Source: Bacteroidales bacterium
GTDB taxonomy: Bacteria > Bacteroidota > Bacteroidia > Bacteroidales > GCA-2748055
Direction: 5' to 3'
Assembly: GCA_023138875.1 (NCBI GenBank)
Contig: JAGLOO010000069.1
Span: 1 to 36,001, forward strand
DNA length: 36,001 bases
Shown here: in pieces, positions 1-36,001 of the stretch
How the letters are laid out: the number at the start of each line of letters is the position of its first letter
Position numbering within the stretch: the first letter of the stretch is position 1
The notes under the pieces: generated by a model
What the model saw: only the letters and a program-made list of their open reading frames with translations
Database searches by the model: none
What the model was told of the DNA's origin: nothing
Position numbers and translations under genes: made by a program

Positions 1-295
1 CGCCCACCAGTGTATCCGTACCGGCGCCTTCACAGTAAGCCGCATCCAATCCGGTTATCGTTACTGCCGGTAATGAGTTCACAATGGTCGATACGGTGGC
101 CGTATCGGTACAACCGTTGCCATCAGTGTAGTAATATTTTGCATCGTAGTTACCAGCCAGGGCGGGATCAAACACAGCACTGTCCCCTCCCAGGATCGTA
201 AGCCCCGGACCTGTCAGGAAGAACCCGTCTGCTGGTCCGCCCACCAGTGTATCCGTACCGGCACCCTCACAGTAAGCCGCATCCAGACCGGTGAT
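1..295 (-). repeat. 237-bp tandem repeat encoding a 79-residue module
   Basis: The sequence beginning at position 1 reappears at position 238, giving a period of 237 bp (79 codons). About the first 50 bases are almost identical and then the copies drift. The second unit is cut by the window edge, so more copies may lie to the left. Confidence 0.8.
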
Positions 296-1159
296 GGTAA
301 CCACCGGCAACGCATTGGCCGTCACGGTGACCGGCTCCATGGCTAGGGAATCACCCCCTATAAAAAAGGTGACATGATAATCCGCCGAAGTTTTGGCGGT
401 ATATGCAAAGGAAGTCGATCCAATAATTGCTATATCATCTTCATACCACTGGTAAAAAGAAGTGGTATCGGTAACCGATAGTTCCACCGAATCCCCCAAA
501 CAGAACGTGGTGGGCCCGGAAGCCGAGATTGCGTAGGAACCAGAGAGATAGAATGTAGCCAGCGCGCCGGCGAGCAGATCACTTTCATCGTACAGCGTAC
601 ATGAATCAACCGGCGAACCACAGGTAAAATCTCCATAGCCTACTCCTGTTTTCAACGTCGGGGAAGCGTCAAAAACATATAGAACACCGTCGTTATCGAA
701 CGATCCCTGATCATTGTCCCCGAAAATGCTGAACTCGCCTGTGACCACCATCTGACCGCTGGACCACACATCAACCGTATCGCCAGAAATAAAATCACCG
801 CGCACGATCAGGATGCCACCTGGATCTATAGTGAGGTCGAGTGTATCGCCAATGGTAAGACTCCCGTAAATGGTAAGTGTATCGTGGACAAACAGATTAC
901 CTCCGCTAAAATCAATGCTGGTCCCACTGACAACATTCCCATAAATATGGACATCCGTTGCAAGGAGCATGGTGCCCGGACTCGTGCCATCACTCCAGAT
1001 GGCATCATCCAGCCACAAACCGTTGGTATTATTCAGGGTAGAGTCCTGGGAGAAAAGATACAGTGGAAGCAACAGCACCATCAAAAGCAGGGCCCCTTTT
1101 CTATTTAAAAGGTGTGCGATTTTCTCAGTAGTTAGTCGAGGCATTAGTTTTAGATTCAT
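1..1159 (-). CDS. Secreted PKD/Ig-like repeat surface protein, 5' part (partial)
   Basis: This is an open reading frame of 386 codons that runs off the left edge of the window, so only the N-terminal part is present. It starts at the ATG complementary to 1157-1159 (MNLKLMPRL). The N-terminus has a basic region followed by a hydrophobic core (ALLLMVLLLPLYLFSQ), which is a typical Sec signal peptide. After it come about 130 residues rich in G, D, T and short beta-strand-like stretches, resembling the N-terminus of Bacteroidota adhesin or filament-like proteins. Next are Ig/PKD-like modules with the phrases YCEGAGTDTLVGG and YYYTDGNGCTDTA. The module with YCEGAGTDTLVGG repeats after 79 residues. 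Such proteins are usually exported and end in a type IX secretion sorting domain; that end lies outside the window, so the secretion route is inference. The function is probably surface attachment or structure, but no enzyme domain is visible. Confidence 0.8.
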   Translation of the reverse strand, partial: MNLKLMPRLTTEKIAHLLNRKGALLLMVLLLPLYLFSQDSTLNNTNGLWLDDAIWSDGTSPGTMLLATDVHIYGNVVSGTSIDFSGGNLFVHDTLTIYGSLTIGDTLDLTIDPGGILIVRGDFISGDTVDVWSSGQMVVTGEFSIFGDNDQGSFDNDGVLYVFDASPTLKTGVGYGDFTCGSPVDSCTLYDESDLLAGALATFYLSGSYAISASGPTTFCLGDSVELSVTDTTSFYQWYEDDIAIIGSTSFAYTAKTSADYHVTFFIGGDSLAMEPVTVTANALPVVTITGLDAAYCEGAGTDTLVGGPADGFFLTGPGLTILGGDSAVFDPALAGNYDAKYYYTDGNGCTDTATVSTIVNSLPAVTITGLDAAYCEGAGTDTLVG

Positions 1160-1417
1160 TGATCAGGTTTTCCCGGAATACCAGGAATTCATTTCCACAT
1201 CACCGTTTATAATACAAAAGTTCATACGCAGAAATGACCACCTGGTTTCAAAAATAACACATTCATATATTTATACTCATAAGGATCGCCACAGGTTATT
1301 AACATTGAGAACGATGCTCCTTCAATTTGATGAATTGATTAAATCAATGGATAAACTGCGAATCTAACTATGTAAATATTTGCATATATCTGTTATTACC
1401 TGACATAAGACCATGAA

Positions 1418-1449
1418 AAAAGCCGTAAAGTTGCATCTCTACGGCTTTT
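1418..1449 (-). terminator. Rho-independent terminator-like hairpin
   Basis: The arms at 1418-1427 (AAAAGCCGTA) and 1440-1449 (TACGGCTTTT) pair perfectly over 10 bp around a 12-nt loop. Read on the minus strand the stem is followed by a run of six T, against four on the plus strand, so minus-strand use is favoured. It sits between two divergent large genes and terminates neither of them, which implies an unannotated transcript. The candidate small gene at 1511-1603 fits. Confidence 0.65.
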
Positions 1450-1510
1450 CAATTACTTCGGAAAACTCCGATTATCATGGATATGATTTTTAGATTAAGT
1501 GAGTCGAGAT

Positions 1511-1603
1511 TTAATTCATAAATCTCATTTCATCTGGTTCAAATTGAATACAACAACAAAGTCCCCAAAGAGTTCTTGCAATCTTTTCGAGAAAAATTTC
1601 CAT
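1511..1603 (-). CDS. Candidate 30-residue small protein with a Cys-Cys-Cys motif
   Basis: A short minus-strand frame runs from the ATG complementary to 1601-1603 to the TAA complementary to 1511-1513. It encodes 30 residues: a basic amphipathic start (MEIFLEKIARTLWG), then LCCCIQ, then an acidic-aromatic tail (FEPDEMRFMN). A terminator-like hairpin with a T-tract on the same strand follows about 60 nt downstream at 1449-1418, so the unit looks like a free-standing mini-gene in an otherwise empty gap. There is no clear ribosome-binding site or promoter. I do not recognise the family. At this length a chance frame is quite possible; the ordered composition and the following terminator are the only support. 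Confidence 0.35.
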   Translation of the reverse strand: MEIFLEKIARTLWGLCCCIQFEPDEMRFMN

Positions 1604-1724
1604 CCCGATAACTCTTTGATTTAGAATTGATATAAATACTGGATCGAACCCTTAAATTAATAACTATCTGCCTTGATTTTCCTATTTTTATTTGGAAGAA
1701 TAGTGAAAATCGTAAATTTTTATC

Positions 1725-2177
1725 ATGGCAGGTTCCATACCTTTGATCATTGAAAAATATGAACCCAGAGACAAAGGCAACCTGATCCAGATCTTACAAG
1801 ACGTTCAGCGAACAGAAGGATATATTCCCAGGGAAGCTGTAGAAAAGATTTCCAGCCACTTATGGATCTCAAAGAGCGAGGTCTTTGGAGTGGCTTCCTT
1901 TTATTCTCAATTCAAATTTAATCCGCCGGGGCGGCATTCCATTAAAATCTGTCTTGGAACTGCCTGTCATGTTCAGGGTGGAGATTTCCTCCTCAACGCA
2001 CTGAAATCTGTGATTGATATTTCACCCAATGAAACCACAGAGGACGGAAGATTTGATCTGGATAGGGTCGCGTGCCTGGGTTGCTGTGCACTGGCCCCTG
2101 TTGTAATGATTGACGAAACCATATACAGTAATATGTCGGTGATTAAACTGAAGGAAACGCTGAATCAATATGAATGA
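1725..2177 (+). CDS. NuoE/HydC-type [2Fe-2S] NADH-dehydrogenase subunit
   Basis: This 150-residue protein is a 24-kDa-type thioredoxin-fold [2Fe-2S] subunit, as in NuoE of complex I and the gamma subunit (HydC) of electron-bifurcating hydrogenases. The N-terminal helical part has the family phrases YIPREAVEKIS and VFGVASFYSQF. The cluster ligands are visible as C-x4-C (Cys76, Cys81, in CLGTACHVQG) and C-x3-C (Cys117, Cys121, in CLGCC). Length matches the family. The stop overlaps the start of the next gene by 8 bp (2170-2177), so translation is probably coupled. It should pass electrons to or from the FMN subunit encoded next. It is the first gene of the five-gene redox operon, and no membrane subunits follow, so the complex is soluble rather than a respiratory complex I. 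Confidence 0.93.
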   Translation: MAGSIPLIIEKYEPRDKGNLIQILQDVQRTEGYIPREAVEKISSHLWISKSEVFGVASFYSQFKFNPPGRHSIKICLGTACHVQGGDFLLNALKSVIDISPNETTEDGRFDLDRVACLGCCALAPVVMIDETIYSNMSVIKLKETLNQYE

Positions 2178-4035
2178 TTTCCTTGCACTCCGGAAAAAAG
2201 CATTGGATGAGTGGCAGGAACTTCAACATGCTCCAGAACCAGTGATCTATATTGGTATGGGTAGTTGCGGTATTGCATCAGGTGCCGGAAAAGTATGGGA
2301 CCGTGCCAGTGAAATTCTGCATCAGGAAAAAATCCCGGCCAAACTCCTGAAAGTCGGTTGCATCGGACCCTGTTACCTGGAACCCCTGGTGGATATCCAG
2401 AAACCAGGATTCCCGCGGGTTAGTTTCAATAACGTTGATGAGCAGCGATTGTCTAAACTGATCCCGGAATATATACTGAATGGTACCTCAAAGATGAAGC
2501 CCCTGGGGTATTTAGGCGATCCTGTTGAAGTACCGGATGGAATAAAATCGCTGTGGGAACTGCCCATGCTTAAAGAACAAAAACGGATCGTTTTAAGGAA
2601 TTGCGGTATCATTGATCCGGAAAGCATTACACATTATATGGCGAGAGATGGATTTTCCGGCCTGTTAAAAGCTTTTAATCTGGGTGCTGAAGGAGTTATT
2701 GAGGAGGTAAAGGTGGCCGGTCTGCGCGGAAGAGGTGGTGCGGGATTTCCCACTCATAAAAAATGGCAGTTATGCCATGATGCCCCGGGTAGTAAAAAAT
2801 ACCTGATCTGCAATGCCGATGAGGGTGATCCGGGTGCATTCATGAACCGCTCCCTGATGGAGGGTGATCCATTCGCGCTTCTTGAAGGCATGATCATTGC
2901 AGCTTATGCCATTCAGGCACACCAGGGTTATATATATATCAGGGCTGAGTATCCACTGGCAATTGAGCGGCTCAAAATAGCCATTGCCCAGCTACATAGG
3001 CACCACCTGCTTGGAAAGGATATACTCAAAACCGGTTTCTCATTTAATATTCAGATCAAGGAAGGTGCAGGTGCATTTGTATGTGGTGAAGAAACTGCAT
3101 TGATCGCATCCCTTGAAGGCCGGAGAGGCATGCCCCGTAGCAGGCCACCCTACCCTTCCAGCTCCGGGCTGAATGGTTGCCCCACCAATATTAACAATGT
3201 TGAAACCCTTGCCACGATCCCGGCCATTTTTCGTGAAGGCGGGCAAGCTTTTGCAGGCATTGGCTCCAAATCAAGCAAAGGGACCAAGACTTTCGCACTG
3301 GTAGGTAAAATACGCAGGACCGGATTGATAGAAGTCCCCATGGGAACAACCCTGAGGAAGATCATCTATGATATTGGAGGAGGAAGCCGTAAAGCGTTTA
3401 AGGCGGTACAAACGGGTGGCCCCTCAGGAGGATGTCTATCAAAAGAATTCCTGGATCTTCCGGTGGATTATGAATCCCTCTCGGGTGCAGGATCGATCAT
3501 GGGATCCGGAGGATTGATCGTCATGGATGAAGATACCTGCATGGTAGATGTGGCTAAGTATTTTCTCAAATTTACCAGCCAGGAGAGTTGTGGTAAATGT
3601 ACGCCCTGCCGGATCGGAACAAGACAAATGGTTGAAGTGCTGGAAAAAATCACCCGGGGCGATGCTGAGCCAGGTGACATACAAATGCTGGAAGAGATTG
3701 CCGGTACTGTCAGGGACGGTTCATTATGTGGATTGGGACAAACAGCTCCAAACCCTGTGCTCACAACACTCAAGTATTTTAAAGAGGAATATGAAGCGCA
3801 TATTGAAAACCAGCGGTGCCCTGCAGCGGTCTGCCGTGACCTTGTTGAGTACAGTGTAATCAAGGAAAAATGTACCGGCTGTCAGCGTTGTGTGGATGTG
3901 TGTCCGACAGGCGCCATCACAGGGCCCAGAAGCGAACCTCACTACCTGGACCTTGAGAAATGCATCAAGTGCCGGGCCTGTTACGAGATATGCCGCTTTG
4001 ACGCCATTGCAGGGGATGCAATCATCATTAAATAA
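2170..4035 (+). CDS. NuoF/HydB-type FMN and NAD(H)-binding subunit with C-terminal ferredoxin domain
   Basis: The 621-residue protein has the HydB domain order rather than that of plain NuoF. Residues 1-110 are a thioredoxin-like [2Fe-2S] domain (GSCGIASGAG with Cys33; GCIGPC with Cys64 and Cys68). Residues about 130-430 are the FMN/NADH domain (GRGGAGFPTHKKW, CNADEGDPGAF, CGEETALIASLEG). Residues 470-525 hold the NuoF [4Fe-4S] site (Cys474, 477, 480 and 520). Cys550 and Cys555 form the CPAAVC motif seen before the HydB tail. The end is a 2x[4Fe-4S] ferredoxin (CTGCQRCVDVCP and CIKCRACYEIC). In HydABC-like and related complexes this subunit carries the FMN proposed as the bifurcation site. 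Here it should be the NAD(H) entry point. It overlaps the previous gene by 8 bp and abuts the next. Confidence 0.92.
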   Translation: MNDFLALRKKALDEWQELQHAPEPVIYIGMGSCGIASGAGKVWDRASEILHQEKIPAKLLKVGCIGPCYLEPLVDIQKPGFPRVSFNNVDEQRLSKLIPEYILNGTSKMKPLGYLGDPVEVPDGIKSLWELPMLKEQKRIVLRNCGIIDPESITHYMARDGFSGLLKAFNLGAEGVIEEVKVAGLRGRGGAGFPTHKKWQLCHDAPGSKKYLICNADEGDPGAFMNRSLMEGDPFALLEGMIIAAYAIQAHQGYIYIRAEYPLAIERLKIAIAQLHRHHLLGKDILKTGFSFNIQIKEGAGAFVCGEETALIASLEGRRGMPRSRPPYPSSSGLNGCPTNINNVETLATIPAIFREGGQAFAGIGSKSSKGTKTFALVGKIRRTGLIEVPMGTTLRKIIYDIGGGSRKAFKAVQTGGPSGGCLSKEFLDLPVDYESLSGAGSIMGSGGLIVMDEDTCMVDVAKYFLKFTSQESCGKCTPCRIGTRQMVEVLEKITRGDAEPGDIQMLEEIAGTVRDGSLCGLGQTAPNPVLTTLKYFKEEYEAHIENQRCPAAVCRDLVEYSVIKEKCTGCQRCVDVCPTGAITGPRSEPHYLDLEKCIKCRACYEICRFDAIAGDAIIIK

Positions 4036-6636
4036 ATGCCGGACTTCAAAAACAGGATGACGGGAAACCAGAAAATAAATAACACAGCCACCATCGACGG
4101 ACAAACTGTGAAGGTTCGGGAAGGCATTACCATTCTTGAAGCGGCCAGGAAGGCTGATATTTATATCCCCACACTCTGTCACCTTGAAAACCTGGATTCA
4201 TATGGAGGGTGCCGTTTATGTGTTGTGACTGTGAAGCACATGAAAGGATTCCCTACGGCCTGTACTACTCCTCTTGAACCGGGTATGGAAGTCATGACCC
4301 GGACGCCTGAACTACAAAAGCTCAGAAAGGAAATCCTGGAATTTACCCTTTCCGAGCACCCCTTTACCTGCCTGGTATGCAAAGATAAGATGGAGTGTGC
4401 AGATTTTATGCATTCCACAAGGAAAGTCAGTACCATCACAGGCTGCAATTTTTGCACCAGCAATGGAGATTGTGAATTGCAGGATCTGGTTGAAACCCTT
4501 GAGTTGACAGATATTAAATTCCCGATTTCCTACAGGGGTATCCCACCGGTAAAAGATAATCCCTTTTATGATCTGGATTACAACCTGTGTATTCTCTGCG
4601 GACGATGTGTCAGGATTTGCAGCGAAGAGAGAAACAGCCACGTGCTGGCCTTTGTGGAAAGAGGAAATACAACCATTGTGGGGACAGCATTCAATGAATC
4701 CCAGAAAGATGCAGGTTGTGAGTTCTGCGGTGCCTGTGTGGATGTTTGCCCCACCGGTTCCATCTCCGAAAAAATGGGGAAATGGAGAGGAATCCCTGAT
4801 AGATCGGTGGAAACCTCGTGTGTGATCTGCCCGGTAGCATGCAAAATGAATATCAATACCAGTGGCGGTAAAATTGTCAATGTGGGCCCGGCCCCAGGCA
4901 AGCGGACCAATCCTCCACAGTTGTGCCTGCGCGGAAAGTTCCTGCCGGTTGAACTCAATCATCACCCGTCCAGGATCACCACACCCCTTATTAAAAGAGA
5001 TAACAAATGGGTTGAGATATCCTGGAAGGAAGCGATAGCATACACAGCCGGTAATCTTGAGAAATACAGGGGAACCCAGTTTGGAATCATCGCTTCCGCG
5101 CAGGATACAATTGAAGACAACTATACACTTCAGAAATTTGCACGGAAAGTCATGCGGTCCAATAATGTGGATCTTCATTCCTCTTACGCCCATAAAGAAT
5201 TATTAAAGCATATTCATCAGTTTTATTCACTCCATCCTCCTGCAGGGTTCCTGGAGATAGAAAAAGCTGATACGCTGTTAATCATAGGCTCTGATGCATC
5301 CACGTCACATCCACTGCTTGAGAACAGGATCAGGAAAGCTTATAACGGTGGTCGGCGTGTTATTTATGCCGGCGCTTTCCCAACCCGTACATCCACTTTC
5401 ACAACAAACAGGGTATTATACACGCCCGGGGAAGAGACCAGTTTTCTCTTTGTTTTATTGTCAGCGCTGGTTAAGAAATACGGCTCCGGGATCCCCGGAA
5501 CTGTTTCCAGTCAATTCAAAAAACCAGCTTTACAAAAAGCACAGGAGTTTGCGGGAATATCAGGTTCTGAACTGGAAAAGGCCCTGTCCATTCTTGTGAA
5601 ATCAAGAAACCTGATGATCATTGCCGGGGATGATCTGCTCCGGCATTCCTCCCCCCTGGATATTTTTCATTGCCTGGTAAACATACATTTCGTGAAAAGC
5701 AGGAACCACAGTTGCAATATCCTGTTCCCGGGCTATGAAGGAAGTTTGTATGGTGGCGTTTTATCAGGAGTTCATCCCGATTATTTACCGGGATTTTATT
5801 CCATTACAGATGACAGGAATATCCGGAAATGGAATAAGAACTGGCAAACCCGGTTAAGCACAACCAGGGGATTGTCCTGCAATGAGATGGTAAATCAAAT
5901 TCAGGAAGACGGAATAACCTCCCTTCTGGTGATGGGAGATATCCCGCCGCACCCGGATCTGGCCAATTTGAAATTCCTGGTTCAATGCAATATGTTCCGG
6001 ACAGACCTTTCAGAGTTTGCTGATATCCTGTTACCGGTAACGGATTTCCTCGAAAATGAAGGCCATGTTCTGTCGCTGGATGGTAAATTGAAGAAGGTTA
6101 ACAGGGCCATATCCGGACAAGGAAAATCAAAGAGCATACCCCGGGTAATCACCAGCCTCGCAGCAGTCATGCAGGAATCAGGATTTAGCAGCAAACCGGC
6201 GGATATTTTCAGGGAGATCCGGTCCTTCATAGAGATACCATACTCAAACGGGAAAAATGTAAAATCCGGTTTTCAACCCATCAGGCTGAAACCGCAGAAA
6301 AAGAATGCCGCATATCCCATTCAGGTCATGCTCAGGCACAATCATTTCAAATACAGGGGCAACCGGTTAACCGACCTGGTACCCGGGTTACACTCCATTA
6401 CCGATGAAGGTGTGATAGGCCTTTCACCATCCCTGATGCGTCAGTTAAAGGTAAAGGAAGGCGACCAGGTCAGAATCTGTACCGAAACCGGAGAGTCGCT
6501 CTCGATCTCCCGGCCCATGCCCGAACTGGCGGATCATTCTGCCTGTTTGTTCTCCAACGGTACGGATTCTATCAAATTGTGTGGTGGAATTTTTCCGGGA
6601 ACCAGCATGATCAGCGCAAGGATCGAAAAGGCATAA
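4036..6636 (+). CDS. NuoG-like iron-sulfur subunit with degenerate molybdopterin-oxidoreductase domain
   Basis: This 866-residue protein starts directly after the preceding stop. Residues 15-90 are a plant-type [2Fe-2S] domain (Cys48, 59, 62 and 76). Next is a His-Cys region with extra cysteines: HPFTCLVC (His108, Cys112, Cys115), Cys121, then GCNFC and Cys146. A 2x[4Fe-4S] ferredoxin follows (Cys185-195 and Cys228-238). From residue 260 comes a molybdopterin-oxidoreductase fold with its own [4Fe-4S] ligands (Cys262, 265, 269 and 297) and a C-terminal beta-barrel domain from about 755. Where formate dehydrogenases have catalytic Cys or Sec followed by His, this protein reads SYAHKEL, so Ala385 replaces the catalytic residue while His386 is kept. 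The codon is GCC, not TGA. It is therefore more likely an electron-wiring subunit like complex I NuoG than a formate dehydrogenase. Cofactor content is inference. Confidence 0.85.
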   Translation: MPDFKNRMTGNQKINNTATIDGQTVKVREGITILEAARKADIYIPTLCHLENLDSYGGCRLCVVTVKHMKGFPTACTTPLEPGMEVMTRTPELQKLRKEILEFTLSEHPFTCLVCKDKMECADFMHSTRKVSTITGCNFCTSNGDCELQDLVETLELTDIKFPISYRGIPPVKDNPFYDLDYNLCILCGRCVRICSEERNSHVLAFVERGNTTIVGTAFNESQKDAGCEFCGACVDVCPTGSISEKMGKWRGIPDRSVETSCVICPVACKMNINTSGGKIVNVGPAPGKRTNPPQLCLRGKFLPVELNHHPSRITTPLIKRDNKWVEISWKEAIAYTAGNLEKYRGTQFGIIASAQDTIEDNYTLQKFARKVMRSNNVDLHSSYAHKELLKHIHQFYSLHPPAGFLEIEKADTLLIIGSDASTSHPLLENRIRKAYNGGRRVIYAGAFPTRTSTFTTNRVLYTPGEETSFLFVLLSALVKKYGSGIPGTVSSQFKKPALQKAQEFAGISGSELEKALSILVKSRNLMIIAGDDLLRHSSPLDIFHCLVNIHFVKSRNHSCNILFPGYEGSLYGGVLSGVHPDYLPGFYSITDDRNIRKWNKNWQTRLSTTRGLSCNEMVNQIQEDGITSLLVMGDIPPHPDLANLKFLVQCNMFRTDLSEFADILLPVTDFLENEGHVLSLDGKLKKVNRAISGQGKSKSIPRVITSLAAVMQESGFSSKPADIFREIRSFIEIPYSNGKNVKSGFQPIRLKPQKKNAAYPIQVMLRHNHFKYRGNRLTDLVPGLHSITDEGVIGLSPSLMRQLKVKEGDQVRICTETGESLSISRPMPELADHSACLFSNGTDSIKLCGGIFPGTSMISARIEKA

Positions 6637-6640
6637 AACG

Positions 6641-7477
6641 ATGAACAGCATGCAAATAATCGATAAATCTGAAATAGCACCCAATGTTTATGCCTGTAAA
6701 GTCAGAGCTGAAGCAATTGCAAAGAAAGTGCAGCCCGGACAGTTCATTATGGTTATTCCGGATCAGTACAGTGAAAGAACTCCAATTACAGTCGCCGACT
6801 GGAATACCAGTGAGGGAACAATTACTTTCATATTTCTTGATATAGGATCGAGCACAAACAGGCTGGCTGAACTGAAACCCGGAGAGGAGATATTTTCACT
6901 CACCGGGCCACTGGGAAACTCCTTCGATATTAAGAAATACGGTAGTGTTGGCCTGGTTGGCGGATGCTATGGGATTGGAGGCATTTACCCTGCTGCCAGG
7001 GCACTTAGGGAAAAGGGAAACAGGGTGGTGTGCTATTCTGAAGCCAGGAGCAAGTTCCTTTTATACTGGAATAAAAAACTGGAAGAAGTATCGGATGAGG
7101 TCAGGTATGCAACGGCAGACGGGTCTCTTGGTTTCAAGGGACATGCATACGATCTGCTGGAAACTGATCTGAAATCCGGGGTAAAATATGACCTGGTCAT
7201 CACTGTCGGGTGCACCTTCCTGATGTATCGCATTTCTAAGGTCACAGAACCCTATCAGATGAAAACAATCGTAAGCATGAATCCAATTATGATTGACGGA
7301 ACCGGTATGTGCGGAGCCTGCAGGGTTGAAGTGGATGGAGCAACCCGGTTTGCCTGTGTGGATGGGCCTCATTTTGATGGGCATCAGATGAACTGGGATC
7401 TGGTCCTTGCAAGAAGAAAAGCATACCTGGATGAAGAAATCGTTTCCGGGGAAAGACACGATTATGGCAAAAGTTAG
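6641..7477 (+). CDS. NfnA/SudB-like FAD and nucleotide-binding subunit (copy 1, divergent)
   Basis: The 278-residue protein belongs to the ferredoxin-NADP+ reductase-like family that includes NfnA, SudB and the PyrK electron-transfer subunit. An FAD-domain motif RTPIT lies at 46-50. The nucleotide-binding loop reads GGCYGIGGIYP (107-117), unlike the usual GGGxGxxPLLP. The C-terminal [2Fe-2S] site is DGTGMCGAC...C, with Asp219, Cys224, Cys227 and Cys239, which matches the Asp plus three Cys ligation described for NfnA. It starts 4 nt after the NuoG-like gene and overlaps the next by 14 bp, so it is part of the operon. NfnA normally pairs with NfnB to couple NADPH, NADH and ferredoxin. The altered loop and its place behind NuoEFG-like genes suggest adaptation as a module of a larger complex; that is inference. 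Confidence 0.85.
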   Translation: MNSMQIIDKSEIAPNVYACKVRAEAIAKKVQPGQFIMVIPDQYSERTPITVADWNTSEGTITFIFLDIGSSTNRLAELKPGEEIFSLTGPLGNSFDIKKYGSVGLVGGCYGIGGIYPAARALREKGNRVVCYSEARSKFLLYWNKKLEEVSDEVRYATADGSLGFKGHAYDLLETDLKSGVKYDLVITVGCTFLMYRISKVTEPYQMKTIVSMNPIMIDGTGMCGACRVEVDGATRFACVDGPHFDGHQMNWDLVLARRKAYLDEEIVSGERHDYGKS

Positions 7478-8858
7478 CCCAACCAAAACCCCCATGCGGG
7501 AACAACCGCCGCAGGAAAGGGTCAGGAATTACGATGAGGTGCCCCTTGGGTATTCTCCACAGGAGGCTATCTTCGAAGCTGAACGTTGCCTGATGTGTAA
7601 AAACCCCAGATGCATTGAAGGTTGTCCGGTTGAAATTGACATCCCGGGATTTATTCAATTCATAACAGAAGAAAAGTTCAGGGATGGGGTGCGCCGGCTT
7701 AAAGAAAAAAACATACTCCCGGCCATTTGTGGCCGTGTTTGTCCCCAGGAAGAACAATGCGAACAGAAATGCATCCTGGGTGTTAAAAATGAGCCGGTTG
7801 CCATAGGAAGACTGGAGAGGTTCCTGGCTGACTGGGAAGCCGGACAGGGTGAACCGGAGTTGCCACCAAAACCAAAACCAACCGGTAAAAAAATTGTCAT
7901 TGTGGGCGCCGGTCCTGCCGGAATTACCGCTGCTGCCGACCTGGTCAGATTAGGTCATAAAGTAGATATGTTTGAAGCCCTCCATGAGCCGGGAGGTGTG
8001 CTGGTATACGGCATCCCGGAGTTCCGGCTGCCAAAAGCCATCGTCTTCAGGGAAATTAATTATCTGAAGAAACTGGGCGTAAAGCTTTACACCGATCATG
8101 TGATTGGACAAATCAGAAGCATTGATGAGCTCCTGGATGAGTATGATGCGGTTTTCCTGGGAACCGGAGCCGGGCTTCCCTGGTTTTTGAATGTTCCCGG
8201 AGAGAATCTGAACGGTATCTATTCCGCCAATGAGTATCTTACCCGGGCCAACCTTATGAAAGCCTACCTCTTCCCGAAATACAAAACACCCATTGTGAAG
8301 GGGAAGTATGTGGCCACGGTGGGCGGGGGCAATGTAGCGATGGATTGTGCCCGGACCGCATTGCGGCTTGGTGCTGAAAAATCCATTATCATCTACCGCA
8401 GATCAAGGGATGAAATGCCTGCCCGCGACGAAGAGATCCATCATGCAGAGGAAGAAGGAGTGATTTTCAAACTGCTTTCCAATCCTGCAGCATTTCATGG
8501 GGGAAACAACAGCTGGGTAAAGGAAGTGGAGTGTGTCAGCATGAAGCTCGGTGAACCTGATGATTCAGGAAGAAGACGACCCGTTCCCATACCGGATGCC
8601 AACTTCAGAATGCCCATCGATGTGGCGGTTATTGCCATTGGAAATAGTCCGAATCCATTGATACCTTCCACAACACCTGATATTGAAACCGGTAGATGGG
8701 GAAATATTGTAACAAACCTGGAAACCGGGAAGACTTCTAAACCGGGAGTATTTGCCGGAGGTGATGTGGCTACCGGGGCCGCCACTGTGATACTGGCCAT
8801 GGGGGCTGGCAAAATAGCAGCCCGGGGAATCCATGAATATGTGATGAGCAAAAAATAG
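7464..8858 (+). CDS. NfnB/GltD-like NADP(H)-binding flavoprotein subunit (copy 1)
   Basis: This 464-residue protein resembles NfnB, SudA and the small subunit of glutamate synthase. I chose the ATG at 7464 (MAKVSPTKTP) over an upstream ATG at 7407, because the family begins about here and it leaves only a 14-bp overlap with nfnA. The N-terminal iron-sulfur domain shows CLMCKNPRCIEGCP and CGRVCPQEEQCEQKC. A first Rossmann motif (VGAGPAGITAAADL) binds FAD, EALHEPGGVLVYGIPEFRLP is a family signature, and a second Rossmann motif (VGGGNVAMDCART) binds NADP(H), followed by YRRSRDEMPAR. The end has the FAD motif GVFAGGD. In NfnAB this subunit holds the bifurcating FAD and the NADPH site. Its gene converges with the zinc-ribbon gene, leaving 7 nt between stops and no terminator. 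Confidence 0.9.
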   Translation: MAKVSPTKTPMREQPPQERVRNYDEVPLGYSPQEAIFEAERCLMCKNPRCIEGCPVEIDIPGFIQFITEEKFRDGVRRLKEKNILPAICGRVCPQEEQCEQKCILGVKNEPVAIGRLERFLADWEAGQGEPELPPKPKPTGKKIVIVGAGPAGITAAADLVRLGHKVDMFEALHEPGGVLVYGIPEFRLPKAIVFREINYLKKLGVKLYTDHVIGQIRSIDELLDEYDAVFLGTGAGLPWFLNVPGENLNGIYSANEYLTRANLMKAYLFPKYKTPIVKGKYVATVGGGNVAMDCARTALRLGAEKSIIIYRRSRDEMPARDEEIHHAEEEGVIFKLLSNPAAFHGGNNSWVKEVECVSMKLGEPDDSGRRRPVPIPDANFRMPIDVAVIAIGNSPNPLIPSTTPDIETGRWGNIVTNLETGKTSKPGVFAGGDVATGAATVILAMGAGKIAARGIHEYVMSKK

Positions 8859-8865
8859 GTTTTCC

Positions 8866-9747
8866 CTACCATTCGAGGCTTTCTTCCAGCCGGATGTCAT
8901 CAAGGTCGTCCTTGCTCAGGCCATGCCACCTGCATCCTTTTTTCGAACAGATATAGAAATCAACCAGTCTGCTGGTCGCCCCAACAACAATCCTGGCTAT
9001 CTCGCTTCCGCATTCCCGGCACTTCTCCTCTTTGATCATCAAAGATTGGTCGCAATGAAAACACTTGATATCACCGATATATTCATCCTCGGGCAGCCTG
9101 ATGGTTGACTTGGATGTAAATATATTCAGGTAAGGACTAAGCATTAAATATCCGGATTTCTTTCCCCTGTCCACCTTGAATTTAATGGACGACTTCTCGA
9201 TGAGAGATTTTTTACAGTGAGGGCAGTATGACTGTAAAAAAGTCCCCGTCCTCATAATCTTAATCTTCTCTTCTTCCTCGGTCCCGGGGCCCTTCTTTTC
9301 CCGGGGGAGCGACATATCTTCAATAAATGGACGTCCCTGATAACCGGCATCTATATACAACTGCTTCAGTGCAAATGAAAAATCTACGAACTTGACAAAA
9401 TGGTTTTTGCAACCAATGCGCGAACATATGCTCACATCTCCTCCCAGTTCAAGGTCCAGCGGGATCATAGGGGCATCACATACATCGCAATCTGCTTTGC
9501 TTTTGATTTCCGAATTGCAATGAGGACAGGAAAGTTTAATGGTTGTATCTTTCGGGGTTTCCAGGGTACATACATAATTGTAACTTTCCCAGACAGAACT
9601 TAAATTGATTTCCCCTTTATCCTGGTCATTTGCGATATTCAGCCTGATGCTGGGACAGTTGTCCACCAGCCGGTTGTCATCCATTAAGGATTGTCCGCAA
9701 ACAGGACATTTTACCCTCAATGAAATCAGATTCAGCATATCGTTCAT
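8866..9747 (-). CDS. Internally duplicated zinc-ribbon protein of unknown function
   Basis: The 293-residue protein has no signal peptide or membrane segment and is rich in CxxC pairs, so it is probably a cytoplasmic zinc-binding protein. Two halves repeat the same cysteine layout. In the first half the pairs are CPVC (14-17), CPHC (74-77), CDVC (87-90) and Cys108/Cys113. In the second they are CPHC (175-178), CFHC (229-232), CREC (243-246) and Cys267/Cys272. The last element of each half is alike (ICSRIGCKNH versus ICSKKGCRWH). An acidic linker with a run of Glu (157-160) joins them. It lies 46 nt downstream of nfnB copy 2 on the same strand and is probably co-transcribed with that pair. I do not recognise the family. 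A role in handling or regulating the redox enzymes is only suggested by position. Confidence 0.8.
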   Translation of the reverse strand: MNDMLNLISLRVKCPVCGQSLMDDNRLVDNCPSIRLNIANDQDKGEINLSSVWESYNYVCTLETPKDTTIKLSCPHCNSEIKSKADCDVCDAPMIPLDLELGGDVSICSRIGCKNHFVKFVDFSFALKQLYIDAGYQGRPFIEDMSLPREKKGPGTEEEEKIKIMRTGTFLQSYCPHCKKSLIEKSSIKFKVDRGKKSGYLMLSPYLNIFTSKSTIRLPEDEYIGDIKCFHCDQSLMIKEEKCRECGSEIARIVVGATSRLVDFYICSKKGCRWHGLSKDDLDDIRLEESLEW

Positions 9748-9793
9748 CTTTGGGAATGGTTTGGTTTACATATAAATATATGAAACTTCCGGG

Positions 9794-11335
9794 TTATTTG
9801 GCAAATTCGAGTACTTCTCCGATGGTTTTAAACTCTTTGATGAGTGAAATGAGTTCTCTTACTTTTCCCTTAATATGACGGTCCATGGCTGCAGCAGCAT
9901 TTCTGCCATCTCCCATGGCCAGGATTACTGTTGCTCCTCCTCTCACGATATCACCTCCGGCAAATATATCAGGTATCGAAGTTTGCATGGTCTCCTTATT
10001 CACATTGATCGTTCCCCAGGAAGAGACATCCAGTTCTTTCATACTCTGGGGGATCAGCGGGTTTGGAGAAACACCTACGCTGACCACGACCGTGTCCACA
10101 TCAATAAAGAATTCCGAACCTTCAATTGGTATCGGTCTCCGGCGACCCGAAGCGTCAGGTTCGCCCAGTTCCATTTTCTGGACTTTCATTTTGTTTACCC
10201 TTCCATGCTCATCCGCAAAATATTCAACCGGGTTATGCAGGTTAAGAAATTCAATGCCCTCTTCCTTGGCATGCTTAATCTCTTCAACCCTTGCAGGCAT
10301 CTCTTCAATGGACCGTCGGTAGATGATCATGGATCTCCCGGCTCCCAGCCTTTTTGATATTCTGACAGCATCCATTGCGGTATTCCCGCCCCCTATTACG
10401 GCCACGCTTTTTCCGCTGATCACGGGTGTATCATATTCAGGATCAGCAGCATTCATTAAATTCACCCGGGTCAGGTACTCATTGGAAGAATAGATGCCAA
10501 TATAGTTTTCACCAGGAATGTGCATAAAGTTTGGCAATCCGGCCCCGCTTCCAACCAGGAATGCAGAAAATCCTTCTTTTTTGAGATCTTCAATAGTGGC
10601 TGTCTTACCTACAATGAAATTGTTGACGAACTTCACTCCCATTTTTTTCAGGATATCAATCTCCGCATCCACGATCTTGTTGGGAAGCCGGAATTCAGGT
10701 ATTCCATATTTCAGGACACCTCCAATCTCGTGCAATGCCTCGAACACCGTAACATCATACCCCATTTTTGCCATATCCCCTGCGAAGGCCAGGCCGGCCG
10801 GACCGGAACCTACAGATGCAACTTTGATCCCATTAACTGCAGGTATGTCGGGCACGGATATCTTTCCACTGTTTTGTTCATAATCGGCCGCAAATCTTTC
10901 CAGGAACCCAATGGCAACAGGAGGTTTGTTCAATTTCTGGGGATAAAAACAGACTTGTTCGCACTGTACCTCCTGCGGACAGACACGTCCGCATACAGCA
11001 GGCAAAGAATTGGTTTCCTTCAGAACCCTGGCGGCATCAAGAAATTCACCTGCTTCGATCTTCTTGATGAATTTCGGTATATTGATCCCTACCGGACATC
11101 CTGTAATGCATGTGGGATTCGGACAATCGATGCACCGTTGGGCTTCATGCCGGGCCTGCTCTTCTGACAATCCCAGGTTCACCTCGGCGAAATTTTTATT
11201 CCGTATATCGGCCGCCTGTTCAGGCATCGCCAGCCGCTCCAGTTGCGTCCGCTCCTTGTTCTTCAGTTTGCTGCGCAACTCAACTCTCCAATCCTGCTCT
11301 CTCTCCTTTTTTAAATACTCCAGTAAACCCTTCAT
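9794..11335 (-). CDS. nfnB: NfnB, NADPH-dependent ferredoxin:NAD+ oxidoreductase subunit (copy 2)
   Basis: The 513-residue protein is a second NfnB/GltD-family flavoprotein. It has about 45 extra N-terminal residues rich in K, R and E (MKGLLEYLKKEREQDWR). The iron-sulfur domain carries CIDCPNPTCITGCP and CGRVCPQEVQCEQVC. FAD is bound at VGSGPAGLAFAGDM, the signature EALHEIGGVLKYGIPEFRLP follows, and NADP(H) is bound at IGGGNTAMDAVRI with YRRSIEEMPAR. The C-terminal FAD motif is DIFAGGDIVRGGATVILAMGDG, followed by a short helical extension. It starts 3 nt after the stop of nfnA copy 2, so the two form an operon and presumably a heterodimer. The expected reaction couples NADPH oxidation to reduction of NAD+ and ferredoxin, or the reverse. 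The protein could equally be annotated as a glutamate synthase small subunit, but no large subunit is present. Confidence 0.9.
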   Translation of the reverse strand: MKGLLEYLKKEREQDWRVELRSKLKNKERTQLERLAMPEQAADIRNKNFAEVNLGLSEEQARHEAQRCIDCPNPTCITGCPVGINIPKFIKKIEAGEFLDAARVLKETNSLPAVCGRVCPQEVQCEQVCFYPQKLNKPPVAIGFLERFAADYEQNSGKISVPDIPAVNGIKVASVGSGPAGLAFAGDMAKMGYDVTVFEALHEIGGVLKYGIPEFRLPNKIVDAEIDILKKMGVKFVNNFIVGKTATIEDLKKEGFSAFLVGSGAGLPNFMHIPGENYIGIYSSNEYLTRVNLMNAADPEYDTPVISGKSVAVIGGGNTAMDAVRISKRLGAGRSMIIYRRSIEEMPARVEEIKHAKEEGIEFLNLHNPVEYFADEHGRVNKMKVQKMELGEPDASGRRRPIPIEGSEFFIDVDTVVVSVGVSPNPLIPQSMKELDVSSWGTINVNKETMQTSIPDIFAGGDIVRGGATVILAMGDGRNAAAAMDRHIKGKVRELISLIKEFKTIGEVLEFAK

Positions 11336-11338
11336 GTG

Positions 11339-12172
11339 TTATGCTTTGCGGTATTTATTCAGAAAATTTTCATAAGCCTCTTCTTCTTCCGGTTTATAGG
11401 AATTTAATCTTAACATCATTTCATTAAAATCAACCTCGTGGGCATCAAATTCAGGTCCGTCCACGCAAACGAACTTTGTCTTCCCGCCTACGGTAACCCT
11501 GCAGGCTCCGCACATACCCGTCCCGTCAACCATCAGTGTATTTAAACTGGCCACCGTGGGGATATTGTATTTCTTCGTAAGAATGGTGACAAATTTCATC
11601 ATGACAGCCGGACCAACTGTAACAGCCAGATCAACTTTCTCACGCTTAATTACCTCTTCCATTCCATCTGTTACCAGTCCCTTCTTTCCATACGAGCCAT
11701 CGTCAGTCATGATAACCACCTCGTCGGAATGCATGCGCATCTGCTGTTCAAGTATGATCAGCTCTTTCGTTCTTGCTGCCAGAACAGTGATGACCTTATT
11801 TCCTGCATTTTTCAGGGCCTCCACAATGGGAAGCAGGGGTGCCACGCCAACTCCTCCACCTGAGGCCAGTACGGTTCCCACTTTCTCTATATGTGTGTGC
11901 TGGCCCAGAGGACCTACCACATCGGTTATAGTTTCACCCACCTCCAGGTTACACAGTTTGATGGAAGTAACACCCACTTTCTGAATGATGATGGTAATGG
12001 TCCCTTTCTCAACATCCGCTCCAGCAATGGTAAGGGGGATCCGCTCCCCTTTCTGTCCAATCCGTACAATCACAAAATGACCTGCCTTTCGACTTTTCGC
12101 AATTTGGGGTGCTTCCACAACCAATTTCACTACGGAGTCGGAGAAGTATTCTTTTTCTATAATCTTATTCAT
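11339..12172 (-). CDS. nfnA: NfnA, ferredoxin-NADP+ reductase-like subunit (copy 2)
   Basis: The 277-residue protein is the canonical-looking NfnA/SudB partner. I place the start at the ATG complementary to 12170-12172 (MNKIIEKEYF), because the longer frame from 12286 would add 38 hydrophobic residues not found in the family, and the chosen length matches copy 1 (278 residues). The FAD motif is RIPLT, the nucleotide-binding loop is the usual GGGVGVAPLLP, and the [2Fe-2S] site is DGTGMCGAC with a later Cys in KFVCVDGP, giving Asp plus three Cys. It leads an operon with nfnB and the zinc-ribbon gene. The divergent neighbour is a dihydroorotate-dehydrogenase-like protein; because NfnA is related to PyrK, a functional link with that flavoprotein is possible but unproven. 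Confidence 0.9.
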   Translation of the reverse strand: MNKIIEKEYFSDSVVKLVVEAPQIAKSRKAGHFVIVRIGQKGERIPLTIAGADVEKGTITIIIQKVGVTSIKLCNLEVGETITDVVGPLGQHTHIEKVGTVLASGGGVGVAPLLPIVEALKNAGNKVITVLAARTKELIILEQQMRMHSDEVVIMTDDGSYGKKGLVTDGMEEVIKREKVDLAVTVGPAVMMKFVTILTKKYNIPTVASLNTLMVDGTGMCGACRVTVGGKTKFVCVDGPEFDAHEVDFNEMMLRLNSYKPEEEEAYENFLNKYRKA

Positions 12173-12335
12173 GCGTGTCAGGTATGTTTCAAAGGCATCA
12201 GAAAAAACTTGCAATATTATATGAAAAATATTTGAAAATATATGCTGGAATATAAGATAAACGTTATTAAGAATAATTATAAACAATTGTTTGTGTGTGC
12301 ATTGTATTTAAGTGCTTTCGGGGATGATATAATGA

Positions 12336-12343
12336 TATTTTTG
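12336..12343 (+). promoter_or_regulatory. Possible -7 element of the DHOD-like gene
   Basis: TATTTTTG matches the Bacteroidota -7 consensus TAnnTTTG exactly and lies 36 nt before the ATG at 12380. No good -33 TTG is found at the right distance. An isolated 8-mer of this kind is expected by chance many times in a window this size, so support rests on its position. Confidence 0.3.
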
Positions 12344-12379
12344 TATTTTTATTATCCTTTCAGCTAAACTCTGGTAAAT

Positions 12380-13372
12380 ATGAAGGATCTGACAACAAAA
12401 TATATTGGATTAACGCTGGCGAATCCTGTTATTGCAGCCAGTAGCGGACTAACAGCTTCTGTGGAAAGCATTCAAACCCTTGAAAAAAACGGAGCCGCAG
12501 CCGTAGTGCTTAAATCGATATTCGAGGAGGAGATCCTGCTTGAGGTAAACCAGCAATTGGAAGAGGCGAAAAAAAATCCCATCATCTACTCCGGGCTTTC
12601 GGAAACCCTCGATTACATCGACCTGCACATCAGAGAAGACAGTCTCAATGATTACCTGAATTTGATCAGGGATGCAAAGAATGCGGTATCGATACCGGTC
12701 ATTGCCAGCATCAACTGTGTCTCCTTTGAAGACTGGACCTATTTCACCAAAAAAATCGAAGAAGCAGATGCAGATGCATTGGAGCTTAATCTTTTCATGA
12801 ATCCGGCCGATTTTCAAAACAAGGAATTTGAAAAAACCTACTTCAGGATTATTGAAAAAGTGCTGGCTACGGTAGAGATCCCGGTGGCCATCAAGATCAG
12901 CAAATATTTCACCCGCATGGGTTTGTCGGTAAAGGCCCTGTCCGAATCCGGGGTATCGGGCATTGTGATGTTCAACCGTTTTTACACGCCCGATATTGAT
13001 CTTGATACGATTTCTCTTTCAAATGGAAAGCTATTTACGACCGCGGAAGACCTTCCCGAAACCCTCAGGTGGATTGCGATCATGTCAAACAAGGTTAACT
13101 GCGACCTGGCGGCTTCCACCGGCATTCATTCCGGGGACGATGTGATCAAAATGCTGCTTGCAGGGGCATCGGCAACCCAGGTGGCATCCACACTCTACAA
13201 GAACGGTCCCGGCCAGATAACCCGGATCCTTAACAGGGTTGAGAAATGGATGGATGAAAAGGGATTTGATTCCATTGATCAGTTCAGGGGAAAGGTGAGC
13301 GGGGAGTATTCGGACAATCCAGCATCTTTTGAACGGATGCAATTTATGAAGCATTTCAGTGAGATCAGGTAA
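12380..13372 (+). CDS. Dihydroorotate-dehydrogenase-like FMN flavoprotein
   Basis: The 330-residue protein has the TIM-barrel fold signature of the dihydroorotate dehydrogenase family: LANPVIAASSGLT at the start, a central ADALELNLFMNP strand, PVAIKISKYF for FMN contact, and a C-terminal phosphate-binding region around STGIHSGDDVIKMLLAGA. It corresponds to the 'dihydroorotate dehydrogenase-like' group of about 330 residues rather than to a clear biosynthetic PyrD. The expected NNPN-type orotate-site pattern is replaced by ELNLFMNPADF, so the substrate is uncertain. It could be an FMN oxidoreductase using a PyrK/NfnA-like electron partner, and nfnA copy 2 is its divergent neighbour. It is followed by sucA after 66 nt on the same strand. 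Confidence 0.75.
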   Translation: MKDLTTKYIGLTLANPVIAASSGLTASVESIQTLEKNGAAAVVLKSIFEEEILLEVNQQLEEAKKNPIIYSGLSETLDYIDLHIREDSLNDYLNLIRDAKNAVSIPVIASINCVSFEDWTYFTKKIEEADADALELNLFMNPADFQNKEFEKTYFRIIEKVLATVEIPVAIKISKYFTRMGLSVKALSESGVSGIVMFNRFYTPDIDLDTISLSNGKLFTTAEDLPETLRWIAIMSNKVNCDLAASTGIHSGDDVIKMLLAGASATQVASTLYKNGPGQITRILNRVEKWMDEKGFDSIDQFRGKVSGEYSDNPASFERMQFMKHFSEIR

Positions 13373-13438
13373 ATAGCGGGATTGCGTACAACAAAACGGA
13401 TGCCTGATTGTTAGTTCTAAAATCCGGACTGGTTTCAT

Positions 13439-16264
13439 ATGGACGACCTATCGTTTTTGCAGCACCTCGACACGGACGCCATCGAGGAACTTTATCAAAA
13501 ATACAGGGAAGATCCTGATTCAATCGACCCCAGCTGGCACCATTTTTTCCAGGGCTTTGACCTGGCCAGGCGTGATTTCAGTCATCCCGAATCTGAATCC
13601 CTCACCTTTGATAAAGAATTTAAGGTAATCAACCTGATCAACGGTTACCGGAAAAGGGGCCACCTTTTCACTGAAACAAACCCGGTGCGTACCAGGCGCA
13701 AATACTTTCCCACCCTCGATCTGGAGAATTACGGATTGTCCGAACATAACCTGGGCACCTCCTATCATGCCGGCAGGGAGATCGGTGTTGAGAAAGGCTC
13801 CCTTGACGAAATCGTAGATCGCCTTAAAAAGACCTACTGCGGTCACATCGGATCGGAATACATGTTTATCCGGCATCCTGAAAAGCTCGAATGGCTGAAA
13901 GACCGGATTGAAAAAGGTCAGAACCGGACCGTCTTTACACCTGAGGAAAAAACCAGGATCTACCACCACCTGAAGGAAGCGGTTGGATTCGAGAAATTCA
14001 TACACAACAAATTTGTGGGCCAGAAGAGGTTCTCCCTTGAAGGCGCAGAGATCCTCATTCCTGCTTTGAATGACTTGGTGGAGCGGGGCTCACAATCAGG
14101 CGTGATGGAGTTTAACATCGGGATGGCCCACCGGGGACGCCTGAATGTGCTGGCCAATGTGCTGAGAAAACCCATGGAGTATATCTTCAAGGAATTTGAA
14201 GGGGAGTCTTACGAAGATCGCATCAGTCTGGGTGACGTAAAGTATCACCTCGGCTATGGTAACATGATCCATACCTCCGCTGACAAAACAGTGATCCTGA
14301 ATATCGTCCCCAATCCTTCCCACCTTGAATCGTCAGCCCCCATCGTAGAGGGTGTATCAAGGGCACGCCTGGATCATATTTATGGTGGCGATATCAACAA
14401 ACTGGTGCCCATCATCATCCATGGTGATGCCGCCATTGCGGGTCAGGGTGTGGTATATGAGCTGGTGCAGATGTCCGGGTTGGAAGGATATAAAACCGGG
14501 GGGACCATCCACCTGGTCATCAACAACCAGGTGGGATTTACCACCAATTACCTGGATGGCCGATCGTCCACCTACAGCACCGATGTGGGCAAAGTAATCA
14601 AGTCTCCCATCTGGCATGTAAACGGGGATGATATGGAAGGATTGGTCCATGTGATCCGCATGGCCTTCGAATACAGGCAGGTATTCCATACCGATGTATT
14701 TATCGATATCCTTGCCTACCGCAAGTACGGACATAACGAAGGAGACGAACCCAGGTTTACACAACCCCTGCTCTATAAAGCCATTGCCAAACACCCCAAT
14801 CCCAGGGATATATACAGCCAGGGGCTTGTGGAACAAGGCATCATGGAAAAAAAGGAGGTAGCTGCGGCAGAAAATGAATTGGATACTCTGCTGGAAAAAC
14901 AACTTGACGTTTCCAGGAAAAAGAAGAAGGTGACCATCCAGCAATTCCTGGAGGCCGAATGGCAGGGAATGGAGTATACAACTGAAACCGACTTCGAAGA
15001 CTCCTTACCCACAGGGATTCCCGGAAACACCCTTCAGCGCATAGCCGATCAGATCACCACCCTGCCCGGAGACCTGGTCTTTTTTAAAAAAACCATCAAG
15101 CTGGCAGAGGAACGTGCAAAGATGATCAGAGAAAACCGGGTAGATTGGGCGCTGGGTGAATTGCTTGCCTATGGTTCACTCCTGCTGGAGAACCATCCCA
15201 TAAGGATCAGTGGACAGGACAGCATCAGGGGCACCTTTTCGCACCGGCATGCCGGGATGGTTATGGAAGAAACCACCGACATTTATATTCCCCTCAAGTA
15301 CATTGATAAGGAACAGGCTCCTTTCAATATTTTCAATTCCCCCCTGAATGAATACGGGGTATTGGGTTTTGAATACGGATACGCCATGGCATGTCCGCAG
15401 AACCTGACCATCTGGGAAGCACAGTTCGGGGATTTCGTTAATGTGGCCCAGGTGATCCTGGACCAGTACATATCCAGTGCCGAAGAGAAATGGGGCTTGA
15501 TGAACGGGCTGGTTCTATACCTTCCCCACGGTTTTGAGGGACAGGGACCGGAACATTCCAGTGCACGCATTGAAAGGTTCCTGAGCCTGGCTGCCAGGTG
15601 CAATATGCACATCATCAATCCAACCACACCTGCCAACCTTTTCCATGCACTCCGGAACCATATGAATAAAAAATCACGGGTGCCAATGATCGTATTCACC
15701 CCGAAAAGCCTGCTCAGGCATCCACAGTGTATCTCCACCCTGGACGACCTGGAAACAGGCAAATTTGAGTTGGTTTATGACGATCCCGATACGGTTGTGG
15801 AAGAGGTACGAAGGGTGGTTTTCTGCAGTGGCAAGATTTACTACGACCTGCTGGCCAGGAAACAGAAGCTGGGTGCAAAAGACATTGCCCTGGTGAGACT
15901 CGAGCAGATCTTCCCCTTCCCGGAAAAACAGGTAAAAAAGATCCTCCGAAAATACAGGAACAGCATGCTCACACTGTGGGTACAGGAAGAACCCGAAAAC
16001 ATGGGTGCCTGGTTTTACATCCGGAATACCATGAAGGACACCGAGATCATTCCGGTCACCCGGCAGCCATCGGGAAGTCCGGCTACCGGTCTGTTCAAAC
16101 TCCATGAGATTAGTCAGACCGAGATCATCAACAAGGTCTTCCGGGAATGTACCTGCGAATTGATGAATGTATACTGTGGATTGCAGTGTGTCATCGGCAG
16201 TTCACGCAAAGAGATCCTGAAGCAGCACTATTACTTTGACAAAGAGAAACCCAAAACAAAATAA
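13439..16264 (+). CDS. sucA: 2-oxoglutarate dehydrogenase E1 component
   Basis: The 941-residue protein is the thiamine-diphosphate-dependent decarboxylase of the 2-oxoglutarate dehydrogenase complex, converting 2-oxoglutarate to a succinyl group on the E2 lipoyl arm. The N-terminal E2-binding segment ([16 protein letters not shown] and [12 protein letters not shown]) is typical. The family signature [14 protein letters not shown] lies near residue 229. The TPP-binding motif runs from GDAAIAGQG (near 329) to NNQVGFTT (near 362). The pyrimidine-binding domain contains [10 protein letters not shown] and [12 protein letters not shown], and the C-terminal domain contains RLEQIFPFP and [12 protein letters not shown]. 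The length matches E. coli SucA (about 930). sucB starts one base after its stop, so they are translated as a unit. The complex is cytosolic and yields NADH and succinyl-CoA. Confidence 0.97.
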
Positions 16265-16265
16265 T

Positions 16266-17465
16266 ATGGCCCTGGAGATAAAAATACCCAGTCCCGGCGA
16301 ATCAATCACGGAGGTTGAACTTGCTTCCTGGTTTGTGGAAGACGGGGCACTGGTTACAAAAAACCAGGAGGTTGGAGAAATTGAATCGGAAAAAGCAACC
16401 CTTCCCCTCATTGCCGAACAATCTGGACAACTGCATATCCTTGTGAAGGAAGGGGAAACCGTCAATGTGGGCACCGTGGTTGCCACCATTGATACCAGCG
16501 TGGAGGTTCCCGACGAACCCGCCGAAGCACAGGCAGAACCGGAAGTCAGACCAACTCCGGTCCCTGATACCAAACCAGCTGCAGCTGCTACTCCATCGGC
16601 TTTCAGTACTGTAAAATCAACCCCTGTTGCCAGGGAGATGATGGAAAAAGAGGGGCTTTCTGTGGATGATATCATCAATGGGCTGAAGAAGATCACTGCA
16701 GCTGATGTGAAGCAGGCGCTGAAACAGGAAGCAACCCGTGGGGAGGATCGGAAGAAGGTTAGTCAGCTTCGCAAAAAGATCAGCGAAAGGCTGGTGGCTG
16801 TAAAGAATGAAACAGCCATGCTCACCACCTTCAACGAAGCCGACATGAGTGCCATCATGGCCATCCGTAAAAAACACCAGGAGAAGTTCGTTGAAAAGCA
16901 CGGGATCAAACTGGGATTCATGTCCTTCTTCACAAAGGCAGTCACCGAAGCACTCAAACTATACCCCTCGGTTAATTCATACCTGGAGGGTGAAGAGGTT
17001 GTATCGCCCCGCTACAGCGATATTGGCATTGCCGTACAAACCGATAAGGGACTGATGGTCCCGGTGGTCAGGAATGCAGAGGTGCTTGGATTTGCAGAAA
17101 TTGAAAAGCAGATCGGTGACCTGGCTGCAAGGGCCAGGAAAGCCAGGCTGAGCATCGAAGAGATGAGCGGCGGGACCTTTACGATCTCCAACGGGGGCAT
17201 TTACGGATCCATGCTCTCTACGCCCATCCTCAATCCACCTCAGTCAGGTATCTTGGGGATGCATAACATTGTTGAAAGACCGGTGGCTATCCAGGGCAAA
17301 GTGGAAATCAGGCCCATGATGTACATTGCGCTGAGTTACGACCACAGGGTGGTCGATGGAAAGGATTCAGTGGGTTTTCTGAAAACGGTAAAAGAGTTCA
17401 TTGAGGAGCCTTCACGAATGATCTTCGGAGCACGGTCGCCCGAACAGGTCCTGCTGGATTTGTAA
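16266..17465 (+). CDS. sucB: Dihydrolipoyllysine succinyltransferase, E2 of 2-oxoglutarate dehydrogenase
   Basis: The 399-residue E2 protein starts at the ATG at 16266, one base after the sucA stop; an in-frame ATG at 16236 lies inside sucA and is rejected. Residues 1-77 are a lipoyl domain with Lys43 in EIESEKATL as the lipoylation site. A Pro/Ala/Glu-rich linker follows. The peripheral subunit-binding domain ([19 protein letters not shown]...ITAADV, about 117-150) has a short loop where many relatives carry a GxGGR-type turn. The catalytic acyltransferase domain ends with the active-site motif DHRVVDG near residue 360. It transfers the succinyl group to CoA. No dihydrolipoamide dehydrogenase (E3) gene is in the window, so E3 must be shared or encoded elsewhere. 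The gene converges with a lipoprotein gene, 17 nt apart. Confidence 0.96.
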
Positions 17466-17482
17466 GGAAGGATAATGGGCAC

Positions 17483-18157
17483 CTAATAATACTCCAGTTT
17501 CCTGACCGTCACCAGGCCGGGTTTGATCTTATCTTCACCCACATAAATCAACTTGGTGGTCCAGTTTCCCTCATCATCGAATGCTTCGTAGTCATATTGT
17601 TGGGTAAAGGTGCGCTCTCCACTCATCTCTTCCTGGTAAGTCTCCGTCAGGAGGCCCTTTTCATACACGTTGTGGTTGATCACCTCCTGGTCATTCACCA
17701 CCCGCACCTGTTGCAATAACCGTCCTTTTGAATCATAATAGTTGGCACCCTCGGTATAGAGCTGTTCACCATCCCAGACCTCGAAATTCACCTGTTCATC
17801 CGAAATCCGCTCAAACAACGTTCTGGTGGTCCGGTCGCCGTATATTGAATGGAATGTTTCTTCTACCATTTCACCATTTTCACGCCTGCATTTCGAAATG
17901 CCCGTGGTATCGCCCCTTTGATTGATGGCGATGGTTTCCACGTAAAGGCCGTCCCGGTCATAATTCGTGATGCGGTTTCCGTACAAATTGGGTTTCCCGG
18001 CAACCCAGCGGCCATCCTCGGATGTGGCTTCAAACTGATGTTCGGTAACGGATTTCACATGGCCTTTCAGCCCCGACCTGTCCAGGTCGTTGGATCCGTT
18101 GGAGCAGGAGATCACAAGGAAAAACAGAACCAGCAGGGGAAGGAGAAATGTTTTCAT
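17483..18157 (-). CDS. Putative lipoprotein with YD-repeat-like sequence
   Basis: The 224-residue protein begins with a lipoprotein signal peptide: MKTFLLPLLVLFFLVISC, with Cys18 after a hydrophobic stretch, so it is probably lipid-anchored. The mature part consists of short beta-rich units with recurring Y-D/Y-G turns (NYDRDGLY, YDSKGRLL, QYDYEAFDDEGNW), like the YD-type repeats found in many Bacteroidota lipoproteins. No catalytic motif is visible. It lies 70 nt downstream of the thioredoxin-domain gene on the same strand and may share its transcript. Function unknown. Confidence 0.75.
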   Translation of the reverse strand: MKTFLLPLLVLFFLVISCSNGSNDLDRSGLKGHVKSVTEHQFEATSEDGRWVAGKPNLYGNRITNYDRDGLYVETIAINQRGDTTGISKCRRENGEMVEETFHSIYGDRTTRTLFERISDEQVNFEVWDGEQLYTEGANYYDSKGRLLQQVRVVNDQEVINHNVYEKGLLTETYQEEMSGERTFTQQYDYEAFDDEGNWTTKLIYVGEDKIKPGLVTVRKLEYY

Positions 18158-18227
18158 TTCAGATCAATGTTAGAATTAAAAAAGGTAAAAGTAGTCCATC
18201 CCGTGCACATTCGCAACAGCCGGATTT

Positions 18228-19442
18228 TTACTTGCTGTTCACAAATCCCAGCACCTGCCTGATCATGGTTTGCTGTTCCCCGGTCGTGGCCAGTGATTCT
18301 GCTTTTACAAATGAAGCCTTTGCAGCCTCTTGATTCTGCTTGAAAAACAGTACCATGCCGTGGTAGAAATAGTAATCGAAATGTTCCTCCAGATCGATGC
18401 AGGTCTGGAACCACTCCTCCCCTTTCTCCAGCAATTCAGGGGTCAGGTATTGCTGGTCCATATCGGTGATCTGCGATGCAGCCCCATATAGCCAGCAGTG
18501 GTCACCCTTGCGGTCCGATTCAAAACGGCCATCCACATAGTTGATGAGGCCATCCACCTGGTTGGTATAGTAATAATACTGCAGAAAAGGCATGGACCGG
18601 AGGTCCCATGAATTGGTTTCCTCCTCTTCAATCAGAGGTGTTAACTCATTGGCCATTTTGCTGATGAGTTGGACATTATCTTCATCCACCGCCTTAACCA
18701 GTGAATTGTTATAGATCTTTTCCAGCGCCATCATGTAATCATCACCCAGGACCTTCCTGAGACGCTCCTGGTCACTTGAAAATTCAGGCCACCACGTATC
18801 CTCCAGGTCCATGAAAAAAGCCACAACGGAAATGTCATTATCCGATAGTTTCGGATCCATGATCCGCTCCATGTATTCCGATGCCAGTTTTTCAGATTCC
18901 TCCTCGTTCCCCATCTCCCTCACAACAGAGATATACAGGGCAAAATCTTCAAGTTCCAGTGTGCCCCGCTCATATTTGGTCTTGTACACCTTCACTATTT
19001 TATAATTGTCCACCGTACCCTTCAGGGATGGCACCAGTTCCCCGGCAGCTGTAAATCCGATCAGCCTGCTTACAGGATCTCCGTCGGAACTGAAAACAAA
19101 CATGCTGGGATAGCCTTCCAGTTTCTGCTCCATGGCGTACTTTCTCCCGTAATCGGTTTCCCCATCCAAGCGCACATTGACAAAATTGGCATTCATATAA
19201 TCTGCAACAGCCGCATTGGTATACACCTCCTTGTCCATGATCTTACAGGGACCGCACCAGGTGGCATACACATCCACAAACAGCATCAGTTGCTGATCCG
19301 AAGCCTTCTTTTGTACCTCCTCCATTTCATTGAGGGTGGTCACTTCGATGAATTCAACCTGGGCCTGAACGAGGACCGGCAGTACCAACATGATGAACAC
19401 TACCACATATATCTTCTTAACAATTCTCATAATTTCTGTCAT
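18228..19442 (-). CDS. Exported thioredoxin-domain protein
   Basis: The 404-residue protein has an N-terminal signal peptide (IVKKIYVVVFIMLVLPVLVQAQ) and then a thioredoxin-like domain with the redox-active WCGPC motif (Trp62, Cys63, Cys66) and the cis-proline region EGYPSMFVF. The remaining about 240 residues are acidic and helical, resembling a TPR-like tail (for example QNQEAAKASFVKAESLA), without cysteine pairs. It probably acts in the periplasm as a thiol oxidoreductase or reductase. The ATG complementary to 19440-19442 overlaps the stop of the upstream glycosyltransferase as ATGA, which supports this start; a second ATG four codons later (19430) is the alternative. The gene is part of a three-gene minus-strand run. 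Confidence 0.85.
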   Translation of the reverse strand: MTEIMRIVKKIYVVVFIMLVLPVLVQAQVEFIEVTTLNEMEEVQKKASDQQLMLFVDVYATWCGPCKIMDKEVYTNAAVADYMNANFVNVRLDGETDYGRKYAMEQKLEGYPSMFVFSSDGDPVSRLIGFTAAGELVPSLKGTVDNYKIVKVYKTKYERGTLELEDFALYISVVREMGNEEESEKLASEYMERIMDPKLSDNDISVVAFFMDLEDTWWPEFSSDQERLRKVLGDDYMMALEKIYNNSLVKAVDEDNVQLISKMANELTPLIEEEETNSWDLRSMPFLQYYYYTNQVDGLINYVDGRFESDRKGDHCWLYGAASQITDMDQQYLTPELLEKGEEWFQTCIDLEEHFDYYFYHGMVLFFKQNQEAAKASFVKAESLATTGEQQTMIRQVLGFVNSK

Positions 19443-20584
19443 TCAGTTTGTATCAGGATTCCGCATTCGGCAAGCAGCTCCAGGTAAATCCGGGATTCAT
19501 TTTCCCAGCACAATTCCGCAGCAGCCAAGTCCAGGGCTTCCCTCCACGCCCCCTCTGTCCGCTCCTCAAACATGTACCTGATAATCCGTGCCAGTTTCTG
19601 CGGATCGCGTTCCCGTGTGGCGATTCCCACACCGTAGGTGTTGACGATGCGCGCCATCTCAGGAAGTGCACTGCAGAGCACGGGCACCCGGGCCTGGATG
19701 TAATCAAACAGTTTGTTGGGCAACGCATACCGGTAATTGAGTCCCCGGTCCTCCTCCAGCGAGATCCCCAGGTCGGCCGCACAGGTCAGCGGAAACAGCT
19801 CCCGAGGGGATAAGCGACCTTTGAAAAACACCTTTTCTCCCAGGTTCTTCTTCTCCACCATCGTCCGCAGTTCTGCATCAATATCTCCCGAACCCACCAC
19901 CATAAAAACGGTGTTCTCAAGGTATTGCATGGTCTCGATCACCAGCTCCAGTCCCCTTCCCACATTCAGCGCCCCCTGGTATATGATCACCTTCTTTCCA
20001 ATATGATCCTGCTTCACCTGCAGGTCCGGACAGGGCTCCCTTTTCACTGGAACATTCCTGACCACCCTGAACCTGGTTTTGTACAGTCTTCGGTAGATAT
20101 GTGCAATGGAATGATTGACCGTCACCGCATGCTCAAGCCGCGATACATACCAGTATTCTATCCATTTCCAGAATCGCTGGACCCGCTTCCGGTGGATCAG
20201 CTCAGGAACCTGGGTGAAAAGCTCATGGCTGTCGTAAATCAGTTTTACCTTCCTGATCCGGCTGGCCATAAAACCGGCCGGAAGTGTATCCAGGTCATTG
20301 GCAATAAAAAGGGATGGTTTTCGTGCGGTGAGCAATGTAAGCAACAGCCGTGCATTATAACAGGCATAGAAAAGCGGTCCTTTGGTGAACAGCATCCTGT
20401 ACCGCCGGTATCTGAAACTGACCCCTTCCAGGCCGGGACTGTGCGGAAGCCTCCTCCCGATGCAGGTCACTTCCATTCCCCTCCCCTGCAACAGGTCAAC
20501 CACCCGGTGCACCCGCTGGTCAGTCACCAGGTCATTGATCACCGATATGTAGACTCTTTTCAAGGGGATAGTTGCGCTAACCAT
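19439..20584 (-). CDS. Family 4-like glycosyltransferase (GT-B fold)
   Basis: The 381-residue protein has the GT-B layout. The N-terminal half contains DLVTDQRVHRVVDLLQGRG and the acceptor-side motif LIYDSHELF. The C-terminal nucleotide-sugar half has IIYQGALNVGRGLELVIETM and the conserved LPNKLFDYIQARVPVLCS segment, where Glu/Asp-x-Lys contacts with the nucleotide sugar are expected. No membrane segment is evident, so it probably acts at the cytoplasmic face. The sugar donor and acceptor cannot be told from the sequence. It is divergent from murB with a gap of only 49 bp. Its stop overlaps the thioredoxin-domain gene by 4 bp. Confidence 0.88.
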   Translation of the reverse strand: MVSATIPLKRVYISVINDLVTDQRVHRVVDLLQGRGMEVTCIGRRLPHSPGLEGVSFRYRRYRMLFTKGPLFYACYNARLLLTLLTARKPSLFIANDLDTLPAGFMASRIRKVKLIYDSHELFTQVPELIHRKRVQRFWKWIEYWYVSRLEHAVTVNHSIAHIYRRLYKTRFRVVRNVPVKREPCPDLQVKQDHIGKKVIIYQGALNVGRGLELVIETMQYLENTVFMVVGSGDIDAELRTMVEKKNLGEKVFFKGRLSPRELFPLTCAADLGISLEEDRGLNYRYALPNKLFDYIQARVPVLCSALPEMARIVNTYGVGIATRERDPQKLARIIRYMFEERTEGAWREALDLAAAELCWENESRIYLELLAECGILIQTE

Positions 20585-20594
20585 TTAAAGATAG

Positions 20595-20624
20595 TTGGTT
20601 CTGTTCCATAAAGCAATAAACTTA
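20595..20624 (+). promoter_or_regulatory. Possible murB promoter
   Basis: TTG at 20595-20597 is followed after 19 bp by TAAACTTA (20617-20624), a six-of-eight match to the Bacteroidota TTG-N19-TAnnTTTG pattern, immediately before the chosen murB start at 20634. It lies in the 49-bp gap between two divergent genes. The -7 match is imperfect. Confidence 0.35.
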
Positions 20625-20633
20625 ATTATATTT

Positions 20634-21674
20634 ATGCAGAACGAAATTGAAGTACTACAGATGACCGATATGCAGCATGATCTCTCACTGAAAGAATTCA
20701 ACACATTTGGAATTGATGCCCGTGCTGCCCTGTTTGCCAGGCCGGAAAACCTGGAGCAGCTCACCCTGCTGCTGGAGGAATATGATCACCGGCAACTGCC
20801 CTTCCTGATAATTGGTGAAGGAAGCAACATCCTTTTTAAAAGCGATTTTGAAGGCCTGGTGGTGAACCCGGGAATGAAAGGTATCGAGTTGATGGAAGAT
20901 AATGGCCAGCAGGTGCTGATCCGTGTGGGGGCAGGTGAGAACTGGGACAACTGGGTGCAACACGCCACAGAACAGGGCTGGTTCGGACTGGAAAACCTTT
21001 CGCTGATCCCCGGGTCAGTAGGTTCGGCTCCCATCCAGAATATCGGCGCCTATGGGGTGGAGATGAAGGACCGGTTTGCCTGGCTGGATGCATGGGACCT
21101 GCAACAAAAGCAATCGGTCCGCCTCCAAAAGGAGGAGTGCAGCTTCAGATACAGGAGCAGCATCTTTAAAACAGAAGCCCGCGGAAGGTACATCATCACC
21201 CATGTGGCTTTCCGTCTGAACAGGGCTCCTGATCTGAAACTCGGATACGGGCCTGTGAAGGAAGCATTTTCACTGGCTGGCGGAAGTACACCCTTGGACC
21301 TGAGGAATGTGATCATCTCCATCCGGAACCAGAAACTGCCCGATCCTGATACGCACGGAAATGCAGGCAGTTTTTTCAAAAATCCCCTGGTGGACATGAC
21401 CATTTTCAAATGCATCCGGGTAGACTATCCCGACATTCCCAACTATCCCGATTCAGAAAACCGGGCAAAGATCCCCGCCGCATGGCTTATTGAAAAAGCA
21501 GGCTGGAAAGGAAAACGGATGGGGAACGTGGGCACCTGGCCCTCCCAACCCCTGGTCATTGTCAACTACGGCGGTGCCACCGGCCAGGAAATATTTGATT
21601 TCTCAGAACAAATCAGGAACGACGTAGACAGGAAATTCAGCGTTTACCTTGAAAGGGAAGTGAATGTGGTGTAG
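20634..21674 (+). CDS. murB: UDP-N-acetylenolpyruvoylglucosamine reductase
   Basis: MurB is an FAD enzyme that reduces UDP-GlcNAc-enolpyruvate to UDP-MurNAc in peptidoglycan synthesis. I start it at 20634 (MQNEIEVLQ, 346 residues); an ATG at 20595 would add 13 residues and sits inside the likely promoter, and later ATGs at 20661 and 20670 are also possible. Family motifs are NTFGIDARA, IIGEGSNILF, PGSVGSAPIQNIGAYGVE, the proton-donor region YRSSIFK, GNAGSFFKNP, and the C-terminal PAAWLIEKAGWKGKRMG. The final EREVNVV carries the Glu expected near the active site. The layout is the E. coli-type (class I) enzyme. It converges with mltG, an unlinked cell-wall gene on the other strand. Confidence 0.95.
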   Translation: MQNEIEVLQMTDMQHDLSLKEFNTFGIDARAALFARPENLEQLTLLLEEYDHRQLPFLIIGEGSNILFKSDFEGLVVNPGMKGIELMEDNGQQVLIRVGAGENWDNWVQHATEQGWFGLENLSLIPGSVGSAPIQNIGAYGVEMKDRFAWLDAWDLQQKQSVRLQKEECSFRYRSSIFKTEARGRYIITHVAFRLNRAPDLKLGYGPVKEAFSLAGGSTPLDLRNVIISIRNQKLPDPDTHGNAGSFFKNPLVDMTIFKCIRVDYPDIPNYPDSENRAKIPAAWLIEKAGWKGKRMGNVGTWPSQPLVIVNYGGATGQEIFDFSEQIRNDVDRKFSVYLEREVNVV

Positions 21675-21716
21675 GATAATACGAATGATATTTCATGCGA
21701 AATAATGATCTTTCAA

Positions 21717-22781
21717 CTACCGATATATCCTCTTTTGATTGAGCGCCTTCTGGTACTCCCTTGCATTCTTGTTGTGCTGGGATAAGGTCCTCGCGAACGC
21801 GTGGTATCCGCTAAAATCGGCCTTTGCACAGAAGTAAATATAGTTGTGCTTTTCGTAATTAAGCACCCCATCGATGGCCGAAACCGAAGGAATGGATATG
21901 GGACCCGGTGGAAGACCTTTGTATTTGTAAGTGTTGTAAGGCGAATCGATCTTCTTGTCATCGTTCACAATCCTCTTGACAGTAAAATCACCCAGTGCAA
22001 ATTTCAGGGTGGGATCGGCCTGCAGGGGGATTCCCTTTTCAATGCGGTTTATATAAATCCCTGCAACCTGGCTGTTCTCATCATCATACAGGGTTTCCTC
22101 ATCCACTATGGAAGCCAGCGTAACCACCTCGGACCGGGTCATGTTGATCCTTTTGGCCCGCCGGTCACGCTCCCCATCCCAGAACTTTTCATACTCCTCA
22201 CTCATCCGGTCGGTAAAAGCCTCCGGAGTAGTGGACCAGAAGAACTCATAGGTATTGGGAATGAACATAGAGGTAAAGGTGGCCTGCTCAAAACCATAAC
22301 GTATTACCAGCTCTCTGCCTGCAAAATAAGCAGCAAATTTCACCGAATCCCCTTCCAGGTACCGGGAGACCTTTCCGGCCAGCTGATCCAGGGTCCGGAT
22401 GTTATTAAATACCACCATCACCGGGTCCTGGTTTCCCGAGCGCAACATGTTCACCAGTTCATTGTTGCTTATACCATTGCGGATCTTATACCTGCCCGGC
22501 TTCACGCTTCCCTCGTACCCTTTCTTGATGGACACCCAGCGGAACGACTTCCTGTTATCGATAATATCCTTCTCCTCCAGCCCGTCAATGACATCCTCAA
22601 AGGTTGAACCCGTGGGGATATAGAACAACTCCTGGTCAGTGTCCAGCGACACATTTGTGACAAAAACCCTGCTATACAGGTTGTACACCACAAGCACCAT
22701 GATGATCAATCCCAGGAATACAAGCAGTATGGATATCCTTACTATCTTTGTCGTCCCCTTGGTCCGCCTTCTTTCAAACAT
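21717..22781 (-). CDS. mltG: Endolytic murein transglycosylase (YceG/MltG)
   Basis: The 354-residue protein has a short basic N-terminus and one membrane anchor (about residues 15-38, IVRISILLVFLGLIIMVLVV), then a periplasmic part. A LysM-like segment is followed by the YceG domain with FIPNTYEFFW, the active-site region LASIVDEET, NRIEKGIPLQADPT and the GLPPGPISIPS motif. The family cleaves nascent glycan strands and is thought to set their length. The Glu of ASIVDEET matches the family's catalytic position. It is divergent from methylglyoxal synthase across 80 bp that contain a small dyad. Length is normal for the family. Confidence 0.93.
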   Translation of the reverse strand: MFERRRTKGTTKIVRISILLVFLGLIIMVLVVYNLYSRVFVTNVSLDTDQELFYIPTGSTFEDVIDGLEEKDIIDNRKSFRWVSIKKGYEGSVKPGRYKIRNGISNNELVNMLRSGNQDPVMVVFNNIRTLDQLAGKVSRYLEGDSVKFAAYFAGRELVIRYGFEQATFTSMFIPNTYEFFWSTTPEAFTDRMSEEYEKFWDGERDRRAKRINMTRSEVVTLASIVDEETLYDDENSQVAGIYINRIEKGIPLQADPTLKFALGDFTVKRIVNDDKKIDSPYNTYKYKGLPPGPISIPSVSAIDGVLNYEKHNYIYFCAKADFSGYHAFARTLSQHNKNAREYQKALNQKRIYR

Positions 22782-22805
22782 ACCTCGAATTATTTATTTC
22801 TTAAC

Positions 22806-22819
22806 ATTACAAATGTAAT
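22806..22819. promoter_or_regulatory. Dyad overlapping a -7-like element upstream of mltG
   Basis: ATTACA-AA-TGTAAT is a perfect 6-bp inverted repeat with a 2-bp spacer. On the minus strand it overlaps TACATTTG (22817-22810), an exact TAnnTTTG match about 29 nt before the mltG start. A regulator could bind here, but no -33 TTG is present at the right distance. Confidence 0.3.
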
Positions 22820-22861
22820 AGAAATCAATCATTGCATGTAGATTTGTAAAAACCTTAACAA

Positions 22862-23314
22862 ATGGATAAAGTCAAACGAGTGGCCCTGGTTGCCCATGAC
22901 AACAGAAAACCGGACCTTGCGGAATGGGTAGAATACAATGCGCACAAGCTGGGTATACATCACATTATTTGCACAGGCACAACAGGAAAAATGGTGGAAG
23001 AAACCCTGGCCAGATGCAATGAGTCCCCTCAGTCCCTGAAGAAGCTTAAATCGGGACCCCTGGGAGGGGACCAGCAATTGGGCGCCCTGGTTGCAGAAGG
23101 CGAAATCGATATCCTGATCTTCTTCTGGGATCCCATGCAACCCCAGCCCCACGATGTGGATGTAAAGGCCTTACTGAGGATCACGGTCCTCTACAACGTA
23201 CCTACTGCCTGCAACCGTTCCACTGCCGACTTCTTCATCGATTCACCCCACTTTGCCATTCCATACGACAGGAAGCTGAAGGACTACAGCCATTACATCA
23301 ACCGGAGTATTTAA
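22862..23314 (+). CDS. mgsA: Methylglyoxal synthase
   Basis: The 150-residue protein converts dihydroxyacetone phosphate to methylglyoxal and phosphate, a bypass that releases phosphate when glycolysis backs up. Motifs are VALVAHDNRKPDL at the start, the phosphate-binding TGTTG, SGPLGGDQQLGA with the catalytic Asp of GGDQQ, and FFWDPMQPQPHDVDVKALLR followed by NVPTACNRSTADF. Length is almost that of E. coli MgsA (152). It stands alone between divergent mltG and the rSAM locus. TAGATTTG at 22839-22846 is an exact -7-type match just upstream, with no clear -33 element. Confidence 0.97.
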   Translation: MDKVKRVALVAHDNRKPDLAEWVEYNAHKLGIHHIICTGTTGKMVEETLARCNESPQSLKKLKSGPLGGDQQLGALVAEGEIDILIFFWDPMQPQPHDVDVKALLRITVLYNVPTACNRSTADFFIDSPHFAIPYDRKLKDYSHYINRSI

Positions 23315-23355
23315 TAGGGCAAGATATTTTCCTTGTGCATATGTTAGTACGCAAC

Positions 23356-23386
23356 TTGATATTCTAATCTTATCACTGTAACTTCG
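23356..23386 (+). promoter_or_regulatory. Probable promoter of the rSAM/lipoprotein operon
   Basis: TTG at 23356-23358 is followed after 20 bp by TAACTTCG (23379-23386), one mismatch from TAnnTTTG. Transcription would begin near 23391, about 25 nt before the lipoprotein ATG. Confidence 0.5.
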
Positions 23387-23416
23387 TTATACATTTTCAT
23401 CCTGATATAAAAAAAA

Positions 23417-23782
23417 ATGAAACGGAACTGGATCAGAAGTATCATAGGCGGCTTAAGTTTTGCATCTGCTCTGTTTATTTTCCAGGCCTGCTACGGAACC
23501 CCCCAGGACTTTCAAACTGATTTACTGGTTCAGGGACAGGTGAAATCAAAAACTTCAGGGCTTCCAATACAAGGAGTTAAAGTCTCTGTTGCAGACAATA
23601 TGCAACATGAGTATACCGACAACGAAGGTAGTTTCTCTTTTTATACAGAATTGTTAGATCAAGTAACAATCAGGTTTGAAGATGTAGATTCAACACAATA
23701 CGGTTCTTTTGCTGACAGGGACACTGTTCTGACAAATATTGGGAATAATGTATACCTGGACATTGAAATGGAAGAGAAGTAG
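23417..23782 (+). CDS. Radical-SAM-associated putative lipoprotein
   Basis: The 121-residue protein has a lipoprotein signal peptide: basic MKRNWIRS, a hydrophobic stretch, then the lipobox QAC with Cys25 followed by YGTP. The mature part begins LLVQGQVKSKTSGLPIQGVKVSV and continues with the beta-sandwich pattern of a carboxypeptidase-regulatory-like domain (YTDNEGSFSFY, about 41-119). The next gene, a radical SAM/SPASM enzyme, starts directly after its stop. This pairing matches the rSAM/lipoprotein system known by model only in Bacteroidota (TIGR04134 with TIGR04133, from memory). The lipoprotein is the presumed substrate or partner of the enzyme, but the modification, if any, is unknown. 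Confidence 0.8.
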   Translation: MKRNWIRSIIGGLSFASALFIFQACYGTPQDFQTDLLVQGQVKSKTSGLPIQGVKVSVADNMQHEYTDNEGSFSFYTELLDQVTIRFEDVDSTQYGSFADRDTVLTNIGNNVYLDIEMEEK

Positions 23783-24862
23783 ATGTTTGCTTCGGTAAAA
23801 CGAATTGTTTTTCGAAAATTCAAAGAGGCAGAAACAAAACTGCATGAGCTGAATTACCTGTTTTGGGAATGCACCACCCGATGCAACCTGAACTGTCTTC
23901 ATTGTGGCAGTGATTGCTTAAAAGACAGCTCTTTTAAAGACATGCCCCTTGGAGATTTCCTTCCGGCACTTGATACCATTGAATCACCTCCTAAGAATTT
24001 CACTGTTGTTCTGACAGGAGGCGAACCGCTTTTGCGTAAGGACATTGAATTATGTGGCCGGGAAATCAGGAAACGGGGAATGAGATGGAGTATGGTTTCA
24101 AACGGCTACTTGTATGATGAGCAAAAACATATTTCATTGCTCAATGCCGGATTAGGGGCTTTGACCATTAGCCTTGATGGACTGGAAGATTCCCATAATT
24201 GGCTGCGAAATAATAAAAACAGCTTTGTAAAAGTTGACAATGCCATTGGATTGGCTGCAAGTTCATCCCGTCTCAATTTTGACGTTGTCACATGTGTTAA
24301 TAAGCGAAATTTTCATGAATTACCTGAGATTTATGATTATTTAATTTCCAAGGGAGTTAAAGCATGGAGATTGTTTACCATCGTGCCGATCGGCCGAGCA
24401 AAAAGCAATCAGGATTTAATCCTGTCCGGCAATGAATTCATAGGATTGATGGATTTTATCAAGGACAAAAGAAAAGATAAATCCATTGATATTAAATTTA
24501 GCTGTGAAGGATATGTTGGAGAATACGAATTAAATGTCAGGGACAGTTTCTTCTTTTGCAGGGCAGGGATTAATATAGGATCAATCCTTATTGATGGTTC
24601 AATCTCAGCCTGTCCAAATATTGACCGGTCTTTTTCCCAGGGGAGTATCTACAGGGACAACTTTTATGAAATATGGCAAACAAAGTATCAGCCATTCAGG
24701 GACAGAACCTGGACAAAAAAAGGAAAGTGTGCCAATTGTAAGGATTACCGGGAATGCCAGGGAAATGGCTTCCATTACTGGCATGGAGAAAAAAATAATG
24801 CATTGGTTTGTCACAAAGAATTAATAGAACAGGCAAAGTATGTTAGAAACGCAAAGTCATGA
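23783..24862 (+). CDS. Radical SAM/SPASM enzyme of the rSAM/lipoprotein system
   Basis: The 359-residue protein has the radical SAM cluster motif C-x3-C-x2-C (Cys34, Cys38, Cys41 in CNLNCLHC) with an extra Cys30 and Cys45 nearby. The SAM-binding motif GGEP is at 79-82, and the barrel contains TISLDG. The C-terminal SPASM-type region has Cys259, Cys277, Cys316, Cys319, Cys325 and Cys343 (KCANCKDYRECQG), which should bind auxiliary iron-sulfur clusters. SPASM enzymes usually modify peptides or proteins. The start codon follows the lipoprotein stop with no gap, so the two are an operon. The enzyme would act in the cytoplasm before export of its target. Its stop faces the repeat-protein gene with 6 nt between them. 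Confidence 0.88.
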   Translation: MFASVKRIVFRKFKEAETKLHELNYLFWECTTRCNLNCLHCGSDCLKDSSFKDMPLGDFLPALDTIESPPKNFTVVLTGGEPLLRKDIELCGREIRKRGMRWSMVSNGYLYDEQKHISLLNAGLGALTISLDGLEDSHNWLRNNKNSFVKVDNAIGLAASSSRLNFDVVTCVNKRNFHELPEIYDYLISKGVKAWRLFTIVPIGRAKSNQDLILSGNEFIGLMDFIKDKRKDKSIDIKFSCEGYVGEYELNVRDSFFFCRAGINIGSILIDGSISACPNIDRSFSQGSIYRDNFYEIWQTKYQPFRDRTWTKKGKCANCKDYRECQGNGFHYWHGEKNNALVCHKELIEQAKYVRNAKS

Positions 24863-24868
24863 AAGGTA

Positions 24869-25345
24869 TTAGATAAAGGCAGCGGTCATCCATTCTTCAA
24901 TCTCGATGTCTTCAGCGGCCTCGAAAGGGGCAGTCATCCATGATTCCAGACACAGTTCATTTTCCACAACGCTGCTTTCGAAAGGTGTTGTCATCCAAGA
25001 TTCAAGTAAGAATTCTGATTCACAAATATCACATTCGAAAGGAGCAGACATCCAGCTTTCCAGACCCAGTTCATCTTCATATACAACTTCAACCATATCT
25101 ACAATATAGGTAATGGAAACTACAGGGGCTTCGTATGCATCCCTGGAGACCTTGTTGTTGGCCCAGTCGCGCAGATCAACCATCCAGGTTTCGGTCTTGC
25201 AGCTTTCAGCTTTGTAGTCGGCAGTATAATAGACAACCTCATTGTGGCGCTTAGAGAATAATCTGTCTATGAGGGACAGTTGTCCGAATGAAGTGGCTGT
25301 CAGTGCAACCAGTGCGATGCTTAAAAAAAGTTTTGTTGTTTTCAT
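24869..25345 (-). CDS. Secreted protein with C-terminal tandem WMxxPF repeats
   Basis: The 158-residue protein starts with a Sec signal peptide (MKTTKLFLSIALVALTATSFGQ). A middle part of about 70 residues has no recognised domain and includes a first W-M (ETWM, 52-55). The C-terminal half is a tandem repeat: LESWMSAPFE (95-104), LESWMTTPFE (114-123), LESWMTAPFE (133-142) and a final shortened EEWMTAAFI (150-158) that forms the C-terminus. Spacing is 19, 19 and about 17 residues, with acidic linkers; the linkers carry Cys105, Cys108 and Cys132. No transmembrane segment follows. It converges with the radical SAM enzyme gene, so co-transcription is not expected. A sigma-54-like site lies upstream. 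Function unknown; a repeated binding or modification motif is one reading. Confidence 0.85.
   Translation of the reverse strand: MKTTKLFLSIALVALTATSFGQLSLIDRLFSKRHNEVVYYTADYKAESCKTETWMVDLRDWANNKVSRDAYEAPVVSITYIVDMVEVVYEDELGLESWMSAPFECDICESEFLLESWMTTPFESSVVENELCLESWMTAPFEAAEDIEIEEWMTAAFI
24872..25063 (-). repeat. Tandem (L)E-[SE]-W-M-[ST]-[AT]-[PA]-F repeats
   Basis: Four in-frame copies of a roughly 10-residue motif recur about every 57 bp and end at the stop codon of the gene. The first three are nearly identical in protein and similar in DNA; the fourth lacks the Leu and the Pro. Confidence 0.85.
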
Positions 25346-25387
25346 GACTCTTGCGTTTTTTTTGTTTTAACGTTCTGTCACATAACT

Positions 25388-25405
25388 ATCAATCCACGTG
25401 CCAAA
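25388..25405 (-). promoter_or_regulatory. Sigma-54-like -24/-12 site upstream of the repeat protein
   Basis: On the minus strand the sequence reads TTTGGCACGTGGATTGAT. The -24 part TGGCACG is a full match to the sigma-54 consensus TGGCACG-N4-TTGCW, and the -12 part TTGAT differs at one base (A for C). The spacing between the GG and the G of -12 is correct. The site is about 43 nt before the ATG. Whether the organism has RpoN is not visible. Confidence 0.45.
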
Positions 25406-25425
25406 CTCTGTATCGAATTGTTTCA

Positions 25426-25454
25426 CAATCTTTTAAAGTTGTTTTTAGAGATTG
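25426..25454. promoter_or_regulatory. Imperfect dyad upstream of the sigma-54-like site
   Basis: CAATCTTTTAAA and its partner TTTTAGAGATTG form an imperfect inverted repeat, 10 of 12 positions matching. It lies about 20 bp upstream of the sigma-54-like site on the minus strand and could be an activator site; the distance is shorter than usual for enhancers. Confidence 0.25.
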
Positions 25455-25588
25455 TTAAAATGTGATAATTCTGAACGAAAGCGTGACAAAGGTGTTCGAA
25501 AACGTACACCTAAGGTGAGAATTAGACCAATACAAATGATCGCTCAGTCACTGAGAGTTCCGCCTATACTTCGGCTCAGAATAAAATA

Positions 25589-25614
25589 AGCCGCCCCAGC
25601 TCCCTGAGACGGCT
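25589..25614 (-). terminator. Rho-independent terminator of the aspartate aminotransferase gene
   Basis: On the minus strand AGCCGTCTC pairs with GGGGCGGCT over 9 bp including two G-U pairs, followed by TTATTTTATT. It lies about 40 nt after the stop of the aminotransferase gene. The remaining intergenic sequence at 25455-25588 shows no gene. Confidence 0.75.
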
Positions 25615-25652
25615 CTTCTATATTCAAGCTAGTACTATAAAGGATATACTAT

Positions 25653-26846
25653 CTATGAAAGCGCAGCCAACGCATCCTTAAGCCGCTGCATCGCTTTCTC
25701 CAGGTTCTCATCTGAATTGGCGTAGGAGATGCGCACGCATCCTTCAGCGCCGAATGCAGAACCGGGAACCGTTGCAATATGACCTACCTCAAGCAGGTAA
25801 ATGCAAAGATCCATATCGTTCTCGATCTTGCGCCCATCCACTGATTTGCCAATGTAGGCACTGAAATCGGGGAACACATAAAAGGCTCCGCCAGGGGTGG
25901 CACACTTCACACCGTCAATCTTGGCTATGTGACCCAGGATCAGGTCGCGCCTTCTCAGGAAAGCATCACGCATTTCGGACACACAGCTCTGGTCGCCGTT
26001 CAGCGCCTCAAGGGCTGCACGCATGGCAATGGAGGTGGCCCCGGAGGTCATCTGCCCCTGGAGCTTGCCGCATGCCTTCACCAGCCAGTCCGGTCCGGCC
26101 ATGTAACCGATCCTCCAGCCTGTCATGGCATATGCTTTGGACACTCCGTTGATGATAACAACACGGTCGCGTATCTCTTCAAACTGGGCAATGGATTCAT
26201 GTCCGCCCACAAAATTGATGTGCTCATAGATCTCGTCAGTGATCACATACACCTGTGGATGCCTGGCAATCACCTCGGCCAGCCCCTTCAGTTCTTCCCT
26301 GGTATACACACTTCCGGTGGGATTGGAAGGGGAACAGAGCAACATTGCTTTGGTCTTGGGAGTAATGGCATCTTCAAGCTGCTGGGGAGTGATCTTAAAA
26401 TCATTCTCCACAGTGGTATCGATGAACACATTCACCCCTTCAGCGATCTTCACCTGCTCGGCATAACTCACCCAGTAGGGAGCCGGCACAATCACCTCCT
26501 CACCTTTATCGATAAGGCACATCATCACATTGGCCAGGGAGTGTTTTGCACCCACACTCACCATGATCTGGGAGGGTTTATAATCGAGATTATTTTCCCG
26601 TTTAAACTTATCTACAATGGCCTTCAGCAGATCAGGATATCCAGCCACAGGAGCATAATGGTGCCAGTTTCCATCAATGGCCTTTTTGCCTGCTTCACGA
26701 ATGTGATCAGGGGTTATAAAATCGGGTTCGCCTACACTCAGGTTGATCACGTCTGCTCCTTTTTCCTTCAATTCACGGCCTTTCTGGTTCATAGCGATTG
26801 TGGCAGAAGGAGCCAGTGAATTAATTCTTGCTGAAAGTTTTTCCAT
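25653..26846 (-). CDS. aspC: Aspartate aminotransferase-type PLP enzyme
   Basis: The 397-residue protein is a fold-type I, class I aminotransferase of the thermophilic/bacterial aspartate aminotransferase subgroup. Motifs are INLSVGEPDF near the start, CSPSNPTGSVYT, ITDEIYEHI with the PLP-contacting Asp and Tyr, and the PLP lysine in SKAYAMTGWRIGY. The substrate-carboxylate Arg is expected in CVRISYANS near the end. It most likely interconverts aspartate and oxaloacetate with 2-oxoglutarate and glutamate; broader specificity, including prephenate or aromatic amino acids, cannot be excluded. The gene stands alone with its own terminator and is divergent from a small membrane protein gene across 107 bp. 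Confidence 0.9.
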   Translation of the reverse strand: MEKLSARINSLAPSATIAMNQKGRELKEKGADVINLSVGEPDFITPDHIREAGKKAIDGNWHHYAPVAGYPDLLKAIVDKFKRENNLDYKPSQIMVSVGAKHSLANVMMCLIDKGEEVIVPAPYWVSYAEQVKIAEGVNVFIDTTVENDFKITPQQLEDAITPKTKAMLLCSPSNPTGSVYTREELKGLAEVIARHPQVYVITDEIYEHINFVGGHESIAQFEEIRDRVVIINGVSKAYAMTGWRIGYMAGPDWLVKACGKLQGQMTSGATSIAMRAALEALNGDQSCVSEMRDAFLRRRDLILGHIAKIDGVKCATPGGAFYVFPDFSAYIGKSVDGRKIENDMDLCIYLLEVGHIATVPGSAFGAEGCVRISYANSDENLEKAMQRLKDALAALS

Positions 26847-26953
26847 AGGTTGAAAATTTAGATTGTGGACAATAGCATTTCAGAGGTTAAAAATACGCTT
26901 TTCATTATAATTTAGTTAATATTGTATAGACCAAGTTTCAAAAAAAGATTAAC

Positions 26954-27478
26954 ATGGACGTTTTGCTTGAAGTCCTTAAGTATACCCTGCCCGCTATCAT
27001 CGTTTTTCTGACCACCTGGGTCATGCTCAGGACCTGGTCCCGGAATGAAGAAAGCAGGAGGAAAAAAGAGTTCAACATGCACATTACCGATGACATCCTC
27101 CCGGTAAGGTTGCAGGCCTACGAGCGCATCATCCTGCTGCTCGAGCGCATTTCACCCGATTCGATGATCATGCGCATCGGCCGGCCTGATTACAGCGCCA
27201 GACAGCTTCAGTCGGAATTACTCACCAGCATCAAATCTGAATACGATCACAACCTGGCCCAGCAGACCTATGTGAGCACCGAAGCCTGGGAAAAGGTGAA
27301 AGCGGCCAAAAACCAGGTCATCAACCTCATCAACAATACGGCAACCGAATTGAAATCCGATGCCACAGGTCCCACCCTGGGAAAACTGATCCTGGAGCGG
27401 TTGACAGAATTAAAAAACCCCCCGTCCCAGGTAGCCATCGACTTTCTGAAACAGGAGGTTAAAACTTTGTTTCTCTAA
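26954..27478 (+). CDS. Conserved membrane-anchored protein of unknown function
   Basis: The 174-residue protein has one N-terminal membrane segment (about residues 7-25, VLKYTLPAIIVFLTTWVML), then a basic stretch (RNEESRRKKEF) and a helical soluble domain. The phrases PVRLQAYERIILLLERISP and AYERI...RIGRP are typical of a small family widespread in Bacteroidota (I believe DUF7935, but I am not sure of the number). No catalytic residues are evident. The basic flank after the membrane segment suggests the soluble part is cytoplasmic. It converges with htpG, 35 nt apart. Confidence 0.75.
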   Translation: MDVLLEVLKYTLPAIIVFLTTWVMLRTWSRNEESRRKKEFNMHITDDILPVRLQAYERIILLLERISPDSMIMRIGRPDYSARQLQSELLTSIKSEYDHNLAQQTYVSTEAWEKVKAAKNQVINLINNTATELKSDATGPTLGKLILERLTELKNPPSQVAIDFLKQEVKTLFL

Positions 27479-27513
27479 AATTTCCCCGATCAAAACAGAC
27501 CAGGGATCAGCTT

Positions 27514-29562
27514 CTATTTTATCAGGTCCACACTTCTTTTCACAAAGGCAGCCAGGTCCTCTCCTTTTAACTGGTTATTGGCAAGCAGCGCCAGGTCGAT
27601 CAGTTGTTTCACCAGCTTCTGTCCCTTCCCATGCTTCTTCAGCATCTCAATGCGCTTGTTCTCCAGTTCATTCAGCCTCTTGTTAACGGTTTCCATCTGA
27701 TCCTTCTCGCTTTGCGGGATCTCCTCCTCTTTCTTCCCATCCTTGGCCTTCTCCAGCAGCTGCTGCTCCTCAGACAACCCGTTCTTCTCGCCACGCAACT
27801 CTTCAAGCTTCTTCCCGATCTTCTTCTCGGTCTGCTCGGCAATCTTACCCACCAGCGGATGGTTGGCATTGATCACCAGGTTGTAGGAATCGGGCATGTT
27901 CCCATACATGGACGCCTGTCCGCTCATCTCCTGCATGTCCTTCATGCGGCGCATAAATTCGCTCTGGGTGATCATCACCGGTTGGTCCTCCTCGGCCAGT
28001 GATTCATAACTTATAAAATAATTCTCAGCGGCAGGAAGATGCGACTGGAACACCGGAGTAAGGTCCGATTGCTGCCCGGCATTCAGTTTTGATTCCCTGG
28101 TTTTCTCAATATCGATCAGCTTATCAATGATGTCTGAATCCACCCTTGCAAATCTGGAGTCCTTCAGTTTCGATTCCATGTGGTTCAGGAAGTGTGTATC
28201 CAGCTGTCCGTCCATCAGCAACACATCATATCCTTTAGCCTTCGCTGCCTCAATATAACTGTACTGTTCCTGTTTGTTGGTGGCATAAAGGTAAATGAGT
28301 GTCTTGTTCTTATCGGTTTGCTCCTTCTTGATCAGCTCTTCATACTCCTCCAGGGTAAAATATTTACCCTCCATGTTCTTCAACAAAGTAAATTTCTCAG
28401 CACGGTCATGGAATTTCTCGTCCGACATCATGCCATACTCAATGAACAGCTTCAGGTCGTCCCACTTCTGCTCAAACTTTTCCCGGTCGTTCTTGAAGAT
28501 CTCCTCCAAACGGTCGGCCACCTTCTTGGTGATGTGCGACGATATCTTCTTCACATTCGCGTCGTTCTGCAGAAAGCTCCTGGATACGTTGAGCGGAATA
28601 TCGGGTGAATCCAGCACTCCATGAAGCAGGGTCAGGAACTCGGGTACGATCCCTTCTACGGAGTCGGTCACGAATACCTGTCTGCTGTATAACTGGATTT
28701 TGTTCTTCTGAATCTCAATGTTGTTCTTGATCCTCGGGAAATAGAGAATCCCTGTGAGTGTAAAGGGATAATCCACATTCAGGTGGATATTGAACAGCGG
28801 CTCTTCTGATATGGGGTACAGCTTCCTGTAAAAATCGGCATAATCCTCATCTTTCGCTTCAGCCGGTGGCTGGGTCCACAGCGGCTTCGTATCATTCACG
28901 ATCCTGTCCTTACCGGTCTCTTTTTCCTTGCCGTCTTTCCACTCCTTCTCCTTACCGAAAGCAATTTCTACGGGCAGAAATTTGCAATACTTCTCCAGCA
29001 ATTCACTGATCCTGTTTTCCTCCAGGAATTCTTTACTATCTGAATCCAGGTGCAGTGTTATTTCTGTACCCCTGGCTTCTCTATCCGTTTCATCAAGGAT
29101 AAACTCCGGGCTGCCGTCACAGCTCCAGGCCACTCCTTTGGCTTCTTCCTGCCATGAACGGGTCTTGATCTCCACCTTATCCGATACCATAAAGGAGGAA
29201 TAGAATCCCAGGCCAAAATGACCGATGATGGCATTGCTGTCTGTTTTATATTTCTCAAGAAAATCCTCCGCGCTGGAAAATGCGATCTGGTTGATGTACT
29301 TATCAACCTCCTCGGTGGTCATTCCCACACCTGCATCAGTAACAGTGAGGGTCTTTTTCTTTTTATCCAGGTCTACCCTGATGGTCACATCACCCAGTTC
29401 TTCTTTGAATTCGCCCAACGAAGCGAGGGCCTTCAGCTTCTGTGTGGCATCCACTGCATTGGAGATCAGCTCCCGCAGGAATATTTCATGGTCCGAATAG
29501 AGAAATTTTTTAATGATGGGAAAAATGTTCTCTGTAGTAACATTGATTCTACCTTTCTGCAT
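27514..29562 (-). CDS. htpG: Molecular chaperone HtpG (Hsp90 family)
   Basis: The 682-residue protein is bacterial Hsp90, an ATP-driven dimeric cytosolic chaperone. The N-terminal GHKL ATPase domain shows FLRELISNAVDATQKL with the catalytic Glu and Mg-binding Asn, the ATP-lid motifs DAGVGMT and GHFGLGFYSSFMV, and ARGTEITLHL. The middle domain has SRQVFVTD and DSPDIPLNVSRSFLQ, which includes the client and catalytic-loop Arg. The C-terminal dimerisation domain contains an insertion-like charged helix (EKKIGKKLEELRGEKNG) seen in Bacteroidota members, making it longer than E. coli HtpG (624). It has no partner genes here. Confidence 0.97.
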   Translation of the reverse strand: MQKGRINVTTENIFPIIKKFLYSDHEIFLRELISNAVDATQKLKALASLGEFKEELGDVTIRVDLDKKKKTLTVTDAGVGMTTEEVDKYINQIAFSSAEDFLEKYKTDSNAIIGHFGLGFYSSFMVSDKVEIKTRSWQEEAKGVAWSCDGSPEFILDETDREARGTEITLHLDSDSKEFLEENRISELLEKYCKFLPVEIAFGKEKEWKDGKEKETGKDRIVNDTKPLWTQPPAEAKDEDYADFYRKLYPISEEPLFNIHLNVDYPFTLTGILYFPRIKNNIEIQKNKIQLYSRQVFVTDSVEGIVPEFLTLLHGVLDSPDIPLNVSRSFLQNDANVKKISSHITKKVADRLEEIFKNDREKFEQKWDDLKLFIEYGMMSDEKFHDRAEKFTLLKNMEGKYFTLEEYEELIKKEQTDKNKTLIYLYATNKQEQYSYIEAAKAKGYDVLLMDGQLDTHFLNHMESKLKDSRFARVDSDIIDKLIDIEKTRESKLNAGQQSDLTPVFQSHLPAAENYFISYESLAEEDQPVMITQSEFMRRMKDMQEMSGQASMYGNMPDSYNLVINANHPLVGKIAEQTEKKIGKKLEELRGEKNGLSEEQQLLEKAKDGKKEEEIPQSEKDQMETVNKRLNELENKRIEMLKKHGKGQKLVKQLIDLALLANNQLKGEDLAAFVKRSVDLIK

Positions 29563-29638
29563 CGTTCAATAATTTTTGTTTTATATCCGGTTTGGGAAGT
29601 GACAAATGATATGCCAATCGGGTTAAGCTGACAATACG

Positions 29639-30466
29639 TCAGTCCAGATTGCGCACATCGATGTCTTCCCGGAAGATCCAGGTGCCAGAAGAGAATTCCA
29701 ATCCGTCAAAAGAGCCGTCCGGACCATAGAATTCGTAATTGCCATTGTAGATGGGATGGAATGGCACCAGGTGGTCAAATGTGATCATATCCACCGATGG
29801 CTCATACCTCACTGAAATGGCAACCTGTGAAGAGTATTCCAGTACCATCCTGTCCACCCGGTCCTTCCCGTCAAAAAAGAGATCCCCGGCAAACTCCGGT
29901 TGATTGCGCTGGATTACCATGGCCTCAATGGTCTTGATGTTGGACTGCACATTGTTGAAGTCCATGCCCAGCAGCGTGTAGTAGACTTTTCTTTTGTATT
30001 TCAGGGTGATGATGCGGTAATATAACTTTCCGTACCAGTCGTCGGTGGACTGTTCAAGTTTACGCCTGTTGCGCTGCTGCTTCTGATTGTCCACCAGTTC
30101 ATAAACATTCACTTTGCCCTTCTTCAACGCCACCTGGATATACCCAAAATAGCGGTAGTTGTCAGGATCATCTGCCACATGCCAGGTAAAGATCCTGACC
30201 TGCCCGTCATCTGAGGTAATCACCCCGATCCTGTCCAGTTTGCTCCAGGGAAACTCCATGGCTCCTTCCGTTTCCAGTATACCGGGCATGAGTTCCTGAA
30301 TGATTGCCAGAACAGACTCCACTTCTGACAGGCTATCGGAGTAAAGCTGGGAAAAAAGCTCTTGCAACCGGTTCTCCGCTTTCACCAGTTCAAGGTATTC
30401 CGGCGTCTGAGCATGACTCAAACCAACAAAAAGTACTAAAACAAGTATGGAAACAGATCGGGTCAT
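29639..30466 (-). CDS. Exported protein of unknown function
   Basis: I start this protein at the ATG complementary to 30464-30466 (275 residues), because MTRSVSILVLVLFVGLSHAQ is a clean signal peptide; an ATG eight codons upstream (30490) is the alternative. The mature part has a helical start (YLELVKAENRLQELFSQLY) and then a beta-rich domain with FTWHVADDPDNYRYFGYIQV, YYRIITLKYKRKVYYTLLG and VRYEPSVDMITFDHLVP. No enzyme motif is recognised. Similar periplasmic proteins occur widely in Bacteroidota without assigned function. It lies downstream of the class III aminotransferase on the same strand, 32 nt apart, and is probably in its transcript. Confidence 0.75.
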   Translation of the reverse strand: MTRSVSILVLVLFVGLSHAQTPEYLELVKAENRLQELFSQLYSDSLSEVESVLAIIQELMPGILETEGAMEFPWSKLDRIGVITSDDGQVRIFTWHVADDPDNYRYFGYIQVALKKGKVNVYELVDNQKQQRNRRKLEQSTDDWYGKLYYRIITLKYKRKVYYTLLGMDFNNVQSNIKTIEAMVIQRNQPEFAGDLFFDGKDRVDRMVLEYSSQVAISVRYEPSVDMITFDHLVPFHPIYNGNYEFYGPDGSFDGLEFSSGTWIFREDIDVRNLD

Positions 30467-30498
30467 ATCTTTATATGAACGAAAAAACATGCAATTTC

Positions 30499-31689
30499 TT
30501 ATTTCTTCAAATCATCCAGTGTCTCCAGGATCCGACCGATGGAATCATCCACCTCCGCTTCACTGATGATCAGCGGGGGGGCGATCCGGAATGAATCTGC
30601 GGAAAACAGGAACTGGTCGATGATGAGTCCGTTTTCAAAAGCCAGGGCAATAAATTGACCCACATCAACACCTTCTTTCAATACAGCAGCAAGGAACAAT
30701 CCCCTTCCCCGCATACCTTTAATAGAGGAATGCTTCAACCCTAACCGGTATCGCTCCTCCATGCGCAGTGCATGGCTCATCAGGTCCTCCTCCTCCACAA
30801 AGGTTTGTGCTGCCAGTCCGGCAGCACAGCTGACCGGGTGTCCCCCGAAAGTAGTAATATGTCCCAGCGGGGGATCATGGGTAAGCTTCTGCATTACTTC
30901 CCGGGAAGCTATAAAGGCCCCAAGTGGCATACCGCCACCAAAGCTTTTAGCCACGCAGAGGATATCTGGAACTACCCCGTAATGCTCAAAAGCAAAGAGC
31001 CGGCCTGTTCGTCCCATGCCCGTCTGAATCTCATCCAGGATAAGCAGCGCCCCGGTTTCATCACAGCACTTTCGAAGCTGCAGCAAAAAATCTTCTGCAG
31101 GCTCGATAATTCCAGCCTCCGCCTGGATGGGCTCCACTACAACCGCCGCCACACGCTCATCAATCAGCTCCAAGTCCTCCAGCGAATTAAACTGCAGGTG
31201 CTTGATCCCCGGCAACAGGGGCAGGTATCCCGACCGGGCAGTCTCATCCCCCAGAATACTCATGGCACCATGGGTCGATCCATGGTATGCCTTTTCAAAG
31301 GCACGAAATTCACTACGGCCCGTAAACCGTTTGGCCAGTTTCATCGCCCCGTCGATGGCCTCACTTCCTGAATTCACAAAGTAGACATTATCCAATATAC
31401 CAGGAAGATGCTCAACAAGCCACCGTGCATACTGCACCTGGGGCGACTGCACAAACTCACCGTAGACCATGGTATGCAGGTAACGGTCGGTCTGCCTTTT
31501 AATGGCATCTACCACCACCGGGTGCCCATGACCCAATGAAGAAACCGATACACCGGACACCAGATCGATATAGGCTTTCCCGGAAGCATCATAAAAATAG
31601 ATCCCTTCAGCTTTTTCTACCTCAAACTGAAGAGAAGCGTCAGAAGTTTGTGCGACGTGTCGCAAAAACAACTCTCGGTTGGAAATCAT
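30499..31689 (-). CDS. Class III PLP-dependent aminotransferase (ornithine/acetylornithine aminotransferase-like)
   Basis: The 396-residue protein is a fold-type I class III aminotransferase. Motifs are DLVSGVSVSSLGHGHP, NSGSEAIDGAMKLAKRFTGR, AYHGSTHGAMS, the PLP-contacting LILDEIQTGMGRTG, and the PLP lysine in CVAKSFGGGMPLGA. The family uses omega-amino groups of ornithine, acetylornithine, GABA or similar compounds with 2-oxoglutarate. The exact substrate cannot be read from the sequence, and no arginine-biosynthesis genes are nearby, so I give no symbol. It starts 3 nt after the LytTR regulator stop, indicating one transcript with that gene and the exported protein downstream. Confidence 0.88.
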   Translation of the reverse strand: MISNRELFLRHVAQTSDASLQFEVEKAEGIYFYDASGKAYIDLVSGVSVSSLGHGHPVVVDAIKRQTDRYLHTMVYGEFVQSPQVQYARWLVEHLPGILDNVYFVNSGSEAIDGAMKLAKRFTGRSEFRAFEKAYHGSTHGAMSILGDETARSGYLPLLPGIKHLQFNSLEDLELIDERVAAVVVEPIQAEAGIIEPAEDFLLQLRKCCDETGALLILDEIQTGMGRTGRLFAFEHYGVVPDILCVAKSFGGGMPLGAFIASREVMQKLTHDPPLGHITTFGGHPVSCAAGLAAQTFVEEEDLMSHALRMEERYRLGLKHSSIKGMRGRGLFLAAVLKEGVDVGQFIALAFENGLIIDQFLFSADSFRIAPPLIISEAEVDDSIGRILETLDDLKK

Positions 31690-31692
31690 GGG

Positions 31693-32406
31693 TTATTTGA
31701 TGATCAGGTTGATATCGCGCATCAGCTTCTCCTTGTAGGATTTACCAATGGGTATGGATTTGTTGCCATCCTCAACCTTGATGATCACAGAATTGTCCTC
31801 AATGATATTGATACAGCTCGTATTAACAATATAAGACCGGTGCACCCGGGTAAACTTGGTGCCAGGTAGCTTCTGCTCAATGGCCTTCATGGTGAAATGG
31901 ATGGTGTACTTATCGGTGAAGGTATTAAAGATCACGTAATTTTCCAGCGCCTCGACCCAGAGGATTTCACCATACTTGAGCTTTACCAGGGTGGCATTTT
32001 TCTTAATGAAAATCTCATCCTTGCCGATTTGTTCGGCGGTCAACTGTTCGAACCGCTTGAACGCTTTGGCAACCGCCCTGTAAAAACGGCCATAATCCAC
32101 CGGTTTCAGCAGGTAATCGGTCACATCATATTCGTAAGAATCCACCGCATATTTCCCCTTGGAGGAGACAATGATTATCTGGGGAGGATTTTTCAGGGTA
32201 TTGAGCAGTTCTATACCTGACATTTCCGGCATTTCAATATCAAGAAAGATCAGGTGGATATCATCATGCTTCTTCAGAATATTAATCCCTTCAACCGGAT
32301 CTCCGCTTGAAGATACCAGGTCCAGTCCGTCGGTCTTCTGGATAAATTCCTCGATAATCCTCCTGGACAGGGTATCATCATCTATGATCATGCAGTTCAT
32401 GCGCAA
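31693..32406 (-). CDS. LytTR-family response regulator
   Basis: The 237-residue protein has an N-terminal receiver domain (1-120) with acidic residues IIDDD at the start, phospho-acceptor Asp56 in FLDIEMPEMSG, and Lys in YLLKPVD. The C-terminal LytTR DNA-binding domain (about 135-235) shows KLKYGEILWVEALENYVIF and FTRVHRSYIVN. Such regulators are normally driven by a LytS-type sensor kinase, but none is adjacent, so it is an orphan in this window. It is the first gene of a run with a class III aminotransferase (3 nt gap) and an exported protein. Start could be either ATG at 32406 or 32400. Confidence 0.92.
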   Translation of the reverse strand: MRMNCMIIDDDTLSRRIIEEFIQKTDGLDLVSSSGDPVEGINILKKHDDIHLIFLDIEMPEMSGIELLNTLKNPPQIIIVSSKGKYAVDSYEYDVTDYLLKPVDYGRFYRAVAKAFKRFEQLTAEQIGKDEIFIKKNATLVKLKYGEILWVEALENYVIFNTFTDKYTIHFTMKAIEQKLPGTKFTRVHRSYIVNTSCINIIEDNSVIIKVEDGNKSIPIGKSYKEKLMRDINLIIK

Positions 32407-32499
32407 ATCTGTTTAATCAATTAAAGATACATTTTTATCTATAAAAAGCATCTGTTAATCAAAGGTAATTAATTAAAGCTTAACATGAACACTCCGAAA

Positions 32500-33189
32500 C
32501 TAAAAAGTGGAATTATAATCTTTATGGAACTTATTTTCAATCTGTTCAGCCATTTTAATGCTGGTCCTGAACCACCTCAGCATAATATCAGTTTTCTCCT
32601 CTTCTCCCAGCCTCCAATCCATGGAAGAATGCTCCAGCCGCCTCCTCAGATGAAATAAAATAATAGCTGCCGAAACCGAGATATTATAACTCTCCGTAAA
32701 ACCCACCATGGGGATCTGGATATACTCATCGGCCAGTTCCAGGGCCCGGCTGGTGAGTCCATTCAACTCAGTACCAAAAAACAGTGCTGCCTTTCCCTTT
32801 TTAAGGTCAAAAGTTTCCGGAGTAGTCCCCTGCCTGTGGGGAGCAGTGGCCACAATCCTGTATCCCGCCTTCTTCAATGCACCAACAGCCACAGTGATAT
32901 TGTCCATACCGCTGTTAAAGTATTGTAAGCTCAACCACTGGTCGGATCCCAGTGCCACATCGCGATTGATCTCGTATTCATTTTGCTCTTCAACAATGTG
33001 AACATCCTGAACCCCTGTGCAATCACAGGTCCTGAGCACAGCTGAGGCATTCTGCGACTGAAAGATATCCTCCAGCACCACGGTGATATATCGGGTCCTG
33101 TTACTCACCACCCGCTGAAACTGCTCCAGCCTGTTCTCCGTCACGAACTGTGACAGGTGTTCAACAAGATCCGGTTTATAACTGTCCAT
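32500..33189 (-). CDS. trmH: TrmH-type RNA 2'-O-methyltransferase
   Basis: The 229-residue protein is a SpoU/TrmH-family SAM-dependent methyltransferase with the trefoil-knot motifs: motif 1 QNASAVLRTCDCTG, motif 2 ALFFGTELNGL, and motif 3 QIPMVGFTESYNISVSAAI. A C-terminal helical extension (TDIMLRWFRTSIKMAEQI) and its length fit tRNA (guanosine-18) 2'-O-methyltransferase TrmH, though other SpoU targets are possible. It is followed by AT-rich sequence and then the LytTR gene. The hup terminator lies just upstream. Confidence 0.9.
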   Translation of the reverse strand: MDSYKPDLVEHLSQFVTENRLEQFQRVVSNRTRYITVVLEDIFQSQNASAVLRTCDCTGVQDVHIVEEQNEYEINRDVALGSDQWLSLQYFNSGMDNITVAVGALKKAGYRIVATAPHRQGTTPETFDLKKGKAALFFGTELNGLTSRALELADEYIQIPMVGFTESYNISVSAAIILFHLRRRLEHSSMDWRLGEEEKTDIMLRWFRTSIKMAEQIENKFHKDYNSTF

Positions 33190-33206
33190 CCCTCAAATAT
33201 AGCCAT

Positions 33207-33239
33207 AAAAAAAAGGGAGCGAAAAGCCCCCTTTTTTTT
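33207..33239 (-). terminator. Bidirectional rho-independent terminator downstream of HU
   Basis: A stem formed by AAAAAAGGGAGC and GCCCCCTTTTTT, with one A-C mismatch and a GAAAA-type loop, is flanked by A- and T-runs on both sides. It follows the HU gene stop by about 15 nt and separates it from trmH. Confidence 0.85.
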
Positions 33240-33254
33240 GCAGTTCAAATATTT

Positions 33255-33527
33255 TTACTTGACAGCGTCTCCTAATTCGCTTCCAGCTTTAAACTTCACA
33301 ACTTTCTTGGCTGCAATTTTAATCTCAGCTCCAGTTTGTGGGTTCCTGCCGGTCCTGGCTCCTCTTTCAGAAACAGAGAATGAACCGAATCCTACTAAAG
33401 CAACACGATCACCTTTTTTCAATGCACCAGTAGTGGTAACAATAAAAGCGTCGAGAGCCCTTTTGGCATCTGCTTTAGTCAGGTTGGCTTCAGCAGCAAT
33501 AGCATCTATTAATTGTGCTTTGTTCAT
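33255..33527 (-). CDS. hup: HU/IHF-family DNA-binding protein
   Basis: The 90-residue protein is a histone-like HU protein. It begins [25 protein letters not shown], has [11 protein letters not shown] and the DNA-arm signature [14 protein letters not shown], and ends with [13 protein letters not shown]. Length is the family standard. It acts as a dimer that bends and compacts DNA. The gene has its own strong Bacteroidota-type promoter (33583-33612) and terminator, fitting high expression. Confidence 0.96.
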
Positions 33528-33582
33528 AATAAATGGAATTTAAGGGTTAGTAAATCTTTTTGTTTTCCAGCCAAATTCTATA

Positions 33583-33612
33583 CAAATATAATTTTTTCTC
33601 ACACCCGTACAA
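33583..33612 (-). promoter_or_regulatory. Promoter of the HU gene
   Basis: On the minus strand TTG (33612-33610) is followed after 19 bp by TATATTTG (33590-33583), an exact match to the Bacteroidota TTG-N19-TAnnTTTG promoter. The predicted 5' leader is about 50 nt. The rest of 33613-33760 shows no gene. Confidence 0.7.
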
Positions 33613-33793
33613 GAATGAGTCTCATAAAAAACCCTGAAATGTTGATAAATGCTGCGTTTTTGTATATAAAGGTCACAATTCCCGCGACAATTTGACACCA
33701 CCACCCCCCATTTCCCCGAATCCCCTGCATCCTGTGCCACCACTCAATTTTTTCAAATCTCCAAATTTCGACTTTCTAATTCCGAAATTTTAC

Positions 33794-33801
33794 TAATTTT
33801 G
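33794..33801 (+). promoter_or_regulatory. -7 element of the tRNA-Ser gene
   Basis: TAATTTTG matches TAnnTTTG exactly and ends 5 bp before the first base of the tRNA, the right distance for transcription to start at the mature 5' end. The -33 region is weak. An 8-bp inverted repeat (AAATTTCG at 33763-33770, CGAAATTT at 33783-33790) lies just upstream. Confidence 0.55.
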
Positions 33802-33806
33802 CGCCC

Positions 33807-33896
33807 GGAGGAATGGCAGAGTGGTCGAATGCGGCGGTCTTGAAAACCGTTGTCCGCGCGAGTGGACCGGGGGTTCGAATCCCTCTTCCTCCGCCA
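33807..33896 (+). tRNA. tRNA-Ser (anticodon UGA)
   Basis: The acceptor arm GGAGGAA pairs with TTCCTCC, followed by discriminator G and an encoded CCA. The anticodon loop CTTGAAA (anticodon TGA at 33841-33843) is closed by GCGGT/ACCGT. The long variable arm GTCC...GGAC is typical of class II serine tRNAs, and the T-loop GGTTCGAATCC is intact. It reads UCA and related serine codons. Its 3' end is followed by a decayed integrase gene, a classic integration site. Confidence 0.97.
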
Positions 33897-33917
33897 GTAG
33901 TTCAAGCAAAAAAACGC

Positions 33918-33953
33918 AAAGTCCTGTAAATCAGCCCTGATTACAGGACTTTT
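33918..33953 (+). terminator. Terminator downstream of tRNA-Ser
   Basis: AAAGTCCTGTAAATCAG and CTGATTACAGGACTTT form a 16-bp stem with one bulged A and a short CC loop, followed by a T-rich tract. It lies 21 nt after the tRNA and ends its transcript. Confidence 0.85.
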
Positions 33954-34003
33954 TCTTTTCCACCAGGCAATAAAAGGCAAAATAAGGCATATCTGGTGTG
34001 GCC

Positions 34004-34045
34004 AATTCGGTGTACCAAACCGAATTTTTCTTGGTACACCGAATT
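34004..34045. repeat. Perfect 15-bp inverted repeat upstream of the integrase remnant
   Basis: AATTCGGTGTACCAA (34004-34018) is exactly complementary to TTGGTACACCGAATT (34031-34045) across a 12-bp spacer, itself containing ACCGAAT. The first nine bases (AATTCGGTG) recur at 34129-34137, at the start of the integrase remnant. It could be a recombinase or regulator binding site. Confidence 0.75.
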
Positions 34046-34122
34046 AGACGTAATGCGCTGTTTTGCTTCGTTTTGCAGTTGTGTAGAATGGCAATTTGTT
34101 GTACTATTAAACCCAAAACAAA

Positions 34123-35186
34123 ATGGCTAATTCGGTGGAGGAAAACTCCTGAAAAATGGAGAGGCTCCCATCTTCCTTCGCATCACTGTAAAAGGTGAAC
34201 GGGTAGATATTTCTGCTAACCAAAGCATTGATCCTGAGCACTGGTACCCTGCCCGTGGTATGATCAAAAGCGGGGCGAAAGACGCTACTGATCGTAACAA
34301 CTATCTCAACAATCTGAAGCTAAAAGTTCAGAACCGTAAACGTAGTATTGTGGTTAAAGGATTCGAACTTACGGCCCGGAATCTCAAGGATGCTTATCTG
34401 GGAAATGTAAAAGAGAATCGCGGGATCATGGAGATTTTTTTAGAGCACAATCAAAAATGTGAAGAACTTTCCGGAAAAGACTTTGCTCCAGGTACTGTTG
34501 AGAGGTACATAACCTGCCGAAAACACATTGGACAGTTCATCCGCTCGAAATATCGTCAAGGGGACCTGCCGGTCAAATCCATCGACCATCGGTTTATCAA
34601 AGAGCTGGAGCACTTTTTTAAGACTGTCCGTAATTGCAATCACAATACAACGGTGAAGTATATTGTGAATTTCAAAAAGATCATACGGATGGCCCTGGCC
34701 TATGGCTGGATCAAAACAGATCCGTTTAAGGACATATCCGTTGGCAAAGATAATCGCCAGTGGATTAAGAAAAAAAGGCGGAAAACTAACAAGCTAAGCT
34801 CCATTCCCCTTCTAGGCGTACCTCTGGGGATTCTGAGTAAATATGAAAATGATCCAGAGTGTATCAGATCCGGAAATCTTCTTCCTGTATTGAGCAACCA
34901 GAAGATGAACGCCTACCTAAAGGAGATCGCTGACCTGTGTGGCATTGAAAAGAAGTTCACTACCCACACTGCCCGGCATACATTTGCTACTACGGTTACC
35001 CTATCTAATAATATATCCATAGAAGCAGTGTCGGAAATGCTTGGACATTCTTCCCTAAACATGACCAAGAAATATGCTCGGGTGGTAGATGATTTCCTGG
35101 GAAGAGAAATGGGTAAGATTGAAAAGAAATTCTCAAATCAGTCCGTGGAAAAACATGCCTTACTCAGACAGATCTCTGCTAATTAA
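34123..35186 (+). pseudogene. Decayed Bacteroidota tyrosine recombinase (integrase)
   Basis: The C-terminal part is a tyrosine recombinase with the box-II motifs HTARHTFAT (HxxR), MLGHSS and the nucleophile region KKYARV, preceded by a SAM-like core-binding domain (YRQGDLPVKSIDHRFIKELEHFF). Two defects show it is broken. First, an ATG at 34123 (MANSVEEN) hits a stop at 34150, while the typical arm domain (KNGEAPIFLRITVKGERVDIS) is open in another frame from 34131, so a frameshift or small deletion separates the start from the body; the ATG at 34260 would lack the arm domain. Second, the text runs directly from DPFKDISVGKDN to RQWIKKKRRKTNKLSSIPLL, so the usual segment with the first catalytic Arg is missing in frame. 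Family length is about 400; 308 remain from 34260. It probably once integrated an element at tRNA-Ser. Confidence 0.75.
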
Positions 35187-35397
35187 CACCGGTTATATTG
35201 AAGCAGAAATCCAATGGAGCTCATATTACAATAGATTAATTCGATTTCCATTTAATGCAAAACCTATCAAAATAAAGTCATTCATTTCAATTCCAAATAC
35301 AAATTAAAATAGTATGCGCTGATATGCGTTGATTTGCCTTATCGGTCTGATCTTCTGTGCTTTATATCAATTTCTTTGATAATAAAGCAGTATCTTT
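35187..35397. other. Intergenic AT-rich sequence in the element remnant
   Basis: No credible gene, terminator or promoter is seen. The segment holds GCGCTGATATGCGTTGAT-type short repeats and a weak AAAGTC/CTTT context only. Confidence 0.4.
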
Positions 35398-35589
35398 ATG
35401 AAAAACAATAGTATGGAAAAGGCAAAGGATTTATTGACCGATGAGGAGTTTGTTAAACGTAGGAACAATCAAAGATTTGCTTCCCGCCAGAACCAGATTC
35501 GGTACAATAACATGAAGGCGCAAGAAAAGCGTAACATCAAATCACAAGTGGACCGGATCCTGCTTTGGCTATTTCTCCTTTACATATAA
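35398..35589 (+). pseudogene. Fragment of a small basic protein of mobile-element type
   Basis: The 63-residue frame (or 58 from the ATG at 35413) begins MEKAKDLLTDEEF and has NNQRFASRQNQIRYNNMKAQEKR, a pattern I associate with small basic proteins found with Bacteroidota mobile elements. After about residue 48 it turns into hydrophobic ILLWLFLLYI, which does not look like the family ending, so the 3' part is probably replaced by unrelated sequence. The family link is from memory and uncertain. Confidence 0.4.
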
Positions 35590-35899
35590 GGACATAGGAG
35601 GAAAGCCATATGCCGGAATATATGAATTTGGGATTACCAAATTTGATAACGATCAGTTTCATATAATAATGTTTAGGATGAAAGATCTGTTTGAAATAGG
35701 AGAACTGGGATTTCTTAGGGATATACCGGCTGAATTATCCAGTAAGATAAAAGAGAATATTTTCTTAAAAACACAAATCCATGGACAACAGAATAAGATT
35801 CATCTGCTCGGGATATTGTTAATGGGAATCTCTGCTTATTGGGTCTGGAATAAATACCATCGCTATAAAAATACTTCTAATGAGGATTCTACTTCTTAG
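35516..35899 (+). pseudogene. 5'-truncated reading frame ending in a membrane segment
   Basis: The frame is open from just after a TGA (35513-35515) to the stop at 35897-35899, 127 codons, but the first ATG is at 35669 (76 residues, MFRMKDLFEIGELG). The part before that ATG reads like protein (KWTGSCFGYFSF, DIGGKPYAGIYEFG), so the original start seems lost where it joins the fragment before it. The last part has a membrane segment (LLGILLMGISAYWVW) and a basic tail. A 76-residue protein from 35669 could also be real. Not recognised. Confidence 0.4.
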
Positions 35900-36001
35900 T
35901 ACAGCACAAAATGGCCTTGCAACGAAGCGATTAACAAAAGAGGGCCATGGCCTAGGTCATAAAATGACAGTTATTGATCCCTTAACCCAACTTGCGCTAT
36001 T
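35900..36001. other. Right edge of the window
   Basis: Only 102 bases follow the last frame. They include the palindrome GGCCATGGCC (35944-35953) and no identifiable gene. Confidence 0.4.

Follow-up and report, generated by a model that had tools for sequence, protein, structure and literature searches.

Nfn and Stn have been presented as two distinct ways to carry out one reaction, with bifurcation at different cofactors, and the two are almost mutually exclusive among the acetogens surveyed (PMC7483475; papers are cited here by PMC number from the parts of their text that were accessible, and statements on them hold for those parts). In Stn (StnABC) a HydBC-type core is combined with an FdhF-like, non-catalytic NuoG part (PMC7483475, PMC10482914), and an NfnB/GltD-like NADPH module is fused inside the NuoG-like subunit StnC. 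Lys170 of StnC lies next to the proximal cluster and is strictly conserved (PMC10482914). For Pyrococcus NfnII/Xfn (5vj7) NAD+-dependent activity was not found and another acceptor is possible; the accessible part of that paper mentions no link with NuoEFG (PMC6405883).

The window, i.e. the whole stretch of 36,001 nucleotides that was analysed, carries the genes NuoE, NuoF, NuoG', NfnA and NfnB in this order at 1725-8858, all on the plus strand. The corresponding open reading frames are at 1725-2177, 2170-4035, 4036-6636, 6641-7477 and 7407-8858. NuoE and NuoF overlap by 8 nt, NuoF and NuoG' abut without a gap, and 4 nt separate NuoG' from NfnA; the last frame begins with TTG, and its in-frame ATG at 7464 gives a 14-nt overlap of NfnA and NfnB. 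An earlier note on this DNA had described the same order, overlaps and gaps, and the Pfam/NCBIfam scans agree with its domain identities for all five genes. As it had also stated, no membrane Nuo genes were found in those ORFs of the window that were scanned with Pfam, so that within these ORFs the operon differs from Complex I (Nuo). The best stretches of NuoG' in hydrogenase models cover only its N-terminal Fe-S part (residues 17-268), and the H-cluster domain of a bifurcating [FeFe]-hydrogenase was not seen. A hydrogenase encoded elsewhere in the genome would have counted against the note's proposal of one complex. Three operons of the [FeFe]-hydrogenase type are indeed present in the genome, but all three come with a NuoF and a NuoE of their own, and the reading of the locus as a hydrogenase complex was rejected on these grounds. 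Downstream of the operon lie a zinc-ribbon protein, ZR293 (8866-9747, minus strand; zinc-ribbon Pfam matches), which recurs near the operon in various Bacteroidota relatives and is not proposed as a subunit, and an ordinary NfnAB pair (9794-12286) on the strand opposite to the operon. A plasmid search at the end of the window gave tRNA-like and integrase matches.

The first two genes encode the core. NuoE (1725-2177, 150 aa) is a HydC/StnA-like [2Fe-2S] subunit (2Fe-2S_thioredx, PF01257, E 4.5e-48), whose Cys76, 81, 117 and 121 are kept in 61 of 62 rows, the remaining row being gapped there. NuoF (2170-4035, 621 aa) resembles HydB and StnB and has the domains for FMN, NAD(H) and a ferredoxin site, i.e. 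Complex1_51K (PF01512), NADH_4Fe-4S (PF10589) and a C-terminal Fer4; the SLBB score of 26.6 is marginally below the cut-off of 27. The C-terminal ferredoxin and the CPAAVC motif that the earlier note had reported were both located, the motif at residues 550-555 (3817-3834; both cysteines in 66/66 operon NuoF rows) and the 2x[4Fe-4S] domain at 3853-4011 (eight cysteines, each in 62 to 66 of the 66 rows). By sequence the best solved matches of NuoF are 9bov_B, 9n5u_B and 8oh5_B (StnB), all from entries of the Stn architecture in which the large chain combines NuoG-like and NfnB-like parts.

NuoG' (4036-6636, 866 aa; Fer2_4, NADH-G_4Fe-4S_3 and Molybdopterin domains) is alike in sequence and fold to NAD-dependent formate dehydrogenases (6tg9, 9wxb). 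It differs from them at the motif SSYAHKE (5179-5199), where, in the alignment to 6tg9_A and the RLCH relatives, Ala385 (5188-5190) stands in place of a cysteine that we take to be the catalytic one. The Cys/Sec position varies freely among relatives. In some Chloroflexota, Nitrospirota and a member of the Bacillota (Ammonifex) NuoG is still formate dehydrogenase-like and keeps the cysteine, and the NuoG tree has two changes at this position, each of which may be a gain or a loss. The reading as an active formate dehydrogenase was dropped in view of Ala385; judged by sequence, NuoG' is a descendant of formate dehydrogenase without the catalytic cysteine. The listed Cys/His ligands of the Fe-S clusters, on the other hand, are present in 66 to 69 of 69 rows, and because they are kept NuoG' is likely an Fe-S wire. 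In other words, the non-catalytic part of the earlier "non-catalytic scaffold" stands, whereas a mere scaffold is not what the ligands suggest.

It is conspicuous that NuoG' has a Cys-rich segment with a doubled CxxCx5C motif, from His108 to Cys146 (4357-4473), and that the extra CxxCx5C lies at the same point as the GltD/NfnB insertion of StnC. A StnC-like protein (from G250) is homologous to NuoG' up to residue 107 and to NfnB over residues 101-517 (BLASTP), and a CxxCxC motif can be read in its translation after the NfnB part. The short loop thus stands in NuoG' where StnC has a whole domain, and it is a putative docking or relay site for NfnB; residues 123-143 have a pLDDT under 50 in the predicted model. 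Among the best 80 of 534 relatives, at least six cysteines are found in the loop of 66 of the 69 operon rows with an intact NuoG (the pattern caught 62, reading another four), a count that is biased, like those of gene order below, since one scan pattern falls inside the loop, only the best relatives are covered and many of the rows are closely related. L118, L136 and L144 have no such loop, and neither does the split NuoG of L107, L122 and L139. As a strict marker of linkage to NfnAB the doubled motif was rejected: the Chloroflexota loci L144, L122 and L139 have NfnAB without it, and L114 (Chloroflexota), L112, L143 and L149 have it without adjacent NfnAB.

NfnB (7464-8858, 464 aa; FAD, NADP(H), 2x[4Fe-4S]) matches NADPH-dependent glutamate synthase-like models in Pfam/NCBIfam (TIGR01316, E 1.3e-173, scanned from 7407), and its best solved match is 4ylf_B (E 5.1e-175). 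The cluster motif GRVCPQExQC, the flavin N5 arginine and the glutamate of NfnAB (PMC6405883) are kept. Arg188 (8025-8027), the counterpart of the N5 Arg201 of Pyrococcus NfnB, and Glu118 (7815-7817) both occur in 53/53 operon rows. By an equivalence worked out from alignments, Glu118 stands where StnC has Lys170 (PMC10482914), and a short StnC-like protein encoded in the same genome carries lysine at this position.

The most surprising part of the operon is a cysteine pair in NfnA (6641-7477, 278 aa; NF004862, E 4.5e-98, sulfide/dihydroorotate dehydrogenase-like FAD/NAD-binding). Among solved structures the protein is closest in sequence and fold to 5jca_S, and it has the ERxPxT (FAD) and DGTGMCGxCR ([2Fe-2S]) motifs in common with NfnAB (PMC6405883), as well as much of the nucleotide domain. 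It departs from NfnAB in that its genes are linked with NuoEFG' and that the Gly/Pro of the NAD site are replaced by Cys109 (GGC for GGG, 6965-6967) and Cys191 (GC for GP, 7211-7213), each directly following a nucleotide-domain strand. Of 60 operon rows, 54 have both cysteines and none has just one; the other six rows, all Chloroflexota, have the ordinary motif. The 60 rows are 57 from L070-L149 (the best 80 of 534 relatives) plus the window, L057 and L058; incomplete genes were excluded, as were loci whose NuoG is broken into more than two pieces. All 22 standalone copies (the window's own, seven near L070-L149 loci and 14 from L166-L179) have Gly/Pro, and L164 and L165, outside this set, both have GGG at the first place. 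On the tree the Cys-pair rows form one side of a single branch, i.e. one change, so the 54 rows are not independent and the absence of single cysteines was discarded as a sign of repeated coupled change. The nucleotide domain has diverged in Pyrococcus NfnII/Xfn too, but there the 5vj7 sequence has Tyr and Pro at the two places. The earlier note had called the protein NfnA-like, which is correct by domain but does not extend to an ordinary NAD+ site; it had not seen the cysteines. Judged by these residues, the NAD pocket is probably rebuilt around Cys109/Cys191 and the partner of NfnA is probably not plain NAD+.

The synteny search that the earlier note had proposed showed that the five-gene order is conserved. 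Within the best 80 of 534 relatives, NfnA and NfnB adjoin NuoG' on the same strand in 48 of the 54 loci that have 2.5 kb or more of downstream sequence (the 26 loci with less were left out), and NuoE and NuoF were scored upstream in 58 of the 64 loci with at least 2.5 kb there; L121, a miss by the script rule, in fact shows both. The same arrangement is found again within the window's own taxonomic order and across about ten phyla, which is beyond chance. NuoEFG' without adjoining NfnAB, which if regular would speak against the note's proposal, is a minority (6/54). Among these exceptions two Latescibacterota have operon-type NfnAB elsewhere in the record, L114, L136 and L143 have an ordinary NfnA elsewhere, and a search of the L118 record for NfnA found none. 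Of 295 genomes from the window's order, 14 have NuoG' and exactly these 14 have operon-type NfnA, the 46% cut between the types having been chosen with the list already in view (next best 43%); this set is not independent of L070-L149, with which it overlaps (e.g. L072/L046, L077/L047, L084/L051). A phylum-wide search of 395 genomes at E <= 1e-150, a cut that would miss weaker or broken copies, gave nine matches; the window's own match alone covers the full length, and the remaining eight begin at positions 130-140 within frames 908-954 aa long. Over 36 loci the distances of NuoF and NuoG' correlate with those of NfnA and NfnB (r 0.68 to 0.89, kinship not removed). In the trees of both NfnA and NuoG' a Desulfocapsaceae locus (L093) groups inside Bacteroidota, which suggests transfer of the operon as a unit. 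Several relatives have transhydrogenase (Pnt) genes close by, which fits with an NADP(H) role of the operon.

We consider it rather probable, as far as sequence comparison can tell, that the products of the five genes make up one soluble and reversible electron-bifurcating oxidoreductase linked to NADP(H), an unfused relative of Stn with NfnA added. One complex is suggested because NuoG' has no catalytic cysteine, its loop lies at the StnC insertion point and the operon copies of NfnA have the cysteine pair. NuoE and NuoF would be a HydBC-type core for NAD(H) and ferredoxin, and NuoG' a formate dehydrogenase alpha subunit that has given up catalysis and kept its Fe-S chain. NfnB would dock on the Cys-rich loop, where StnC has the same domain covalently, and because of this docking electrons would pass from NADPH as the entry to the FAD and the 2x[4Fe-4S] of NfnB, the NuoG' clusters, the FMN of NuoF and finally NAD+ and ferredoxin, while NfnA would give or take single electrons at the other side of the NfnB FAD. 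The complex as such, both bifurcation sites, the docking site, the path, its direction and the changed partner of NfnA are what we infer. A more far-reaching version, put forward tentatively, is that the Nfn FAD and the HydBC FMN/Fe-S site bifurcate in series, that NfnA no longer uses NAD+, and that Cys109/Cys191 are a redox-active pair beside the flavin, with a disulfide, a thiol or another compound as the high-potential acceptor.

The gene order would also be expected if NuoEFG' and NfnAB were two enzymes, made together for NAD(P)H and ferredoxin management and not binding each other. NfnAB is active alone in other organisms (PMC6405883), and the separated loci of the two Latescibacterota show that adjacency is not obligatory. 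We still regard this as unlikely: NuoEFG' alone has no evident third substrate, because the formate dehydrogenase cysteine is lost and no hydrogenase domain is seen, StnC fuses NuoG-like and NfnB-like parts, operon NfnA is unlike standalone NfnA, and plain Nfn is already supplied by the ordinary pair in the window. A single complex in which the cysteines are neutral and NfnA uses NAD+ like ordinary Nfn, giving an enzyme with two NAD sites, would agree with the retained FAD and [2Fe-2S] motifs and nucleotide domain and with the six Chloroflexota operons. It is improbable given the invariant Gly/Pro of the standalone copies and a change that shows no reversal among the 56 rows with the pair, also on a tree built with these stretches blanked. 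Least probable is that NuoG' keeps a Mo or W active site for a non-formate substrate, with NfnAB as side modules. Its Molybdopterin domain is recognisable (PF00384, E 2.9e-29), its fold is closest to formate dehydrogenases and certain relatives keep the cysteine, but that position is Ala here and varies freely, in the Bacteroidota-type clade 15 of 23 NuoG' fall short of 830 aa, the shorter rows in alignment A1 lack most of the window's C-terminal stretch, and in L054, whose NuoG' falls into two ORFs, identity to the window's NuoG' is 78% for the N-terminal piece and 45% for the C-terminal one.

With the Bfu family (Types 1-4, PMC9304861) the single oxidoreductase proposed here shares the BfuB domains (51K, SLBB, NADH_4Fe-4S, ferredoxin), the thioredoxin-like [2Fe-2S] of BfuC with the cluster ligands, and in NuoG' a BfuA counterpart with [2Fe-2S] and 4Fe-4S domains and all Fe-S motifs, which in our reading comes nearest to Type 3, whereas separate NfnA and NfnB subunits are in no Bfu type described in the accessible part of that paper. 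The likeness to the Sporomusa-type transhydrogenase seen in the earlier note is borne out and sharpened by the shared insertion site, but the operon is not simply Stn, as its NfnB is a separate gene with Glu for Lys170 and Stn has no NfnA. No description of the composite operon was found in the accessible parts of PMC9304861, PMC10482914, PMC7483475, PMC6405883, PMC6085437, PMC11406978, PMC5736913, PMC4287179 and PMC5911951.

The operon combines parts of Nfn and Stn and occurs in many bacteria of anaerobic type; among the best 80 of 534 relatives it reaches across about ten phyla, most of them known chiefly from metagenome-assembled genomes. It may plausibly represent an intermediate on the way from enzymes linked to formate dehydrogenase to the fused StnC. 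It makes testable what the partner of an NfnA with a cysteine pair in its NAD pocket is, a question akin to that of Pyrococcus NfnII. If the reading with two bifurcation sites is true, cells could use NADPH, together with a fourth partner, to power reactions of ferredoxin and NAD(H).

The family searches name the five plus-strand genes at 1725-8858 NuoE, NuoF, NuoG, NfnA and NfnB. The tight spacing claimed in the earlier note was borne out by the ORF calls, i.e. there are overlaps of 8 and 14 nt and gaps of 0 and 4 nt when the NfnB start is taken as the ATG at 7464. The host genome is 4.79 Mb long and 99.6% complete, and the window is one entire contig of it. Among the best 80 of 534 relatives of the NuoG-like subunit (NuoG'), the closest named ones are metagenome genomes of Bacteroidota.

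Close NuoG' relatives (best match at least 46% identity over the matched part) were found in 12 of the 295 genomes of the window's order, and a distant version in two further ones, G069 and G145. Within the order the arrangement NuoE-NuoF-NuoG'-NfnA-NfnB is kept wherever the contigs are long enough, with an occasional small ORF interposed. When the operon NfnA was searched against the 295 genomes, matches of at least 46% identity were confined to the 14 NuoG'-bearing genomes; this cut was chosen after the list had been seen, and the next best match lies at 43%. In one genome (G047) the operon-type NfnA is on a different contig from NuoG'.

The 534 relatives were obtained by scanning 84,980 species genomes with patterns placed within NuoG', one of them inside its Cys-rich loop, and the best 80 were examined; many are close kin and nearly all are metagenome assemblies. 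The synteny search suggested in the earlier note gave a positive result in this set: NfnA and NfnB lie on the same strand in 48 of the 54 loci with at least 2.5 kb downstream. NuoE and NuoF lie upstream, by a script rule, in 58 of the 64 loci with at least 2.5 kb upstream (L121, scored as a miss, does have both). The spacing is at most 100 nt between NuoG' and NfnA in 43/52 loci and between NfnA and NfnB in 42/50; in L076 NfnA is 5 kb distant. The 80 loci belong to Bacteroidota, Chloroflexota, Thermodesulfobacteriota, Nitrospirota, Nitrospinota, Bacillota (Ammonifex), Zixibacteria, Latescibacterota, Aminicenantes, Calditrichota, Coatesbacteria and Thermoplasmatota, and the full five-gene set is not visible in all of them.

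Adjacent NfnAB is absent at six of the 54 loci (L112, L114, L118, L136, L143 and L149), and five of these six records, some of them incomplete, carry an NfnA homologue elsewhere. In the two Latescibacterota loci, L112 and L149, the detached NfnA is of the Cys-pair type described below and is accompanied by an NfnB 65-67% identical to that of the operon; in L114, L136 and L143 it is of the ordinary type. A search of the L118 record found no NfnA, and NuoF is fused there to an NfnB-like domain.

By sequence as well as by fold, the best solved relatives of NuoG' are the alpha subunits of NAD-dependent formate dehydrogenases. Ala385 of NuoG' (SSYAHKE) aligns with the catalytic Cys of these formate dehydrogenases. 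The position is variable in the Bacteroidota, Zixibacteria, Latescibacterota, Aminicenantes and Desulfobacteraceae rows. Cys is kept in ten rows of the operon set, all from Chloroflexota, Nitrospirota or Ammonifex (L099-L103, L109, L118, L127, L136, L144), and in five formate dehydrogenase-like rows of the order (L059-L061, L067, L068). In the Bacteroidota-type clade 15 of 23 NuoG' proteins are shorter than 830 aa, and in the alignment the shorter ones are largely without the C-terminal stretch of the window protein. Of 69 rows, by contrast, 66 to 69 keep the Cys ligands of the N-terminal clusters and of the [4Fe-4S] site in the FdhF-like domain. Since the Cys position varies and the C terminus shortens while the Fe-S ligands are kept, NuoG' looks, from its sequence, like an electron wire without catalytic function any longer. 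In one Bacteroides MAG (L054 / L083) NuoG' is split into two ORFs, either by a genomic frame break or by an assembly error.

Ordinary NuoG and formate dehydrogenase have the pattern H-x3-C-x2-C-x5-C; in NuoG' the Cys triad is doubled (H108, C112, C115, C121, C137, C140, C146). Of 69 intact operon NuoG proteins, 66 have at least six Cys in this loop stretch, and L118, L136 and L144 have three. Among split NuoG proteins eight further pieces were read (L083 counted); five of them have the loop, and it is missing in L107, L122 and L139. The formate dehydrogenase-like rows have three Cys (L059, L060, L067, L068) or none (L061), and the doubling is absent in L200 and L205; NfnAB is not adjacent in any of these seven rows. 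In a StnC-like protein of genome G250, homology to NuoG' ends at residue 107, homology to NfnB spans 101-517, and the printed translation has a CxxCxC motif thereafter. These boundaries and the motif that follows them locate the NfnB-like domain of StnC at the NuoG' loop. As reported by Kremp et al. (PMC7483475), such motifs have been proposed to derive from the integration of GltD into a NuoG-like protein. This shared insertion site is the strongest hint that NfnB docks at the Cys-rich loop in the five-gene enzyme. When NuoG' is modelled alone, residues 123-143 have pLDDT below 50, which is compatible with an interface but also with the thin alignment of 25 rows.

The distance matrices of 36 five-gene loci, where some correlation is expected from common descent alone, gave correlations of 0.88 for both NuoE-NuoF and NfnA-NfnB, 0.68 for NuoF-NfnA and 0.70 for NuoF-NfnB. 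With 0.89 for NuoG-NfnA and 0.79 for NuoG-NfnB versus 0.62 for NuoF-NuoG, NuoG' tracks NfnA and NfnB no worse than it tracks NuoF.

The closest solved sequence to the operon NfnB is Thermotoga NfnB (4ylf_B, E 5.1e-175); chains that fuse NfnB-like and NuoG-like parts match far less well (E 1.6e-95 to 1.3e-86). Arg188, the equivalent of Arg201 in Pyrococcus NfnB, and Glu118 are present in 53/53 operon NfnB rows. StnC has Lys170 (PMC10482914) where, by our alignments, the operon NfnB has Glu118. Sporomusa StnC also has the Arg, which is not bonded there to flavin N5, so the resemblance of the operon protein to bifurcating NfnB at Arg188 and Glu118 is a hint only.

The operon NfnA retains the FAD and [2Fe-2S] motifs, and its nucleotide domain is altered by Cys109 (GGC for GGG) and Cys191 (GC for GP). 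Both Cys occur in 54 of 60 operon NfnA rows and a single Cys in none; the other six, all from Chloroflexota (L119, L120, L122, L127, L139, L144), have Gly/Pro, as do 22/22 standalone NfnA rows. On an 88-row NfnA tree the pair is one change with support 98, also when the stretches around both Cys are blanked, and no reversal is seen among the 56 Cys-pair rows, the two detached Latescibacterota copies included. In the NfnA model (mean pLDDT 90.4) Cys109 lies between strand 102-108 and helix 111-124, and Cys191 between strand 185-189 and helix 192-205. In the ferredoxin reductase fold the two preceding strands are neighbours, which would put the two Cys close together at the NAD side of NfnA. There is a precedent for a diverged nucleotide domain in Pyrococcus NfnII, whose NADH domain has diverged and which is described as having no NAD+-dependent activity (PMC6405883).

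In the mechanism we consider most likely, NADPH would reduce the flavin of NfnB. One path, modelled on the electron path described for Stn in PMC10482914, would lead from this flavin through the two [4Fe-4S] clusters of NfnB and through NuoG' to the NuoF FMN, and the HydBC core would couple NAD+ and ferredoxin there. The other would lead to the [2Fe-2S] cluster and FAD of NfnA and on to the NfnA partner. With bifurcation at both flavin sites the enzyme would split electrons at two points; were the NfnB flavin a simple two-electron gate, NfnA would act as a second exit.

The same genome encodes ordinary NfnAB (window 9794-12286, minus strand) and, on C19, a NuoEF fusion with a short neighbouring protein of StnC type (L065). 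It also encodes Rnf, with RnfC scoring 570 bits, and has three operons of the [FeFe]-hydrogenase type, on C21, C32 and C45, of which two reach the cut-off of the A6 model. The cell thus probably has other systems linked to NADP(H) beside the five-gene enzyme. The StnC-like protein (L065 4927-6480, 517 aa) is without the flavin Arg and most of the NADP-domain homology. Next to the ordinary NfnAB lie a divergent gene of the dihydroorotate dehydrogenase family and then genes of the E1 and E2 types of 2-oxoglutarate dehydrogenase, the whole stretch being 9794-17465. A 293-aa zinc-ribbon protein (8866-9747, minus strand) recurs close to the operon in several Bacteroidota relatives, at times on both sides. 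At 33807-35186 a tRNA-Ser (TGA) precedes an integrase gene of phage type, which probably marks a mobile element at this tRNA.

Several relatives have genes for proton-translocating transhydrogenase (Pnt) close to the operon: nine loci have an alanine dehydrogenase/PNT-type gene and seven a PntB-type gene, as assigned from neighbour-gene clusters with three representatives checked by Pfam. Upstream genes in Zixibacteria and kin encode an ATPase-type protein, one similar to the Fe-hydrogenase C-terminal domain and one that matches HPr-kinase-N weakly. In L199 (G250:C179, 72-6350), L084 and L076 a divergently transcribed array near the five-gene operon consists of a zinc-ribbon gene, ordinary-type NfnA, a 601-aa NfnB extended at the N terminus by about 130 residues, NuoE and NuoF; L199 has a StnC-like gene after these, giving an NfnAB-StnABC array. 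Four Chloroflexota loci (L118 4886-7966, L119, L123, L127) have a NuoF of 1009-1029 aa, with an NfnB/GltD-like domain fused C-terminally in L118; the other three were judged by length alone. In four others (L099 10717-12924, L101, L122, L144) the operon includes an additional NfnB-like gene of 633-735 aa, which runs off the contig end in two cases; in L099 its product has [2Fe-2S], NuoG-type 4Fe-4S and GltD domains. The operons of L099, L100, L102, L103 and L127 resemble formate dehydrogenase plus HydBC plus NfnAB with the catalytic Cys kept, and may encode bifurcating formate dehydrogenases linked to NADP. This layout is shared in part by L101, where the sequence breaks off ahead of NfnA, and by L109 and L144, where no upstream NuoE/NuoF is visible. 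L204 (G155:C76, 10228-12168) encodes a 646-aa protein in which the 4Fe-4S domain of NuoF is joined to a part resembling NfnB/GltD (PF10589 + PF14691 + PF07992), inside what by eye appears to be a complex I operon (171-14831), possibly that of an NADPH-fed complex I.

In the available text of the Bfu survey (PMC9304861), Nfn-Bfu has an NfnB-like domain within BfuA, and none of the types described there has separate NfnA and NfnB. Stn is described as having no NfnA homologue (PMC10482914). NuoEFG' is not described in the accessible part of the Nfn review (PMC6405883), where the legend of Figure 2 names a bifurcating [FeFe]-hydrogenase as one of the nfn neighbours. No description of the five-gene enzyme was found in the openly searchable literature, i.e. 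outside subscription papers and preprints, and since the literature searched shows no such combination we regard the enzyme as novel as a variant. The Cys pair of NfnA is the part of it that could prove to be more than a variation on known enzymes.
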